From positions 310,001-374,000 of the forward strand of contig JAAHFP010000013.1 in the NCBI GenBank assembly GCA_010672925.1: a stretch of DNA of 64,000 nucleotides, read 5' to 3'. Positions 1 to 64,000 of the stretch are shown here, one piece after another. This DNA is from Symploca sp. SIO1C2. GTDB taxonomy: Bacteria; Cyanobacteriota; Cyanobacteriia; Cyanobacteriales; Coleofasciculaceae. The notes under the pieces are model-generated. The model did not search any database and was not told where the DNA came from. It worked only from the letters and a program-made list of their open reading frames with translations. The stretch's first letter is position 1, and every line of letters starts with the position of its first letter. The position numbers and the translations under genes are program-made.

Positions 1-23
1 TCAATGCTTACTCTGAAACCAAA

Positions 24-836
24 CTACTGCAATTGATTACAGAGGGTTACCCATTGAGCAACACTTAGGTCTTCTGCACGAGCGAGGGGGTCTATATTTA
101 ATTGTTCCAGCAATTGGGTCAAGCGATCGCGTTCTACTAGGGATTTCAAATTATTTCTCAACATTTTTCGTTTGCTGGCAAAGCCTAATTTCACTAAAGT
201 TTCCAAATACTTGGGTTCATTAGCTAGTGGTTCTACTACCTGGGGACGCAAACGCACTACGGCAGAATCTACTTTGGGAACTGGGGAGAAGGCTTTTGCT
301 GGGACATCGCAGATATATTCACATTCCGCTAAATACTGTACCCGCACGGATAAAGCCCCAAAGGTTCTGGAACCGGGTTGGGCACATAACCGTTGTGCTA
401 CTTCTTTTTGCAGAAGCAACACGATTAAATCAAATGCTGGCACTCTTGGCTGAGTAATAGTTCCCAGCAATTTTTCTAGAATCGGGCCAGTGATATTGTA
501 GGGGATATTAGCTACAACTTTATTTGGTTGTTGGAAATTGTGGAAAGAAACGAGTAGTTGGTCTACTTCGAGGGAGAGGAAATCCCCTTGTAGCAGTAAG
601 AAATTCTCAATTTTACCCAGCTTTTTCACCAAAAGCTTACACAACTTCCTGTCAATCTCCACCGCAACCAATGACTGGACTTGGGGCAATAATCGTCGGG
701 TGAGAGCACCGGTACCAGGGCCAATTTCCAGTAGGCGATCGCTCAGTTGCAAGTTGGCAGCTGTTACAATTTGACTGAGTGCCTGCTCACTGTGGAGCCA
801 ATGTTGAGCAAATTGTTTATTGGCTTTGGGATTCAT
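24..836 (-). CDS. rsmA: 16S rRNA dimethyladenosine transferase
   Basis: RsmA (KsgA) dimethylates the two adjacent adenines of the 3'-terminal hairpin of 16S rRNA during 30S assembly, using S-adenosylmethionine. The 270-residue protein has the family's normal length. Near the N terminus it has NKQFAQHWL, then the SAM-binding motif LEIGPGTGALT at about residues 37-47, and the catalytic motif VANIPYNIT at about residues 108-116, followed by the usual C-terminal helical domain. The ATG at 836 gives a standard N terminus (MNPKANKQFAQHW). The gene lies at the left edge. What follows it, often ispE in cyanobacteria, would lie outside the window and cannot be judged from the 23 bases left. Confidence 0.95.
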   Translation of the reverse strand: MNPKANKQFAQHWLHSEQALSQIVTAANLQLSDRLLEIGPGTGALTRRLLPQVQSLVAVEIDRKLCKLLVKKLGKIENFLLLQGDFLSLEVDQLLVSFHNFQQPNKVVANIPYNITGPILEKLLGTITQPRVPAFDLIVLLLQKEVAQRLCAQPGSRTFGALSVRVQYLAECEYICDVPAKAFSPVPKVDSAVVRLRPQVVEPLANEPKYLETLVKLGFASKRKMLRNNLKSLVERDRLTQLLEQLNIDPLARAEDLSVAQWVTLCNQLQ

Positions 837-875
837 TGACCAAAAGAGGTATTATAGCAATTCTACGACCTTTGT

Positions 876-1121
876 TGGGCGCACATCGGTCATTGGTGTC
901 AACTTAACGTAAAATTCACACCCCACAAGGAACTTAAGTTCCTTGCTAATAGCTCAAGTCATCTAAAGATGACTAAACTTAAGGTAAAACCGAAAAATTT
1001 AGTCCATTTTAATGGACTTAAGCTATTAGCCTTGGATTTGAATCCAAGGTGAGGCAAGGGAATCAAGCTAGTCAGTTATGTCTAGACTTAAGTTGACACC
1101 AATGCACATCGGTGCGCCCCT
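876..1121. repeat. Composite inverted-repeat element with four hairpins
   Basis: The 837-1363 gap has no gene. It holds an element whose ends are inverted copies of one another: 876-907 and 1087-1121 share CATTGGTGTCAACTTAA next to GGGCGCAC-type ends. Inside are four successive hairpins at 926-945, 957-974, 1001-1018 and 1030-1049, with GCTAATAGCT (945-954) and its reverse complement AGCTATTAGC (1021-1030) bracketing the middle two. The same four-hairpin order recurs at 26129-26238 with different stem sequences. Bases 1122-1363 show nothing I can interpret. No transposase is encoded, so this looks like a non-autonomous (MITE-like) element or a structured RNA. Confidence 0.8.
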
Positions 1122-1363
1122 ACGTAATCTTATGTAACTTATTGACAAAACGTTATTGATACTAAACAAATACCTAACCTTATCTATCTAGGCTTAACCA
1201 TTTCTCTTCCAGTCTTGCCAACAAACTGCTTGCCTCATCTTTGTAGTTTGGTTAATTAGTTTCCCAATTGCCAGTTAGTCTAATATTTTGGTGTCATAAA
1301 AAATTAACGTACTTCATTTGAGCTATTGCTTGAATCATGGTTTAAGCTTAAGGTAAGAATAAT

Positions 1364-3265
1364 TTATTGTTCATCGGCATAAAAACGATAAAATAAGTAA
1401 TCATCCCGGAAGGATTGCTGATCTGTAACATGATGTAGAATTTGTCGAGCAATCAAAAGTTCTCCTAAAGCGATCGCAACTTCCCAGGTACAGTTTTGCT
1501 TTTGCATTAGCCATTCAACCGCTTCTGCTCCAATAAAGCAAGCTGGATAGAGATTTCGGCGATAGTAACGGTCTTTTATTTCCACTCCTTCTGACCCTCG
1601 CATCCTCTGAACTAATTCCTCTATATCTACTTTGGCTAACTCAGCTTCTAAGAGAGTAGGTTTTTCTGAAGTGATAGTTAGGATTTCTTGGGGGTGTTTA
1701 CCTCCGTCGGGTAGGTCATGCTGCTGGAACCAAGAATTGATAAACTTTTCTAGTAGAGGCGATCGCAAGTTCAAATCCCGTTGAGGAAATGGTACTTCAA
1801 TCTGATGACGGTTCAGACTTTTAACAATAAAGTAATTCAGGTCACTCTTGATGCGGGGTTGTTTTTTTGGTTCTCCAGTCCAGACTAACAGATCAAAATT
1901 GAGGGAACTATCAGCAAATTCTTGGAACCAAACCTGAGGTTCTGGAATCAGGAGTACATCTGGGTGAGCGTTGGCTGCTTCCAGCAATGCTGTTTTTACT
2001 TCTTCCGTGTCGGAGCCATAGGCAACTCCTACCGGAATTCGCAGACGGGAGACAGGATCGCCGTGACTCCAGTTGATCACTTCACTCTCTAAAAACCGCG
2101 AATTGGGGACAATAATGCTTACTTTGTCAAGGGTAATAATTTCTGTGCTCCGTGCTCCAATACGCTTTACAGTTCCCACTAATTCATTCACATTGATAAA
2201 ATCCCCTACTTGAATTGGTCGCTCTAGGGAAATAATCAAACCACTGATAAAGTTATTGGTAATGTTTTGCACACCAAAACCAATCCCCAAACCCAAAACA
2301 CTAGCAAAAATTGCTAGGGAACCCACATCCAAGCCCCAAATGGGGAGCAGTATAATTAGCCCCAAGAAGGTGAGTAGGTATTGTATGAGGGTGGCAAGTA
2401 CCTGCTGCACTCCCGCAACTGCACCAGTTTTTGCCAAGATGTAGGCTTTAAATAAGCGGGTAAAGATGCTGACGGCAAACCACAACCCCACTGTTAAACC
2501 CAACAACAGTAGTATTTGGATGGCAGAATAGGGTTCATCACCCAGATTGAAGAAAGGGGAATTGAGTAAGTTGAAGAGTTTGTAGCGCCAACTCCGAGTC
2601 TGGGGAAACAGGTCACTAATATAGAAGATAACAGCAGCCCACAGACCAGTTAAGCAACCCAACAGCCCTAGCCGCAGAAATAACTTAGCAGGTTTCTCCC
2701 AAGGATGAAGGGGGAAAGTTGGTTCCCCAAGCAATCGGGTTAGTTGGCGGAATGCCAATTGTCCACCAAATCCTAAACTAAAGTGAAGAGCGATCGCTCC
2801 TAACAGTACCCCAATACTGAAAATCAGATTCTGACGGACATAAACTAAAGTCCGTTCTTGCTTACTCTGCTGGAGTTTAGCTTCCAGCTGTTCTTTCCAA
2901 CGCTCAGCTTGCAAGGAAGGATCCCCGGCAGAAATCATATCGTTTTGAGTAAGAGTGAGAAGGTGCTCCTCATTCAAGAGAAGCATAATTTGCTTGCCTT
3001 CCTTCTCAACTTCAATTTCCGCTGCTTGAGGCGATTGCACTTCCTTTTCCAAGGCTTCGTTAATTTTCTGGGCTCTCTCAGCAGCAGAGTTGCCCACTTT
3101 ACCTACCTCAAACAGAACTTGACCATCTACCACAACGGCAGCCTGATCATTGTTGTTATCTGAAGTAGTTTGGGCTGCACTGGGAACTGATACCAATGTC
3201 AGCAACAGCGTCAACCCCGCCAGTAACCAGATTCTCCAGCGTCGTCTTCCAAAGACAGTCCTCAT
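1364..3265 (-). CDS. MscS-family mechanosensitive channel with C-terminal DEP domain
   Basis: This is a membrane channel expected to open under membrane tension and release solutes during osmotic down-shock. The first ~31 residues form a signal peptide (basic start, LLAGLTLLLTLVSVPSAA). A periplasmic charged region follows, then several membrane segments, then the MscS core at about residues 285-510. The core includes the pore helix region LGLGIGFGVQNITNNFISG and the beta-domain motif GTVKRIGARST. Residues ~555-630 (CFIGAEAVEWLM and flanks) look like a DEP domain, a module otherwise used for membrane or signalling contacts, and an unusual ending for MscS proteins. At 633 residues it is much longer than E. 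coli MscS (286). The N terminus starting MRTVFGRRRW fits a secreted protein, so I keep the ATG at 3265. Confidence 0.88.
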   Translation of the reverse strand: MRTVFGRRRWRIWLLAGLTLLLTLVSVPSAAQTTSDNNNDQAAVVVDGQVLFEVGKVGNSAAERAQKINEALEKEVQSPQAAEIEVEKEGKQIMLLLNEEHLLTLTQNDMISAGDPSLQAERWKEQLEAKLQQSKQERTLVYVRQNLIFSIGVLLGAIALHFSLGFGGQLAFRQLTRLLGEPTFPLHPWEKPAKLFLRLGLLGCLTGLWAAVIFYISDLFPQTRSWRYKLFNLLNSPFFNLGDEPYSAIQILLLLGLTVGLWFAVSIFTRLFKAYILAKTGAVAGVQQVLATLIQYLLTFLGLIILLPIWGLDVGSLAIFASVLGLGIGFGVQNITNNFISGLIISLERPIQVGDFINVNELVGTVKRIGARSTEIITLDKVSIIVPNSRFLESEVINWSHGDPVSRLRIPVGVAYGSDTEEVKTALLEAANAHPDVLLIPEPQVWFQEFADSSLNFDLLVWTGEPKKQPRIKSDLNYFIVKSLNRHQIEVPFPQRDLNLRSPLLEKFINSWFQQHDLPDGGKHPQEILTITSEKPTLLEAELAKVDIEELVQRMRGSEGVEIKDRYYRRNLYPACFIGAEAVEWLMQKQNCTWEVAIALGELLIARQILHHVTDQQSFRDDYLFYRFYADEQ

Positions 3266-3406
3266 GAAAAAAATTCACCACCACTAATGAAAATCAATCT
3301 TCTCCCGTTTCCCATTAGCTAACTTACAGCGCTACACGCTAGGCAACAGGAAAAAGGCAACAGGCAACAGTAAATTGTGAGTGGGTTTGGTAGATTTAGG
3401 AATGTC

Positions 3407-3997
3407 CTAACCTAAGCTTGTCGCGCTATAACCCTCCAATGCCCCTGGCTCCACTAAAGAATTGGGAGTGGTAGGTACTTCAGGGCGGGAACGCTCTAAT
3501 ACATTAGTTACTAAAAACCAGACCCCAATGCCCATTAACAATAATATGACCGGGCCAATTAACCAAATCACTAGGGCATTCTTGGGCAGGGGCTCAAAAT
3601 GCTGGGATAAATTGGTCTGCTCACGGTTTCTCTCCGTCGCATCAAGGTCATTTTCTCGGATTAAAGTAACCGTCATCTTATAGGGACCGATGCGGAGGGT
3701 GTCTTTATTGGAAAGGGGTTGAATACCAGGGCGAATTGGTCGCCCATTGAGAAATGTCCCATTAGTGCTTTGGTCAGTGATGTATACTTGTTCATTAACC
3801 ACTGTAATCAAGGCATGAAATCGAGAAATCTGCTGGTGGTTTAATTCTAGAGGGGTAACCGACTGTCCTCCTACCTCCTTCGGCATCTGGTCTATTTCTC
3901 TACCAATAGTAACCGGCGCAGCTAACTGTGGTTGTTTTAACTCGCCGGTTGTCGTATCTTTCCACATAAATTGCACATATTTCGACTCAGCAGACAT
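3407..3997 (-). CDS. FHA-domain membrane protein
   Basis: This is a forkhead-associated domain protein, likely to bind phosphothreonine on a partner and so to report kinase activity. The FHA domain occupies about residues 20-115 and shows the expected blocks GREID, SRFHALI and TNGTFLNGRPI, including the Ser, Arg and His that bind the phosphopeptide. A single hydrophobic segment (VIWLIGPVILLLMGIGVWFL, about residues 142-161) anchors it, leaving a short tail outside the cytoplasm. It is transcribed in the same direction as the MscS gene downstream, with 141 bp between them that contain a short GGCAACA repeat. No kinase gene is visible nearby, so the partner is unknown. Confidence 0.85.
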   Translation of the reverse strand: MSAESKYVQFMWKDTTTGELKQPQLAAPVTIGREIDQMPKEVGGQSVTPLELNHQQISRFHALITVVNEQVYITDQSTNGTFLNGRPIRPGIQPLSNKDTLRIGPYKMTVTLIRENDLDATERNREQTNLSQHFEPLPKNALVIWLIGPVILLLMGIGVWFLVTNVLERSRPEVPTTPNSLVEPGALEGYSATSLG

Positions 3998-4112
3998 AAC
4001 ATACCTTCCCGCTTGATAATGGAGCAGAACTTTCGAGCTACTTCATCATAAAGTTAATAGGAAAATTGAAAATTGAAAAGTGTCGGAGGTACAGGAAGGG
4101 CAGAGAGTAAAG

Positions 4113-4166
4113 AGATTTTAGATTTTAGATTTTAGATTTTAGATTTTGAAGGTGCGATCGCTTCTC
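4113..4166. repeat. TTTTAGA heptamer tract with a TPR-like relic
   Basis: Five or so tandem copies of ATTTTAG run from 4113 to 4147. They pass directly into GATTTTGAAGGTGCGATCGC, which also occurs inside the large TPR gene (7512-7535, encoding DFEGAIAS) and, with one change, at 6784-6806. The join suggests a small remnant of TPR coding sequence next to the repeat tract. Confidence 0.6.
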
Positions 4167-4234
4167 GGAAGTAGATTCAGATACCCCAAACTTCCTTGCA
4201 GATTATAACAATCAAGAACAATTAGTTTTCAAAG

Positions 4235-5539
4235 ATGGATAATTTACCTTTATTTATTAACCATTATCAAACTAAACTACAAATTAACAATGTTTTTTTT
4301 GATATATATTTTGTATTAATATTCATATTATTAGTTTTTCTAACACTCAAAAAGTCTCTCAATGATCAACCACTTTCTTTTCTCCAAAGCAATCAAATGA
4401 GAGGATTAGGAATAACTCTAATTATTCTGAATCATATATGTTATTATACTGAGCCACTTCCTTTCCTCTACGTAATTTGGTCAGAGGCAGGGATGATTGG
4501 GGTAGCTATATTCTTAATTATTTCTGGTTATGGATTATCTATTTCTCTAGAGCGTAAAGGAATTCAATCTTTTTTTACAAATCGAATATCAAAAATACTA
4601 ATACCACTAATTTTGGCATTGTCATTATTGCAATTCCTTTATCTTACTTTAACTTCGGATGGAGGAAGTATATTGCTGAGTTTGCCCAAGATTTTGTTTT
4701 CCATGTATAGCCTGGATAGAAAAACCTGGTTTATAATCTTTATTTTGTTTTGGTATTGCTTACTATATTTAACTTATAAATTTCAACTATCCAATAAACA
4801 AAGATTACTATTCTTATTCTTAGTCTCTTTCGTAATAATATCTCTTCCTCAAGCGGACTCTTTGGCTAAAGCTAATGCTTTTAGTTTCCCTTTTGGATGC
4901 TTGATGGGGATTAACTCTTCTTGGGTGAAAGACAAAATTAATCAAATATTAAAACGACATATAATTATCGTAATTTCTTATTTGATAGCAGGTATTTTAG
5001 GTTCTGTATTTATAATTTGGCATGTAGGACAATTTCAGTATAATTCGGCCTATTCTATAATTTTATGGGCTTTGCTTATATGTAATGTCATCTCTACTAT
5101 CTATTTTGGATATCTGTATTTTTCAAAAAAAGTTGTAATTCGTCTATCTTCAGAAGTAATTTGTGGGACATTAGTAATTGCTCTTATTTATCTCAACTAT
5201 ACAAGTCAAGTTTTTGACCAAAATATTCTTGGAGAGTTTAATATTTATTGGGGAATTATTCGCAACCTTGCTAATATATTATTTGTTTCGACTTTAACAT
5301 TGTTAGTTTCATTAACTCTGAAATTCAAGGTTTATTCATTATTTTTGAACTTTTTAGGAAACATCTCTCTCGAACTTTTTCTAATTCACAATACTTTCTT
5401 AATTCATTTTGACTTTGTTTTATTTAGATTTCCTATAGTTATAGGTTTCATTATTTATTTCTTAGAAATTTGTTTTTTGAGTGTTGTTTTTAAACAATTA
5501 TGTAGCATTATGATTAAGCGTTTTTGGCCAAGCAATTGA
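4235..5539 (+). CDS. Acyltransferase-3 family membrane protein
   Basis: This is a polytopic membrane protein of the acyltransferase 3 (OatA/NodX-like) family, which transfers acyl groups, often acetyl, to cell-surface sugars. The hallmarks are the segment GLGITLIILNHICYYTE near residues 57-73, with the family's conserved His, and GYGLSISLERKGIQSFFTNR at about residues 98-117, followed by about eight further membrane helices. Length (434) is somewhat above the usual ~350-400. The coding sequence is visibly richer in A and T than its neighbours, which suggests acquisition from elsewhere. It stands alone, with no glycosyltransferase or polysaccharide gene beside it, so the acceptor is unknown. 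Confidence 0.8.
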   Translation: MDNLPLFINHYQTKLQINNVFFDIYFVLIFILLVFLTLKKSLNDQPLSFLQSNQMRGLGITLIILNHICYYTEPLPFLYVIWSEAGMIGVAIFLIISGYGLSISLERKGIQSFFTNRISKILIPLILALSLLQFLYLTLTSDGGSILLSLPKILFSMYSLDRKTWFIIFILFWYCLLYLTYKFQLSNKQRLLFLFLVSFVIISLPQADSLAKANAFSFPFGCLMGINSSWVKDKINQILKRHIIIVISYLIAGILGSVFIIWHVGQFQYNSAYSIILWALLICNVISTIYFGYLYFSKKVVIRLSSEVICGTLVIALIYLNYTSQVFDQNILGEFNIYWGIIRNLANILFVSTLTLLVSLTLKFKVYSLFLNFLGNISLELFLIHNTFLIHFDFVLFRFPIVIGFIIYFLEICFLSVVFKQLCSIMIKRFWPSN

Positions 5540-5619
5540 TTAATTTTTTTTGCCATTATTGGCTGAATCAACTAGCAAAACTTGCCAGTTGTACGAAGCT
5601 CAAACAGCTAATATTGCTC

Positions 5620-5775
5620 CTCGATAAAGGATACTTTGAGAAGATAAACCACCAAGACACAAAGGGAAGAGAAAGTTGCAATTGTTAGTAGGGGCGCACC
5701 GACGTGTGCCCTAAAACTGCACATTATTATTGACCATCTAACCAAAATTTAGCTATCCCCGAAGAATAAAGTAAC
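5620..5775 (+). pseudogene. Decayed duplicate of the 7.1-7.3 kb segment
   Basis: The 5540-5850 gap has no gene. Bases from about 5620 to 5730 repeat 7197-7318 almost base for base: GCTCCTCGATAAAGGATACT, the CACAAAGGGAAGAGAAAG stretch and the hairpin GGGCGCAC-CGAC-GTGTGCCC. Right after it, 5726-5770 resembles the last codons of the coiled-coil gene (coding I-I-D-H-L-T there), now broken by an in-frame TAG and a frameshift. The order of the two parts is reversed relative to 7107-7318. Confidence 0.7.
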
Positions 5776-5850
5776 AAGTTTTTAATTGAATTGATTTAAT
5801 TGACTAAATTTTTTAGAATATATTAAGTAGAGACTCTTGGCAATACTGTT

Positions 5851-6777
5851 ATGTCCCAAACACACATCAGATTTGATTGGGCAATCAAAAAACTATTCAG
5901 AAACAAAGCTAACCATGTAGTTTTGGAAGGCTTCCTCAGTGAATTATTGGGCAAACAAATCAAGATACAATCCATACTCGAAAGCGAAAGCAATCAGCAA
6001 ACAGAGGACGACAAGCTCAATCGAGTCGATATTGTGGCCGAAAATGACCAGGGTGAATTAATCCTCATCGAAGTACAAAACTCAACAGAGCAAGATTATT
6101 TTCATCGGATGCTCTACGGCACAGCCAAATTGATTACCGACTTCCTGGAAAAAGGAGAACCTTACGGTAAAGTAAAAAAAGTCTATTCGGTGAATGTAGT
6201 CTACTTCTCTCTGGGACAAGGGGCTGATTATATCTACAAAGGGAAGTTAGAGTTTAGAGGTTTGCACTTAGAAGACAAATTAAAACCATCAATCAATCAG
6301 GAGAAGTTATTTAAGATCAAAGAAATATATGAGATTTATCCTGAGTATTATGTGATCAAAGTGAACAACTTTAACGATGTAGCGAAGAATACCTTAGATG
6401 AATGGGTATATTTCCTCAAGAAAAGCCAGATAAAAGAGGAGTTTACAGCCCAAGGTCTAACGGAAGCGAAGGAAAATTTGCTAGTAGATAGCTTGAGTGA
6501 AGAAGAAAGGGCAAATTACCTGAGATATATGGAGAATAGGCGTTATGAAAGAAGTATCATCGAAGGGTCACGCTCAGAGGGAAGATTGGAAGGAAGATTG
6601 GAAGGAAGATTGGAGGGTTTAGAAGAGGGTAGAGAGAAAGGTATTAAAGAAGGAATGGAGCAAGGCAAGCAACAAGAAAAAATTAACATAGCTAGAGCTT
6701 TAAAACAAAAAGGGTCTGATTTTGACACTATTGCAGAAGTAACAGGATTGACTAAAGAAGAAATCGAGGAACTCTAA
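5851..6777 (+). CDS. Rpn-family PD-(D/E)XK nuclease/putative transposase
   Basis: It belongs to the family annotated as Rpn recombination-promoting nuclease or PD-(D/E)XK transposase, which is very common in filamentous cyanobacteria. The N-terminal opening (IRFDWAIKKLFRNKANH) is typical. The nuclease core shows RVDIVAENDQGELILIEVQN, giving the Asp and Glu-x-Gln positions of the active site at about residues 58-77. The C-terminal quarter is a charged tandem (EGRLEGRLEGRLEGLEEGRE) followed by a short helical end (FDTIAEVTGLTKEEI), also characteristic. Length 308 is normal and the active-site residues are intact. It is not flanked by recognisable transposon ends, so I treat it as a nuclease gene rather than a mapped mobile element. 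Confidence 0.85.
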   Translation: MSQTHIRFDWAIKKLFRNKANHVVLEGFLSELLGKQIKIQSILESESNQQTEDDKLNRVDIVAENDQGELILIEVQNSTEQDYFHRMLYGTAKLITDFLEKGEPYGKVKKVYSVNVVYFSLGQGADYIYKGKLEFRGLHLEDKLKPSINQEKLFKIKEIYEIYPEYYVIKVNNFNDVAKNTLDEWVYFLKKSQIKEEFTAQGLTEAKENLLVDSLSEEERANYLRYMENRRYERSIIEGSRSEGRLEGRLEGRLEGLEEGREKGIKEGMEQGKQQEKINIARALKQKGSDFDTIAEVTGLTKEEIEEL

Positions 6778-6845
6778 AGAGATTTTAGATTTTGAAAGTG
6801 CGATCGCGCTAAAATTAAGGAGCGATAGTAATATTAATTTGCTCC

Positions 6846-7151
6846 ATGCCTGATACCAATCCAGATATCATCGCACAAAATCGTTGTATTAACGAACTCA
6901 CACGAAAAGTCACTAAGCTGGAGATAAGTATTAATACTTTGGAACAAGCTGTTGAACCTCAAGGCTGGATTAGCCAAGCTTTTGAGAAAGTTGAAGAACA
7001 TCTTGAAGAACAAGATAGAAAAATCAATCGTTTAGAGCAGAACATGAATCACAATTTTGCCGAAATTAATCACAATTTTGCTGAACTTCGTAGTTCTCTT
7101 AACCACATTATTGACCATCTAACCAGGATCTCAGATCTCCCGGAAGAATAG
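6846..7151 (+). CDS. Small coiled-coil protein
   Basis: This 101-residue, highly polar protein has no membrane segment or catalytic motif. From about residue 15 onward it is predicted helical with heptad-like hydrophobic spacing (VTKLEISINTLEQAV, then KVEEHLEEQDRKINRLEQNM), followed by an internal repeat, NHNFAEINHNFAELRSS. It is probably an oligomeric coiled coil. I do not recognise the family. It follows the Rpn-like gene by 68 bp. A broken copy of its 3' end lies upstream of that gene, so the two have been duplicated or rearranged together. Confidence 0.65.
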   Translation: MPDTNPDIIAQNRCINELTRKVTKLEISINTLEQAVEPQGWISQAFEKVEEHLEEQDRKINRLEQNMNHNFAEINHNFAELRSSLNHIIDHLTRISDLPEE

Positions 7152-7164
7152 AGACAACGATAGG

Positions 7165-7330
7165 GAGATGCGAAAAATTGGTTGAACCAAGCGAAGATTG
7201 CTCCTCGATAAAGGATACTTTGAGAAGATAAACCACAAAGACACAAAGGACACAAAGGGAAGAGAAAGTTGCAATCACCAGTAGGGGCGCACCGACGTGC
7301 GCCCTAAGACTGCACATTATTAATGATAAT
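7165..7330 (+). repeat. Duplicated segment with a relic of the TPR-CHAT 5' end
   Basis: Bases 7168-7194 repeat the first codons of the TPR-CHAT gene that starts 280 bp further on (shared AAAATTGGTTGAACCAAG). They run into the 120-bp unit also found at 5620-5730, including the hairpin GGGCGCAC-CGAC-GTGCGCCC at 7286-7305. The remnant has no open frame of its own. It looks like what a failed duplication or element insertion in the 5' end of the TPR gene would leave. Confidence 0.65.
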
Positions 7331-7447
7331 CTCTCTATAAAACCGACCTTGCCCTTGGGATTTATTGATGGTTACTAACTGAGGCTTTCAAGCATATTAT
7401 AGAGATTGAGAGCAATTAAACCACACCAGGCACAGAGGGAGCAGGGG

Positions 7448-10400
7448 ATGGGAAAGGGTGATTTGAATGCAGAAAATTGGTTGAACCAAGCTAAGGAGCA
7501 ATTTGAAGCGGGAGATTTTGAAGGTGCGATCGCGTCTTGTAATCAGGCTATCGAATTGAAACCTGATAACTACTATGCCTGGTACAACCGAGGTGCATTG
7601 CTTGGTAGATTAAAACGACATGAAGAAGCTATAGCATCCTATGACAAAGCCATAGAAATCAAACCTGACTACTATGAAGCTTGGTACTACCGTAGCTTTG
7701 CACTGGCTAAGTTAGGACTATACGAAGAAGAACTCGCATCCTATAACAAAGCTATTGAATTGAAACCCGAAGAATATCAAGCATGGTACAACCGAGGTGC
7801 ATTGCTTGGTACATTAAAACGATATGAAGAAGCTATAGCATCCTACGACCAAACTATAAAAATCAAACCTGATTACTATCAAGCTTGGCACAACCGAGGT
7901 TGGGCGCTAGCAAACTTAAAGCAATATGGAGAAGCTATAGCATCCTACGACCAAACTATAGAAATCAAACCTGACGACTATAGAACTTGGCACAATCGAG
8001 GTTTAGCACTAGCAAACTTAAAGCAATATGGAGAAGCTATAGCATCATACAACCAAGCCATAGAAATTAAACCTGACTACTATGAAGCTTGGAACAACCG
8101 AGGTTGGGCGCTAGCAAACTTAAAGCAATATGGAGAAGCTATAGCATCATACAACCAAGCCATAGAAATTAAACCTGACTGTCATGAAGCTTGGCATCGA
8201 CGAGGTACGGTACTGAGTCAAACAGGTCAGTACGAGAAAGCACTTATCAACTTCAACAAAGCGCAAGAAATTGATCCTAACTGCCATAATGGATGGAATG
8301 AAAGAGGTTTAGTGCTGAGTGAGATGGGGCGATATGAGGACGCGATCGCATCCTATAACACAGCTATCAAAATTAAACCTGACTTCTACCTGGCTTGGTA
8401 CTGCCGTAGTTGTGCACTGGATGGGTTAGGACGATATGAAGAAGCACTCACATCTTACGACAAAGCCATCGAAATCAAGCATGACTCTCATGATACTTGG
8501 AACAACAAAGGCTCGGTGCTTTGTAAATTAGAGCGATTTGCTGAGGCGCTACCGCACTTTGAGAAAGCTGCACAATTAAACCCTAACAACTACTATGCTT
8601 GGAACAATCAAGGCTTGGTGCTGAATAAATTAGGGAAATTTTCTGAAGCAATCACCTTTTTTGACAAAGCCATAGAAATTAAACCTGACTATCATGAGGC
8701 TTGGTACGGAAAAGGTATAGCGCTGGCAAACTTAAAACAAAAGCAGGAAGCTATAGCAGCATACGACAAAGCCATAGAAATTAAACGTGATTTTCATGAA
8801 GCTTGGTACGAGCGAGGTGTGGTGCTGGCCAACTTAAAGCAATATGAAGATGCGATCGCTTCTTACGACAAAGTAATAGAATTAAAACCAGACTACCATG
8901 AAGTCTGGAACAGTAAGGGTTTTGCACTTGCTAGATTAGAGCGATTCTCTGAAGCGCTACCCTACTTTGAGAAAGCGACACAATTAAATCCTAACAGCTA
9001 CTCTGCTTGGAATAATCAAGGCTGGGCGCTGAATAATTTAGAGCAATTTTCTGAGGCAATCGCATTTTTTAACAAAGCCCTAGAATTAAAATATGATGAT
9101 TACTTAGCTTGGGAAAATCGAGGAGTTGCCCTTTTAAACCTAGAACAATTTTCTGAAGCACTTGCTTGCTGCGACAAAGTAATAGAATTAAAACCAGACC
9201 ACCACGAAGTTTGGAACGATAAGGGTTTTGCGCTTGCTAGATTAGAGCGATTCTCTGAAGCGCTCCCCTACTTTGAGAAAACTATAAAATTAAACCCTAA
9301 CAACTACTCTGCTTGGAATAATCAAGGCTGGGCGCTGAATAACTTAAGGCAATTTTCTGAGGCGCTCGTTTTTTTAAATAAAGCCCTAGAATTAAAATCT
9401 GACTACCACCTAGCTTGGTTTAATCAAGGTGTAGCTCTAAGTAAGTTAAAACAACATGAAGAAGCGCTCATCTCTTTCAATCAAACTATAGAAATCAAGC
9501 CTGATTTCTATGAAGCTTGGATTGTTCGGGGTAATGTACTAAGAGATTTACAGCAATTTGAAGAAGCTATTGCATCCTACGACAAAACCATACAAATTAA
9601 TCCTGAAAACGATTGGGCTTGGGTTGAAAGAGGGGAAGTGCTGTTGGAACTAGAACGATATGAAGAAGCACTAGCCTCTTGCGACAAAGCAATAGAAATT
9701 AACCCTGACAACGATTCAGCTTGGCACAACCGTAGGATAGTGCTGTTGAGACTAGAGCAATATGAAGAAGCCCTCGCCTCTCATGACAAAGCAATAGAAA
9801 TCCAACCTGACGATCACAAAGCTTGGAATATCAGAGGTGATGCACTACTTGAATTAGAACGTTTACAAGAAGCAATTACATCTTGGGAAAAAGCCATAGA
9901 ATTGAAGCCTGACGATCACCAAGCTTGGCACAGAAAAGGTAAAGTACTGAATGAAATAGGTCAGTATGAGGAAGCACTTGCTTGCTTAAACAAAGCCCAA
10001 GAGATTGATCCTAACTGTGACAGTGGTTGGGGGGAAAGGGGTTTAGTGCTAGCTAACATTGGGGAATATAAAGAGGCGATTGCATCCTATGATAAAGCCC
10101 TAGAACTAAAACCTGACTACCATAATATTTGGATTAACCGAGGGTTTGCAATAGCCAACGTAGTGAAAGTAATTCAAGCTCCTGCCTCCCCATTTATATC
10201 CACAGTAACAACCTATCCCAACCTTGCTCCAACATTAAACAATCTTAACTTAAATCTAGGCGGCTATGAAGGACAATTAGCAACCTACCAAGAAGGATTA
10301 AAACATTGCCCCCAAAACACTCATCCCGAAGGCTGGGGTAAATTACATCAAGCAATTGGCAATGCTCACTATTTACGAGGATGCAGAGATGCTAATCCTA

Positions 10401-12145
10401 ATCCCTATTGGCGCAAAGCTTTCGGATACTATAACAAGTCCTTGGAAACTCTCACTCCCGAAGATTTTCCCGAAGCCCATCTAGAAGTGCTGCAAGAATT
10501 AATTCGTACCCTGTTAGCTTTAGAAGCAATTTACCAAGCACAGGAATTTCAGCGTCGGGGTACAGATGTATTGCATAACTTACTCAAAAATACCAAAAGT
10601 CCCGCGAAGAAAAAACAGTTAGCCTTGAAATTTGTAGCCTTTCAGCAGTTAACCGTTGACTTAGCGGTACAATCCGGTGATGCGATACAAGGGATAGAAT
10701 TAGCAGAAGCTGGGAAAAATGCCTGTTTATCTTGGCTGTTAGCAAGTAGGGATAATGAAATGTTTTCTCCCACTTGGGAAGAGATGCAACAATTACTCAA
10801 TCCCACCACAGCTATAGTTTATTGGCATATCAGTCCAGCGGCACTCCACACCTTTATCCTGAAAGACGACAACCCTTTACCCATTGTCTTAGGGCAAACT
10901 AAGTTAACCGAGAAAACCCAATTTCTGCCCCAAATACAACGCTTGCGTGATTTTGAAGCCTGGGTGAAAGACTGGAATCAAGACTATAGCCAGTATCGCC
11001 AAAAGAAGGATAAGTCAGTAGAAAATAATTGGCGGGATAATTTGCCCAAAATGCTACAGCGGTTAGCTAAGATTCTCGATATCCCTGCCATCATCAAATT
11101 TATCCAAACTTCTGAATCCCAGCCAATCCAACATCTCATCCTGATTCCCCACCGGGATTTACACCGATTTCCTCTTCATGCTCTTTTCAATAGGGAGGAA
11201 AAAGGGCAAAATTTCACTATCTCTTATCTACCCAGTGCTCAATTTATATCAAGTTCGGTGAAATACTTACACTCTGGTGACAAGAAGGCAGAGGGCAGAA
11301 GGCAGAGGGCAGAAGGGAAGGAAGAAAGGAAGGAAGAAGATCCCAAGATACAAAGGAATTATAACTGTTTATCTGAACTTGATATTAGCCTCAAGCCACC
11401 AACTGATGAGCAGGATGAGCCTTCACCCCAACAGTTGCTGAGTGTCGAAGTAGCCGAGAGTGACAATTTACCACCCCTGAGTTTTGTTGCTTTTGAAGCC
11501 GAAGTTATCACCCAGTTGTTTGAAAATCCCCAACGTATCCAGGAAAAGGATGCAACAACAAAACGGGTAGAAGACGCTTTGGAAAATAAGCACCGGATCT
11601 TTCATTTTGCCGGACATGGTAACTACAACTTTGCTGAACCCCTAAATTCAGAACTAGCTTTAGCCAAAGATGACAAATTGACCCTTCGAGAAATTTACCA
11701 GAAAGATCTGGCTACTTATCAACTAGTGAGCCTTTCCGCTTGCGAAACGGCGATTACCGGCAACCAAACCATCACTACCGAATATGTTGGCTTAGTCAGT
11801 GGCTTTTTGAGCAAAGGAGTCCGCCAAGTAGTAAGTACCTTGTGGACAGTGAAATCAGCGGCAACTGCCTTAGTGATGATCGAATTCTACCACCGGTGGC
11901 AAGCAGGTAAATCTGAGGTGCAAGCTTTGGTAGAAGCAACCCAATGGTTAAAAAATCTGACAGTGGCACAACTCAAGCAATGGTATCAAAACTTCCGTAA
12001 CCAACTACCCCGTGAGGAAGGAAAAATTAGACCATTTGTCAAGAATGAGCTTTATAACCTTGCTACAATGGAACCAAACAACAAGCCCTACGAACATCCT
12101 TACTACTGGGCAGCATTCATTATTACTGGAAAACTTAATTTATAA
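7448..12145 (+). CDS. Giant TPR-CHAT protein (caspase-like peptidase)
   Basis: This cytoplasmic protein of 1565 residues carries 26 consecutive 34-residue TPRs (about residues 10-900, typical unit AWNNRGWALANLKQYGEAIA), a helical linker and a C-terminal CHAT domain. CHAT peptidases are caspase relatives. The catalytic His (FAGHGNYN, residue 1390) and Cys (LSACET, residue 1432) are both present. The TPR solenoid probably senses a partner and controls the peptidase. The open frame extends to a TTG at 7406, but ATG 7448 is preceded by GAGGGAGCAGGGG and starts the conserved part, so I use it. Some TPRs are recent block duplications (units 15-16 and 18-19; 8-9 and 25-26). The CHAT domain carries a repeat-derived insert (11246-11385). 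The stop codon lies within the first bases of another element. Target and trigger are unknown. Confidence 0.88.
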   Translation: MGKGDLNAENWLNQAKEQFEAGDFEGAIASCNQAIELKPDNYYAWYNRGALLGRLKRHEEAIASYDKAIEIKPDYYEAWYYRSFALAKLGLYEEELASYNKAIELKPEEYQAWYNRGALLGTLKRYEEAIASYDQTIKIKPDYYQAWHNRGWALANLKQYGEAIASYDQTIEIKPDDYRTWHNRGLALANLKQYGEAIASYNQAIEIKPDYYEAWNNRGWALANLKQYGEAIASYNQAIEIKPDCHEAWHRRGTVLSQTGQYEKALINFNKAQEIDPNCHNGWNERGLVLSEMGRYEDAIASYNTAIKIKPDFYLAWYCRSCALDGLGRYEEALTSYDKAIEIKHDSHDTWNNKGSVLCKLERFAEALPHFEKAAQLNPNNYYAWNNQGLVLNKLGKFSEAITFFDKAIEIKPDYHEAWYGKGIALANLKQKQEAIAAYDKAIEIKRDFHEAWYERGVVLANLKQYEDAIASYDKVIELKPDYHEVWNSKGFALARLERFSEALPYFEKATQLNPNSYSAWNNQGWALNNLEQFSEAIAFFNKALELKYDDYLAWENRGVALLNLEQFSEALACCDKVIELKPDHHEVWNDKGFALARLERFSEALPYFEKTIKLNPNNYSAWNNQGWALNNLRQFSEALVFLNKALELKSDYHLAWFNQGVALSKLKQHEEALISFNQTIEIKPDFYEAWIVRGNVLRDLQQFEEAIASYDKTIQINPENDWAWVERGEVLLELERYEEALASCDKAIEINPDNDSAWHNRRIVLLRLEQYEEALASHDKAIEIQPDDHKAWNIRGDALLELERLQEAITSWEKAIELKPDDHQAWHRKGKVLNEIGQYEEALACLNKAQEIDPNCDSGWGERGLVLANIGEYKEAIASYDKALELKPDYHNIWINRGFAIANVVKVIQAPASPFISTVTTYPNLAPTLNNLNLNLGGYEGQLATYQEGLKHCPQNTHPEGWGKLHQAIGNAHYLRGCRDANPNPYWRKAFGYYNKSLETLTPEDFPEAHLEVLQELIRTLLALEAIYQAQEFQRRGTDVLHNLLKNTKSPAKKKQLALKFVAFQQLTVDLAVQSGDAIQGIELAEAGKNACLSWLLASRDNEMFSPTWEEMQQLLNPTTAIVYWHISPAALHTFILKDDNPLPIVLGQTKLTEKTQFLPQIQRLRDFEAWVKDWNQDYSQYRQKKDKSVENNWRDNLPKMLQRLAKILDIPAIIKFIQTSESQPIQHLILIPHRDLHRFPLHALFNREEKGQNFTISYLPSAQFISSSVKYLHSGDKKAEGRRQRAEGKEERKEEDPKIQRNYNCLSELDISLKPPTDEQDEPSPQQLLSVEVAESDNLPPLSFVAFEAEVITQLFENPQRIQEKDATTKRVEDALENKHRIFHFAGHGNYNFAEPLNSELALAKDDKLTLREIYQKDLATYQLVSLSACETAITGNQTITTEYVGLVSGFLSKGVRQVVSTLWTVKSAATALVMIEFYHRWQAGKSEVQALVEATQWLKNLTVAQLKQWYQNFRNQLPREEGKIRPFVKNELYNLATMEPNNKPYEHPYYWAAFIITGKLNL
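11246..11385 (+). repeat. Inverted-repeat element read in frame inside the CHAT gene
   Basis: The left end ATATCAAGTTCGG and the right end CTGAACTTGATAT are inverted copies. The interior has GGCAGAGGGCAGAAGGCAGA heptamers. The same layout, with matching flanks (AAATACTTACACT followed by GGTGA), occurs between genes at about 33130-33217 in reverse orientation, and half copies lie at 19354 and 42722. Here it is translated as roughly residues 1267-1313 of the CHAT protein (including KKAEGRRQRAEGKEERKEE), a charged loop between two conserved blocks of the domain. Confidence 0.8.
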
Positions 12146-12246
12146 TAGTTCTCACATCCGTGAAGCACAGTCAATTATGGTGAACCTATTCCCTATTCCC
12201 AAAAACCATGATCTTTGTACCTCATCTAAACGAGAAACGCTATATT
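12141..12246 (+). repeat. Start-codon-associated inverted-repeat element, copy 1
   Basis: The element runs from TTCTCACATCCGTGAAGCAC to GTACCTCATC...GAGAAACGCTATA, with CCTATTCCCTATTCCC heptamers between the ends. Its first bases contain the TAA of the upstream TPR-CHAT gene, and its right end is one base from the next ATG (12248). Related copies lie at 21400-21518, 26499-26602 and 43698-43816 (reverse), all oriented the same way relative to the next gene. Confidence 0.8.
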
Positions 12247-12247
12247 G

Positions 12248-12988
12248 ATGAACTTACTCGATAAAATTACCCTGAAATCTTTCCTTGCTGCCCTAGTACG
12301 TCAGGCTCATTCCTTACCAGCGGATTTGCAACAGGAAATAAACGCGATCGCCAAATCTCTCTCTGTCAAACTTTTCCAACTTGATCTGCTTACTGAAGAT
12401 TATCCTCTCTTAGAAAAAGACTATATAGCAGCTCGTGGTATTTTACAAGATGATGGCGAGCGATTACGTTCCTCTGTGGTTGAAGAAAACCCTGTAGTAG
12501 AAATCAGTGATGAACAACTGCTGAATCTTGCCTCGGAAATCTTGAGTGCGGAAGATTCTGTCAGTGTTGCCAAGCAAGCTTATGCAGAATCCACTGAATT
12601 TAGGCAACTTCTTGCTCAACTGCTACCCCAAACCAGTTCCTATACTATCCCTATCCTCAACTTAATCGGAAAATACTGTATTACGACAGAAGCTGGTCAA
12701 AAGGTGTATGATTTGATTCATCCCAAATTACTGGAAGAGCAACCTGTAGAATTAGATTTTACCGGAGTAGAAGTTGCTGCACCTCCTTTTTTGAATTTTG
12801 CCATTGGACAACTGCTCAAAGATATTCAAGCGGAAACTATCAACCGTATTTTACACAGAAAGAACCTCAACTCACTGGATGAGGAAGCCCTCGAATTTAT
12901 CATTGATGACTGTCAACAGTATTACTCTGACTCTGAGTTTCGTAGTAGAGTAGATCAAGTTATCTATGAATTAGAAAGTGCACTTTAA
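12248..12988 (+). CDS. Unknown protein coupled to a PIN nuclease
   Basis: This soluble, acidic, largely helical protein of 246 residues has no motif that I recognise. ATG 12248 directly follows a repeat element. A TTG immediately before it would add one residue and is not needed. The stop overlaps the start of the PIN gene by one base (TAATG), so the two are very likely translationally coupled. The position resembles the antitoxin slot of a PIN toxin pair, but 246 residues is far longer than classical VapB antitoxins and no ribbon-helix-helix or AbrB-like segment is visible. It may be a partner, inhibitor or scaffold of the PIN protein. That role is inference from gene order only. Confidence 0.75.
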   Translation: MNLLDKITLKSFLAALVRQAHSLPADLQQEINAIAKSLSVKLFQLDLLTEDYPLLEKDYIAARGILQDDGERLRSSVVEENPVVEISDEQLLNLASEILSAEDSVSVAKQAYAESTEFRQLLAQLLPQTSSYTIPILNLIGKYCITTEAGQKVYDLIHPKLLEEQPVELDFTGVEVAAPPFLNFAIGQLLKDIQAETINRILHRKNLNSLDEEALEFIIDDCQQYYSDSEFRSRVDQVIYELESAL

Positions 12989-13587
12989 TGACACTCAATG
13001 TTCAAGCTCAAGTAGTTGATATCCGGGATGATACGCCAAAACATCAAGATCGGTTTCTAGTAGATACCAATGTCTGGTTGTACTTATATTATAACCGATT
13101 CAGCACACCTGGATATTCCTACCAAGATTATACATATACTCCTTATATTGATAAAGCTAGATCTGCCATGTCGTCTCTTTTCTACTGTGGTCTTTCCCTA
13201 GCTGAAATAGCCCACGTCGTTGAGCAAAAAGAGTGGGATGCAGATTTACCAAAATTAGAACTTAAGGATTACCGTCATAACTATCCAGCCCAAAGAGACA
13301 AAGTAGTTAGGAAAATAAAAAATATTTGGAACAGAGTCAAAATAACTGGAATATCAGCAGATATCTCAATTAATAAAGATACCACACAAGCAGCCCTAAC
13401 TAGACTCCCAACTCAATTACTTGATGGTTATGATTTATTTATTGTTGAAGCAATGAACAAGGCTGGAGTTGACAAAATCATCACTAACGACATGGATTTC
13501 GTTACTGTTCCTGATATCTTGGTTTTCACCGCTAATGAGAAGGCAACCAATGTGGCGAGAAGTCAAAGTAAGCTATTGGTAAGGTAG
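12988..13587 (+). CDS. PIN-domain ribonuclease-like protein
   Basis: PIN proteins are metal-dependent RNases, often toxins. The acidic active-site positions can be seen: Asp in FLVDTNVWLY (about residue 27), Glu in LSLAEIAHVVE, Asp/Glu in LLDGYDLFIVEAM and Asp in ITNDMDFVTV near the C terminus. Length 199 is above the ~130 of minimal VapC toxins, the extra being between the first and second motifs. The start overlaps the stop of the upstream gene by one base, so the pair forms a small operon. It probably acts in the cytoplasm on RNA. Whether this is a toxin-antitoxin pair or part of the adjacent CHAT locus cannot be settled from sequence alone. Confidence 0.82.
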   Translation: MTLNVQAQVVDIRDDTPKHQDRFLVDTNVWLYLYYNRFSTPGYSYQDYTYTPYIDKARSAMSSLFYCGLSLAEIAHVVEQKEWDADLPKLELKDYRHNYPAQRDKVVRKIKNIWNRVKITGISADISINKDTTQAALTRLPTQLLDGYDLFIVEAMNKAGVDKIITNDMDFVTVPDILVFTANEKATNVARSQSKLLVR

Positions 13588-14044
13588 GAATTTAGAATTT
13601 AGAATTTAGAATTTAGAATTTAGAAAAAAAATACCTAACACCTATTCTAACCCGAAAATTACCACAAATTGCTCCCAAACCCCATGTAGGGGCGGGTTAA
13701 CCCGAAATTAAGAACCAGACGATAGTTGAGCTAAACCCGCACCACCGACATCACCGGGGCGGGTTTAGCATACAGTTTAGTCAATGTCTTGCCGGATTGG
13801 TTAGCCCGCCCCTACAGGTTAATAATTTACCAGTATTGACTATCGAGAAACAATTTTAGATTTTAGATTTTAGATTTTAGATTGAATAAATACAAGCTTA
13901 AGACTCCAAGGTTCTAAGGGAAGCTGACTGGTTTCTCACTTTCTTTGTCGGCGTGTTTACACTGTTGCCTGTTCCCTGCGCCGTTAGGCGCTTATTACTT
14001 ATTACTTATTACTTGTTACTTGTTACTTATCCAGCAAACCCTAA
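13588..14044. repeat. Repeat-filled gap with a nested palindromic element
   Basis: No gene is seen here. From left to right it holds AATTTAG heptamers (13589-13625); an element with ends TGTAGGGGCGGGTTAA (13685-13700) and TTAGCCCGCCCCTACA (13801-13816), inside which GCTAAACCCGC (13730-13740) pairs with GCGGGTTTAGC (13759-13769); TTTTAGA heptamers (13854-13882); and TTACTTA/TTACTTG heptamers (13996-14030) ending in CAGCAAACCCTAA. That last sequence is also the end of another element family (see 22745 and 32880). Confidence 0.8.
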
Positions 14045-14926
14045 CTAACCCCCAGGCATGTAAAGTAACTGCCACTTACCGTCAATCTTACCAAAGACAG
14101 CACGGTTGGCGAGAGGAGAGTAAACAAAACGATTGAAAGCATTACCTTGCCGATTATCGGGAAGAATTACTGGAGTCCAGCCTTTGACTGGATCTAAATT
14201 ACCATCTCTTTGTGCTTGTTGTGCTAAAGCCCTACGATTAACTTTAACAACTTTGTTGGACACAGACTTAATAATTTCGCTTGTGGGATTAGTTTGGGAG
14301 CGCAAGTGAATGTTTTTCCCTACAATCACGACATAATCTAAGGCGTATTCATTTCCTAATTGTTTTTTTGGATAGGGATAGCGACGGGCAAACTCTCGTG
14401 CGACATTGTTACACACCCAAATACCAGTGCTGGGGTCTACCCTTGGGTGACCGTCGTTAGATAAAGGAAAGCAACCTACTTGGAGGGTTTTTTCGAGCAA
14501 ACCCCAAAAGTAGTTGTCAGAGTCTTTTAGATTGAGAGAAGCAGTCGGGACAACTTTCCCACTAATTTCTATTTGCTCAGGAGGTAGAATTGACTGGAGA
14601 AACTGAACATTTCGCTCTTTTACAGCTTGTTGCAAGCTTTGACGAAATTGAGCAAACTCACTATCTGGTTTAACTTCGTCTGGGAAATCTAGGGATTGAG
14701 CAAGTAGTTGTTCGAGTTGAATTTTTTGAGGTTCTACTGATGGTGTAGCTTTAGCTTGTGCTGTCTCCTGGTTTGGTTTGGCAGTATCCGGATTCGTAGC
14801 TGCGACAGAAGCTTTATCTTTAGTTTGATTGTTTTCTGCTAGACGTAAAGCTGTAGCAAGACTAGCACCGGCAAGTGCTGAGATAAAAAAGGTTCCAATA
14901 ACAATTAAGTAATAACTTTTCATCAT
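14045..14926 (-). CDS. Exported protein with SH3-like C-terminal domain
   Basis: An N-terminal hydrophobic stretch (YYLIVIGTFFISALAGASLA) acts as a signal peptide or anchor. A ~60-residue Thr/Gln/Ala-rich linker follows, then a globular part. The C-terminal ~100 residues (VVIVGKNIHLRSQTNPTSEI ... FVYSPLANRAVFGKIDGKWQL) have the pattern of a bacterial SH3 domain: NIHLRSQTNP early and a closing KIDGKWQLLY strand. Such domains bind cell-wall or extracellular ligands. The protein is probably periplasmic or cell-wall associated. The first of two adjacent Met codons is annotated; the second would serve equally. Repeats begin right at its start codon on the upstream side. I do not recognise a specific family. 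Confidence 0.75.
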   Translation of the reverse strand: MMKSYYLIVIGTFFISALAGASLATALRLAENNQTKDKASVAATNPDTAKPNQETAQAKATPSVEPQKIQLEQLLAQSLDFPDEVKPDSEFAQFRQSLQQAVKERNVQFLQSILPPEQIEISGKVVPTASLNLKDSDNYFWGLLEKTLQVGCFPLSNDGHPRVDPSTGIWVCNNVAREFARRYPYPKKQLGNEYALDYVVIVGKNIHLRSQTNPTSEIIKSVSNKVVKVNRRALAQQAQRDGNLDPVKGWTPVILPDNRQGNAFNRFVYSPLANRAVFGKIDGKWQLLYMPGG

Positions 14927-15203
14927 TGAGTGGTAGGTAGGTGTTAGGTGGTAGGTGTTAGGTGGTAGGTGTTAGGTGGTAGGTATTAAGAAAGGTTGCA
15001 CAGTAAGTTTGATAACCTGTTTTAACTGGTAGGCTATGTTCACAGTACTGCACTAGTCCCGTTATTACAAAGGACAAAATTGAGTGGTAGGTGCTAGGTG
15101 CTAGGTAGGAAGAAAGGTTACACAGTAAGCTTGATAACCTTTTTTAACTGGTAGGCTATGTTCACTGTATTGCAATAGTCCCTTCATTACAAAGGACAAA
15201 AGA
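14926..15203. repeat. Tandem duplication with GGTAGGT heptamers
   Basis: Two consecutive units start with TTGAGTGGTAGGT (about 14926 and 15080). Each carries AGGTGTT/AGGTGCT heptamers, then a near-identical ~85-bp stretch (AACTGGTAGGCTATGTTCAC shared), ending ATTACAAAGGACAAAA at about 15080 and 15203. The first unit has more heptamers than the second. No gene is seen between 14927 and 15230. Confidence 0.8.
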
Positions 15204-15230
15204 CAAAGGACAAATAACAAATAACAAAAT

Positions 15231-15791
15231 CTAATCTTCGATAAAATCAGGATCAGCTTCCTGAGGGAATGATTCTGGGGGTGGTGGCGCTGCGGAGGGA
15301 GTATTACCATCTACCGGAGGTGGTGGTGCTCCTGAAGGAGTGTTATCATCTGCTGCAGGCGGTGGCACTGGGGGAGATTCTTCTTCTGTCTCAATCTCTG
15401 TAAATCCCAGTAACAACTGAGTGTTGGGAAAGTAAGTTGCCCACAACTGGGGATCTGGCCGACGTTTCCAATTAGAACGACTAACTTCTAATAATAATAT
15501 CGGCGCGATCGCACCTCCGTTTTGTCCAGTAATCGTCACTGCAACTTCTGTCACCAAAATATCCCCATCCAAGCTACGCTGTGTTGCCGCCCTGGCAACT
15601 GCTTCAGCGCGGCGTAGCAAATCCTGATAGCTTTCTTCAGACTGACGAGTTAGAGACACTTCAATCCGCGCAGTATAGGCTTGGGCAGTTTGAGGCGCGA
15701 TCGCAGCTATAGTGAGATAACTAACACTGGTTAAACTCAATAGGGTTACTATAGTTGCTGGAATTATTTGTTTGTGACCTACAGATTTCAT
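15231..15791 (-). CDS. Secreted proline-rich-tailed protein
   Basis: This 186-residue protein has a clear signal peptide (IIPATIVTLLSLTSVSYLTI then ..PQTAQAYT, cut near residue 38). A small domain at about residues 39-130 contains EEDLLRRAE-like and ILVTEVAVTITGQNGG stretches. The tail of ~50 residues is dominated by Pro, Ala, Asp and Glu with two PPPPVDGNTPSAAPPPP-like units, like a flexible wall-spanning or surface linker. I do not recognise the domain. It lies upstream of, and in the same direction as, the SH3-like protein but is separated from it by a duplicated repeat block. Confidence 0.75.
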   Translation of the reverse strand: MKSVGHKQIIPATIVTLLSLTSVSYLTIAAIAPQTAQAYTARIEVSLTRQSEESYQDLLRRAEAVARAATQRSLDGDILVTEVAVTITGQNGGAIAPILLLEVSRSNWKRRPDPQLWATYFPNTQLLLGFTEIETEEESPPVPPPAADDNTPSGAPPPPVDGNTPSAAPPPPESFPQEADPDFIED

Positions 15792-16049
15792 TACACTGAC
15801 CTACCTCATTCCAAATATCACTCCTGTGTACTTTTTTACTACTAGCGCAGTGCGGTAGAAATAACCCATTTTACAACTTTTCCTACCTCCGAGCCTTCTA
15901 ATCTGGAAATAGACGTGGAGACACGGAGAGAGAGATTGTCAGGCATGGTGGTGAAAATTTTTATTATTAAGACTACCTTGGAGTTCCCCTCCTGGGTAGA
16001 GTGAGGAGTGGGTCTTACCTCCTGCCTCCTGCCTTCTTCCTCAGAGCCT

Positions 16050-16517
16050 TCAATCTCCCTGGTAACCGTAGAAATCTATTCTATACTCCGTAATCTGCAC
16101 ACCTGTTTGTTGCTCAATTTGTTCGAGTAAATCTTCCGGCAGTTTGACGTAAACATCAATAATTTGGTCTGTATCCAGGCAGTTAACATGACTATGAGTA
16201 TCACTGATGTTGCCATACAATCTTCCATCAGAGCGCTCAATACATTCGATTACCCCTTGACTAGAGAGGGCTTCTAAATTCTGATAGACTGAAGTATGGC
16301 CAATTCCTTTTCCTTGCTGATTCAATCGGTCATAAATTTCTCGTGCCGAGAGGTGCTCTTGAGCTTGCCACAGCAGTTCTAGAATGAAGCGACGCTGGCG
16401 GCTAAGACGCATTCCTAATCTCTGGCATTGATCGATTGCATCTTCTAACGAGCGAATTGGTTTGACAACTGCTGCTTCATCTTGCATATTCAGTTTAATA
16501 TATCTATCATATTCCAT
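16050..16517 (-). CDS. Fur-family transcriptional regulator
   Basis: This winged-helix metalloregulator is 155 residues long, a normal Fur/PerR size. The DNA-binding half shows RLSRQRRFILELLWQAQEHL, ARE-I-YDRL and the recognition helix region GHTSVYQNLEALSSQGVIEC. The C-terminal half carries DTHSHVNCLDTDQIIDVYV, the equivalent of the metal-binding HxH...C block. The usual CxxC zinc pair is not there: a single Cys is followed by Leu-Asp-Thr, and no second CxxC exists at the C terminus. So it is a Fur paralog without structural zinc, and the metal or signal it senses is unclear. A Met at residue 11 (16487) is an alternative start. It is divergent from trm1 with a repeat-bearing intergenic region. 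Confidence 0.88.
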   Translation of the reverse strand: MEYDRYIKLNMQDEAAVVKPIRSLEDAIDQCQRLGMRLSRQRRFILELLWQAQEHLSAREIYDRLNQQGKGIGHTSVYQNLEALSSQGVIECIERSDGRLYGNISDTHSHVNCLDTDQIIDVYVKLPEDLLEQIEQQTGVQITEYRIDFYGYQGD

Positions 16518-16624
16518 TTTACCGACAAGACTTTATTTTTCAGGCTCCGACCTTGTCAAACGAAGACAAACTCATTACCACTTTACCTTAAATTGGTGAA
16601 ACCTGTCCAGTCGTGCTCTGTTTT

Positions 16625-16661
16625 TGGGGAATTGGGAATTGGGAATTGGGAATTGGGAATA
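16625..16661. repeat. GGGAATT heptamer tract
   Basis: Five tandem copies of GGAATTG lie between the divergent Fur-family and trm1 genes. The same unit occurs at 32620-32650 and 43725-43770 and, reverse-complemented and slightly changed, at 21430-21480 and inside the large NRPS gene (61432-61487). Confidence 0.85.
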
Positions 16662-16704
16662 GTTAATTAGCAATTAGACTGCATAAAGATGAGGAGAAGA
16701 TAGA

Positions 16705-17817
16705 TTGGCTTGGTTGGTTGAAGGTAGAGCGAAATTTATAGTTGGTAGTGCCTTCTACCGTCAAGCTAGCCAGGTTGCTAGGGATTTAGCGGTACTATCT
16801 GCTGCGATTTACCAATCTGATACAGGTTGCCTGAGGGTACTCGATGCCATGACTGGTTGCGGCGTCCGTTCCTTACGCTACTGGCTAGAAAGTCAGGCCG
16901 ATTGGGTTTGGGCTAATGAAGCGAACCCAGAGATTAGCCCCATCCTACAGCAAAATTTAAAAGAGGCTGTAGCAGCCGGATGTTGTCAGATAACCCATCT
17001 CAATGCCAATCGGGTATTCTTTGACTGTCACGCTCGTCAAGACTACTATGATTTAGTCGATGTGGATTGCTTCGGTTCTCCCAATCCCTATCTAAGCACT
17101 AGTCTCTGGGGAACCAAAATCGGCGGACTGCTGTACCTAACTAGCACTGATGGACGTACTGCAACCGGTCACTTGCCAGAAAACAGTTTAAGGGTTTATG
17201 GTGCTTATGCTCGCTCTCATCCTGCTGCTCATGAACAAGCATTGCGGTTGTTGATTGGATCTGTGCAGCAACAGGCAGCAAGTCAGGGATTAGGAGTTGA
17301 ACCAGTTTTTTCCCTATTTGCCGGACAAACCTATCGAGTGATGCTGCGGGTGCTGTCTAGTCAGTCTTTAACCACCAAAAATTACGGTTTCCTTGGCTAC
17401 TGTCACCACTGCGGCAATTATCAAACCGTTAGTTGGCGTAAGTTAGGGCGAGTTATTTGCTCGAATGATCAACAACCCTTAGTTATTAGTGGTCCCCTCT
17501 GGTTAGGAGCATTGCATGAAGTGCATCAATTAAAGCGTATGCTATCCCTAGCCCAAGATTGGCATTGGTCAGAAAGAGTAAAGTTGCTAACCATTATGGC
17601 AGCGGAAGCAAACCTCCCCCCCTACTTCTATACTTTAGGAGAGATTGGGCGTCGAGGTAAGATGGATATACCCAAGCGCTCGCACCTTATCCAAGCATTA
17701 CAAACTATGGGCTATCGAGCTAGTCCAACTCATATTAATGCTCAAGCTATTAAAACTGATGCCGATATCAGCACTTGTATTATTGCAGGCAAGGAGAATT
17801 TAGAATTTAGAATTTAG
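16705..17817 (+). CDS. trm1: tRNA (guanine26-N2)-dimethyltransferase
   Basis: Trm1 dimethylates G26 of tRNA using SAM. It is mostly archaeal and eukaryotic but occurs in cyanobacteria and Aquifex. Visible blocks are VGSAFYRQASQVARD, the SAM motif VLDAMTGCGVRSLRY (about residues 46-60), the catalytic-loop variant VDVDCFGSPNPYLS, and a zinc-like YCHHCGNYQTVSWRKLG followed later by ICSNDQQ. Start TTG 16705 is supported by GAGGAG at 16691-16696 eight bases upstream; no ATG fits. The last residues (GKENLEFRI) and the stop are encoded by an AATTTAG heptamer tract, so the native C terminus may have been replaced. Length 370 is close to the family norm. Confidence 0.9.
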   Translation: MAWLVEGRAKFIVGSAFYRQASQVARDLAVLSAAIYQSDTGCLRVLDAMTGCGVRSLRYWLESQADWVWANEANPEISPILQQNLKEAVAAGCCQITHLNANRVFFDCHARQDYYDLVDVDCFGSPNPYLSTSLWGTKIGGLLYLTSTDGRTATGHLPENSLRVYGAYARSHPAAHEQALRLLIGSVQQQAASQGLGVEPVFSLFAGQTYRVMLRVLSSQSLTTKNYGFLGYCHHCGNYQTVSWRKLGRVICSNDQQPLVISGPLWLGALHEVHQLKRMLSLAQDWHWSERVKLLTIMAAEANLPPYFYTLGEIGRRGKMDIPKRSHLIQALQTMGYRASPTHINAQAIKTDADISTCIIAGKENLEFRI

Positions 17818-17985
17818 AATTTAGAAAAGTGAAAAACTCTTGAAAAAATAAAAATCACGACAAAAAATCTAAATTTCTCATAATTCTAGTTTATTATCTT
17901 CTTGTTGAGGCGCTGTCCCCTAAAACTCATTAACAATTAGCAATTAGCCATTAACAATTAGCCATTATCCATTATCCATTAACTA
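17796..17985. repeat. AATTTAG and CCATTAN heptamers around the trm1 stop
   Basis: AATTTAG units (17797-17826) overlap the last six codons of trm1 and supply its TAG stop. Further on, 17930-17980 holds a second tract of AATTAGC/CCATTAT units, ending eight bases before the ATG of the LarA-like gene. No other feature is seen in this gap. Confidence 0.8.
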
Positions 17986-17988
17986 AAC

Positions 17989-19272
17989 ATGTACCGCATT
18001 CCTTACGGCAAGACTTTTCTAGAATTTGAGCTTCCCTCTGGTATGCGGGGTTCCTTAGCTGTTTCTCCAGCAATGCCGCCACTAACTGATGTGACAGGAG
18101 CAATTACTGAGGCTTTAGCTGATCCTATTGGTTCACCACCGGTAAGGGAGCTAGCTCATCCTGGTAGCCGAGTCTGTATCGTCTTCACTGATATTACCCG
18201 TGCTAGTCCCGATTGGCTCCTGATTCCCCCCATTTTGCAGCAGCTGGAGGAGGCCGGTGTCAGGGATGAGGATATTACTTTACTGTGCGGTACTGGTTTG
18301 CATCGCCCTAGTACGATCGAAGAAAAGGTCGCTAAGCTGGGAGCTGCTGTAGTTGAGCGATATCGTGTATTGGATAACGAAGCGCAAAATCCTAGAGCTT
18401 TAGTAGACTTGGGTGTAGTGAATCAGATTCCCCTTTCGGTACACAAAGTTGCTTGGGAAGCAGAACTACTAATTGCTACTGGTATTGTAGAACCCCATCA
18501 GTATGCAGGGTACTCTGGTGGTGGCAAAACAGTAGCTGTTGGTGCAGCGGGAGAACCCCTGATTGCCTATAGTCACGGTCCGGAGTTTATTGATGACCCT
18601 AACACTAGGTTGGGTCAGGTAGAGGGTAATCCTTTTCAAGAAGCAATCGCTCAAGCAGCCCTGCGAGCTGGATTAAATTTGATTATTAATGTAGTTTTGG
18701 ATCAGAATAAGCAGGTAGTAGCGGTGATGGCAGGGGAGCCAGTAGAAACCCACAGGCGTTTAGTGGCCAAAGCCAAACAGCTCTATCAGGTTCCGATTCC
18801 TCACCAGTATGATGTAGTTATTGGTGGTGTCGGCTATCCTAAAGATGCCAATCTCTATCAAGCTAGTCGGGCCGCAAGTTATTTGTTTTTTGCCCCAACT
18901 CCAGTAGTACGGCCCGGAGGATATCTAATTATTCCAGCCCCCTGTCAAGAAGGAGCTGGGGAAGGAGTGGGGGAGCAGCGGTTCCTGGCAGCAATGCGGG
19001 ACGCCCCTAATGTACAATTTATCCTGGAGGATGGGCGCAAACATGGTTATCCACCAGGGCAACAACGAGCTTTTGTTATGGCTAAGGTACTTGAGCGTAA
19101 CCAAGTGATTATTGTTGGCAGTGAAGATCCAGAGTTAATTTCTCAGTGCAAGATGTTACCGAAGGCGACAATGGAGGAAGCCCTAGCTACAGCAACGGCA
19201 GAATTGGGTACCGAATTGGAAGTGCTCGTAGTACCCCAAGCTTTGCTTACTTTGCCGATAGTTGAAGATTAG
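17989..19272 (+). CDS. larA: LarA-family (nickel-pincer racemase-like) protein
   Basis: Lactate racemase LarA interconverts D- and L-lactate with a covalently bound nickel-pincer nucleotide, and the wider family contains other hydroxy-acid racemases. The expected residues are present: His in GTGLHRPST (about residue 105), His and Lys in EPHQYAGYSGGGKTVAVGAAG and His in YSHGPEFIDDP. Length 427 matches. The pincer-making genes larB, larC and larE are not adjacent. ATG 17989 starts MYRIPYGKTFLEFELP, as in relatives. The gene is flanked by repeats and is not obviously in an operon. Substrate could be lactate or another short hydroxy acid. Confidence 0.85.
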   Translation: MYRIPYGKTFLEFELPSGMRGSLAVSPAMPPLTDVTGAITEALADPIGSPPVRELAHPGSRVCIVFTDITRASPDWLLIPPILQQLEEAGVRDEDITLLCGTGLHRPSTIEEKVAKLGAAVVERYRVLDNEAQNPRALVDLGVVNQIPLSVHKVAWEAELLIATGIVEPHQYAGYSGGGKTVAVGAAGEPLIAYSHGPEFIDDPNTRLGQVEGNPFQEAIAQAALRAGLNLIINVVLDQNKQVVAVMAGEPVETHRRLVAKAKQLYQVPIPHQYDVVIGGVGYPKDANLYQASRAASYLFFAPTPVVRPGGYLIIPAPCQEGAGEGVGEQRFLAAMRDAPNVQFILEDGRKHGYPPGQQRAFVMAKVLERNQVIIVGSEDPELISQCKMLPKATMEEALATATAELGTELEVLVVPQALLTLPIVED

Positions 19273-19353
19273 TCATTTCCCAATGGTGAACAATCCAGCG
19301 ATCGCGTATTTTGTCAACTCCCATATATCAGAATAAAGACTTACAATTACTTT

Positions 19354-19434
19354 ATATCAAGTTCGGATAAACAGTTATCATTCCCTCCTACCTTACAATC
19401 TTCCCTCCTGCCTCCTGCCTCCTGCCTCCTGCCG
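19354..19434. repeat. Half inverted-repeat element with CCTCCTG heptamers
   Basis: The left end ATATCAAGTTCGG (19354-19366) followed by ATAAACAGTTAT matches, in reverse, the right end of the element inside the CHAT gene (11353-11385). It is followed by CTCCTGC heptamers (19404-19433). The partner end is missing, so this is a truncated copy immediately upstream of lptB. Confidence 0.7.
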
Positions 19435-19455
19435 TCCTCACACCCATGACCAAAA

Positions 19456-20184
19456 GTGAAAATTGTTTTAGAGAATATCCATAAGTCTTATGGCAAGAAG
19501 ACAATTGTTAATCGCGTCAATATTTCCGTCGCCCAAGGGGAAATAGTAGGCTTGCTTGGTCCCAATGGTGCGGGTAAAACTACCACCTTTTATATCGCCA
19601 CTGGCTTAGAAAAGCCCAACCAGGGCAAAGTCTGGCTTGACAATCTTGACATTACACCTCTACCAATTAACCGACGGGCTCATTTGGGCATTGGCTATTT
19701 GCCTCAAGAAGCCAGTATTTTCCGTAACTTGAGTGTACAGGACAATATTCTACTAGTGCTTGAACAAACGGGTGTACCTAGAGGTGAGTGGCGCTTAAGG
19801 CTGCGTCAATTGCTCAAGGAATTTCGTTTGGAAAAAGTAGCAAATACCATAGGTAATCAAGTTTCTGGAGGTGAACGACGTCGAACAGAATTAGCCAGAT
19901 CCTTAGCCTCTGGTATTGATGGACCAAAATTTTTGCTGCTAGATGAACCATTTGCTGGTGTTGACCCAATTGCCGTATCTGAGATTCAATTAATTGTTGA
20001 GGGCTTGCGCGATCGCGACATGGGAATTTTGATTACGGATCACAATGTCCGAGAAACTTTGGCAATTACCGATCGAGCCTATATTATGCGAGATGGACAA
20101 ATCCTCGCTTCTGGCAATGCGGAGGAGCTTTACACTAATCCCTTAGTAAGGCAGCACTACCTAGGTGAGCAGTTTCAGCAATAA
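19456..20184 (+). CDS. lptB: LPS export ABC ATPase LptB
   Basis: LptB is the cytoplasmic ATPase that powers extraction of lipopolysaccharide from the inner membrane through LptF/G. Visible are Walker A (GPNGAGKTTT, about residues 36-45), the ABC signature (VSGGERRRTELAR), Walker B with the following Glu and D-loop (FLLLDEPFAGVD) and the switch His (LITDHNVRE), all standard for LptB. The 242-residue length is normal. The start is a GTG at 19456. The nearby ATG at 19446 is out of frame. The permease gene begins 11 bp after the stop, so the two form an operon. Confidence 0.95.
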   Translation: MKIVLENIHKSYGKKTIVNRVNISVAQGEIVGLLGPNGAGKTTTFYIATGLEKPNQGKVWLDNLDITPLPINRRAHLGIGYLPQEASIFRNLSVQDNILLVLEQTGVPRGEWRLRLRQLLKEFRLEKVANTIGNQVSGGERRRTELARSLASGIDGPKFLLLDEPFAGVDPIAVSEIQLIVEGLRDRDMGILITDHNVRETLAITDRAYIMRDGQILASGNAEELYTNPLVRQHYLGEQFQQ

Positions 20185-20195
20185 AACCAATCCTC

Positions 20196-21362
20196 ATGAT
20201 ATTCGGTAAATCTAAATCCCTCATTTCCTTGATTCCTGGCTTATCGGTGATGGATCGATACATGATCACCGAGTTAATTCCACCTTTTCTGTTTGGCATC
20301 GGCATCTTTTCTTCTATTGGGGTAACAGTCGGTAGAGTATTTTACATCTTGCGAGAAGCTGTAGATGGAGGCTTACCGATATCACTGGTGGTGCAAATCT
20401 TACTGTTAAGCCTGCCCCAGTTTATTGCCTATGCCCTTCCTACCTCCATACTTCTGGCTACTTTATTGACTTACAGCCGTCTTTCTAGTGATAGTGAAAT
20501 AATCGCTCTGCGTAGTTCTGGTGTGAGTACTTATCGCCTAGTGCTACCAGCCTTAGTTATGAGTTTACTAGTCACTGGTATTACCTTTGTTTTTAATGAA
20601 CAGGTTGTACCCGCAGCTAACTACCAAGGAACGAATCTCCTCAATCAAGCTCTCAACAAAGAACAACCATCATTTCGGGAAAATAATATTCTCTATCCTG
20701 AATATGGAGAAGTTACACGACCCAATGGTGAAAAAATCAGATCCCTCAAGCGTTTATTCTATGCCGATCAATTTGACGGTGAGCGCATGATTGGCTTAAC
20801 TGTCCTAGACTGGTCTCAACAGGGTCTCAACCAAATTGTTACTTCTGAATCCGCTGAGTGGAATCCTAGTGAAAGTTCTTGGAAGTTTTTCAATGGTACT
20901 ATCTATCTTATCTCTCCTGATGCTTCTTACCGTGATATCCTACGATTTGAAAATCAAAAGCTCCAACTTCCCAGAACACCCATTGATGTAGCTATTAGAG
21001 GTCGTGATTATGGTGAGATGAATATTGCTCAGGTGAGAGAGAATATCGAGATAGAGCGCTTGAGCAATAATGAAGGGAGACTGCGCAAACTCATGATTCG
21101 TCTGCAACAAAAATTTGCCCTACCTTTTGCTTGTCTCACTTTCGGCTTGGTAGGATCAGCTTTGGGCAACAATCCACGTCGTACTAATAAAGCGACTGGC
21201 TTTGGTATTTGTGTGATCGTAGTTTTTACTTATTACATCCTGATTGCGGTGGGTGATGCTTTGGGACTGAGCAATTATCTACCACCCCTATTAGCTGCCT
21301 GGTTACCCAATTTATTCGGTTTATCGATTGGAGGATGGTTATTATTCAAAATGGCTCAATAG
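20196..21362 (+). CDS. LptF/LptG-family permease
   Basis: This is the membrane partner of LptB in LPS export (YjgP/YjgQ family). The N terminus (MDRYMITELIPPFLFGIGIF) and membrane helices near residues 25-45, 60-85 and 100-125 are typical, followed by a periplasmic jellyroll-like section (GERMIGLTVLDWSQ, NGTIYLISPDA) and three C-terminal membrane helices. Length 388 is normal. Cyanobacteria usually have one such protein instead of separate LptF and LptG, so I do not assign F or G. It is co-transcribed with lptB. Confidence 0.9.
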   Translation: MIFGKSKSLISLIPGLSVMDRYMITELIPPFLFGIGIFSSIGVTVGRVFYILREAVDGGLPISLVVQILLLSLPQFIAYALPTSILLATLLTYSRLSSDSEIIALRSSGVSTYRLVLPALVMSLLVTGITFVFNEQVVPAANYQGTNLLNQALNKEQPSFRENNILYPEYGEVTRPNGEKIRSLKRLFYADQFDGERMIGLTVLDWSQQGLNQIVTSESAEWNPSESSWKFFNGTIYLISPDASYRDILRFENQKLQLPRTPIDVAIRGRDYGEMNIAQVRENIEIERLSNNEGRLRKLMIRLQQKFALPFACLTFGLVGSALGNNPRRTNKATGFGICVIVVFTYYILIAVGDALGLSNYLPPLLAAWLPNLFGLSIGGWLLFKMAQ

Positions 21363-21399
21363 TTAATTTTTGCTACTCAATATTAGCAACTATTTAATT

Positions 21400-21519
21400 G
21401 ATATATAATCACCTACACAGAATTATTTGCCTATTCCCTATTCCCTATTCCCCATTCCCTATTCCCCATTCCCTATTCCCAAAAACCTTTTACCTCATAA
21501 AAATGAGAAACGCTATAGT
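21400..21519 (+). repeat. Start-codon-associated inverted-repeat element, copy 2
   Basis: The right end (TACCTCATAAAAATGAGAAACGC, split at 21490-21513) matches copies 1 and 3, and the interior is CCCTATT/CCCCATT heptamers (21428-21480). The left end is degenerate (GATATATAATCACCTACAC). The next ATG, 21562, lies about 43 bp downstream, in the same orientation as in the other copies. Confidence 0.7.
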
Positions 21520-21561
21520 ATGGAAGAATGGGTCAGAATCAATAACAAATCTTTGTGAGCT

Positions 21562-22638
21562 ATGTCACCTCCTAGGAAGCCTCCTGCCTACCTTCGCTAT
21601 TTTAAAGCCCGACTTAAACCTCTTGGGCGACCGTTATTTTGGGTATCAACGGTGGGAATGGCGGCAGTGTTGGTGGCTACTGGGTACTATTGGCAGCACC
21701 CAGAGGTATTACAGGATCTGATTAATGCTCAAGCTACCGATTCGGATAAAGTCACAGATACTCCAACTCTCTCTTCTGAGGAACTAGCTGCGGTTATGGC
21801 TGATATTGAAAGTTCTTCGGTATTATTGGCAGAATTTGACGAAATAAGAGCATTAAGCACAATTACTCAACCTAATCCGAAATCTGAGAAAAAGAGGTCA
21901 GGAGGTCTATTTTCTGAATTTATCACTCAGCAAGGAAAAACTGACTCCTCACAAAAGTTAACCTTCCCCACCTTCCAAAACAAGCTTCCGAATCAAGTAA
22001 ATTACAGTAATCCTTTTTCCAAATCCACCCAACAATTCACAAGTCCAGGTGTTGTTTCCAGGAGTAATGTGCTTAATAATTCCTTGGGAGTAGGCTTAGG
22101 GAAAAATGACCAAAATCCTAGTCAAAATTCTTCTTCATTGACAACAGAAACAGTCACTACACCAAATTGGAGTTTAAACTCTCCCAATGTCCTCAAAAGA
22201 GACCAAAGCGAAGCACCAGTAAACCCCCCACAACTTCCTACTACCAACTCTTCTACTGCTGCTGACAAGACGAGTACTGCTGATACTCAACAGGAGCAGG
22301 TATCACCGCCAACTTTTCCTGATACAGGACAAACTTCTGCTTCTCCTGTATCTATACCAAGTCCAACTCAATTCCCCCGTTCTCGTCCGAAACCCTCTAT
22401 TTATTCTAATCCCTACAATAGTTCTGTTCCCTCTTCATCGATTCCCACTGTACCGACAGCTTCTCCTATAACTCCAGTAACACCAGTTTTACCGAGTAAT
22501 AACTATAGACGATATTCCACTCAACCTCCTGCTTCGCCCAATCTAGTACCGGATACTAAACCTAGGTCTACCTTTGGGCAAACAGGTTTAAAGCCGAGTC
22601 AGTTAGATGAATCTGACTTTAATGCTCCTGAGAATTAA
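21562..22638 (+). CDS. Membrane-anchored Ser/Pro/Thr-rich protein
   Basis: A short basic cytoplasmic start (MSPPRKPPAYLRYFKARLK) is followed by a single membrane helix (LFWVSTVGMAAVLVATGYYW, about residues 29-48). A ~55-residue segment with some helical character (LSSEELAAVMADIESSSVLL) comes next, and then ~240 residues of low-complexity Ser, Pro, Thr, Gln and Asn. It is most likely a bitopic protein with a long extracytoplasmic disordered tail, perhaps spanning the peptidoglycan. No enzymatic motif is visible and I do not recognise the family. It follows the lpt genes but a repeat element separates them, so co-transcription is uncertain. Confidence 0.72.
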   Translation: MSPPRKPPAYLRYFKARLKPLGRPLFWVSTVGMAAVLVATGYYWQHPEVLQDLINAQATDSDKVTDTPTLSSEELAAVMADIESSSVLLAEFDEIRALSTITQPNPKSEKKRSGGLFSEFITQQGKTDSSQKLTFPTFQNKLPNQVNYSNPFSKSTQQFTSPGVVSRSNVLNNSLGVGLGKNDQNPSQNSSSLTTETVTTPNWSLNSPNVLKRDQSEAPVNPPQLPTTNSSTAADKTSTADTQQEQVSPPTFPDTGQTSASPVSIPSPTQFPRSRPKPSIYSNPYNSSVPSSSIPTVPTASPITPVTPVLPSNNYRRYSTQPPASPNLVPDTKPRSTFGQTGLKPSQLDESDFNAPEN

Positions 22639-22685
22639 AGAGGTCTTAGGTGGTAGGTGGTAGGTGAGGTTAATGGTTTTATATG

Positions 22686-22710
22686 AACAAGGGGCTTAAG
22701 CCCCCTTGTT
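22686..22710. repeat. GGGGCTTAAGCCCC hairpin repeat
   Basis: AACAAGGGGCTTAAGCCCCC plus TTGTT forms a near-perfect palindrome. A perfect version sits at 44659-44680. Both resemble the first hairpin of the four-hairpin elements at 926-945 and 26129-26148, so they may be one-hairpin derivatives. Confidence 0.75.
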
Positions 22711-22744
22711 AAACCAGTGGCGGGTTATTCTCTCAAGCCCTATT

Positions 22745-22972
22745 TAGGGCTTGCTGCATAAGTGTGTAAGCTATACCAGACAATGCTTTCAGTCATTTTT
22801 TACCTAAAAAAGTGCAAGGAAATTGTATTGATAGGCTCATTTTTCTTGCACAAATGATGAAAATTTTGCGTTCTCTACAATTATTATTTCCCTTGTCCTC
22901 CTTGTCCTCCTTGTCCTCCTTGTCCTCCTTGTCCTCCTTGTCTCCCTTGTCTGACTTATTCAGCAGACCCTA
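22745..22972. repeat. Inverted-repeat element with CTTGTCCTC repeats, copy 1
   Basis: The ends TAGGGCTTGCTGCATAAG (22745-22762) and CTTATTCAGCAGACCCTA (22955-22972) are inverted copies. The interior holds a conserved ~120-bp stretch (CAGTCATTTTTTACCT, AAGTGCAAGGAAATTG) and a run of CTTGTCCTC 9-mers. A second copy lies at 32880-33098. No transposase frame is present, so it is non-autonomous. The short open frames across it are repeat artefacts. Confidence 0.85.
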
Positions 22973-23494
22973 TTTAGTGTTGGTTTGCAGCCACTCAGCA
23001 ACCCACTCCGAAGAAGGTACAAGCATTTTTACAAATACTTAAATCCCATGATAGACTTACTACCTTAAAGGACAAAAGACAAAAGACAAAGGACAAAGAA
23101 CAAATCTATTTTTTATCTCTTCTTAAACAAAAAATAACCAACAATCATTGTTAATTATTAAATTCTAAGAATAGAAAAAACATTAGTCTCAAGATCATGA
23201 CTTTACACATTCTTTACACAATAGATAATCAAATCCGTTTGTACAAAACCCTCTTACTAGATTAGATTTTGACGTTTTAATAAGGTTTTGCTATCCTCTT
23301 AAAGAGGTGTGATAAACACAATTTAGTATAAGTGATCGTTTAAAATTACCAAAAAATAAATACCAAATCACTCCCAAAGATGATCAATCTCACTCAAAAG
23401 GAGGGCATATTTCAATTGTCTTTCTAGAGTCTATGATGGAAAATTGTAAATATTAGTACATAATTGAAAATTAGGACATAGCTTCAAAAAAAAC
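22973..23494. other. Gap without a recognised gene
   Basis: Apart from AAAGGAC/AAAAGAC heptamers at 23068-23102 the sequence is AT-rich and plain. It probably includes the promoter region of the pentapeptide gene at 23495, but I cannot point to a specific promoter or binding site. Confidence 0.6.
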
Positions 23495-23998
23495 ATGCAA
23501 CTCTCATACCTCGGAATCGGTTTTCAATCTTCAGCTACTTCTTCTACCACTCAGAAAATATCTTCTGAGCAATTTTTGGATAGGTATGCAGCGGGGGAAC
23601 TAGATTTTGCCAAAGTCAATCTCCGTGAGTCAATCTTGAATGATGTTAATTTGAGCTTGATAAATTTGTTTGGAGCAGAACTCAATGGTTCTATACTCAA
23701 GCGAGTTAATCTAGCAAGGGCAAATTTAAGTATGGCAAATTTGACCGGAGCCAATCTAACCGAAGCAGACTTAAGTGGAGCAAACTTAGTCTGGGCTAAT
23801 CTCCGCAATGCTAATTTAGCGGGAGCAGACTTGACAGGAGCCAACTTAACGGGGGCAGACTTGACAGGAGCTAATCTGACTGGTACAACTATGCCTGATG
23901 GTATAGTTCTCTCAAGTAGTACAAGTTCAAACCAGTCTAGAGATAAATTAAATCCCATCTCAAAATTAATTTCCCAGCTGTTCACGAAAAACTCTTAA
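23495..23998 (+). CDS. Pentapeptide-repeat protein
   Basis: This is a 167-residue protein whose residues ~35-130 are tandem A(D/N)LxX pentapeptides ([20 protein letters not shown]), which fold into a right-handed square beta-helix. A short N-terminal part contains [17 protein letters not shown] similar SSDELLRLYKAGKRDF occurs in the next gene, so the two share a two-part architecture and are paralogs. The C-terminal tail is polar. Pentapeptide proteins are abundant in cyanobacteria, and most have no known function. Nothing here indicates a DNA-mimic or membrane role. Confidence 0.88.
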
Positions 23999-24352
23999 GC
24001 TGTTGTGTACTTAAATTGTGAATTATTGTTGACGCGAGTAAATCTCACACCTCTTTTCTTCTTGCCTCTCCTCTCGAAAATAAATAAAGGAGCTTGTGAC
24101 CCTTTTAATTCTTCAAATCTAAAATCTAAAATCTAAAATCTAAAATCTCTCTGGTCACTAGCTCTAAAAATGAATTCCCTTAGCACGCTTCACAGCTTGG
24201 CGTGTAGCAACAAACTCCTTTCCTCCGGTGATATTGGTCACAGTTCGTTAAGCACTACATTACAGCTAAAGCTGACAACACTTACTATCGACCCCGTTTA
24301 AATTCACGTTTTTTTCGGATTTACCTCAAGAGCTTTTCCAGAGAAATGCCTG
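23999..24352. repeat. AAAATCT heptamers in the gap between pentapeptide genes
   Basis: The tract AATCTAA repeated five times lies at 24114-24148 and is the reverse complement of the TTTTAGA unit seen at 4113 and 13854. The remainder of the gap shows no gene or clear signal. Confidence 0.75.
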
Positions 24353-24976
24353 ATGATTAGAACTGTAGGTACATCAGGGATGAAAGATATGCAACCCTCT
24401 GACACTGGTAATCGCTACCAATCCACAGCTCCTATTTCTGTAGTTAGTCAGGCAGACGAGGGCAGTCGTTCTCGGAAAGTATCTTCTGATGAGCTGTTGA
24501 GGTTGTATAAGGCAGGAAAGCGAGATTTTCGTGGAGTAGATCTAAGTAAACGAGTTTTGAGCGGAGTTAACTTACAATGGACAAACTTGAGGAGGGCTAA
24601 GCTTCATAAGACTGTGCTAGTGGGAGTTAATCTGACAGAGGTTTCCCTGAGTGAGGGGGACTTGAGTCAGACCAAGCTGTATTCTACTTTGCTAGAAGGT
24701 GCTAACCTCCAAAGGGTAAACCTCAATCAAGCAGACTTACGTGGAGTTAACTTAACTAATGCAAATTTAGCCGGGGCAGACTTGAGTGGAGTTAACCTAC
24801 AGAAGGTAAACTTAACCGGAGCCAACTTAACCGGAGCAGACTTGAGTGGGGCAGACTTACAAAGAGTAAACCTAACTGGGGCAATTTTGCGCGGAGTAGA
24901 CTGGACTGGGGCAAAGTTTCGAGAAACAGAAATGACTGGGGTAAGTTTGCTGGAGAATTTAGAATTTAGAATTTAG
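24353..24976 (+). CDS. Pentapeptide-repeat protein with repeat-derived C terminus
   Basis: This 207-residue paralog of the previous gene has an N-terminal leader of ~45 residues, a helix SSDELLRLYKAGKRDFRG, then about 24 pentapeptides (for example GADLSGVNLQKVNLTGANL) to residue ~195. The final residues ENLEFRI and the stop come from AATTTAG heptamers, exactly as in trm1. The start is uncertain: ATG 24353 is used, but ATG 24380 (MKDMQPSD) is a plausible alternative. Its role is unknown. Confidence 0.82.
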   Translation: MIRTVGTSGMKDMQPSDTGNRYQSTAPISVVSQADEGSRSRKVSSDELLRLYKAGKRDFRGVDLSKRVLSGVNLQWTNLRRAKLHKTVLVGVNLTEVSLSEGDLSQTKLYSTLLEGANLQRVNLNQADLRGVNLTNANLAGADLSGVNLQKVNLTGANLTGADLSGADLQRVNLTGAILRGVDWTGAKFRETEMTGVSLLENLEFRI

Positions 24977-25128
24977 AATTGTTGTTTGTTGTTTGTTGTT
25001 TGTTGTTTGTTGTTTGGGAATCAGGAGGCAGAAGAACTAAAAACCTACAACCTAAGACCTACCACCTACCACCTAAAACCTACCACCTACAACCTAAGAC
25101 CTACCACCTACCACCTACCACCTACCAC
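24955..25128. repeat. Three heptamer tracts in succession
   Basis: AATTTAG units (24955-24980) overlap the end of the pentapeptide gene. GTTTGTT units follow (24980-25016), and CCTACCA/CCTAAGA units (25045-25128) run up to the stop of the minus-strand gene at 25129. Confidence 0.85.
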
Positions 25129-26061
25129 CTAACAAGCAACGCTCTTTAGGATATTCATCGGTCCGCAGTTTTTCAGAAACTGCATTTGTTGCTTATTGCG
25201 CACAAGGAGAGCACCTGCGAATCCTAAAGAGTTTACAGGGATTGACTCAAAATCTTCTTGCGATCGCGGCACAAGCAGCATCCATTGCCGGGTAGCTAAT
25301 AGATTATACGCTCCAGATGGTCTGTTTCCACCAGCAGTTTCATTACTTTGCAAGCCCACTGCACGCAGCAGGTCATGATAACACTGGTTGGTTGCTACAG
25401 CTGCTTCTAAGGGAGTTTTTGCCCAATTGGAGTCTAATCTAGCGATCGCGTGGAGGAAAGGAAAGCTTGGTATAGTACCAATGATTCCTTGAAATCTGGC
25501 AGAAGCGATCGCGGGTTCTATGGGTATCTTCGGTCCATTGGGGTTGAATGGCAGGGGAATAAGTTGCAGATGCTTGTGTTTCTGGCTAGCTCCTGCCAGC
25601 TTACCACCGTTGTAGAATGCCAAGCCATCGACTTCTCCTAGGCATCGACCCATAGCTTCAAAATCCTGCACAGTGAGCAAGGTTTCCTGTTCTTCAAACG
25701 AACGAGTAACAATAAGCAGGTGATGGTCTACAACGTTAAATTTGTTCAGTAGACACAGGTGTGTGGGGGAAATATCCGCAACGAACAAATCTTCTTCGTA
25801 GGGAAGGAAAGGATTGAACTCTTTTCCAGAATTGGTTGCTTTTTGGTCTTGTTTCTTCTTTGCCTTGTCTTTGCGTATCAGATTGGACAAGATCCGAACT
25901 AGGAAATTAATACCATCTTGCTCGACGAATTCTGACTCTGTAGGTATTGATTGGAGGGCTCCGCATTGGAGTGCATGGGCAGTTTGCTGGGTAACCCTTG
26001 TCCATAATGTGCCAGGTTCTAGGGTTAGGGTTTCCTGTGAAGGTGGTTGTTCTTCAGGCAT
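25129..26061 (-). CDS. ATP adenylyltransferase (Ap4A phosphorylase) family protein
   Basis: This family phosphorolyses diadenosine tetraphosphate to ATP and ADP and belongs to the GalT/HIT superfamily. Length 310 fits. Visible are the substrate segment NPFLPYEEDLFVADI, HHLLIVTRSFEEQ in the middle and the catalytic block GASQKHKHLQLIPLP (about residues 165-179) with the His-x-His-x-Gln motif. The C-terminal part (YNLLATRQWMLLVPRSQEDF) is also family-typical. It is cytoplasmic and would control Ap4A levels, a stress-linked nucleotide. It stands alone on the minus strand between repeat tracts. Confidence 0.9.
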   Translation of the reverse strand: MPEEQPPSQETLTLEPGTLWTRVTQQTAHALQCGALQSIPTESEFVEQDGINFLVRILSNLIRKDKAKKKQDQKATNSGKEFNPFLPYEEDLFVADISPTHLCLLNKFNVVDHHLLIVTRSFEEQETLLTVQDFEAMGRCLGEVDGLAFYNGGKLAGASQKHKHLQLIPLPFNPNGPKIPIEPAIASARFQGIIGTIPSFPFLHAIARLDSNWAKTPLEAAVATNQCYHDLLRAVGLQSNETAGGNRPSGAYNLLATRQWMLLVPRSQEDFESIPVNSLGFAGALLVRNKQQMQFLKNCGPMNILKSVAC

Positions 26062-26092
26062 AGTTCAAATCAGGTTTAGTTAAATAAGTTGG

Positions 26093-26286
26093 GTAAACCT
26101 GATATCTTGCAGCATTCTCGATAACCTGCCAGGGGTTTAAACCCCTGGCTAATAGCTTGCATTCGTCTAAAGACGACTGGGTAAGAATTTCAGTCCACTT
26201 GAGTGGACTTGGGCTATTAGCTGTGGAATTAATTCCACGGCGGTTTTGGAGGTTGTTGAGAATTGTGCAAGATCTGAGGTAAACCC
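26093..26286. repeat. Four-hairpin element, copy 2
   Basis: The outer inverted ends are GTAAACCT...GATATCTTGCAGCATTCTC (26093-26126) and GGTTGTTGAGAATTGTGCAA...GGTAAACC (26251-26286). Inside, hairpins lie at 26129-26148 (perfect palindrome), 26163-26176, 26192-26209 and 26223-26238 (perfect palindrome), with GCTAATAGCT (26148-26157) and GCTATTAGC (26213-26221) bracketing the middle pair. The order and spacing match 926-1049, but hairpins 1, 2 and 4 have different bases on both sides of the stem. Confidence 0.85.
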
Positions 26287-26369
26287 TATTTATTTTGGTT
26301 ATTTCTTGCTATTATTACTTAATAATGGGGTAAGTGTGCGCCTGTAATGTATGAGTTGCTGAGGCTGAT

Positions 26370-26470
26370 TTCAAGAAACACATTCGTGGACAGGGGATTG
26401 GGCGTAGCATTTGGATTGGTATGCTTGGGTCTATGGGTTTCAATTTTTGCCCAAATGCTACGCCCCTACA
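26370..26470 (-). repeat. GGGCGTAGCATTTGG palindromic element, intergenic copy 1
   Basis: Ends GGGCGTAGCATTTGG (26400-26414) and CCAAATGCTACGCCCCTACA (26451-26470) are inverted copies. The outer TTTCAAGAAACACATTCG also occurs, reversed, beside the copy at 63697-63799. Relatives are read in frame inside both NRPS genes (46336-46405 and 56780-56880). Confidence 0.85.
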
Positions 26471-26498
26471 GCTAATACCTATCAGCAAGTCTGATTGA

Positions 26499-26602
26499 TA
26501 TAAATTCTCGCATCCGTGAAGTACATCTCCCATTGCCTATTCCCCATTCCCCATTCCCGAAAGCAATAGCGAATGTACCTCACAAGTATGAGAAACGCTA
26601 TA
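26499..26602 (+). repeat. Start-codon-associated inverted-repeat element, copy 3
   Basis: The left end ATAAATTCTCGCATCCGTGA and the right end GTACCTCACAAGTATGAGAA plus ACGCTATA flank CCCCATT heptamers. The right end runs straight into the ATG at 26602. An apparent 23-codon upstream extension of the gene is translated repeat, not native protein. Confidence 0.82.
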
Positions 26603-27825
26603 TGACCATCTCCGAGTTAAATTCTGCTCTCAACTATTATGAAGCGACTCTTACTGTTATTGAGCAAGCTGGAGAAAGTCCCTCATCGGCAGTAATTCTC
26701 TGTGTTTTGATGGCTCGTGATGCGGTTCAGGAAGCCTTGACTACTGTTGAGATTAGCCACAGACAAGAAGAGGAACTAATGCTTCTGCTTCAGTTGGATA
26801 GTCGCCTCAAACAACAAGCAGGAACGATTACTGGAGTTGTATCTCTGGCGGATTGGCGTGCTAGTTTTTATCCTCCCCCAAATGCCTGGTGGTGGTTTTT
26901 GGAAGCGCCGACTCATCGGTTAGATAATTTGGATTGGTTATGGAATGGGTGTACAGTTGCTTCCCTAACTGGTTCCTTGAGTTTAGTTGTGGATATCTCC
27001 TCCCGTTTTATCAGTGGCGGTTTAAATATCTTCGGCTCTTTTGCTGTAATTTCCCAGTCTGTGTTGATGTTGTTAACTACTGGAGGAGTGTTAACGGAAA
27101 CTGGCAGGAGAGGTATCGAAGAGATGCTCTCAAAATTCGGTATCAAGAAGTATCTCTGGCAAGAAGTAAAACTGGGACTATCAGTGCTGCTTTTACTTTC
27201 GTTGATGGGTTTTAGGGCTTTTTTACCCCAAATCTCTGCCTGCTTTAATCATTGGGGTTTGAATAACTATCTTAGTGGTAAATGGTCAACTGCCCAGTCT
27301 GATTATAAGCTGGCACTGGCTCTTGATCCTGACAATGCAGAAGCTCACTACAATTTGGGAAGGCTCTATGAAGATTTAGATCAGTTAAATCAAGCCAAAA
27401 CTCAGTACCAGTTAGCGGCTCAAGGTGACTTAGATGCTGGTTATAATGCTCTTGCTCGTTTGTCTATTAAGAACAAAAAATATTCAGAAGCAGTGTCTTT
27501 ACTGTACAGAGGATTGGAATTAGTCTCTGAGGAGGATAAGGAAACGAAATATGCCCTACAGAAAAATCTAGGTTGGGCGCACTTGGAGCAAAAACGCTAT
27601 GATGACGCTAAAAATAGGCTCGAAGAAGCTATCAGTCTGGATAATACCGAAAGTCCCCAAGCTTCTGCCCACTGTTTGTTAGCTCAGGTTTTGGAAGAGA
27701 AAGACTCTCCCAAAAGCGCACTGACGGCATGGGAAAATTGTTTGAGGTATGCTAGTCAACTTTATCCAGAGGAGTATGACTGGATTGAGCAGGCACGTCA
27801 ACGGGTAGACAAGCAAAAACCGTAG
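26602..27825 (+). CDS. Membrane TPR protein
   Basis: This 407-residue protein has a soluble helical N-terminal ~115 residues, two or three membrane helices (ASLTGSLSLVVDISSRFISG, FGSFAVISQSVLMLLTTGG and KLGLSVLLLLSLMGFRAFL) between ~115 and 215, and a C-terminal TPR region (GRLYEDLDQLNQAKTQYQLA, NLGWAHLEQKRYDDAKNRL). The TPRs probably bind a protein partner at the membrane. The open frame starts at 26533, but its first 23 codons are repeat sequence and ATG 26602 begins MTISELNSALNYYEAT, so I use that. Similar architectures occur beside CHAT genes in cyanobacteria, and the exported TPR-CHAT pair lies just downstream. Confidence 0.78.
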   Translation: MTISELNSALNYYEATLTVIEQAGESPSSAVILCVLMARDAVQEALTTVEISHRQEEELMLLLQLDSRLKQQAGTITGVVSLADWRASFYPPPNAWWWFLEAPTHRLDNLDWLWNGCTVASLTGSLSLVVDISSRFISGGLNIFGSFAVISQSVLMLLTTGGVLTETGRRGIEEMLSKFGIKKYLWQEVKLGLSVLLLLSLMGFRAFLPQISACFNHWGLNNYLSGKWSTAQSDYKLALALDPDNAEAHYNLGRLYEDLDQLNQAKTQYQLAAQGDLDAGYNALARLSIKNKKYSEAVSLLYRGLELVSEEDKETKYALQKNLGWAHLEQKRYDDAKNRLEEAISLDNTESPQASAHCLLAQVLEEKDSPKSALTAWENCLRYASQLYPEEYDWIEQARQRVDKQKP

Positions 27826-28567
27826 CGATCGCGCCTCTTTTTGTGGTATTCTTTTATCATGGAAAAATGTGCTTACCTGTAGGGTCGAATCGATGTGCAC
27901 CCTCCTCCAGATACCTTACAGCGTAGAGATAAATACTGTTACAAGGGAGGTGCTGGGTTGACCCACCCCCCAACCCCCTCCCAGGAGGGGGAGTCTTTAG
28001 GTAATTTATAGGAAAAAATGTACCTATCGTAGGGTGTGTTAGCGAAGCGGACACTGGTGGCGAAATTAACAATTGGAAACATCGGCTACGAGAGGAAAGT
28101 CATTGAAGCCCCCCAGCCCCCAATTCTGGGGGAGCCCGGACTCAAAGTCCCCCAGAATTTGGGGGATTTAGGGGGCATTCAGCAGCTGAAATATATTACG
28201 CAATATTTCGCCAGCAGCATCGCGAAGCGTAACGCACCGTGTAGCGGGTACTATCACTCTCAAAAATCGCCTTATTCTAGAAAGGGAAACTTTTGATGGA
28301 CATCTCCACCAATATCCAATAATGTGAAATTCGCCAGCAGCATCCTCAGGTAAAGCCTCCGGTTCCCCTCTTGGGAGGGGCTAGGGGTGGGTTATCCGGC
28401 ATATTGAATTTTAGGTTTAAGTCCAATGGGAATGAAATTGCACGTATCGTAGGGGCGGGTAAGTGCGACAATCTAGGCCATTTGTCCCGAATATTGAGAT
28501 CAAAACCAGTCCAAGCAATTCCCAAATTAATCCAACCGATCCGGATAACTACAACTTTTACCTGTAA
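27826..28567. repeat. Gap filled with GC-rich hairpin repeats
   Basis: I see no gene here; the short open frames across it run through repeats. It contains CCCCTCCCAGGAGGGGG-like inverted sequence (27960-27995), a double hairpin made of CCCCCAATTCTGGGGG and CCCCCAGAATTTGGGGG (28115-28170), AAGCG/CGCTT-type short palindromes (28210-28245) and a TTGGGAGGGGCTAGGGGTGG unit (28379-28398) related to the copies at 34837, 37257 and 51962. Confidence 0.7.
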
Positions 28568-29716
28568 ATGTTGGCGTATTCATACCATAGAGATAGTCTA
28601 TCCGTGGTACAGCCAAAGAAGCCGATTTCCTTCGCTCTAACCCTAATGTTGACAACACTTACTTGGGGGAGCAACAGTCTTTTAGCGATCGCAAAACCAA
28701 CTCAAGCCAATTTCACTCATTCTAAGCATAGGCTGGTTAAACCAACCGGTAGGGTGGAACGAAAGCGGGAGGGCTCTTCCCGTTTTAACGCAATTACCGA
28801 TAACACAGAGTTATATCCTGGTGACTTGATCAGACCAGCATCAGGAGTAAGGGTAAGAGTTCTGTGTAACAATGGCAGGACTGAGCCTGTACCCGCTGGG
28901 GTTACAACTGGTGTAAACGCTATATGTCCACCACCGCGAACAAGGAATCGTAGGAGACGAATTGTCAGACCTCGTCTAGTGTCTCCCTATATACCATATA
29001 TTATCAGTCCCAGGGCAACCTTTTTACTCACTGACAAGCCAACTCTGCGCTGGCATGATGTCACAGATGCCAATAGCTTTACCATGACGGTTAGAGGTAG
29101 GGGATTGAATTGGACAGAGGAATTTAATCGAGAGCAGGTGTGTCAAAACCGTATCTGTGAGGTGGTTTATCCCGGTGAGCCGCCTTTACAACCAGGAGTT
29201 AGCTACAAGCTGGTGATTGATGCAGATACTGACAAATCCTCTGAAGAAGATACCACGGGAGGATTGGGATTTAAGCTTATTGAGCAGGATGAAGCAGAAG
29301 AAGTACAAGCGATCGCTCAGCGGATTCGGGAACAGGATTTATCGAATGAGTTGAAGGCATTAGCTTTGGCTGATCTCTATGCAGAATATGACTTGATAGC
29401 TGAAGCAATTGAAACCTTGGAAAGATTGGAGCAGGAGGAAAAAACAGCAGAGGTTTACCGCTTGCTGGGGGAGTTGTATTTGAGGATTGGACTGTTTCTG
29501 GAAGCGGAGGTTCAGTACTTAGAGGCGATTAAACTGGCAGCTGAGAATAGGGAAGAACTAGCAGCAGCGAAGGCTGGGTTGGGAGAGGTTAGGTATAGTC
29601 GTGGCGAGAGGGAAGAAGGAGTCGCTTTGCTGGAGGAAGCTAAAGCGATTTATCAGGAGTTGGAAGATTTGCAACGGGTAAGTGAACTGGAAGAAAAGCT
29701 AGGGGAGTTGAACTAA
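28568..29716 (+). CDS. Exported protein, FecR-like and TPR regions, partner of CHAT protein
   Basis: The N-terminal signal peptide is PISFALTLMLTTLTWGSNSL...IAKPTQA. A beta-rich segment follows (YPGDLIRPASGVRVRVLCNN), resembling FecR-like domains, then an Ig-like module (PTLRWHDVTDANSFTMTVRG) and C-terminal TPR-type helices (EVYRLLGELYLRIGLFLEAE). The stop overlaps the start of the exported TPR-CHAT gene (TAATG), so the two are translationally coupled and probably work together outside the cytoplasm. The start is uncertain: ATG 28568 is annotated, GTG 28604 would place the signal peptide nearer the start. The function is unknown; a sensing or adaptor role beside the peptidase is inference. 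Confidence 0.78.
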   Translation: MLAYSYHRDSLSVVQPKKPISFALTLMLTTLTWGSNSLLAIAKPTQANFTHSKHRLVKPTGRVERKREGSSRFNAITDNTELYPGDLIRPASGVRVRVLCNNGRTEPVPAGVTTGVNAICPPPRTRNRRRRIVRPRLVSPYIPYIISPRATFLLTDKPTLRWHDVTDANSFTMTVRGRGLNWTEEFNREQVCQNRICEVVYPGEPPLQPGVSYKLVIDADTDKSSEEDTTGGLGFKLIEQDEAEEVQAIAQRIREQDLSNELKALALADLYAEYDLIAEAIETLERLEQEEKTAEVYRLLGELYLRIGLFLEAEVQYLEAIKLAAENREELAAAKAGLGEVRYSRGEREEGVALLEEAKAIYQELEDLQRVSELEEKLGELN

Positions 29717-32592
29717 TGAAAGATAAGAGTAAAGTTATTCAGCAAAGCTTAGTAGTTCGTTTGCTGATGTTAACCCTGGCTCCTGCTCTAGTATCGCTTC
29801 CTGTGACTGTACAATTGATGGCTCAACCTAGTGTGGCACAGACTCAAAATCTGCAAGTGGAAGAAGTTGAGAGACTGCTAGAGGAAGCATGGCAAATGAC
29901 GCTGCAAGGGCAATCTCTACGAGCGATAGAAACACTTCAACAGTCTCTGGCTATAGCACAAAAACTCCAAGCTAGAGAACTTGAAGCGACTGCATTGTAT
30001 GAGATTGGTTTCAACTACAACAAAATTGGTCAGCGTCAGCAATCTTTGGATTACTTTAACCAAGCTTTAGCTATTTTTCGAGAAGTGGAAAATCGTTCCG
30101 AGGAAGCTATCACCCTCAGTAAACTTGGTACAGTCTACAAAAAAATCGGACAACCTCAAAAAGCTCTGGATTATTTTAACCAAGCTTTGCTTATTTTCCG
30201 GGAATTAGAAAATCGCTTAAGGGAAGCTACCATCCTCAATAATCTTGGTGCAGTTTACGATGACATTGGACAACCCCAAAAAGCTCTGGACTATTACAAC
30301 CAAGCTTTGCCCATTTTCCGGGAAATAAACGACCTCTCAGGGGAAGCCACCACCCTCAATAATCTTGGTAAGGTCTACAACATCGGGCAACCCCAAAAGG
30401 CTCTGGATTATCTCAACCAAGCTTTGCTTATTTTCCGGGAAATGGACGACCGCTCAGGGGAAGCTACCATCCTCAATAATCTTGGTGAGATCTATCGAGC
30501 CATTGGGCAACTCCAAGAGGCACTAGATTACTACAACCAAGCTTTGCCTATTCTCCGGGAAGTGAGCAATCGTTCAATGGAAGCTATTACCCTCAATAAT
30601 CTTGGTGGAGTCTATTATGCCATCGGGCAACCCCAAAAGGCACTAGATTACTACAACCAAGCTTTGCCTATTTTTCAGGAATTAGAAAATCGTTCAGAGG
30701 AAGCTACTATCCTCAATAATCTTGGTGTGGTCTATCTAGACATCGGGCAATCTCAAAAAGCACTCATACACTACAGCCAAGCTTTGCCTATTCTCCGGGA
30801 AGTGAGCAACCGTTTAATGGAAGCTATTACCCTCAATAATCTTGGTGAGTTCTATCGAGTCATTGGGCAACCTCAAAAGGCTCTGGATTATTACAACCAA
30901 GCTTTGCCCATTCACCGAGAAGTGGGTGCTCACTCAGGGGAAGCTACCACTCTCAATAATCTAGGTTCAGTCTACGATGACATCGGAAAACCCCAAAAGG
31001 CTTTTGATTACTACAACCAAGCTTTACCTATTCTTAAGGAAGTAGGTAACCGCTCAATAGAAGCTATCACCCTTAGTAATATTGGATTCTCCTACGAAAA
31101 TCAAGGCAAAACAGCACAAGCTATCGATTTTTATCAACAAGCAATTAAGGTCAGGGAATCCATCCAAGGAAACATCAAGGTATCAGAATTAAAAGCTTCT
31201 TTTGCCAGTCAGCAGGTAGGCGCTTATGAACGCCTCATCAATCTATATGTAGATCAAGGTAACTTTGAAGCCGCCTTCAACTACACTGAACGAGCCAAAG
31301 CACGAGCTTTCCTCGACCAAGTCGCTAATGATAGAATAAATATTCGTGCTGGTGCTGACTCTCAACTTTTAGAAAAAGAACAAGCACTCAAAAAGGAAAT
31401 CATTGCCCTCAGTCAGCGACTGATTACCCTCCGCAACCGTCCCAAAAACCAGTGGGATAATGAAACCATTGCCAATACAGAAAACCAACTGACTGCCCGT
31501 AAGACAGCCTACGAAAACTTACTTACCAAAATCAAAATCCAGAGTCCTGAAATTGCTGATTTAATTAGCGTAGATGTTGCCCCTCTAGCTGACATCCAAA
31601 GCTTGCTTGATACCGATACTACTCTAATCGAGTACTTTGTCACAGAGGAACGCACCTTCGCCTTCATTATCAACAACAACAGTTTTAAAACAGTCCCCAT
31701 CAACGTCAGCCGCAAACAACTTACCGAAGAATTAGCCCTTTTCCGAGACTTTATCGACTTGGATGAACCTTATCCCCAAGAACTACAACAACTTTACGAA
31801 TGGCTTATCCTACCTCTTCAACCCTATCTCAACACTACCAAAATTGCTATTGTTCCCCATAGTGTCCTCCATTATCTCCCCTTTGCTGCCCTAACTGATG
31901 GCAAGGGTTACTTGAGTGATGACTATGCTCTCTTCACTCTGCCCAGTGCCAGCATCTTGCGCTACTTACCAGAAAAGCGCAAATCAGCAACAGGCAATCT
32001 CTTAGCCCTCGGTGATCCAGAAGTTACTGGCATCTCTCCCCTAAATTCTGCCAGAGATGAAGTCAGAGCAATTGCTAGCCTGTTCAATACTCAACCATTA
32101 GTAGGTAAAGCTGCAACCGAAAACGCTGTTTGGTCTAAAGCGACCCAATCCGGTATGCTACACTTAGCAGCTCACGGCGATTACAATACTTTTAACCCCC
32201 TCTTCAGTTCCATCCAACTAGTAGGAGACAATCAGCACGATGGTTTACTGCAAGTTCATGAAATCTACGAATTGGATCTGAGTAGTAAGACTAATCTAGT
32301 AGTCCTCAGCGCCTGTCAAACCAAAATAGGAGAATTAAGCCGAGGGGATGAAGTGGTAGGAATGAACCGAGCATTTCTGTACGCTGGAACACCGACGGTG
32401 ATGTCAAGTCTGTGGAATGTGGATGATGCAGCTACAGGGTTGCTGATGAAGGAATTTTACAGCAATTTGCAAGGGGGAATGGGCAAAGCCGAAGCACTCC
32501 AGCAAGCACAGAAGGCAGTGCGTCAGAATCAGGATTATTCCCATCCTTACTATTGGGCAGCTTTTTCCCTAACGGGAGACGTTGGGAATTAA
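29716..32592 (+). CDS. Exported TPR-CHAT protein
   Basis: This 958-residue protein has a signal peptide (LLMLTLAPALVSLPVTVQLM, cut after PSVAQT), ten 40-residue TPRs of the kinesin-light-chain type (about residues 90-490, unit EATTLNNLGAVYDDIGQPQK), a helical linker and a C-terminal CHAT domain. The catalytic His (LAAHGDYN, residue 820) and Cys (LSACQT, residue 867) are intact, so it should be an active caspase-like peptidase or a regulated relative. One TPR is a residue short (GKVYNIGQ), a small deletion. It is coupled to the upstream exported protein. Unlike the giant CHAT protein at 7.4 kb it is directed to the periplasm or surface. Substrate unknown. Confidence 0.9.
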   Translation: MKDKSKVIQQSLVVRLLMLTLAPALVSLPVTVQLMAQPSVAQTQNLQVEEVERLLEEAWQMTLQGQSLRAIETLQQSLAIAQKLQARELEATALYEIGFNYNKIGQRQQSLDYFNQALAIFREVENRSEEAITLSKLGTVYKKIGQPQKALDYFNQALLIFRELENRLREATILNNLGAVYDDIGQPQKALDYYNQALPIFREINDLSGEATTLNNLGKVYNIGQPQKALDYLNQALLIFREMDDRSGEATILNNLGEIYRAIGQLQEALDYYNQALPILREVSNRSMEAITLNNLGGVYYAIGQPQKALDYYNQALPIFQELENRSEEATILNNLGVVYLDIGQSQKALIHYSQALPILREVSNRLMEAITLNNLGEFYRVIGQPQKALDYYNQALPIHREVGAHSGEATTLNNLGSVYDDIGKPQKAFDYYNQALPILKEVGNRSIEAITLSNIGFSYENQGKTAQAIDFYQQAIKVRESIQGNIKVSELKASFASQQVGAYERLINLYVDQGNFEAAFNYTERAKARAFLDQVANDRINIRAGADSQLLEKEQALKKEIIALSQRLITLRNRPKNQWDNETIANTENQLTARKTAYENLLTKIKIQSPEIADLISVDVAPLADIQSLLDTDTTLIEYFVTEERTFAFIINNNSFKTVPINVSRKQLTEELALFRDFIDLDEPYPQELQQLYEWLILPLQPYLNTTKIAIVPHSVLHYLPFAALTDGKGYLSDDYALFTLPSASILRYLPEKRKSATGNLLALGDPEVTGISPLNSARDEVRAIASLFNTQPLVGKAATENAVWSKATQSGMLHLAAHGDYNTFNPLFSSIQLVGDNQHDGLLQVHEIYELDLSSKTNLVVLSACQTKIGELSRGDEVVGMNRAFLYAGTPTVMSSLWNVDDAATGLLMKEFYSNLQGGMGKAEALQQAQKAVRQNQDYSHPYYWAAFSLTGDVGN

Positions 32593-32655
32593 GAATTAAG
32601 AATTAAGAATTAAGAATTGGGAATTGGGAATTGGGGATTGGGGATTGGGGATTGG
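32588..32655. repeat. AATTAAG and GGGAATT/GGGGATT heptamers
   Basis: Four TTAAGAA units followed by GGGAATT and GGGGATT units start inside the last codons of the CHAT gene and continue past its stop. Confidence 0.85.
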
Positions 32656-32723
32656 TTGCGTTAATCTAGGGATGGTGTTGGTCAGGTATGGAAAGGAATA
32701 TTCTGGTCAAAACTTATTCAGTA

Positions 32724-33217
32724 ATATCAAGTTCGGATAATCACTTATAATTTCTTTCTCTCAGATCTTGCACCAAGTCTAAAATTGACCTGGGTCGTGA
32801 GGGAACATGGAAGAGGGAACAGTAATAAGATTTGATGATTTCAGCATCAGAATTGATTGTTGTAACTGACCCTAGTAAGTAGGGCTTGCTGCATAAGCGT
32901 GTAAGCTATACCAGACAGTGCTTTCAGTCATTTTTGACCTGAAAAAGTGCAAGGAAATTGTATTGATAGGCTCATTTTTCTTGTACAAATGATGAACATT
33001 TTGCGTTCTCTACAATTATTATTTCCCTTGTCTCCCTTGTCCTCCTTGTCTCCCTTGTCCTCCTTGTCTCCCTTGTCTGACTTATTCAGCAAACCCTAAG
33101 TATTTTTGTACTGGTGCAAGATGTGAGTTTCTCCCTTGCAACCTTCTTTTTTCCCTTCTGCCCTCTGCCCTCTGCCTTGTTTTCACCAAAGTGTAAGTAT
33201 TTAACCAAACTTGATAT
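32724..33217. repeat. Nested inverted-repeat elements
   Basis: Outer ends ATATCAAGTTCGG (32724-32736) and CCAAACTTGATAT (33205-33217) form one pair. Inside, ATCTTGCACCA (32766-32776) and TGGTGCAAGAT (about 33112-33122) form a second. The innermost unit, 32880-33098, is a complete copy of the TAGGGCTTGCTGCATAAG element also found at 22745. Between the second and outer right ends lies a GGCAGAG heptamer tract (reverse strand). The right end touches the stop codon of the aldehyde dehydrogenase gene. No gene lies in 32593-33216. Confidence 0.85.
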
Positions 33218-34635
33218 CAGCAATTGAACCACCAGGGATCGGGGATAGATGCATTTTTGATCAAAAAAGCTTTTTTGCGCATAAACCTTTTCATGGCAGC
33301 TGCTCCCATACGGGAACCTCCCATACCAGATAAATTGAAGGCATTTTTCTCGGCTTCGTGGATAAGTGCAGTTAACCCAGCATCATTGATACTAATCGCA
33401 CCAGCATTAATACAGTTTGCCACAGCGATCGCTTCTGCTTCTGTACCGGCAAATACAGCAGCACTTAGTCCATAGATAGTATCGTTTGCTAATTCAATTG
33501 CTTCCTCATTGGTGGCAAAAGCCATCACCGGCATAATCGGACTGAAGGTTTCCTCTGTCATTACCTTCATTGTATGATTAACCTGAGTGAGAACAGTGGG
33601 GCGACACCAGAAACCTCCCCCCAATTCTTCCACCGTACCACCGCAGTGAACTACTGCCCCTTTTTGTTCAGCATCCTGGAGATGTCTAGCAATAATCTCT
33701 GCTTGTCCTTGAGCAATAATCGGACCAATTTGTCCATCTTCAACGGTAGGATAAGCCAAATCAAGGCATTTTGCCTTTTCTACCAATTGAGCGACAAAAT
33801 CGTCGAAAATTGATGCGGCAACATAAATGCGCTCAATCGAGAGGCAGGATTGCCCAACATTGACTACTGAACCCCATAAAATAGCTGAGGTTGCTAATTC
33901 TAGATCAGCTGATGCCAGGACAATTGCTGGGTCTTTGCCTCCTAATTCCAAAAAAGCGGGAATAAATTGCCTAGCAGCTGCCTCCGCAACTTTTCTCCCT
34001 GTAGCGATACTGCCGGTAAAGCAGACTAAATCCACCAATTCGATTAAGGTAGCACCTGTATCCCCTGCACCTTCAACGTAAGCTAAGATATCTCGCAATT
34101 GGGGAACCGAAGCAATAGTTTTCCTGAGTAGTTGTATAAAGCGGGGGGTGATTTCACTCGGCTTTACCACCACAGCACAGCCTGTTAGTAATGCTGGTAT
34201 GGTATCAATTAGGGAAAGCAACAGGGGAAAATTCCACGGACTGATAACGCCAACTAGTTGGTAAGGTACTGATTGATGTTGCAGGTGGATAAAAGGAATC
34301 GCAGTAGATTTTGCTTGAGCTTCTGACAATAATTCTGGTGCTAACCGACACCAGCGATCGATACTGGAGATAACTGAGTCAACTTCAGTAACAGACTCCA
34401 ACAGTCTTCCCGTGTCAGAGACTAATGCTTGAACAATCTCCTCTTTCTGAGACAATAGAGCTTGCTTCCATGCCTGCATCGCCTCAATACGGCTAGCTAA
34501 ACCAGACTGCTGCCAATTGATTTGAGCTTTCCGCAAATTAGTGCATTGTTCAGCTAGTTGCTCAGGTGTTGGCGGCGTAATCTCATAGTCAAATTTTCCA
34601 GTCCGAGGATTGCGAACACTATAGGAATTAAACAT
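33217..34635 (-). CDS. Aldehyde dehydrogenase family protein
   Basis: This NAD(P)-dependent enzyme oxidises an aldehyde to the acid, in the cytoplasm. The family's marks are present: [15 protein letters not shown] (about residues 128-142), VVKPSEITP for cofactor binding, [11 protein letters not shown], the general base Glu in FLELGGKDP and the nucleophile Cys in [14 protein letters not shown]. Length 472 is standard. The C-terminal [21 protein letters not shown] ending is seen in class 3-like enzymes acting on long-chain aldehydes, a common cyanobacterial role, but the substrate cannot be fixed. Its 5' side abuts a ~200-bp purine repeat tract. Confidence 0.92.
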
Positions 34636-34639
34636 ATTT

Positions 34640-34836
34640 TAAGAAGGAGGCAGAAGGCAGGAGGCAGAAGGCAGGAGGCAGGAGGCAGAAGGCAGGAGGC
34701 AGAAGGCAGAAGGCAGAAGGCAGAAGGCAGAAGGCAGGAGGCAGAAGGCAGGAGGCAGGAGGCAGAAGGCAGGAGGCAGAAGGCAGGAGGCAGGAGGCAG
34801 GAGGCAGGAGGCAGGAGGCAGGAGGCAGAAGGCAGA
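34640..34836. repeat. AGGCAGA/AGGCAGG heptamer minisatellite
   Basis: About 28 consecutive 7-bp units of AGGCAGA or AGGCAGG, almost pure purine plus C on the plus strand, sit directly before the start codon of the minus-strand aldehyde dehydrogenase gene. Open frames across it on both strands are artefacts of the repeat. Confidence 0.92.
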
Positions 34837-34866
34837 ACCCACCCCTAACCCCTCCAAGGAGGGGAA
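34837..34866. repeat. CCACCCCTAACCCCTCC hairpin repeat
   Basis: The sequence ends in CCCCTCCAAGGAGGGG, a hairpin. With the preceding AGGCAGA units it is nearly identical to 51940-52000 inside the large NRPS gene. Another copy, reversed, lies at 37257-37293. Confidence 0.85.
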
Positions 34867-35015
34867 TAGGAGGTAAATTGATAAGCTTTCAAAAAAGCGA
34901 TCGCATTCATTAATTTTACATATAAGTTCATCAGAGCTTGCTGGATAAATTTTTGGGTACTTTGGGGAGTAAAACTAAAAGAAATACAAACAACAAACAA
35001 CCAATAACAAACAAC

Positions 35016-35072
35016 AAAGCGGCGGGCGATTATCCCTCCCATTTATAAAAATAATAGTCTTCCCGCCGCTTT
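35016..35072 (-). terminator. Repeated hairpin downstream of the MDR gene, terminator-like
   Basis: AAAGCGGCGGG (35016-35026) and CCCGCCGCTTT (35062-35072) form an 11-bp stem three bases beyond the stop codon of the minus-strand MDR gene. On that strand the stem is followed by TTGTTTG units. A close copy stands in the same position after the SDR gene (42887-42942), each with ATTATCCCTCCCAT in the loop. Termination is inferred from position. Confidence 0.6.
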
Positions 35073-35075
35073 CTG

Positions 35076-36080
35076 TTAATCAATTAATAAAGCAATTTTG
35101 CCCGTTGTTGAACCAGTTTCTATAGCTTCGTGAGCCACAGCAGCATCTTGAAGAGGGTAAGTTTGGCTCAGGTGAATTTTCAGCTTGCCTTGATCAATCC
35201 AACTAGCACATTGCTTGAGAATTGAACCTTGGTGCTGTTGGGCAGTAACCAGTCCCTGTAACATGGGAGTAAGCATTAATTCTAGGCTAATGCGGAGATT
35301 CCGTTGACGGGCAATCTTCAAATTACCCTGAGCAGAATCTGGTTCCAAAATAGTCACTATGTCTCCATATACCCTTACTGCCTTACAGGTATCATAGAAA
35401 ACTTCGCCCCCTACGGTATCAAAAGCCAGATCAACTCCTTCTCCCCCACTCCAGTCAAGGACAGCCTGCACAAAATCAGTTTTTTGGTAAAGTACGGGAT
35501 ACTCAGCCCCAAGGGAACGAACTAATCTGGCTTTTTCTTGGGAACTCACAGTAGTACAAATTTGAGCACCCTTAATTTTAGCTAACTGGATAGCGACATG
35601 ACCCACACCACCAGCACCAGCCTGAATCAGGACTTTTTGCCCCTCTGTCAATCCTCCTCTGTCATAAAGAGCCTCCCAAGCAGTAATTAGTACCAGAGGA
35701 GCAGCAGCAGCTTCAGCAAAGGAGACGGAAGTGGGTTTATGGGCAACAAATCTCTCTTCCACTACTGCCCACTGAGCATAATTACCAGTACCAGATTTAC
35801 CCAATCCTCCGGCACAGAAATACACTTGATCACCAACCCGGAATTCCTGAACACCAGCACCCACAGCTTCCACCACTCCAGCGCCATCACAGCCTAAGAT
35901 AGCAGGCATCTGGTCAGGATACAAAAGACCCCGACGCCGCAATTTAGTATCAATAGGGTTCACTCCAGCTGCTTTGAGACGCACCAGAATTTCTGAGTCT
36001 GTTTGAATGGTCGGTTGTGGTACTTCCTGGAGTTGCAAGACTTGAGGAGTTCCCACTTCGGTCATTAATACTGCTTTCAT
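35076..36080 (-). CDS. Quinone oxidoreductase-like MDR protein
   Basis: This NADPH-dependent medium-chain dehydrogenase/reductase without catalytic zinc is of the type often acting on quinones or enones. The GroES-like N-terminal half contains GVNPIDTKLRRRG and GCDGAGVVEAVGAGV. The Rossmann motif is AGAGGVGHVAIQLAK (about residues 154-168). The zinc-ligand cysteines of alcohol dehydrogenases are absent. Length 334 is normal and ATG 36080 gives the standard MKAVLMTEVG start. It is probably cytoplasmic. A repeated hairpin follows it and the divergent GAF gene starts 204 bp upstream. Confidence 0.88.
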   Translation of the reverse strand: MKAVLMTEVGTPQVLQLQEVPQPTIQTDSEILVRLKAAGVNPIDTKLRRRGLLYPDQMPAILGCDGAGVVEAVGAGVQEFRVGDQVYFCAGGLGKSGTGNYAQWAVVEERFVAHKPTSVSFAEAAAAPLVLITAWEALYDRGGLTEGQKVLIQAGAGGVGHVAIQLAKIKGAQICTTVSSQEKARLVRSLGAEYPVLYQKTDFVQAVLDWSGGEGVDLAFDTVGGEVFYDTCKAVRVYGDIVTILEPDSAQGNLKIARQRNLRISLELMLTPMLQGLVTAQQHQGSILKQCASWIDQGKLKIHLSQTYPLQDAAVAHEAIETGSTTGKIALLID

Positions 36081-36283
36081 CGGGTCATTTGGTTAAATTC
36101 AGATAACAAGCTCCCATCTGAAACTTTAACCCAGCGAGGGGTTGGAGACAAAGTTTGACTATTCCGGATAGTTTTGAAACAATGGAGATTTTCTCCCTAT
36201 TCAATGCGTCTTGGCTTAACAGTAGCGGTGGTGTTGGAGGATCAACCTCGTTTATGATCGGAGCAGTTTTTTGATGCTCAGAT

Positions 36284-37228
36284 ATGTCAAAATCATTCAG
36301 CGTGCATCCCCAGTACATAGAACAAGTCCAATCTGCCTGGAGGCGAAAGGTTGATGAAGGCGGGCAAAACCTGCTCGAAGAGATAGGTCTATCTTCATCA
36401 GATCTGAATATATTTCTCCGGGGTCAACCTGTTAACAGCCTCAATTTTGTGGGAATCTGCCACATATTGGGGCTAGACTGGCGAGAAATTGCTGGTTTAG
36501 AGCTACAGTCCCAGCAGGTGTTTTTTCCACCTCTAGAGGTACACCTCGACTATACTAACTTTACTAGGGAAGTGACGACTATTAATGATGCATTAGGGAC
36601 TCTAGTTGAGACTCTGTGCGAAATGCTACGTCGCCTCACCCGTAAAGCTGGAGATGTGGTGGGAGCGGATCGCACCAGCATCTTTTTACTAGATCAGCAA
36701 ACCAATACCCTGGGTTCCATTAATGCTGAGGATGGACACGGAGGATCCTTAGTAATTGATATTCCTTCCAACCGAGGCATTGCTAGTTTAGCTGTTGCTT
36801 CTTCAAAAGTGATTAATATTCCTTTCGATGTCTATGATGACCCACGTTCAGAAGAAGCGAAGAGAACGGATAAAAAAACGGGATATCGTACTTACACGAT
36901 GCTAACATGGCCTCTGTTTAATGAGCAAAAAAATATAGTTGCTGTTGTACAGTTAATCAATAAGTTGAAACCAATTTATGAGCCAGAAGACTACCTATCT
37001 AGAAGAATAGACACTGATGGTTTTACTGAAGAAGATGAAGCCTTATTTGCTCAATTTGCTCCCTCAATCCTCAAAACCTTGGAAAGATGCCAGTTTTGTT
37101 ACCAACTGACCCAGAAACTTAAAGACAATGTTTTCACCAGTGAAGAAGAGATGGCTCAACAGACTGAATTAGTAGCCGAACTCCAAATTATGGAGCAACA
37201 ACTCCATCGAAACTTAGATAAAATATGA
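36284..37228 (+). CDS. HTH-like plus GAF-domain protein, paralog A
   Basis: The 314 residues have two parts. Residues ~5-75 resemble the helix-turn-helix-like N-terminal module seen before STAND/NB-ARC-type proteins in cyanobacteria (FLRGQPVNSLNFVGICHILG, LDWREIAGLE). Residues ~105-290 form a GAF domain with RTSIFLLDQQTNTLGS, KKTGYRTYTMLTWPL and VVQLINKLKP followed by FTEEDEALFAQFAPS. The Asn-Lys ... Asp/Glu pattern recalls the NKFDE motif of cyclic-nucleotide-binding GAF domains. No catalytic output domain is attached. A closely similar paralog follows 285 bp downstream. A signalling adaptor role is inference. Confidence 0.8.
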   Translation: MSKSFSVHPQYIEQVQSAWRRKVDEGGQNLLEEIGLSSSDLNIFLRGQPVNSLNFVGICHILGLDWREIAGLELQSQQVFFPPLEVHLDYTNFTREVTTINDALGTLVETLCEMLRRLTRKAGDVVGADRTSIFLLDQQTNTLGSINAEDGHGGSLVIDIPSNRGIASLAVASSKVINIPFDVYDDPRSEEAKRTDKKTGYRTYTMLTWPLFNEQKNIVAVVQLINKLKPIYEPEDYLSRRIDTDGFTEEDEALFAQFAPSILKTLERCQFCYQLTQKLKDNVFTSEEEMAQQTELVAELQIMEQQLHRNLDKI

Positions 37229-37256
37229 ATTATATAAAGCTTTCTTCCCTCGAAGC

Positions 37257-37405
37257 CTCTTATCCCCCTCCTTGGAGGGGTTAGGGGTGGGTTCTTTTCA
37301 CTACTACTACCTTTGATGAGAGTGAAGTTGGAGAAGTCCGGCTAAGCCAACTGCTGTCAGGAGATGTGATGTATGATGCATTAACTGAGGATCTATGCAT
37401 CATAC
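37257..37405. repeat. Repeat hairpins between GAF paralogs
   Basis: CCCTCCTTGGAGGGGTTAGG plus GGTGGG (37257-37293) is a reversed copy of the 34837 repeat. GTATGATGCA (37371-37380) and TGCATCATAC (37396-37405) make a perfect 10-bp stem with a 15-base loop. Confidence 0.75.
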
Positions 37406-37513
37406 TAAAGGAATATAGCTTCAGTTAGGGATATAACCCCCTTGCATTTAGCTGTGGCGATGACTTACCATAATTATCATATACGATCTTTGTAAGTTAT
37501 CTAATGTTTAGAC

Positions 37514-38488
37514 ATGCCCAGCCCATTGAGGGTGCATCCAAAGTACATCGAAGAGGTAAACTTAGCTTGGAAGCGTAAAAGTAATGGACGGGAGCAAGAC
37601 CTAGCTCAAGAATTAGGGCGCTCTTTGTACTTCGTTATCTCTAATCTCTTCCTCAAAGGCGAACCCGTTAACGAACTTAATTTCTTGCGGATTTGCCAGA
37701 CTTTGGAGCTCAACTGGCGAGAAATCGCTGGCTTAGATATAAAGGAGAGGGAACTTATCCCTCCATCTGCCCAGGAAAATCCTGGTGTTAACCCTATAGC
37801 CAAACCTACGTTTGGCCTAGATGCTACTGCTCTTGATGAGGCAATAAATCATTTGGTTAGCACTTTGTGTGAGATGTTACGTCACCTCACTCGCAAAGCA
37901 GGAGCCTTGCTAAGCGCAGATCGCACCAGTATTTTTTTAATTGATCCCCAAAGAAAAGAACTAGGTTCACTGATTGCTGAGGATGGTAAGGGTGGCTCCC
38001 TGATGATTGATGTTCCTTTGGGCAAAGGGATTGCTGGGAGAGTTGCCACTTCTGCCACTATTATCAATATTCCTTTTGACCTCTACTCAGATCAACGCTC
38101 CGAACAAGCGAGAATTACGGATCAAAAGACTGGATACCGTACTTATTCGATGCTAGCTTGGCCTCTATTAAATGGGCAAAAAGAATTAATTGCTGTTGTG
38201 CAATTAATCAATAAATTAAAGCAAAATCATAACCCTCAAGACGATTTAATCGGAAGAATTGATACTCAGGGGTTTACGAAAGAGGATGAGGCTCTATTCG
38301 CCAGGTTTGCCCCCTCAATTTTACAAACCCTAGAAAGATGCCAATTTTGTTACCAACTGACCCAGAAGCTGAAAAATAATGAATCAATCGACCAATTTGG
38401 TTCTGTGTCTCAAAAGGCTCAACTAGTTGCCAAGCTTAAGCGAGAAGAGCAACAACTGCGGGAGAGCCTTAATCGGATTATAAGTTGA
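37514..38488 (+). CDS. HTH-like plus GAF-domain protein, paralog B
   Basis: This 324-residue paralog of the preceding gene has the same order: HTH-like segment (FLKGEPVNELNFLRICQTLE, LNWREIAGLD), then a GAF domain (RTSIFLIDPQRKELGSLIAE, QKTGYRTYSMLAWPLLNGQK, VVQLINKLKQ, FTKEDEALFARFAPS) and a short coiled-coil end. It differs mainly in a ~10-residue insertion in the linker. Both copies keep the putative ligand residues, so neither looks decayed. The tandem arrangement suggests a duplication followed by divergence, perhaps to form a heterodimer or to sense two ligands. Confidence 0.8.
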   Translation: MPSPLRVHPKYIEEVNLAWKRKSNGREQDLAQELGRSLYFVISNLFLKGEPVNELNFLRICQTLELNWREIAGLDIKERELIPPSAQENPGVNPIAKPTFGLDATALDEAINHLVSTLCEMLRHLTRKAGALLSADRTSIFLIDPQRKELGSLIAEDGKGGSLMIDVPLGKGIAGRVATSATIINIPFDLYSDQRSEQARITDQKTGYRTYSMLAWPLLNGQKELIAVVQLINKLKQNHNPQDDLIGRIDTQGFTKEDEALFARFAPSILQTLERCQFCYQLTQKLKNNESIDQFGSVSQKAQLVAKLKREEQQLRESLNRIIS

Positions 38489-38608
38489 GAAATTGTTGTT
38501 TGTTGTTGGTCATTTGTTGTTTGTTGTTTGGGAATATATCCTTTGCCTCCTTGTCTCCCCATCTTCCTTGTCTTCCCTATCTCTCCACCCTCCCCATCCT
38601 CCCCCAAC

Positions 38609-39925
38609 TCAACACCTACCTGCTGGCAGCAAGATCTGCAACCAGGCACCACCAGTTTCTGGATGATTTCTCCCCTGAATAGTGCCGCCATGAGCTTGAA
38701 TAATTTGTTGTACAATCGACAGACCTAATCCACTACCCTGGCTTCTACCTACAGCTTCACCCTCGGAAACAGTTTGTTGTCTACGCCGTGAGGCATCTCC
38801 CCGGTAGAACCGCTCAAAAACATGAGGTAAGTCAGCTTCTGAGAAACCGGTTCCGGAATCAATCACATCTATTTGCAGAATCGATTGAGTATCAGTCTCT
38901 TCACTAACCTTATTTGTTGCTTCAATACGAGTTACCTCTACCCGAATAGCTGCTTGGGGAGGGCTGCGTTTAATGCTGTTATCTAGTAAATTGAGGAAAA
39001 CTTGGGTTAAGCGAGATTGATCGGCTCTGAGGTAGATAGGCTCAGGCTCGGAATAAGCCAGACTAAGCTGATGGGGTTTTACCAGCAGTTCTAAACTTTG
39101 CCAAACTGACTCAATTAAAGGTCGTAGTTCTAGATCTTGATAAGTGAGACTAGTACTAGGGTCTTTTTCCATCTGGGTAAGTTCCAGCCAATCTTGCACA
39201 AGATTAATTAACCGCTCATTTTCTCGCAACATTTTTTCCACCCATCCCGTAGCTGGAGGCTCTAAACGCTGTTGTAAGGCTTCTGCCACTAGATGAATGG
39301 AAGTCAAGGGGGTTCTGAGTTCATGAGCTAAGTCAGAAACCCATTGTTTGCGAGATTGAGTGATATCCACCAAAGGTTGTCGATTTTCGACAAATACACC
39401 AACTTGTCTTTCTGGAAGAGGCCAACTGTATCCTCGCATAGTCAAGGAGCGTAATTTACTCATCGCAGCCCCATCGTTACAAGTAGGATGAAAAACCCAT
39501 TCTTCTTCCCTTGGTTGCTGTTGACTACGGGTAGTTTCAATCAATTGATCTAGTTCGTAGGAGCGTACCAACTCCAATAACAAGCGAAGTCTTCCTGCTT
39601 GCCAGCGATCAATTTGTAACAGTTCTCGTGCTTGCTCATTGCACCAGAGTAACTGATTCTCTTCATCCACCTGTAAATAAGCAAAAGGTGCTACCTCTAG
39701 CAGTTGCTGCCAAATTTGTAGCTCCTTTTCGAGTTGTTCTTGATGCTGATTAGCTAAAACAACTCCCCGTCTTAGACGAGAAATAATATTCAAGGAGATA
39801 TTAGAACTATCTTTGTGTAAGCTTCCTAATATCTTCTCCAGCTGCTGCTGAAGTCGGCGCCGCTGCCAGAAATAAAATCCAACCCCTAGGGCAAGACCTA
39901 GTAAAAATGCCACGATGGTGGTCAT
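38609..39925 (-). CDS. sphS: Phosphate-sensing type histidine kinase
   Basis: This membrane-anchored sensor kinase has 438 residues. An N-terminal helix (IVAFLLGLALGVGFYFW) and a coiled stretch precede a PAS-like domain (APFAYLQVDEENQLLWCNEQ, about residues 78-97). Next come the phospho-acceptor block SDLAHELRTPLTSIHLVAE, the N box (NLLDNSIKRSP), the D box (IDSGTGFSEADLPHVFERFY) and the glycine box (GSGLGLSIVQQIIQAHGG). Order, length and single N-terminal anchor match cyanobacterial SphS, which phosphorylates SphR when phosphate is scarce. The response regulator lies 80 bp upstream on the same strand. The assignment to SphS rather than another PhoR-like kinase is by resemblance. Confidence 0.82.
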   Translation of the reverse strand: MTTIVAFLLGLALGVGFYFWQRRRLQQQLEKILGSLHKDSSNISLNIISRLRRGVVLANQHQEQLEKELQIWQQLLEVAPFAYLQVDEENQLLWCNEQARELLQIDRWQAGRLRLLLELVRSYELDQLIETTRSQQQPREEEWVFHPTCNDGAAMSKLRSLTMRGYSWPLPERQVGVFVENRQPLVDITQSRKQWVSDLAHELRTPLTSIHLVAEALQQRLEPPATGWVEKMLRENERLINLVQDWLELTQMEKDPSTSLTYQDLELRPLIESVWQSLELLVKPHQLSLAYSEPEPIYLRADQSRLTQVFLNLLDNSIKRSPPQAAIRVEVTRIEATNKVSEETDTQSILQIDVIDSGTGFSEADLPHVFERFYRGDASRRRQQTVSEGEAVGRSQGSGLGLSIVQQIIQAHGGTIQGRNHPETGGAWLQILLPAGRC

Positions 39926-40005
39926 AGCCAGTGATTATTAGCATTAATAAGAAACATCGTAAATCTAAAATCTAAGATCTACTTAATCACTGACTAGTGA
40001 GAAGC

Positions 40006-40758
40006 TTACCCAAATCGGTAGCCAAAACCACGGACAGTAATCAAATACTCTGGATGACTAGGGTCTTGCTCTAATTTTTCTCGCAGCCAGCGTATATGAA
40101 CATCTACTGTTTTTGTATCCCCCAGAAAATCTGGACCCCAGACATGCTCAATTAACTGCTCACGAGACCATACTCGACGGGGATAACTCAAAAATAATTC
40201 CAAAAGCTTGAATTCCTTGGGAGATAGATTCACCTCTTCTCCCCTAACCGTAACACGACATTCTTGAGGATTGAGGATAATCTCTCGCCATTGCAGTACT
40301 GGCACTTGAGGCAAACAGTTGAGTCGTTGGCGACGCAGTAAAGCTCGACAACGGGCAACTAACTCCCGCATACTAAAGGGTTTGGTCAAATAATCATCAG
40401 CACCTACTTCTAGTCCTAAAACTCGGTCGGTTTCACTAGCTTTGGCACTGAGAATCAAAATTGGAACAGGATTTTCTTGGTAACGTAACAAACGACACAA
40501 ATCTAACCCATTAATATGGGGGATCATAATATCTAGAATCAGCAGGTCAAAAGGACAAACTGAGTCAGTAGGCTCATTGAGTTGAAGACGTTCTATAGCT
40601 GTACGCCCATCTATAGCGGTCTCCACCTTATAACCTTCTTCTTCTAGAGCTAAGACCAGCATTTCTCGAATTAAATCTTCATCTTCAATTACCAGAATGC
40701 GCATTGAGGTTGCCAGTTCTGGACTGGAAGGACTCTGCGGTATATCGAGAGACAGCAT
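40006..40758 (-). CDS. sphR: OmpR/PhoB-type response regulator
   Basis: The receiver domain (residues ~18-140) carries the acidic pair in VIEDED, the phospho-acceptor Asp in LLILDIMIPHINGLD, Ser/Thr in LILSAKASET and Lys in DDYLTKPFSMRE. The C-terminal winged helix is PhoB-like (SPKEFKLLELFLSYPRRVWS, KTVDVHIRWLREKLE, ITVRGFGYRFG). The ~17-residue lead before MRILVIEDED is as expected for SphR. It would activate phosphate-scavenging genes through Pho boxes together with the kinase encoded just downstream. I found no convincing Pho box in the window. Confidence 0.85.
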   Translation of the reverse strand: MLSLDIPQSPSSPELATSMRILVIEDEDLIREMLVLALEEEGYKVETAIDGRTAIERLQLNEPTDSVCPFDLLILDIMIPHINGLDLCRLLRYQENPVPILILSAKASETDRVLGLEVGADDYLTKPFSMRELVARCRALLRRQRLNCLPQVPVLQWREIILNPQECRVTVRGEEVNLSPKEFKLLELFLSYPRRVWSREQLIEHVWGPDFLGDTKTVDVHIRWLREKLEQDPSHPEYLITVRGFGYRFG

Positions 40759-41160
40759 AAAGAAAGCGAAGTTAGGTGTTTGTAGTTGGCAATCAAAGTA
40801 GAATTTTATTGGCGAATATGAAAAAACTCCAGATTGGGGATTGGGGGATAGGTCAAAGTCTTATCCCATCACGACTAGTACATCCGTTGCAGAAATAAAT
40901 CACGCAATGTGCAAATTACTCCTTTGTCTCTCCTCTCTCATAACGCACCCACTAGTGGAAAGCTTTTACTTAAGAGGCACTAGTCATCAATCCACGAAAT
41001 TTCGTCTTATCCAGTAATCTGCCAATATTAATCAGTTGACACTCCTCCTCCTTGCCTGAGTGAGGATTCTTGCTTCATCGGGAGCTCTTACCACTTTGGT
41101 AGTTTCGCCTAGCCCTCCACAAGCTTACACTGGCTGCCCGACAGTGTTGTAAGCACCAAA
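40759..41160. other. Gap without a recognised gene
   Basis: This is the upstream region of sphR, followed by plain sequence. Nothing beyond a short GGGGATTGGGGG run at 40837 stands out. Confidence 0.6.
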
Positions 41161-41186
41161 ATTATTCTCTGTGTATAGAGAATAAT
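41161..41186. other. Perfect 10-bp hairpin
   Basis: ATTATTCTCT (41161-41170) and AGAGAATAAT (41177-41186) form a stem with loop GTGTAT. It is isolated between genes, lacks a following T run and has no other copy that I saw. Confidence 0.6.
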
Positions 41187-41278
41187 AGTATAAGACCTAT
41201 AATTCTTAGCATACAGAATACTCGCACCATTGTGTCCTGCTCTTTGAGAGCAAATCCGATTGAATTTCGTTAAATCAA

Positions 41279-41595
41279 GCTGGGAGAGTTGGGGGAGCTG
41301 AGGGAGTTGGGGGAGCTGGTGGAGCTGAGGGAGCTGGGGAAGCTGAGGGAGTTGGGGGAGCTGGGGAAGCTGAGGGAGCTGAGGGAGCTGAGGGAGCTGG
41401 GGAAGCTGAGGGAGTTGGGGGAGCTGGGGAAGCTGAGGGAGCTGAGGGAGCTGAGGGAGTTGGGGGAGCTGAGGGAGCTGAGGGAGCTGAGGGAGCTGGT
41501 GGAGCTGGTGGAGCTGGTGGAGCTGGTGGAGCTGGTGGAGCTGGTGGAGCTGGTGGAGCTGGTGGAGCTGGTGGAGCTGGTGGAGCTGGGGAGAC
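41279..41595. repeat. 9-bp GGAGCTGRG/GGAGCTGGT minisatellite
   Basis: About 35 copies of a 9-bp unit, in blocks: GAGCTGAGG, GAGTTGGGG, GAGCTGGGG, then a homogeneous GAGCTGGTG run (41498-41590). Because 9 is divisible by 3 and the units contain no stop, several frames on both strands stay open, giving spurious Leu/Glu, Pro/Ala/Ser or Leu/Pro/Gln proteins. I do not consider any of these real genes. Confidence 0.9.
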
Positions 41596-41675
41596 AAAGA
41601 AGTAATTCTCTATTCCCAATTCCTAATTCCCAAACAACCAATGACTAATGACAAACAACAAACAACAAATAACCA

Positions 41676-42059
41676 ATGACTATTACTCCCAGAACTACTC
41701 AAGGACTATTGGGTATCTTATGTTCCTCTTTTTTACATCTAGATTGGCAACATTTATTAGTGAACCTAATTTTTCTTTTTCCTTTAGGTTGGTTGGTCAT
41801 CCTAGGAGGAACAGAACAGTTTTTAATTGTCACAATTTTTACTGCTTTGTTCAGAGGTTTGGCTGTCTGGTTGATAGGCAAAGATAGAACAACTCATATC
41901 GGAATTTCCGGTGTAGTGTTTGGTTATTTGGGTTTTTTATTAACGCGGGGCTATTTTGCCAGAGACTCAATCTATTTTGGCGTCTCAGCAATAGTTGGCG
42001 GACTCTACGGTAGATATCTTCAGGGTATTCTCCCTAAAAAACTTTTATTTTATGGGTAA
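41676..42059 (+). pseudogene. Rhomboid protease fragment
   Basis: It encodes 127 residues from the middle of a rhomboid intramembrane serine protease: the HxxxN region FLHLDWQHLLVNLIFLFPLG and the nucleophile block GISGVVFGYLGFLLTRGYF (Gly-x-Ser-Gly). The first membrane helix that normally precedes ITPRTTQGLLGIL is missing, with a 9-bp minisatellite and AACAAAC units in its place. The protein stops at GILPKKLLFYG, just before the segment that should supply the catalytic His, and half a GCTACGCCCCTACA palindrome follows 10 bp later. It is therefore truncated at both ends and very probably inactive. Confidence 0.75.
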
Positions 42060-42069
42060 TATGCCAGCG

Positions 42070-42088
42070 CCAATGCTACGCCCCTACA
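42070..42088. repeat. Half copy of the GCATTTGG palindromic element
   Basis: CCAATGCTACGCCCCTACA matches the right end of the element at 26451-26470. Its inverted partner is absent. It follows the premature end of the rhomboid fragment. Confidence 0.7.
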
Positions 42089-42117
42089 GATTTATATTTT
42101 TGCTGTAATGAATACCT

Positions 42118-42720
42118 TCAACCATTCTGCACCATCCAAATCAAAAATCCTAAAATTTGCTCAACTGGTGGAAGAGGATAATCGTTCAAGTCGATCATGA
42201 CACATTGCCCTTCTAGTTGGAGAAATCGCCACACTGTACCACTCGTAACTGTTCCATAAATCCTTGGAACAGGTTGTTGTTTCTGCTGATTAAACCGTTG
42301 AGCTGCCACCATCTCTGCTAGACATTGCCCAAGAGCTGGTTTAAGATCCTCCTTCTTAGCTTCTACTAAAATAACGGCAGGAGCTCTAATAAATAATTGT
42401 TCCGGGGAGCGACTAATCAGAAAATCAACATAACCGGTAAGCTCAGCTTCTGGTTGCACATTGAATTCTTCCCCTGAGAAAACGCTAACTTGTCCCTGGA
42501 GTTGGCGCTTTACTTCTAGCAAAACCGGGTTAATAATACCTTCAGAACGTGCTTTTTCGCTACCGACAGCGATCGCCCAGGGAAGGGTTTCTTTAAGGGT
42601 ATCCTGAAGTAAAAGAGTTGGATTTACTGGAGGGATTTCTGGTAAAAATCGCTCACCTTCAACCAGGGTAAGTTGAAAATCATCTATAGCTTTACTGATG
42701 GTGAATTTACTGTAAGGCAT
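42118..42720 (-). CDS. PD-(D/E)XK nuclease-like protein
   Basis: This 201-residue protein has a probable nuclease core: Asp in ELTGYVDFLISRS and Glu-x-Lys in AVILVEAKKEDLKPALGQ, followed by AEMVAAQRFNQQK and a strand-rich end (RIYGTVTSGTVWRFLQLEG). Such proteins are frequent, single and uncharacterised in cyanobacteria. The open frame reaches 42810, but the first 30 codons run through repeat sequence (the TTAGGCGCTTATTA unit also seen at 13984). ATG 42720 begins the conserved part (MPYSKFTISKAIDDF), so I use it. The function is unknown; nothing suggests a restriction system beside it. Confidence 0.75.
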   Translation of the reverse strand: MPYSKFTISKAIDDFQLTLVEGERFLPEIPPVNPTLLLQDTLKETLPWAIAVGSEKARSEGIINPVLLEVKRQLQGQVSVFSGEEFNVQPEAELTGYVDFLISRSPEQLFIRAPAVILVEAKKEDLKPALGQCLAEMVAAQRFNQQKQQPVPRIYGTVTSGTVWRFLQLEGQCVMIDLNDYPLPPVEQILGFLIWMVQNG

Positions 42721-42721
42721 A

Positions 42722-42886
42722 ATATCAAGTTCGCTTGAATACTTAGGGCTTGCCTCATCGAGTTGATTGATTCGGGTTTTGCAGTAATAAGCGCCTAACG
42801 GCGAATTCAAAATTCAAAATTGATGAATCGCTGAAAAAGAAGTGAGGGAATAATAATAAAATAACAAACAACAAACAACAAACAAC
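42722..42886. repeat. Mixed repeat remnants
   Basis: Left to right: ATATCAAGTTCG (one end of the element seen at 32724), TAGGGCTTGC (one end of the 22745 element), GCCGTTAGGCGC hairpin-like sequence, AAAATTC units (42808-42825) and AACAAAC heptamers (42862-42888). Confidence 0.65.
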
Positions 42887-42942
42887 AAAGCAGCGGGCAA
42901 TTATCCCTCCCATCTCTAAAGGAATGACCTTCCCGCCGCTTT
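42887..42942 (-). terminator. Repeated hairpin after the SDR gene, terminator-like
   Basis: AAAGCAGCGGG (42887-42897) and CCCGCCGCTTT (42932-42942) form a stem with one mismatch, seven bases past the SDR stop on the minus strand, followed there by TTGTTTG units. It is a close copy of 35016-35072. As the last gene of the peptide cluster ends here, it may mark the cluster's transcriptional end. Confidence 0.6.
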
Positions 42943-42948
42943 CCGTGA

Positions 42949-43686
42949 TTAGAGCAGGGTTACACCGCCATCCATCGGCAAAACCACCCCTGTAATATAA
43001 GGATTTGTGATCAAACCTAACACGGCTTGGGCAAACTCTTCTGGTTGTCCTAGGTGCTCCACAGGTAATGCGGTAGTTGCCCACTTTGTCAAGTCCGCTC
43101 TCTCAGACTCACCCTGAGAACTCCAGATACTGCTATCTTCTAGCAATCCAGGAGCAACCACATTAACCCGAATTGGTGAAATTTCTAATGCTAGCGATCG
43201 CCCAAACAGTGCAACTGCACTATTAGCAGCAGCAATTACGGAAATTCCCCCCATTTTTGAAGATTTGAAGATAGTTACACTAGATGTTAGGGTAATCGAG
43301 CCGTTAGGGGCTATATTTTTTAGTGATGCACGTACAGCAAAGAATGTCCCCCAGAATTTCTGCATCGCACCTTGAGCTGTTTCCGTGCTCATCTCTGCTA
43401 AGAGGGAACGGGGCATATTTCTGTCTCCCATAGAGGTTACAACCAAATGATCGAAGTTCCCGATTTCCTCAAAAAAAGCATTGACTGAATCCTCATGCAC
43501 AATGTCTACAGTTTTAGTCTCAATCTCTCCAGGAAGGGACTCCATTGCTTCATTTAATTTGTCTTGTGAGTAGTGGGAAAGTACCACCGATGCTCCAAGT
43601 TCTGCTGTTTTTTTGGCAATTGCTAGGTCAACTCCTGAGTTGATGCCAATAATAACTACTTTCTGCCCTGATAGTGACTCAAACAT
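42949..43686 (-). CDS. Atypical short-chain dehydrogenase, ApdF-like position
   Basis: A 245-residue SDR-fold protein. The nucleotide loop is VVIIGINSGVDLAIA, and further blocks are SMGDRNMP, NGSITLTSSVTIF and RVNVVAPGLLEDS. The catalytic Tyr-x-x-x-Lys is not there: the expected stretch reads SVIAAANSAVALFGRSLALE. It is thus a divergent SDR with a changed or lost redox mechanism. The first 31 codons of the open frame (from 43779) are repeat sequence; ATG 43686, preceded by AAAAAGGAAAAAT, starts MFESLSGQKVV. As last gene of the NRPS operon it occupies the place of the reductase gene apdF in anabaenopeptilide clusters (from memory), so a part in forming the Ahp residue is a reasonable guess. 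Confidence 0.78.
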   Translation of the reverse strand: MFESLSGQKVVIIGINSGVDLAIAKKTAELGASVVLSHYSQDKLNEAMESLPGEIETKTVDIVHEDSVNAFFEEIGNFDHLVVTSMGDRNMPRSLLAEMSTETAQGAMQKFWGTFFAVRASLKNIAPNGSITLTSSVTIFKSSKMGGISVIAAANSAVALFGRSLALEISPIRVNVVAPGLLEDSSIWSSQGESERADLTKWATTALPVEHLGQPEEFAQAVLGLITNPYITGVVLPMDGGVTLL

Positions 43687-43697
43687 AATTTTTCCTT

Positions 43698-43816
43698 TTT
43701 GGATGAGGTACAAAGTGCTTGGTAATTGGGAATTGGGAATTGGGAATTGGGAATGGAGAATTGGGAATAGGCTCACCAAAATTGGATGTACCTTATAAAT
43801 GCGAGAATTGCTATTT
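43698..43816 (-). repeat. Start-codon-associated inverted-repeat element, copy 4
   Basis: Read on the minus strand it begins AAAATAGCAATTCTCGCATT, runs GTACATCCAATTTTGGTGAG (compare 12164-12190), then CCCAATT heptamers, and ends GTACCTCATCC twelve bases before the SDR start. The terminal GAGAAACGCTATA part seen in copies 1-3 is missing. It separates the SDR from the methyltransferase gene. Confidence 0.75.
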
Positions 43817-43838
43817 TAGTGGAAAAATGGGATAAACT

Positions 43839-44612
43839 TTATGGCTTATTCGCAGAAACTAACGCATAACTTAGAGCCCAAGAGCTTAGCAAATTATCGA
43901 TAGCAGTGACATTTGCTTCACAAATTTCTTTATTTATTTCTCCTGCCTGAAATTGTGCTTCCATCCAACCTCTGAGATGGCGGAAGTGCCTTTTCCAGCA
44001 TTCCTCTGTCGCGTCCACTATTTTTATCTGCTCGAATCCTGCTTGTTGGTAAAGATGCTGATAAGCTTCCAGATCTTTGACAGCATTTTCAGCAATGACT
44101 AAATTACCAAAATACTCTGTCTTTTCACAGATAATATCCGCAAGGATAAGACTACCACCGGGCTTCAATACACGACAAGCCTCTTTCAAGAACTTCTCCC
44201 TAGTATCAAAATACAAAGCCGCCTCAACACAGATTATCTGCTCCCATTGATTCTCCTCAAATTTCAACTCCACCGCGTCCATTTCCATGAAGTTACAGTC
44301 TGGTGCATTGACTCGACATCTTTCGAGTTGTTGGCTGGAAATATTGATGCCTACCACATCAGTAGGGGAGTAGTACTTAAGTAGATAATCAGTAGTTGCG
44401 CCTAAACCACAGCCAACATCAAGGATACTTCCTGTTTTCTCTGGCATAAATTCTAAGAGTTTTTCCATAAGATTAAAGCAGGCTTCTTCTTGATTCTGAG
44501 TCTCTGGCAACCAATAGCCTACATTAAAAAACTCATGTTTACCATAGATATTTCTGGTTACCGGATTGAGAATCAACTGATCGATTTGGGTAATAAATTC
44601 TGTTTTATCCAT
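43839..44612 (-). CDS. SAM-dependent methyltransferase of the peptide cluster
   Basis: This is a 257-residue class I methyltransferase with the SAM motif GSILDVGCGLGATTDYLL (about residues 61-78), motif II VVGINISSQQLERC, post-I acidic MEMDAVELKF and motif III RVLKPGGSLILADI. The N-terminal NIYGKHEFFNVGYWLPETQ resembles small-molecule O- or N-methyltransferases. It follows the terminal NRPS by 175 bp on the same strand and lies where apdE sits in the anabaenopeptilide cluster (from memory). The N-methylation of the fourth residue is explained by the domain embedded in the NRPS, so this enzyme may act on a side chain or the acyl/hydroxyacid cap. The target is uncertain. Confidence 0.82.
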   Translation of the reverse strand: MDKTEFITQIDQLILNPVTRNIYGKHEFFNVGYWLPETQNQEEACFNLMEKLLEFMPEKTGSILDVGCGLGATTDYLLKYYSPTDVVGINISSQQLERCRVNAPDCNFMEMDAVELKFEENQWEQIICVEAALYFDTREKFLKEACRVLKPGGSLILADIICEKTEYFGNLVIAENAVKDLEAYQHLYQQAGFEQIKIVDATEECWKRHFRHLRGWMEAQFQAGEINKEICEANVTAIDNLLSSWALSYALVSANKP

Positions 44613-44658
44613 TTTTTCCTAAGGTTTGTAATTTATAAAAACCGCCCAGGCGCTTAGG

Positions 44659-44680
44659 ACAAGGGGCTTAAGCCCCTTGT
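44659..44680. repeat. GGGGCTTAAGCCCC hairpin, perfect copy
   Basis: ACAAGGGGCTT followed by AAGCCCCTTGT is a perfect 22-bp palindrome in the gap between the terminal NRPS and the methyltransferase gene, flanked by GTTAA. It may weaken read-through in the operon. Confidence 0.8.
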
Positions 44681-44787
44681 TAATTTGCCGTACATGAGAA
44701 TGTCTTAGCCGTCCTGGCGACTGCTATCATTTTCCAATGGCAAATGACAAACAACAAGTTTATCAATTCGACCTTCTCCATTCTTAA

Positions 44788-47700
44788 TTAAATCGCCTGC
44801 TCAATACAAGCTTTTAACTGTTGGGCTAAAACTTGGACATGGGGTTCCGCCGTAATTGTGACATGATTTCCCAATACAAAATGGATATCCATTGGTTCTG
44901 TAGAAAACTCGCTCCAACCCAAGGAAAAATCTTCTGAATTTTCAGATACTAACTCCCTATTAGGATCGTCTGGCAGATCCTCATTGGCACGTATAATCGT
45001 CAGTTTACCAGGATACATACCTTGTGGTACATAATCAACCAGACATAAGCAACTATTTTTATAAGCTTGGACGATATTTATCAGTTCTGTTGTTTCAGCA
45101 TTCGGAGGCAGCATATTAGCCATTTTGAAATAGTGTAGAACATATTTTAGTTGCTCCTCCACTGTTAAAGGCTGGAGAGTTTCGTAGGAAATATCTACAT
45201 CCTTGTCTAAATAAACTTTTATGCCTTTACTCACCTCCGCCAGCCACCTGGCGTGATCCCAATCAAGATAATCAAGTAGTATTTGCTTATCTTTATAAGT
45301 TGGTGCGGAAGAATCAACAATTGCCAGTAAAGCTACTTTCTGTCCCTGCTGATATAACTGTTTGCCCATTTCAAAAGCAACGTTTCCTCCATAGGAATGT
45401 CCACCTAAAAAGTATGGTCCCTGGGGCTGGACAGCTTGCATGGCTTCAATGTAAATCCTAGCCATATCCTCAATACGAGTAATCGACCCTAATTCCTGAT
45501 ACAGATTGTTTTCAAAACTGTAGAAGGGTTGCTCTTCTCCTAAATAACGTCCTAAGTGATAGAAGTAAAAAGGTCTACCTCCCGCACCAGGGACACAGAA
45601 GAAAGGTAAGTTGGAACCTTGGGGCTGAATGGCAACCAAACAAGACGGAGAAGAGTCATCCGAGTCAGTTTCCATAATTGTTGCCAACTGTTCAATGGTG
45701 GGGTTCTGGAATAACCTGACTAAAGGAATATCTTTGCCCAATTGTTGCTTAATTTGAGTCATTAAGTAGGATGCTAACAGGGAATGGCCACCGAGTTCAA
45801 AAAAGTTATCTTGTACCCCAATCTTGTCAAGTTTCAGCACCTTTGACCAAAGTTGTACCAGTTGCAATTCTAATTGGTTACGCGCTTCCACAAATGTCTC
45901 CCAGTCAATACTGTTAGACGGTGCTTTCAAGGCGCGGCGGTCTACTTTACCATTCGGCGTGAGAGGTAGTGACTCTAGAATCATCAAAGCCGATGGTATC
46001 ATGTAACCTGGAAGTTTATGGGTCAGGAACTGACGCAATGTGCTGGTAGTGAGTGTGACTTCTGGTTGCGGTACGACATAGGCAACTACACGCTTTTCCC
46101 TTGGAGTATCTTCCCTAACAATGACACAAGCAACTTGTACATCTTCATGTTGGCTCAGTACTGCTTCAATTTCCCCCAACTCTATGCGGAAACCCCGGAT
46201 TTTTACCTGATGATCAATCCGTCCTAAAAATTCAAGGTTACCGTCAGGTAGATAACGGGCTAAATCTCCAGTTTTATAGAGGCGAGAATCTGAATCAGTG
46301 CTCAATGGATTAGGGTCTGTTTTCAGACTGTCGGAGGGCAAAGCATTTTGATTGTCTAACTTGGATTTATCCGATAAATTATCCCCCAAATGCTTTGCCC
46401 CTACATCAGATTTTTGACTTTGAAGACATGCCCTAGAGATAAACTTTTCCTGGGTTAACTCAGGACGGTTGAGATAACCTCGCGCCAATCCTGCACCCCC
46501 AATATGTAATTCCCCTGGTACACCCATAGGAACCGGTTGTAGATATTCGTCTAGGATATAAATTTGTGTATTGGCAATAGGACGACCAATGGAAATTGAC
46601 TCTATCTTCGTCTCCAGTTGTCGAGGAATTGGATAACAACAGGTAAACGTCGTGTTTTCTGTTGGGCCATATCCATTAATAATTGTTGTCAATGGTAGAG
46701 TCTCAAGGGCTTTCTGAACGTGAACTACTGAAAGTGCTTCTCCACCAATGAGTAGTTGTTGAATTCCTGACAATGCTTGAGGGTCATCATCCACAATCGA
46801 GTTAAATAAAGCAGCTGTCAGCCATAAAATTGTGATGCCATGTTTGTGGATTTCGTCCCTGAGATTGTCAGCAGTAGGAATATGTTCTGGGAATAAAACG
46901 CATCGAGCACCGTGTAACAAAGCCCCCCAAATCTCGAATGTAGAAGCATCAAAAGAAATTGGAGCCATCTGAAGAAATCTTTGTGTTTCATCTAGATGAG
47001 CATAGTCAACACCAAACAAAAGACGATTAACGCCACGATGAACTACTTCAACACCTTTGGGTTTTCCCGTAGAACCAGAAGTATAAATCACATAAGCTAA
47101 ATTTTCTCCACTGACTCTGCTGTGGAGATTATCGTGATTAGCTTGCTCAATTGTCTGCCAGTTAGTATCTAAACAGACGATACGCCCTTGATTTTGCTCA
47201 AGTAAAGATGTTGCAGACAACGTCTCTAGGAATTTTTCTTGAGTCAACAACACTGTTACCTGAGTATCTTCCAGCATAAAACTTAAACGCTCTTGGGGAT
47301 ACTCTGGGTCAAGGGGAACATAGGCTCCCCCGGCTTTGAGAATGCCCAACATTCCCACCAACATTTCTAAGGAACGTTCGACACATAGCCCCACCAGCCT
47401 ATCAGCTTCCACACCTAAGGAACGTAAATAGTGGGCTAACTGATTGGCACGACAATTCAATTCACGGTAAGTTAGATATTGATTTTGGTAGACAAGAGCG
47501 ATCGCGTCGGGAGTCCGTTCAACTTGTTCCTCAAACAACTGATGAATAGACTTATCCTGGGGATAGTCTGTTTGAGTATTGTTCCACTCCACCAACAATT
47601 GATGTCTTTCTGCTGGACTCAATAGGGGTATTTCGGCAACTCGTACTTCGGGATTTGCTACCACAGCCTGGAGTACCGCTTGAAAATGTTGAGCAATGCG

Positions 47701-49152
47701 AGTAACAGTAGCTTTATCAAACAAATCACTATTGTAAGACCAAACCCCCTCTAACCCCTCTGGCATCTCCCAAATAATTACTTCTAGGTCAAATCTAGCT
47801 CTGATATCAACAGGCAAAGGCAGACTCTCCATAGCTAAATCTGATAAACTGCCCTCTGACTGGGGAGCATTCTGGAGGGAAAACAGCACCTGTACCAGCG
47901 GATTGCGACTCAAATCTCGATCCGGCTGTAACTTTTCCACTAACATCTCAAAGGGCAATTCTTGGTGAGCATAGGCTGAGAGGGTAGTTTGCCTGACTTG
48001 AGCCAAGAAGTCTTTAAAGCTGGGATTACCAGAAAGATTGCCCCTCAAGGCTAGGGTATTGGCAAAAAATCCGATTAACCCTTCCACACTCTTGTTGGTG
48101 CGATTGGCAATAGGAGAACCAACAACCAAATCTGACTGATTGCTATGACGAGAAAGGGTAACAAAAAAAGCAGCCAGTAGGGTCATAAACAAGGTAGTTT
48201 CTGCATCCTGGCTCAGTTGCTTGAGGCTTTGAGTTAATTCCTGAGCCAGTGGCAAACCCTCAGCTGCCCCTTGGAAAGTCTGAACTGGGGGACGGGGGTG
48301 ATCCGTCGGCAATTCCACAACGGGAGGAGCATCCGCTAACTGATTCTGCCAGTAATTGAGTTGCCGTTCAAGAACTTCCCCGGTTAGCCACTGACGTTGC
48401 CACAGGGCAAAGTCAGCATATTGGATGGGTAATTCTGGGAGTGGGGAAGGTAGTCCTTGAGAGAAGGCTGCATATAGCTTAGACAACTCACTAAAGAAGA
48501 TATTCAAAGACCAACCATCATAGATGATATGATGCATCTTCAATAGCAGTACATGTTCGAGGGCACTCAGTTTGAGCAGGGTAAATTCTACTGGGGATTC
48601 CCTCGCCAAATCAAAGGACTTAGCAGCAAGAGACTTTGCCATCTGTTGAATTTGAGCCGTTTGTTCCTCAGCAGACAAGTCCTGCAAATCCTGGATAGGT
48701 AATCTTAAAGCAGTAGGGTCAGCAATTTGTTGAATAGCTTCCCCGTCTACCATAGGAAATGTGGTTCTGAGAATTTCATGACGGCAAACCAGTCCACTCA
48801 GACTTTTCTCTAGGGCAACAATATCAAGTACACCCTCTAACCGCAGCGCCTCCAGCATATTGTAAGACTGACTATCGGGGGAGAGTTGGTGCAGAAACCA
48901 GAGTCGTTGTTGGGCAAAAGATAGAGGAATCCGATGATCCCGTGACATCGGCATAATAGCTGATTCAGCTGCTCTAGAGGTTGCCTTCGCTTGCTGGAAA
49001 AAGGAAATAATTTCAGATTTTCTCGTTCCAATTTCTTGCTTAATTTCGGATGTCATTGCCCCCTTAGGTGCATGATATTTGAGTTTCTCTTCTTCCAGCC
49101 AAAGTTTGATCTCTAAACTATTTAAATAGGACAAAAATTCTACGACTTTCAT
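44788..49152 (-). CDS. Terminal NRPS: docking-C-A(Val)-PCP-TE
   Basis: The 1454-residue last synthetase adds one residue and releases the product. Residues 1-55 form a TubC-type docking domain (MKVVEFLSYLNSLEIKLWLE). C domain ~75-500 has active site HHIIYDGWS. A domain ~545-1075 (YVIYTSGSTGKPKG, NGYGPTENTTF, YKTGDLARYLPDG, NGKVDRRAL) reads DAFWLGGTFK, a Val code. PCP has DNFFELGGHSLL (Ser ~1121). The thioesterase at ~1170-1454 carries GGHSYGG with the catalytic Ser and a late His (LGNHVTI); it is expected to close the lactone on Thr. The open frame reaches 49230, but 49152 has GGGAGG 10 bases upstream and starts the docking domain. Residues ~905-955, between core motifs A6 and A7, are a palindromic repeat read in frame. 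Confidence 0.93.
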   Translation of the reverse strand: MKVVEFLSYLNSLEIKLWLEEEKLKYHAPKGAMTSEIKQEIGTRKSEIISFFQQAKATSRAAESAIMPMSRDHRIPLSFAQQRLWFLHQLSPDSQSYNMLEALRLEGVLDIVALEKSLSGLVCRHEILRTTFPMVDGEAIQQIADPTALRLPIQDLQDLSAEEQTAQIQQMAKSLAAKSFDLARESPVEFTLLKLSALEHVLLLKMHHIIYDGWSLNIFFSELSKLYAAFSQGLPSPLPELPIQYADFALWQRQWLTGEVLERQLNYWQNQLADAPPVVELPTDHPRPPVQTFQGAAEGLPLAQELTQSLKQLSQDAETTLFMTLLAAFFVTLSRHSNQSDLVVGSPIANRTNKSVEGLIGFFANTLALRGNLSGNPSFKDFLAQVRQTTLSAYAHQELPFEMLVEKLQPDRDLSRNPLVQVLFSLQNAPQSEGSLSDLAMESLPLPVDIRARFDLEVIIWEMPEGLEGVWSYNSDLFDKATVTRIAQHFQAVLQAVVANPEVRVAEIPLLSPAERHQLLVEWNNTQTDYPQDKSIHQLFEEQVERTPDAIALVYQNQYLTYRELNCRANQLAHYLRSLGVEADRLVGLCVERSLEMLVGMLGILKAGGAYVPLDPEYPQERLSFMLEDTQVTVLLTQEKFLETLSATSLLEQNQGRIVCLDTNWQTIEQANHDNLHSRVSGENLAYVIYTSGSTGKPKGVEVVHRGVNRLLFGVDYAHLDETQRFLQMAPISFDASTFEIWGALLHGARCVLFPEHIPTADNLRDEIHKHGITILWLTAALFNSIVDDDPQALSGIQQLLIGGEALSVVHVQKALETLPLTTIINGYGPTENTTFTCCYPIPRQLETKIESISIGRPIANTQIYILDEYLQPVPMGVPGELHIGGAGLARGYLNRPELTQEKFISRACLQSQKSDVGAKHLGDNLSDKSKLDNQNALPSDSLKTDPNPLSTDSDSRLYKTGDLARYLPDGNLEFLGRIDHQVKIRGFRIELGEIEAVLSQHEDVQVACVIVREDTPREKRVVAYVVPQPEVTLTTSTLRQFLTHKLPGYMIPSALMILESLPLTPNGKVDRRALKAPSNSIDWETFVEARNQLELQLVQLWSKVLKLDKIGVQDNFFELGGHSLLASYLMTQIKQQLGKDIPLVRLFQNPTIEQLATIMETDSDDSSPSCLVAIQPQGSNLPFFCVPGAGGRPFYFYHLGRYLGEEQPFYSFENNLYQELGSITRIEDMARIYIEAMQAVQPQGPYFLGGHSYGGNVAFEMGKQLYQQGQKVALLAIVDSSAPTYKDKQILLDYLDWDHARWLAEVSKGIKVYLDKDVDISYETLQPLTVEEQLKYVLHYFKMANMLPPNAETTELINIVQAYKNSCLCLVDYVPQGMYPGKLTIIRANEDLPDDPNRELVSENSEDFSLGWSEFSTEPMDIHFVLGNHVTITAEPHVQVLAQQLKACIEQAI
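46310..46412 (-). repeat. GGGC-AGCATTT palindromic element inside the Val module
   Basis: GGGCAAAGCATTTTG (46336-46350) pairs with CCAAATGCTTTGCCCCTACA (46386-46405). TCAGA-type flanks and the surrounding bases match 56765-56890. It is translated (minus strand) as KSDVGAKHLGDNLS ... PSDSLKTDPNP, without disturbing the A-domain motifs either side. Confidence 0.88.
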
Positions 49153-49231
49153 CTGCCAATTGCCTCCCAAAGTTTTTAATGATTGAGATGAGACCAAATC
49201 CGGTATGACATAGACCCGTTGTGTCCACATT

Positions 49232-49259
49232 GTAGAGACGTTGCATGCAACGTCTCTAC
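49232..49259. repeat. Perfect 28-bp palindrome between the NRPS genes
   Basis: GTAGAGACGTTGCA followed by its exact reverse complement, ending one base before the TAA of the large NRPS gene. The same palindrome is read in frame at 52455-52482. It may form a hairpin in the operon mRNA. Confidence 0.9.
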
Positions 49260-52200
49260 TTATAATTCACCTTCCTCATAGTCATCTGGTATTTCTGCAA
49301 AGGAAGGTTGAGGATTTTGTACCATTTCCAGCACCTCAATATTTTGAGCCAAGCTAGCTACAGTCGGATACTCCAGAAAATTTTGTAAGGACAATTCCAC
49401 CGAGAAAATATCACTTAAGCGAGAAATCACTTGAGTTGCCAGGAGGGAATGACCCCCAAGTTCAAAGAAATTGTCCTTAACTCCAATGCGTTCAATACCC
49501 AAAACTTCACTCCAGATTTGAACCAGTTGAGCTTCAATGGGGTTGCGAGGTAGAGTAAAGCCAGTAGAAAGATTTCGAGTCGCGGTATCTGGTTTTGGCA
49601 GTGCTTTACGATCCACTTTGCCATTGGGGGTCAGAGGCAACGCATTGAGCAGGACAAAAGCCTGGGGCATCATATAATTGGGCAGCTTTTGTTGCACAAA
49701 CTGACGAACCTGTGGCACTAGTTTTTGAACTAATTTGCCGTAGAGGGGATTGTTGGTATAGTCAGTCCAAGGTTTAGCCGTGACAGTATCACTATCCCAA
49801 AAAGCAATTGGAGTTGAACCATTGCGGCAGAAGACCAGATCATAACAACCATCCTGACTACTTTCCCACCAACTCAGGTACACCTTGTAGCCCAAATTCT
49901 GCCCTAGTTCCCAAAGCTGTTCAGGATTAATGCCAGTAGTTGGTTGTTGTGGGAGTAATCCCCGTAGTTGGCTCACTGTCTCGACAGCTGGCGGTTCTGC
50001 CAACCATTGCCAAATCTGTAATGCTTGCTGTACCCTTTGGTTTGGCACACCCCGAATCCCTAGTAATTCTGGTTGCTCTTGTTGGAGTTGACTTTTAATT
50101 TGTGTCAACGAAAGTTGGTCTAATTGCCAATTGCACCAGGGAACAACACTAGTTGGAATCTGACTACCGATATGAAGAGTAACATCATAGCGGAATTGGG
50201 TTAATTCATTATTCTCAGCATAGCCTCGTTTAGGCTCAATCTCAATTGAAGTAATTTGAGGAAAACGGGTTTGGAGAGCAAGGAAGAACCTGGGGTCAAT
50301 CACCAATTCTTCTTCAGCAGTCACACTCTGATGAACCTGCTGCTGCCATTGCTCAACAGTTGTATCGGCAGCTAATCGAGATAACTGCACTGCTGCATGA
50401 TAGGGTTCCAGTAATGGCAAACTGCGGACATCCCCAACAAAGATTGTACCGTGATTGCTAATTGTGGCGATCGCTCCATCTAGAACTTGCAGCAAATACT
50501 CAACACTAGGGAAATATTGCACAACTGAATTCAAAACTATCGTGTCGAATTCTGCTGGAGGAATATCTGTAAAGTTATCCGCCATGCGGTGCAGCAGTCG
50601 CACTTGTGCTAAACCCTGACTTTGACAAATTTGTTCAACGTTTTGTAAAGCAGCGCTGGAATAATCCGCACCCCAATACTTCTGGCAGTTGGGAGCAATA
50701 CGAGATAGGAGTAAGCCAGTTCCACAACCAATTTCTAAGACTCGTTGCGGTGACAAAGACAGAATCCGGCTGACGGTACTGTCAACCCACTCCTGCATTT
50801 CCTCCGCAGGAATTGGCTGCCCGGTATAACTGCTATTCCAACCGCTAATATTAAAGGTAGGGTCATCAGTCGCAGTTTGAGGTTGACCATAGGCTTGTTC
50901 ATAGAGCATTTGCCAGTCGCTGAGGTATTCACTCTCCCATTGAGCCACCTGCTGGGGTAATACCTGGTTGTTGAGAGCAGGAACCAGGTAAGACACCAAA
51001 TTTTTGTCCCCTATCGTATCAACCTGGGCAACTACAACCGCCTCCTGTACTAAGGGGTGTTGGCTTACCACCGCTTCAATTTCCCCTAACTCAATCCGGA
51101 AGCCGCGAATTTTAACTTGATTGTCGATCCGTCCCAAGAATTCAATCTGGCCATCGGGAAGATAACGCGCCAAATCTCCCGTTTTATATAATTTTGAACT
51201 TTGAATTTTTAATTTTGAATTATCAAACGGATGAGGAATAAATTTCTCTTGAGTCAATTCAGGGCGATTGAGATAACCTCGTGCTAATCCAGCGCCACCA
51301 ATGTGCAACTCTCCAGGTACACCAATCGGTACTAGCTGTAACTGGGCATCTAAAATATAAACTTGGACATTGGTAATGGCACGACCAATTGTCACTTTCT
51401 CATCAATTGGCGTGCATTTTGCGATCGTTGCACAGACGCTGGCTTCAGTTGGTCCATAAGCATTGAAGAAGTTTCGCCCAACAGACCATTGTTTGACCAA
51501 TTCAGGAGAACAAGCTTCTCCCGCCACAATAATAGTTTGCAGTTGTGGTAGTTCTTCCTTAGGTAGGACTGCTAGTGCTGATGGGGGTAGAGTAATATGA
51601 GTAATGCCATCATCCCGTAACCGCTCAATTAACGGCTGACCTGGCATAAGAGCATCTTTTGTCCCTAAATAAAGTGTTGCCCCTGCTCCCAAACTCATCA
51701 AGATTTCTGAGATACAAGCATCAAAACTAAAGGAAGCAAACTGGAGCACCCGACTTTCCGGTTCCACACCAAAACTCTGAATTTGAGCCTGAGCCAAATT
51801 ACACAATCCTTGATGTTCTACCATCACTCCTTTGGGTTTACCGGTAGAACCGGAAGTGTAAATCACATTCGCTAGGTTAGAAGCTGTAACAACCCCAGTC
51901 AGATTCTCCTGGCTGTTTTTGGCAATTTCCAGATTCTCGAAGGCAGGAGGCAGGAAGCAGAACCCACCCCTAACCCCTCCAAGGAGGGGAACAGGAGGTT
52001 CTGAGGAAAGCTGACTTGTTTCTCCTATGCCATTGGGGGCGCAGGGATCTCCTGGGGAGTCCCCTAACAAAATAGGTTGAGCTTGATGTTGAGGTAGTTT
52101 ATCTAGAAGTTGCTCTTGAGTCAGCAACAGGGAAACTTGGCTGTCCTCTAACATATAGCTCAAACGATCGCTTGGATATTCAGGGTCAAGGGGAACATAA

Positions 52201-55200
52201 GCACCACCAGCCTTGAGAATGCCCAGTAATCCGATTAGCATTAATAGCGATCGCTCTACGCATAACCCTACCAGTACATCTGCTCCTACGCCCAAGGAAC
52301 GCAAGTAATGGGCTAACTGGTTAGCATGACAATTCAACTGAGAATAGGTGAGCTGTTCATTGCCAAATACCACTGCTACTGCATCTGGAGTCCGTTCTAC
52401 CTGTTCTTCAAATAACTGATGAATACATTGATTCACCCGTAAGGACGTTGCATGTGGAGACGTTGCATGCAACGTCTCTACAGTATCTAACAATTGATGA
52501 CGTTCCTGCTGGGTGAGCAAAGGTAATAATGCCACTGACTGCTGGGGATTTTCCACAATTGCGGTTAACAACGTCTGGAAATGTTGCATCATGCGACCAA
52601 TTGTCGTCCCATCAAATAAATCCCGGTTGTAAGAGCAAAAACCTCTGATACCTTCTGGGAAATCCCACAAGTAAACTTCTAGGTCAACCCGGACAGAATC
52701 TAGTCCTGAAGACATCCCTTCAGCCGTTAAACCGGGCATATCCCAAGGAGAACTGGGGGCATTTTGCAGGGCAAAGACCACCTGTGTCAACGGCTGGCGA
52801 TCCAGATTTCTTTCCGGTTGCAACTCCTCCACCAGCATCTCGAAAGGTAAATCTTGATGGTCATAAGCATTTTGGGTCACTTCCCGCACCTGAGCTAAAA
52901 AGGCTTCAAAAGTTGGTTGTTGAGATAAATCAAATCTTAAGGCTAGGGTATTGACAAAAAATCCAATTAATGGTTCTAATTCTGTACGATTACGATTGGC
53001 AATCGGTGAACCAACCACCAGATCCGTTTGTCTACTGTAGCGGGATAGTAACACCACAAAACCCGCCAACAAGGTCATAAATAAAGTGCTTCCAGAGGCT
53101 TGACTCAGATTTTTCAGCTGCTGTGTGAGCTGGGAATCGAGTTGAAACTGTTCTGTACCCCCTCGAAAAGTCTGTACGGCGGGACGAGGACGGTCTGTCG
53201 GCAGTTCTAACAGCGGTGGTGCGCCTGTCAAATGTTGCTTCCAGTAACTCAACTGACGTTCAAGTATTTGATTGGTCAGCCACTGACGCTGCCAGACGGC
53301 GAAGTCGGCATATTGTATCGGGAACTCTGGTAAAGTGGCAGCATCACCTGTAGAAAACCCTTGATAATAGGCTGAAAGCTCCTCCACCAAAATCCCCATC
53401 GACCAACCATCCGCAGCAATATGGTGAATGGCAAATAGCAATACATAGTCATCTTGAGTAACTTGCCAAAGCTTAACTCGCAACACAGAGTCATTGGCTA
53501 GATCGAAGGGTTTGCTGGCTGCTGCTTTCGTCAAGGCTTGCACCTGTTTCCAGGGCTCCGGCACATTCCGAAGATCCACCACCGGTAATGTGAGGGTGAT
53601 GTCTGAGTCTATCACCTGTATCGGCTTGTTATCCTTGACCTTAAACCGAGTCCTTAGGGGTTCATGGCGCTGTACAATTTCCCCAAAGGCTTGTTCCAAA
53701 GCTTGAATATTGAGATTCCCCGTCAAACGCACGGTGACATCAATAGTGTAAGCTCCACTATCTCCTTCCAAGTGATGCACAAACCACAAACGCTCCTGCG
53801 CCCAAGACAGGGGAATATCAGTGTTCCTGGAAACAGATACAATCTCTGGGATATTTAAGCTCAAACCCGCTTCCAATTGAGCAATGATCTCCTCACTTAA
53901 TTGGGCAATTGTGGGGGATTCAAACAGAGAACGCAAGGGTAAGGAAATGCTGAAGGCTTCCTGTACACGAGAGATAACCTGAGTCGCCAACAGAGAATGT
54001 CCCCCTAAGTCAAAGAAGTTATCATCAATGCCCACTTGCTCTACTTTTAGGACTTGCGCCCAAATTTTGGCCAGCATTTCCTCAGTGGGGGTGCGGGGAG
54101 CCACATAATTTTCTGTGCGATCGCTCTGTAAATCTGGTGCAGGTAAGGCACGGCGGTCTACTTTACCATTTGGTGTTAAAGGCAGCTCTTCTAAAATGAC
54201 AAAGTTGGAGGGGATCATGTAGTTAGGCAAAAGCTTCTTGAGAGTTGCCCTTAAAGATGGAACCAAATTGTCGTAATCCAATGATTTGGGTACAACGTAA
54301 GCTACTAGGCGTTTATCATTGGGTTGGTCTTCCCTTGCCAGAACAACTCCTTCCCGGACTTCTGGCAACTGGGATAGGATCGCTTCAATTTCTCCTAACT
54401 CAACCCGGAAGCCGCGAATTTTCACTAAATTGTCAATCCGTCCCAAAAATTCAATGTTGCCATCGGGTAAGTAACGAACTAAATCCCCTGTTTTGTATAA
54501 CAATTTTGAATTTTTAAAAGGATTGGGAATGAATTTTTCCTGAGTTAGTTCAGGGCGATTCAAGTAACCCCGTGCTAATCCTAAACCTCCAATATGCAAT
54601 TCTCCAGGTACACCGATGGGAACAGGTTGTAAGTGAGAATCTAGGATATAGATTTGTGTATTGGTGATGGGGCGACCAATGGAAATTTTCTCGCGATCGC
54701 TACATTTTGCTATAGTGGCACAGACACTGGCTTCTGTTGGCCCGTAAGCATTGAAGAAGTTTCGCTCCACCGACCATTGTTTAATCAATTCAGGAGAACA
54801 GGCTTCTCCAGCAACAATAATCGTTTGTAGTGTCGGAAGTTCCTCTTCTGGCAGAACCGCCAGTGCCGAGGGGGGCAAAGTAACATGAGTAATATCATAA
54901 TCTCGTAATTGCTCAACTAAGGGTTGACCAGGCATCAAAGAGTCCTTAGTTCCTAGATAAAGTGTTCCTCCTGCTCCCAAAGCCATAACCACTTCCCAGA
55001 TAGAAGCATCAAAACTGAGGGAGGCAAACTGGAGAATGCGACTTTCTGAAGATAGGTCAAAGGCTTGAATTTGAGCTTGACTTAAGTTGCACAATCCCCT
55101 GTGTTCCACCATTACTCCTTTAGGCTTACCTGTGGAACCAGAGGTGTAAATTACATTCGCCAGATGACAAGGTTGAACCCCACTATTCAGGTTATTTTGA

Positions 55201-58200
55201 TTATTTTGAGCAATTTGTTCCCATACTTGCTCTAAACAAACTAACTGTGCTTGAGGTTGTGGCAATTGAGCAAGAACATGCTGTTGGGTTAGTAACACCG
55301 AAACTTGAGCATCTTCCAGCATATAGCTCAAACGTTCTTGGGGATATTCAGGATCAAGGGGAACATAGGCACCACCTGCTTTGAGAATTCCCAATAATGC
55401 CACAATCATATCCAGGGAACGTTCTACACATAACCCCACTAGTACATCAGCTTTCACTCCTAAGGAATGCAAGTAATGGGCTAATTGATTAGCACGATTA
55501 TTCAACTGCTGGTAAGTTAATTGTTCATTCTCAAATACCACCGCCACTGTATTAGGATTGTGTTCAACTTGCTGCTCAAACAACTGATGGACACATTTAT
55601 CTTGGGGATAATCTGTTTGAGTCTGATTCCAATCAATTAATACCTGCTGCTGCTCCACTTTAGTTAACAACGGGAATTGGGAGACTTGCTGCTGAGGATT
55701 AGCGACAATGCCCTCCAGTAGGGTCACAAAATGACCCACCATCCGTTCAATGGTACTAGCATCAAATAAATCCCTGTTGTATTCAAAAACTCCCGCCATT
55801 CCTGACGCTGTGTCCTCCATTCCTAAGGTCAAATCAAACTTTGCCGTTGCATTAGTAATCGGCAAATCAGTGATGGTTAAACCACTCAGTTCTACTTGAG
55901 CAATGGGGGTATTTTGAAGGACAAAAGCAACTTGGAATAGGGGAGTATGACTGAGGTTTCGTTCCGGCTGCAATGCCTCTACTAGCATCTCAAAGGGCAA
56001 GTCTTGATGAGCATAGGCATCCATTGCCGTTTGCCGCACACGAGTCAGTAATTCACTGAAGCTAGGATTTTCAGAAAAATTAGTCCGCAGCACTAAAGTG
56101 TTACTAAAAAAGCCAATCAAGCCTTCGATTTTACTATAGTTACGGTTAGCAATGGGGGTTCCGACCAAAATATCGGCTTGTCCGGTGTAGCGATATAGTA
56201 AGGTGTCAAATGCTGCCAACAGGGTCATAAACAAGGTTACCCCTTGTTCCTGACACAACTGAGTCAGCTGTGAAGTGAGTTCCGGCGAGAGGGTAAACTG
56301 TTGATATGCCCCCGCAAAGGTTTGCATAGCGGGTCGAGGTCGGTCTGTCGGCAGCACTAACAACTCTGGTGCGTCTGCCAGTTGTTGTTGCCAGTAATTC
56401 AGTTGGTTTTGCAGTACCTCTCCTTGTAACCACTGTTTTTGCCAGAGGGCAAAGTCCGCATATTGGATAGGTAGTGGAGTTAAAGGAGAAGGCTGACCTT
56501 GAGCATAAGCATCATACAAGGTTGTCAGTTCCTCAAAGAACACACTCACTGACCAACCATCACTAACAATATGATGCATACACACCGACAACCAATGTTC
56601 GGTCTCATTAAATACTAATAATGTCGCCCTGAGCAATGAATCATTTGCCAAGTCAAAGGGTTGAGTTACTTGTTGTTGGGCGATTTGTTGGGCAGCTATT
56701 TCTCGTTCGGTTGTCGGTAAATGCTGCAAGTCAATAACTGATACTTTCCAAGGGTTAGGGTGTGTTTTCAGACTATCGGAGGGCATTAGCGTAGCGTTAG
56801 CGACGTAAGGAGCGTCAGCATTTGGATTGTATCCCTTGGGCTGCGTTGATAAATTATCGCCCAAATGCTTTTCCCCTACATCAGACTTGGTTTTAATAAT
56901 AGGGGTGGGTTGTCCATTAACTGCGATAAAATTAGTCTGTAAGGCTTCGTGGCGCTCAATAATATCTTGTAAACTTTGTTCTAGGGCTGCAAGATTAAGG
57001 GTTCCTTCGAGACGCAAAGTCATTGGGATATTGTAGGTGGCACTGTTCGGTTCTAGTTGGTCTAGGAACCACAGTCGATTTTGAGCATAAGACAAGGATA
57101 TCTCGGCATCACTTGCCCTGGGCTGGATAGGAGGAATTGCTAAGTCTGAATCCTGTTGCTGCAATTGCTCAATCACCTGACTCAATTGAGCTACTGTTGG
57201 GGCGCTAAACAATTCCCGCAGGGGAAGCTCAATGTTAAACAGATTACGAATCCGGGAAACTAATTGGGTTGCCAGGAGAGAATGTCCTCCCAGATCAAAG
57301 AAGTTATCATTAATACCGACTTGCTCTATTTTCAGCACTTGTGCCCAAATTTGAGCCAGCATTTCTTCCTGGGGAGTGCGGGGAGCCACATATTCACCCC
57401 TTGGTTCGTGCTGTAAATCTGGTGCTGGTAGGGCGCGACGGTCTACTTTCCGGTTAGGAGTCAGCGGTAGGGACTCTAAGAATAAGAAAGTCCGAGGCAC
57501 CATGTAAAGTGGCAGATGATGGGAGAGGAATTGACGCAGTGTACTAATCGCAGGGATCTGTTGTTGCTCATGGGGGATAACATAGGCAACTAAGCGTTTA
57601 TCCCCAGGGGTATCCTCCCGCAGCAGGACACAGGATGTTTGCACCTGAGGATTGCGGTTGAGTACCGCTTCAATTTCTCCGAGTTCGATGCGGAATCCTC
57701 GGATTTTCACCTGATTATCGATGCGTCCGAAGCACTCGATGTTACCATCAGGCAGATAACGGGCTAAATCCCCAGTTTTGTAGATGCGATCGCAATTCTT
57801 AGATTGCTCTTCTTTCCTCCCTCTGCTCCCCTGCTCCCCTGCTCCCCTGCTTATACTAAAGGGATTGAGCAGGAATTTTTCCTCGGTTAATTCGGGACGG
57901 TTGAGGTAACCTCGTGCCAGACGAACTCCCCCAAGATGCAATTCCCCAATCACTCCCACTGGAACTGGTTGCAGATACTCATCTAGGATATAGGTCTGGG
58001 TATTGGCAATGGGACGGCCAATCAGGACTGAATTAGCTTGTTCAGTATCAGGATTAAGCAGATCACAGACGACAGCAGTAACAGAGGCTTCAGTGGGACC
58101 GTAGACATTGAGACAATTGACGCGATTGCCTACTAATGTTTTCCACAGTCTCACGGTTTCCGGTAGCACTGTGTCTCCCCCCACTGCCACTAAATGCAAA

Positions 58201-61200
58201 CTTTGAGGTACAGTTGCATCAGATTTGGATACCGCTACTGCCCATTCATGCCAATAGGCTGGAGTAATATTCAGGACACTCAGCCTTTGTTGTTCAATAA
58301 ACTGGGCAAAACTGGCAAAATCAGGGAACATTTGCGCCGGTCTTAATACTACTGTACCGCCGGTCATCCAAGTGGGGAAGATTTCTTCGGCTGCCACATC
58401 AAAACCAAAGGAAGCAAACTGTAAAACTCGGTCTGTGGGGGTCAGATCAAAGACTTCACTAATAGCACTGCTATGGTTAACTAAAGCCTCATGAGCCAGC
58501 ATCACCCCTTTAGGTTTGCCAGTTGAGCCGGAAGTGTAGAGGAGACAACAGAGGTTTTCTGGTTGGACTGCACTCACCGGATTTGCTTGACTTTGAGCCT
58601 TCAGTTCCTCAGATACTGTGTCTAAAGCGATCGCTTTGACCCTTTCCCCTTGTACAGGCAAAGTCTTGAGGAGTATTTCCTGGGTAAGCAAGAGGTTGAT
58701 TTGGGAATCTTCGCAAATGTAAGCCAATCGTTGTCGGGGATAATCTGGGTCAAGAGGAACATAGGCTCCCCCAGCTTTGAGCACCGCTAACAATCCCACA
58801 ATCATCAATAGCGATCGCTCTAGATAAATCCCCACAAACATGTCTGGTCTTACACCCAGAGATTGCAGGTAGTGGGCTAATTGATTGGCTTGGTTGTTTA
58901 ACTGTTGATAAGTTAATTGTTGATGGTTAAACTCTACTGCTATTGCATCAGGAGTCTGTTGCACCTGGGCTTCAAATAATTGATGAATACAATCTGAAGC
59001 GGGATAGTCTGCATCTGTATTGTTCCAATCTACTAAGATCTGTTGTTGCTCTTCTACAGTTAGAAGGGAATTCGACTCGTAGCATTCTTGTGGCTGATTC
59101 ACCATTGCCCACAAGGAATTAAGATAGTATTTGCTAATTCTGTCAACTTGTTCCGGGCATAATTTTAAGGCATCATAATCAATTTTTAACTGAATTTCCG
59201 AGGTGTTGGGATTGACAACAAATTGAGCAGTAAAGGTGAAATCAGTCTCTTCAAAAAACTTGCCACCCAGTAGCTGCAAATGCTCCAGTCCCAACACCTG
59301 TTGGTAAACGTGAAAATTCACAAAGTTAAATGCCGCTTCAAACAAAAGCTCACCGCCAAAACTTCTCTGGATTTCCGCTAGAGGATAGCGACGGTGGGGC
59401 AGTAACTCTCTTTCTGCGGCAAATACTTGCTTCACTAAATCGATCCAAGTACCGCCATGCAATTGCAGGCGAAATGGTAATGTGTTCAGGAATAACCCTA
59501 GAATGCGATCGCCATCACTCTGTTCCGGGCGTCCATTAGCAACTAAGCCGGTGAGTACATCTGACTGACCACTGACCAGACTCAACACTCGCAAATGAGC
59601 TGCCAACAGTAGTGTTTTCAGGGGCACTTCTGTGGACTGAGCTAGTTGTTTTAAACCTCGACAAAGTTCCGGAGTAAAGGTGATATCTTGCTCATTAACT
59701 TGATGCCCATCAGTCTTTCTCGACTCAGAAGACCATCTCGGCAACTGGGTTATGGTGCTCTCCTCCAGCTTTTTTTTCCAGTATTGTTGAGTTTCTGGTG
59801 AAGCGATCGCTTGTTGCTCCAAAGCGATAAAATCTCGGAAGCTAAGGCTTAAAGGGGGCGATACAAAATCAACTACTTTGCCTAGAAGTGCCAGATAACG
59901 AGTTAGCAACTCACTCATCATTGAGGCAACACTCCAGCCATCGAGAATAGCGTGGTGGCAACTAAAAGTTAGACTAAATGTCTCTTCTGTTCGGCGATGA
60001 ACAAAGAAGCGTATTAAGGGAGGATTAGTCCAATCAAAATAATGTGTTTTTTCCGATTCAAACCAGGCATCTAATGCCTCTTCTTGTTGAGCTGGATTCA
60101 AATGAGACCAATCTTCTACTTGCAAAGGAATCTCTACCTGCTGATGAACCAATTGCAAGGGAATACTGTAGTGACTTAGGTCAAACGAAGTCCTAAATAT
60201 CTGGTGATGGTCAACCAACTCTTGTAGGGCAACCTGCAAAAGTTCAACCTGAAGAGGAGTTTTGAGATGATAGCTACTAATTTCGTGGTAGATGGCACTA
60301 TCTTGATTGTACTCACTATGGTAGAACATTCCCATTTGCAGTTGAGCCAAGGGATAGGCATCTTCTATTTCATTTGGTAATTGCTGTTTGTCTGCCTCAC
60401 AAATCAAACTAAAGGGTTGAGTTAATTCAATATTTTCACTCTTATCTTCTACTAGAATTTTTTGGAGAAGTTCGTAAATAGTTTGATGTTTAAATAGCTG
60501 TTGTACAGAGAAACTCAAGCCTTGCTCCTTAGCTTGAGATAACACTTGAATACTACGGATAGAATCTCCACCTAGGGCAAAGAAGTTATCATGAATACCT
60601 ACTTGCTCAATACCCAAAACATTAGTCCAGATGGCAGCTAGTATTTTTTCTTGGGGAGTGCTTGGAGCAACAAAAACATTTTCTAGTTCGGGTCTAACGC
60701 TGTCAGGTGCAGGTAAAGCGCGACGGTCAATTTTGCCATTATCCGTTAATGGTAAGCTTTCCAGGATAACAAAAGAACTGGGAACCATGTAAACTGGCAG
60801 TTTGGCTTGGAGATATTGCCGCAGTTGCGTTAGGGTAACAGAGGATTCTGATTGGGGTACAATGTAAGCCACCAAAAGTTTATCCCCTGGTTGTTCCTCT
60901 CGTACTAAGACCACGCTTTCCCAAATATCTGGATGTTGAGTTAGTAAGGCTTCAATCTCTCCCAACTCAATGCGGAATCCCCTAATCTTGACTTGATTGT
61001 CAATTCGTCCTAGATACTCTAACTCCCCATTGGGTAAATAACGAGCTAAGTCTCCTGTTTTGTATAATTTTGAATTACCAAACGGGTTAGCAATAAACCG
61101 CTCTGCTGTCAATTGAGGACGGTTGAGATAGCCACGGGTGACCCCGGCTCCCCCCACATACATCTCTCCAGGAATTCCGATTGGAACTGGCTGTAAATAC

Positions 61201-63656
61201 TCATCAAGTACATACATCTGTAAGTCAGGAATGGGACGACCAATGACACTGGCGGCACTGTCCAAATCGGCTAAACTTAGGGGACGATAGGTAACATGTA
61301 CGGTGGTTTCAGTAATCCCATACATATTCACTAACTGAGGCTTCTGATCACCGTGGCGCTCAAACCAAGGTTGTAAACTGTTGATTTCTAGCGCTTCTCC
61401 TCCAAAAATCACCAAGCGCAGTTTTAAATTATTCCCTGTTCCCTGTTCCCCATTCCCTATTCCCTGTTCCCTGTTCCCTATTCCCTCTTCTACTTGAATT
61501 AACTGACGGAAAGCTGAAGGAGTTTGATTAAGAACAGTAACCTTTTCTTGACACAACAATCGATAAAAGGATTCAGGGGAACGAGTTACCAAGTAAGGCA
61601 CAACCACCAAACGCCCACCATAAAGCAATGCGCCCCAAATTTCCCAAACCGTGAAGTCAAAGGCGTAGGAGTGGAACAATGTCCACACATCTTCGGCATT
61701 GAAGTGATACCAGGAATCGGTGGCGGCAAACAGACGCACCACATTGGAGTGGTTGACTAACACTCCTTTGGGTTTACCGGTAGAACCGGAAGTGTAGATA
61801 ACGTAGGCGAGATTACTGGCTGTTATCGTGCCTGTCGGGTTAGATTGGCTGTGTTGAGCAATGGTCTCCTTATCCCTATCCAAGCCAACCACAGAGGTTT
61901 GATGTTGAGGCAGAGATTCTAGCAATTGCTCTTGGGTAAGAATTATCGATAGTTGAGCATCTTCGAGCACGAAGTCGAGACGCTCTTGGGGATAATTAGG
62001 ATCAAGAGGAACATAAGCTCCACCAGCTTTGAGAATGCCCAGTATTCCCACCACCATTTCTAAAGAGCGTTCCACACATAATCCTACTAGAGTATCGGGG
62101 GTTACTCCTAAGGAGCGTAAGTGATGAGCTAATTGGTTGGTACGGCAGTTTAACTCCTGGTAGGTGAGTTGTTGCTCTTCAAAGACGATTGCTATTGCAT
62201 CGGGAGTTTGTTTTACCTGTTGTTCAAATAACTCATGGAGACATTGAGGTGTCGGATAATCTATCTGAGTATTGTTCCAATCTACCAATAACTGCTGTTT
62301 TTCTACCTCGGTTAACAAAGGTAATTGGGAAATTGGCTGTTGTGGATTAGAGACAATGGCTTCAAGTAAGGTAACTAAATGACCTGTCATCCGCTTGATG
62401 GTACCCGCATCAAATAAATCAGTGCTGTACTCCCACACTCCCACTAAGCCATCAGTTCTGTTTTCCATTGCCAAAGTCAAGTCAAACTTGGAAGTTTGGC
62501 TTTTTGGCGGAAGTTGACTGAGGGTTAAGCCACTTAACTCCACCACAGACACCGGTGTATTCTGAAGCGCAAACAATACCTGAAACAGGGGTGTATAACT
62601 TAGGTCTCTTTCCGGTTGTAATGCCTCCACTAACATTTCAAAGGGCAAGTCCTGATGAGCATAGGCATCCATTGCCATTTCCCTTACCCGACTCAAAAGT
62701 CCGGTGAAGGTAGGATCGCCGGACAAATCAGTCCGCATCACTAAGGTATTGACAAAAAAGCCGATTAACCCTTCTAGTTCGCTTTGATTGCGGTTGGCAA
62801 TGGGTGAACCCACCACAATGTCGGACTGTCCAGTGTAGCGATATAGTAGGGTATCAAAGGCGGCTAACAAGGTCATAAATAAGGTTACCCCTTGCTTCTG
62901 ACTCAGTTGAGTTAGCTGTGAAGTCAGTTGAGCAGAAAGGGTAAATTCTTGATGTGCTCCAACAAAGGTTTGCACTGCTGGTCGAGGTCGGTCTGTGGGG
63001 AGGGATAATAGTTCTGGTATATCTGCCAGTTGATTTTGCCAATAACTCAATTGGCGTTGCCGTACCTCTCCTTGTAACCACTCTCTTTGCCAAATCGCAA
63101 AATCGGCATATTGAATGGTTAGCGGGGTTAAGGGGGAAGGCTGTCCTTGAAGATATGCGTTGTATAAGGTTGTAAGTTCTTGAATCAGTACACCTGTTGA
63201 CCAAGCATCAGAGACAATGTGATGCATACACAATAGTAACCATTGTTCAGTCTCAGAAAATCTGACTAATATAGCTCTGATTAATGGCTCTTTTTCTAGA
63301 TCAAAGGGTTGAGTTGCTTGTTGTTTGTTGAGTTTTTGGGCAGCTATTTGTTGTTCGGTCGTCGATAAATCGGTTAAGTCAACAACCGATATAGTCCAGG
63401 TTATTTCTTCGTGAATTATCTGGGTTGCTTGCCCGTTAACAGTGACAAAGTTGGTGCGTAAAGCTTCATGGCGAGCAATAATTTCTTGTAAACTTTGTTC
63501 TAAGGCAGCTTGATTGAGAGTACCTTCTAGATGCAAACCGATGGGGATATTGTAGAGGGCACTATTTGGTTCAAGTTGGTCTAAGAACCACAGCCGCTGT
63601 TGAGCATAGGATAGGGGTAATTCTTCGGTAGAGATGAGTAATTCTTCTGTATTCAT
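49260..63656 (-). CDS. Four-module NRPS: Thr - (Ahp position) - Phe - NMe-Tyr
   Basis: The 4798-residue synthetase has domains C-A-PCP, C-A-PCP, C-A-PCP, C-A-(MT)-PCP, with active-site motifs intact throughout (HHxxxD, SGSTGKPKG, LGG[HD]S). It assembles four residues on PCP arms and passes the chain to the terminal NRPS. Codes are Thr, DVENAGVVTK, Phe and Tyr. No release domain and no epimerase are present. It starts with only ~12 residues before C1 (MNTEELLISTEEL), so it must receive a chain from an upstream synthetase, whose last codons are at 63902-64000. The acidic tail (DDYEEGEL) probably meets the TubC-type domain of the next protein. Six in-frame repeat-derived inserts or replacements are scattered through it. 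The start is supported by MNTEELL at ATG 63656; no strong ribosome site is seen. Confidence 0.95.
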   Translation of the reverse strand: MNTEELLISTEELPLSYAQQRLWFLDQLEPNSALYNIPIGLHLEGTLNQAALEQSLQEIIARHEALRTNFVTVNGQATQIIHEEITWTISVVDLTDLSTTEQQIAAQKLNKQQATQPFDLEKEPLIRAILVRFSETEQWLLLCMHHIVSDAWSTGVLIQELTTLYNAYLQGQPSPLTPLTIQYADFAIWQREWLQGEVRQRQLSYWQNQLADIPELLSLPTDRPRPAVQTFVGAHQEFTLSAQLTSQLTQLSQKQGVTLFMTLLAAFDTLLYRYTGQSDIVVGSPIANRNQSELEGLIGFFVNTLVMRTDLSGDPTFTGLLSRVREMAMDAYAHQDLPFEMLVEALQPERDLSYTPLFQVLFALQNTPVSVVELSGLTLSQLPPKSQTSKFDLTLAMENRTDGLVGVWEYSTDLFDAGTIKRMTGHLVTLLEAIVSNPQQPISQLPLLTEVEKQQLLVDWNNTQIDYPTPQCLHELFEQQVKQTPDAIAIVFEEQQLTYQELNCRTNQLAHHLRSLGVTPDTLVGLCVERSLEMVVGILGILKAGGAYVPLDPNYPQERLDFVLEDAQLSIILTQEQLLESLPQHQTSVVGLDRDKETIAQHSQSNPTGTITASNLAYVIYTSGSTGKPKGVLVNHSNVVRLFAATDSWYHFNAEDVWTLFHSYAFDFTVWEIWGALLYGGRLVVVPYLVTRSPESFYRLLCQEKVTVLNQTPSAFRQLIQVEEGIGNREQGIGNGEQGTGNNLKLRLVIFGGEALEINSLQPWFERHGDQKPQLVNMYGITETTVHVTYRPLSLADLDSAASVIGRPIPDLQMYVLDEYLQPVPIGIPGEMYVGGAGVTRGYLNRPQLTAERFIANPFGNSKLYKTGDLARYLPNGELEYLGRIDNQVKIRGFRIELGEIEALLTQHPDIWESVVLVREEQPGDKLLVAYIVPQSESSVTLTQLRQYLQAKLPVYMVPSSFVILESLPLTDNGKIDRRALPAPDSVRPELENVFVAPSTPQEKILAAIWTNVLGIEQVGIHDNFFALGGDSIRSIQVLSQAKEQGLSFSVQQLFKHQTIYELLQKILVEDKSENIELTQPFSLICEADKQQLPNEIEDAYPLAQLQMGMFYHSEYNQDSAIYHEISSYHLKTPLQVELLQVALQELVDHHQIFRTSFDLSHYSIPLQLVHQQVEIPLQVEDWSHLNPAQQEEALDAWFESEKTHYFDWTNPPLIRFFVHRRTEETFSLTFSCHHAILDGWSVASMMSELLTRYLALLGKVVDFVSPPLSLSFRDFIALEQQAIASPETQQYWKKKLEESTITQLPRWSSESRKTDGHQVNEQDITFTPELCRGLKQLAQSTEVPLKTLLLAAHLRVLSLVSGQSDVLTGLVANGRPEQSDGDRILGLFLNTLPFRLQLHGGTWIDLVKQVFAAERELLPHRRYPLAEIQRSFGGELLFEAAFNFVNFHVYQQVLGLEHLQLLGGKFFEETDFTFTAQFVVNPNTSEIQLKIDYDALKLCPEQVDRISKYYLNSLWAMVNQPQECYESNSLLTVEEQQQILVDWNNTDADYPASDCIHQLFEAQVQQTPDAIAVEFNHQQLTYQQLNNQANQLAHYLQSLGVRPDMFVGIYLERSLLMIVGLLAVLKAGGAYVPLDPDYPRQRLAYICEDSQINLLLTQEILLKTLPVQGERVKAIALDTVSEELKAQSQANPVSAVQPENLCCLLYTSGSTGKPKGVMLAHEALVNHSSAISEVFDLTPTDRVLQFASFGFDVAAEEIFPTWMTGGTVVLRPAQMFPDFASFAQFIEQQRLSVLNITPAYWHEWAVAVSKSDATVPQSLHLVAVGGDTVLPETVRLWKTLVGNRVNCLNVYGPTEASVTAVVCDLLNPDTEQANSVLIGRPIANTQTYILDEYLQPVPVGVIGELHLGGVRLARGYLNRPELTEEKFLLNPFSISRGAGEQGSRGRKEEQSKNCDRIYKTGDLARYLPDGNIECFGRIDNQVKIRGFRIELGEIEAVLNRNPQVQTSCVLLREDTPGDKRLVAYVIPHEQQQIPAISTLRQFLSHHLPLYMVPRTFLFLESLPLTPNRKVDRRALPAPDLQHEPRGEYVAPRTPQEEMLAQIWAQVLKIEQVGINDNFFDLGGHSLLATQLVSRIRNLFNIELPLRELFSAPTVAQLSQVIEQLQQQDSDLAIPPIQPRASDAEISLSYAQNRLWFLDQLEPNSATYNIPMTLRLEGTLNLAALEQSLQDIIERHEALQTNFIAVNGQPTPIIKTKSDVGEKHLGDNLSTQPKGYNPNADAPYVANATLMPSDSLKTHPNPWKVSVIDLQHLPTTEREIAAQQIAQQQVTQPFDLANDSLLRATLLVFNETEHWLSVCMHHIVSDGWSVSVFFEELTTLYDAYAQGQPSPLTPLPIQYADFALWQKQWLQGEVLQNQLNYWQQQLADAPELLVLPTDRPRPAMQTFAGAYQQFTLSPELTSQLTQLCQEQGVTLFMTLLAAFDTLLYRYTGQADILVGTPIANRNYSKIEGLIGFFSNTLVLRTNFSENPSFSELLTRVRQTAMDAYAHQDLPFEMLVEALQPERNLSHTPLFQVAFVLQNTPIAQVELSGLTITDLPITNATAKFDLTLGMEDTASGMAGVFEYNRDLFDASTIERMVGHFVTLLEGIVANPQQQVSQFPLLTKVEQQQVLIDWNQTQTDYPQDKCVHQLFEQQVEHNPNTVAVVFENEQLTYQQLNNRANQLAHYLHSLGVKADVLVGLCVERSLDMIVALLGILKAGGAYVPLDPEYPQERLSYMLEDAQVSVLLTQQHVLAQLPQPQAQLVCLEQVWEQIAQNNQNNLNSGVQPCHLANVIYTSGSTGKPKGVMVEHRGLCNLSQAQIQAFDLSSESRILQFASLSFDASIWEVVMALGAGGTLYLGTKDSLMPGQPLVEQLRDYDITHVTLPPSALAVLPEEELPTLQTIIVAGEACSPELIKQWSVERNFFNAYGPTEASVCATIAKCSDREKISIGRPITNTQIYILDSHLQPVPIGVPGELHIGGLGLARGYLNRPELTQEKFIPNPFKNSKLLYKTGDLVRYLPDGNIEFLGRIDNLVKIRGFRVELGEIEAILSQLPEVREGVVLAREDQPNDKRLVAYVVPKSLDYDNLVPSLRATLKKLLPNYMIPSNFVILEELPLTPNGKVDRRALPAPDLQSDRTENYVAPRTPTEEMLAKIWAQVLKVEQVGIDDNFFDLGGHSLLATQVISRVQEAFSISLPLRSLFESPTIAQLSEEIIAQLEAGLSLNIPEIVSVSRNTDIPLSWAQERLWFVHHLEGDSGAYTIDVTVRLTGNLNIQALEQAFGEIVQRHEPLRTRFKVKDNKPIQVIDSDITLTLPVVDLRNVPEPWKQVQALTKAAASKPFDLANDSVLRVKLWQVTQDDYVLLFAIHHIAADGWSMGILVEELSAYYQGFSTGDAATLPEFPIQYADFAVWQRQWLTNQILERQLSYWKQHLTGAPPLLELPTDRPRPAVQTFRGGTEQFQLDSQLTQQLKNLSQASGSTLFMTLLAGFVVLLSRYSRQTDLVVGSPIANRNRTELEPLIGFFVNTLALRFDLSQQPTFEAFLAQVREVTQNAYDHQDLPFEMLVEELQPERNLDRQPLTQVVFALQNAPSSPWDMPGLTAEGMSSGLDSVRVDLEVYLWDFPEGIRGFCSYNRDLFDGTTIGRMMQHFQTLLTAIVENPQQSVALLPLLTQQERHQLLDTVETLHATSPHATSLRVNQCIHQLFEEQVERTPDAVAVVFGNEQLTYSQLNCHANQLAHYLRSLGVGADVLVGLCVERSLLMLIGLLGILKAGGAYVPLDPEYPSDRLSYMLEDSQVSLLLTQEQLLDKLPQHQAQPILLGDSPGDPCAPNGIGETSQLSSEPPVPLLGGVRGGFCFLPPAFENLEIAKNSQENLTGVVTASNLANVIYTSGSTGKPKGVMVEHQGLCNLAQAQIQSFGVEPESRVLQFASFSFDACISEILMSLGAGATLYLGTKDALMPGQPLIERLRDDGITHITLPPSALAVLPKEELPQLQTIIVAGEACSPELVKQWSVGRNFFNAYGPTEASVCATIAKCTPIDEKVTIGRAITNVQVYILDAQLQLVPIGVPGELHIGGAGLARGYLNRPELTQEKFIPHPFDNSKLKIQSSKLYKTGDLARYLPDGQIEFLGRIDNQVKIRGFRIELGEIEAVVSQHPLVQEAVVVAQVDTIGDKNLVSYLVPALNNQVLPQQVAQWESEYLSDWQMLYEQAYGQPQTATDDPTFNISGWNSSYTGQPIPAEEMQEWVDSTVSRILSLSPQRVLEIGCGTGLLLSRIAPNCQKYWGADYSSAALQNVEQICQSQGLAQVRLLHRMADNFTDIPPAEFDTIVLNSVVQYFPSVEYLLQVLDGAIATISNHGTIFVGDVRSLPLLEPYHAAVQLSRLAADTTVEQWQQQVHQSVTAEEELVIDPRFFLALQTRFPQITSIEIEPKRGYAENNELTQFRYDVTLHIGSQIPTSVVPWCNWQLDQLSLTQIKSQLQQEQPELLGIRGVPNQRVQQALQIWQWLAEPPAVETVSQLRGLLPQQPTTGINPEQLWELGQNLGYKVYLSWWESSQDGCYDLVFCRNGSTPIAFWDSDTVTAKPWTDYTNNPLYGKLVQKLVPQVRQFVQQKLPNYMMPQAFVLLNALPLTPNGKVDRKALPKPDTATRNLSTGFTLPRNPIEAQLVQIWSEVLGIERIGVKDNFFELGGHSLLATQVISRLSDIFSVELSLQNFLEYPTVASLAQNIEVLEMVQNPQPSFAEIPDDYEEGEL
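51186..51216 (-). repeat. AATTTTGAA units inside A4
   Basis: ATTTTGAACTTTGAATTTTT and following AATTTTGAATTA encode extra SKLKIQSSKL before YKTGDLARYL. A shorter version is in A3 (54502-54518). The unit resembles the intergenic AATTCAAAATTC run at 42808-42825. Confidence 0.65.
51940..52000 (-). repeat. Intergenic repeat read in frame in A4
   Basis: AGGCAGGAGGCAGGAAGCAG followed by AACCCACCCCTAACCCCTCC and AAGGAGGGGAACAGGAGG is nearly identical to 34815-34875. On the coding strand it gives [20 protein letters not shown], part of a ~40-residue insertion just upstream of the A3 motif (YTSGSTGKPKG) of module 4. Confidence 0.9.
52455..52482 (-). repeat. GAGACGTTGCA palindrome read in frame in module 4
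   Basis: GGAGACGTTGCATGCAACGT and following CTCTAC, preceded by a partial GGACGTTGCATG. It replaces the usual DWNNTQTDYP linker between C4 and A4, giving VETLHATSPHATSLRVNQ. A perfect copy lies at 49232-49259. Confidence 0.85.
53850..57129 (-). other. Module 3: C-A(Phe)-PCP
   Basis: C3 (~2186-2620) has LSYAQNRLWFLDQLEP and HHIVSDGWS, with a 45-residue repeat-derived insert before the active site (56768-56890). A3 (~2705-3170) reads D-A-W-T-I-A-A-V-C-K, a Phe code. PCP3 is DNFFDLGGHSLLATQVISR. Confidence 0.88.
56765..56890 (-). repeat. GGGC-AGCATTT palindromic element inside C3
   Basis: The element has the same outer parts as 46310-46412: TTTTCAGACTATCGGAGGGC on one side and CCCAAATGCTTTTCCCCTAC on the other. 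The centre is longer and includes GCGTAGCGTTAGCGACG. It is translated as KSDVGEKHLGDNLS ... PSDSLKTHPNP in the first half of the condensation domain. Confidence 0.88.
57130..60429 (-). other. Module 2: unusual C-A(DVENAGVVTK)-PCP
   Basis: C2 (~1100-1530) is unlike the others: it starts YPLAQLQMGMFYHSEY instead of LSYAQQRLWFLDQ, with active site HHAILDGWS, and follows the LGGDSI carrier. A2 (~1570-2075) reads D-V-E-N-A-G-V-V-T-K. I associate this code from memory with the Ahp-forming position of cyanopeptolin synthetases. A10 is NRKVDRRAL rather than NGK. PCP2 is DNFFDLGGHSLL. An octamer-repeat insert lies between A6 and A7. Confidence 0.8.
57821..57850 (-). repeat. GCTCCCCT octamers inside A2
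   Basis: Three to four copies of CTGCTCCC encode GAGEQGSRGRKEE between NPFS and YKTGDLARYLPDG of the second adenylation domain, the same inter-motif site used by inserts in the Val and Tyr modules. Confidence 0.8.
60430..63656 (-). other. Module 1: C-A(Thr)-PCP
   Basis: C1 is residues ~12-440 (LSYAQQRLWFLDQLEP, HHIVSDAWS). A1 is ~485-980 (TSGSTGKPKG near 620, NMYGITETTVHV, NGKIDRRAL). Pocket residues read D-F-W-N-I-G-M-V-H-K, the classical Thr code. PCP1 carries LGGDSI rather than LGGHSL as in the other modules. A loop between pocket positions 278 and 299 contains a heptamer-encoded insert (61432-61487). Confidence 0.88.
61432..61487 (-). repeat. CCCTATT/CCCTGTT heptamers inside A1
   Basis: Eight 7-bp units, the same family as the intergenic tracts at 21428 and 26533, encode a seven-residue-period peptide (GIGNREQGIGNGEQGTGN) in the Thr adenylation domain. 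Confidence 0.92.
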
Positions 63657-63696
63657 TTTTTATAACCCTGAGATGGAAGAAAAAGTTGTGAAAATA

Positions 63697-63799
63697 TGTA
63701 GGGGCGTAGCATTTGGGCGACAATTTAAGCAATTAGACCTAAGTATACCTATCCAAATGCTACGCCCAACCCCTTATGAGTGAATGTGTTTCTTGAAAG
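63697..63799 (+). repeat. GGGCGTAGCATTTGG palindromic element, intergenic copy 2
   Basis: TGTAGGGGCGTAGCATTTGG (63697-63716) and CCAAATGCTACGCCC (63753-63767) are inverted copies, followed by GAATGTGTTTCTTGAAA as in the copy at 26370. It lies in the 245-bp gap between the upstream synthetase and the four-module NRPS. The rest of that gap shows nothing clear. Confidence 0.88.
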
Positions 63800-63901
63800 T
63801 ATTCATACTTGATAATCCTGAGTAAAAATAATCCTTGGTACAATGATTGGGAACAGTCAGACTTAAGTGTTTTCCCTACAAAAACCTAAGCGAGCGCACA
63901 T

Positions 63902-64000
63902 TCAGCTAGTATTACTACGTTTTTTACGCCTAGGTACGATCTTTGGAACTGTGAGTTCTGGGCTTTGTTGCTTCAACTGTTCAATACAATCGGCTAATTG
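63902..64000 (-). CDS. C-terminal end of an upstream synthetase (partial)
   Basis: The last 32 codons of a minus-strand gene that continues beyond the window: QLADCIEQLKQQ, then a basic tail ending KKRSNTS. The opening matches the final helix of NRPS/PKS carrier domains (compare QLSQVIEQLQQQ after PCP2), so it is probably the synthetase that loads the starter and the first Thr. The tail (PKIVPRRKKRS) is basic, while the next protein begins with acidic MNTEELLISTEEL, consistent with a docking pair. Only 99 bases are visible, so the assignment rests on a short stretch plus context. Confidence 0.65.
   Translation of the reverse strand, partial: QLADCIEQLKQQSPELTVPKIVPRRKKRSNTS

Follow-up and report, generated by a model that had tools for sequence, protein, structure and literature searches.

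The window, by which we mean the whole stretch of 64,000 nucleotides of Symploca sp. SIO1C2 DNA that we analysed (contig JAAHFP010000013.1, positions 310,001 to 374,000), contains four copies of a short repeat element. The copies and the genes that adjoin them are as follows.

7448..12145, + strand: gene upstream of copy 1, TPR and CHAT domains (Pfam); its stop codon lies within the element's left end
12141..12244, + strand: copy 1, full length; 85.3 bits with covariance model R2, of whose training set it is a member; empty site in genomes G001 and G002
12183..12199, + strand: short C-rich heptad stretch of copy 1, two mismatches to the heptad pattern
12232..12244, + strand: right terminal inverted repeat of copy 1, outer arm GAGAAACGCTATA, exact match
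12248..12988, + strand: gene downstream of copy 1, DUF4325 (Pfam)
12988-13587: PIN-domain gene after the DUF4325 gene (Pfam)
21416..21517, + strand: copy 2, heptads and right end recognisable, left end degraded; R2 35.1 bits; exact GAGAAACGCTATA at 21505
21562..22638, + strand: ORF downstream of copy 2, without a Pfam match
26497..26602, + strand: copy 3, full length, its last base being the A of the downstream ATG; R2 102.9 bits (training-set member)
26602..27825, + strand: gene downstream of copy 3, TPR protein (Pfam)
42949..43686, - strand: gene downstream of copy 4, short-chain dehydrogenase (Pfam)
43684..43815, - strand: copy 4, heptads and left end recognisable, right end degraded; R2 39.0 bits

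Copy 1 lies 3 bp from the ATG at 12248, with a TTG directly at the element's end, and copy 2 lies 44 bp from the ATG at 21562, the gene caller having preferred a start at 21658. Copy 3 overlaps the ATG at 26602 by 1 bp, and the ATG at 43686 overlaps the degraded right end of copy 4. In copy 2 (21416), which reads TTACCTCA, a left end can no longer be recognised; copy 4 (43684-43815) is without GAGAAACGCTATA. The TPR/CHAT, DUF4325 (STAS-like) and PIN genes stand in a row at 7448-13587, the first junction being conserved in two relatives, and this stretch looks like a CHAT-linked operon.

The element is about 100 bp long overall and has bipartite inverted ends, with TATAGC..TTCTC, 6 nt and GAGGTACA on the left, TGTACCTCA, 6 nt and GAGAAACGCTATA on the right, and 7-bp repeats between. 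As a consensus it reads TATAGC(AA/AT/AG)TTCTC, about 6 free bases, GTGAGGTACAT, a run of CCCNATT heptads, ATGTACCTCA, 6 free bases and GAGAAACGCTATA. The 48 strong copies measure 92-153 bp (median 104.5), which is too short for a transposase gene. Pairing involves the outer and the inner arms and often leaves out the 6 bases that separate them. Copy L012 folds far better than its shuffles on both strands (z -6.3 and -7.0) and copy L032 also exceeds its shuffles (z -5.3); the fold of window copy 3 is only moderately above them (z -2.5, 7 of 200 shuffles being as good). The family thus has the features by which MITEs are recognised: it is short, it has terminal inverted repeats with pairing ends, and it occurs in many dispersed copies. 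The interior varies between hosts. Records from Moorena and Okeania have heptads with G-rich units on the same strand, and in Oscillatoria records a CCCGGTTTCTTAAAGAAACCGGG hairpin often serves as filling. In variants L001, L011, L019 and L074 a GATCCCCCTAAATCCCCC...GGGGGAC filling replaces the heptads.

That a repeat family occupies the four window sites is borne out by exact matches, model scores and copy number. The 13-mer GAGAAACGCTATA occurs exactly at three sites in the window (12232, 21505 and 26590); the whole genome (8.67 Mb, 245 contigs) has 39 occurrences of it and none of the reversed control pattern. For full-length detection we used R2, a structure-aware covariance model of 17 genome copies, in place of the automatic-fold model R1; its training set includes window copies 1 and 3, whose scores are partly by construction, with copies 2 and 4 outside the set. 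Of 4824 first-look candidates 150 were scored, which yielded at least 48 strong copies (60 bits or more) in the genome, the best full-length matches reaching 116 bits. Our main counts use these 48, a set without window copies 2 and 4; 1 of the 48 lies inside a gene, and for 44 both neighbouring genes are present. The context tables hold 77 of the 80 matches of at least 37 bits among the 150 scored, with the 35.1-bit window copy added by hand and with C42:581 (full length) and the partial matches C167:19567 and C135:104911 left out. There are 95 family matches (E up to 1e-6) in the sister genome G001. Elsewhere we examined 56 copies in G001, against the 95 matches listed, and 16 in G003, where 56 were listed; the named records L276, L285 and L286 are almost surely the G001 genome, L285 and L286 being letter-identical to G001 copies around the element. 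The right-end pattern is present in at least 113 stretches of GTDB genomes, and the 80 loci listed all carry cyanobacterial names, belonging to genera that we take to be cyanobacteria, partly from general knowledge. At the Rfam gathering score the window gave 0 matches and hence no known RNA family, phage and plasmid records held nothing matching one 106-bp G001 copy, and the 13-mer GAGAAACGCTATA was not found in the literature that we searched.

The initial annotation had taken the family to be mobile, and we agree: its ends are shared with IS630 elements, G001 holds 95 matches, and an empty site exists in two relatives. The empty site is that of copy 1: in G001 and G002, both of the same genus, the two flanking genes stand a few bases apart without the element between them. 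Copy 1 sits in a narrow gap of an apparent operon, where the TPR/CHAT gene now ends at a stop codon provided by the element's left end. For copies 2 and 3 the relatives yielded no clean empty site; the intergenic region of copy 2 is too diverged, and neither relative has a match to the right-hand gene of copy 3. TA stands at both junctions in nearly all of 104 copies, but the ends themselves read TATA, and the diverged empty sites gave no clean reading of a TA duplication. A TA target would have a precedent in ISY100 of the IS630 family, for which the available part of the report describes insertion at TA with duplication of the TA (PMC2170065).

The source of this mobility is suggested by full-length IS630/Tc1-mariner elements with matching bipartite ends in other cyanobacteria (L241, L423, L324, L340 and L351). 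In L241 (Microcoleus vaginatus HSN003; 422-1575) the matching ends are 1154 bp apart, stops separate two long reading frames, and the TGA stop of the transposase falls within the right inverted repeat. L423 (Oscillatoria nigro-viridis PCC 7112 plasmid; 519-1667) spans 1149 bp and is annotated as "IS630 family transposase". As in L241, its transposase ends inside the right inverted repeat. Reading continues in another frame, and the CDS length of 956 nt does not divide by three, so that the L423 transposase may be made by programmed frameshift. Genome G006 contributes L324, L340 and L351, each with both ends and about 1030 bp long, L351 with stops inside. The transposase-side end is also present at loci of G004, G008 and G009. 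When translated, L236 and L241 run into a transposase 3' end reading ...NWFTHCCYCTSSF, and L213, L226 and L238 have, as judged by eye, the same transposase-end DNA. The transposase of the elements that share these ends matches Pfam DDE_3 (E 2.2e-26); its NCBIfam IS630 match (E 2.7e-24, for a 162-aa C-terminal part, the only part scanned) scores 86 bits, below the model's cut-off of 100. Judged by the sequence of its ends, which match those of transposase-encoding IS630 elements, the family is an IS630-type MITE.

We did not find a matching autonomous element in the window's own genome, G000 (5 protein matches; assembly 97.9% complete). Its two long IS630 proteins (L327 and L343, the other three matches being short pieces) have other ends, so that the donor would be lost or absent from the assembly, or another transposase would serve. 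We also considered L074, in which two ends lie near each other, as an autonomous copy and rejected it; the 229-aa ORF between them is, judged by eye, no transposase and looks hydrolase-like.

We compared the placement of copies with a null of random position and orientation within the same intergenic regions (5000 draws). Gene calls came from our own script, which, on an annotated plasmid stretch, recovered 48 of the 56 annotated stops (not counting the final gene, which is cut) and gave the same start in 41 of 48, with 5 of 53 calls unannotated; counts of starts shift by one between early and later training runs of the caller. The right end lies within 30 bp of a stop codon in 17 of 44 copies of the window's genome (6.6 expected; unreached in 5000 random draws), in 19 of 52 in G001 (7.9 expected) and in 36 of 96 pooled (14.6 expected). 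For these two genomes together, stops lie within 30 bp in 37 of 46 cases on the right and 12 of 54 on the left (Fisher 7e-9), and in G001 alone in 20 of 25 and 7 of 34. With copies read C-rich on the + strand, the right side is the one closer to a gene boundary in 70 of the 96. A sister family in G003, with a C-rich interior and other end spacers, has no clear polarity in 16 copies (8 right versus 5 left). We rejected stop codons supplied by the element as the cause for most copies, as it does not contain 31 of the 37 stops that fall within 30 bp on the right. One-sided deletion beside the right end would be unlikely, because the junction TA is retained.

The side that lies close to genes appears to follow the interior. 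Among elements sorted by interior class (133 distinct right ends, of which 110 had a left end and 23 were dropped; gene model trained on mixed genomes), those with a G-rich interior on the + strand are closer on the left in 28 of 40 (P 0.017), a set that supersedes a smaller first run of 11 left versus 2 right. Copies whose interior lacks runs of G or C are unbiased (22 left versus 18 right), and the C-rich copies of this set divide 2 right and 2 left (n=4). Interior class is tied to genus, and the reversal of the close side is therefore confounded with phylogeny.

Free 7-bp arrays of nearly every unit obey the same rule, and more strictly than the elements do. In the window's genome and G001, the gene boundary lies 5' of the G-richer strand in 216 arrays and on the other side in 32, or 140 versus 12 when only neighbours of at least 200 aa are counted. 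Stops within 30 bp account for 102 of 144 on the 5' side and 9 of 142 on the 3' side, and starts for 45 of 104 and 2 of 106, respectively. By source, arrays for and against the rule number 196 and 25 in the window's own genome, 33 and 7 in G001, 54 and 14 in named records, 30 and 10 in Moorena and Okeania, 16 and 5 in other relatives, and 2 and 1 in G003. Exceptions are the unit AATTTTG, for which the rule is reversed (2 versus 9), and two Nostoc plasmid stretches that go against it (0 versus 5). Arrays of period 14 follow the heptad rule (42 versus 10); period 8 (8 versus 5) and period 9 (25 versus 14) are not significant in small samples. Arrays without GGG runs obey it too (106 versus 20 in a four-unit scan), so that runs of three G, and with them three-quartet G-quadruplexes, are unnecessary. 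It is possible, and we offer this only tentatively, that a cyanobacterial process specific for 7-bp repeats and largely independent of their unit brings them to gene boundaries, or retains them there, with a fixed strand polarity (gene 5' of the G-richer strand), also sorting heptad-carrying MITEs by orientation.

Taking these data together, we favor as probable a model in which an IS630/Tc1-mariner transposase moves the element, a non-autonomous MITE filled with C-rich 7-bp repeats, and in which the heptads set a position filter. In this model the transposase would act in trans and insert the element at TA by cut and paste. The filter, for which the heptads and not the ends would be responsible, would act through a bias in landing or in survival, such that the close side follows the G-rich heptad strand (gene 5'), as it does in free heptad arrays. 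The four window copies before start codons would then represent the start-side share of a general bias, plus chance. Several results sit less comfortably with this model: (i) the reversal between interior classes is confounded with phylogeny, the few C-rich copies there being evenly divided; (ii) the C-rich copies of G003 are without clear polarity; (iii) a T-rich right flank, with T as first base in 63 of 96 copies, could make the polarity partly a target preference of the ends; (iv) a matching autonomous element was not found in the window's genome; (v) G001 has a mild excess of starts (11 of 52 versus 6.6 expected); and (vi) the fold of window copy 3 is moderate (z -2.5).

One alternative for the polarity is selection on survivors, whereby heptads would be purged if C-rich in the sense direction just after a stop or G-rich in the sense direction just before a start. 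Left ends within 45 bp of a start are indeed depleted (6 of 96 versus 13.8 expected), and effects of G-quadruplexes vary with strand and place in the part of the literature available (PMC4692102). Purging alone, however, leaves the concentration of right ends within 30 bp of stops (36 versus 14.6) unexplained, and left-side stops are near expectation rather than depleted (12 versus 14.6). We regard this explanation as somewhat unlikely on its own.

We consider it less likely still that the polarity is fixed at insertion by asymmetric ends, with a transpososome that prefers a T-rich right side and with such stretches adjoining gene ends. The flanks do lend themselves to this idea, T making up 47% of positions +1 to +10 on the right versus 33% on the left and the first base being T in 63 of 96. 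Yet copies with a G-rich interior are close on the other side and have flanks of palindromic appearance (A as the last base on the left in 23 of 44, T as the first base on the right in 28 of 44), free heptad arrays follow the same rule without possessing these ends, and TATTT antisense after stops is only slightly commoner (28 versus 22 in 353 genes).

The initial annotation had further proposed that the element always precedes a start codon and could amount to a mobile expression module. Each of the four window copies does face a start, but the generalisation fails across the genome, where the right-hand neighbours of the 44 strong copies with both neighbours known start on the element's side in 23 cases and end there in 21. 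In 6 of these 44 copies the right end is 45 bp or less from a start, versus 7.3 expected from random placement and orientation (P 0.79), which for this genome is the outcome that the initial annotation had itself named as refuting its proposal. G001 alone has a mild excess (11 of 52 versus 6.6 expected, P 0.03), and the two genomes together have 17 of 96 versus 13.9 expected (P 0.20). The association with start codons seen in the window is, for this genome, no property of the element. We consider very improbable a mobile expression module, meaning an element that has a promoter, leader or translation signal and is retained with its right end towards a start codon. The four window copies, the G001 excess and the carriage of promoters by other MITEs, as described in the available part of a review (PMC10969869), speak for this idea; against it are the absence of start enrichment in this genome, the fact that stop codons are the favoured neighbour, and the number of predicted promoter-like sites, which does not go beyond the shuffled range. 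The three window copies scanned (copy 2 left out) have 1, 0 and 0 such sites, versus shuffle means of 0.6, 0.4 and 0.6, and the sole site is on the opposite strand and points the other way. No terminator-like site was found either.

Chance resemblance among unrelated AT-rich spacer pieces, for which one could cite the degraded state of copies 2 and 4 and the fact that GTACCTCA by itself is not significant (4 in the window versus 1.26 expected, 6 of 100 shuffles reaching 4), is a negligible prospect and was rejected given 39 exact 13-mers versus 0 for the control, full-length matches of up to 116 bits and an empty site. Three of the four GTACCTCA sites lie inside copies 1, 3 and 4, and the fourth, at 58204, is within an ORF of 4798 aa that occupies 49260-63656 on the - strand.

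The element is an ordinary one in kind, an IS630-group MITE, and unusual in its filling. It resembles IS630/Tc1-mariner elements such as ISY100 of Synechocystis, as far as these are covered in the part of the report at hand (PMC2170065), in its bipartite inverted ends of about 27-30 bp and its TA-rich junctions, and further in that elements sharing the ends of the window family encode a DDE_3 transposase. The window copies differ in lacking a transposase, and the likeness of the ends is to family members other than ISY100. Nezha is reportedly another MITE of cyanobacteria. The MITEs of Anabaena sp. 90 are also small, with inverted ends, many copies and a mostly intergenic location (132 of 147, 77-541 bp), and in the accessible portion of their description they are classed as type II, with no matching IS in that genome (PMC3542288). 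The heptad filling and strand polarity belong to the window family; that portion of the report does not describe them for the Anabaena elements (PMC3542288).

The heptads have precedents as well. Rehm and colleagues described G-rich heptads of the same polarity in Xanthomonas and Nostoc PCC 7120, the closer boundary lying 5' of the G-rich strand for starts and stops, in the part of their report available (PMC4692102); here the polarity is found also inside MITEs and in arrays without GGG. The TAACTGA heptads of Beggiatoaceae and some cyanobacteria are likewise 7-bp arrays with a preferred orientation near gene boundaries, but those of Beggiatoaceae are, in the available text, mostly upstream of starts (PMC4679880), whereas the arrays here are more often at stops. 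What had been a vague idea of a mobile promoter is now a defined transposon family, with its type of transposase identified, in many cyanobacteria. As the same ends occur with different fillings, the effect of the ends on where DNA settles can be separated from that of the 7-bp repeats, and the origin and placement of cyanobacterial 7-bp repeats thereby become testable.

The window also holds tandem repeats apart from the four copies. Two very long arrays lie at 34645-34835 (AGGAGGC, 27 units) and 41278-41591 (AGCTGGGGG, 35 units). Other short repeats, at 22734-22851, 24078-24159, 25043-25135 and 26089-26286, recur several to many times in at least one of the two same-genus genomes, and 25043-25131 is a heptad array.
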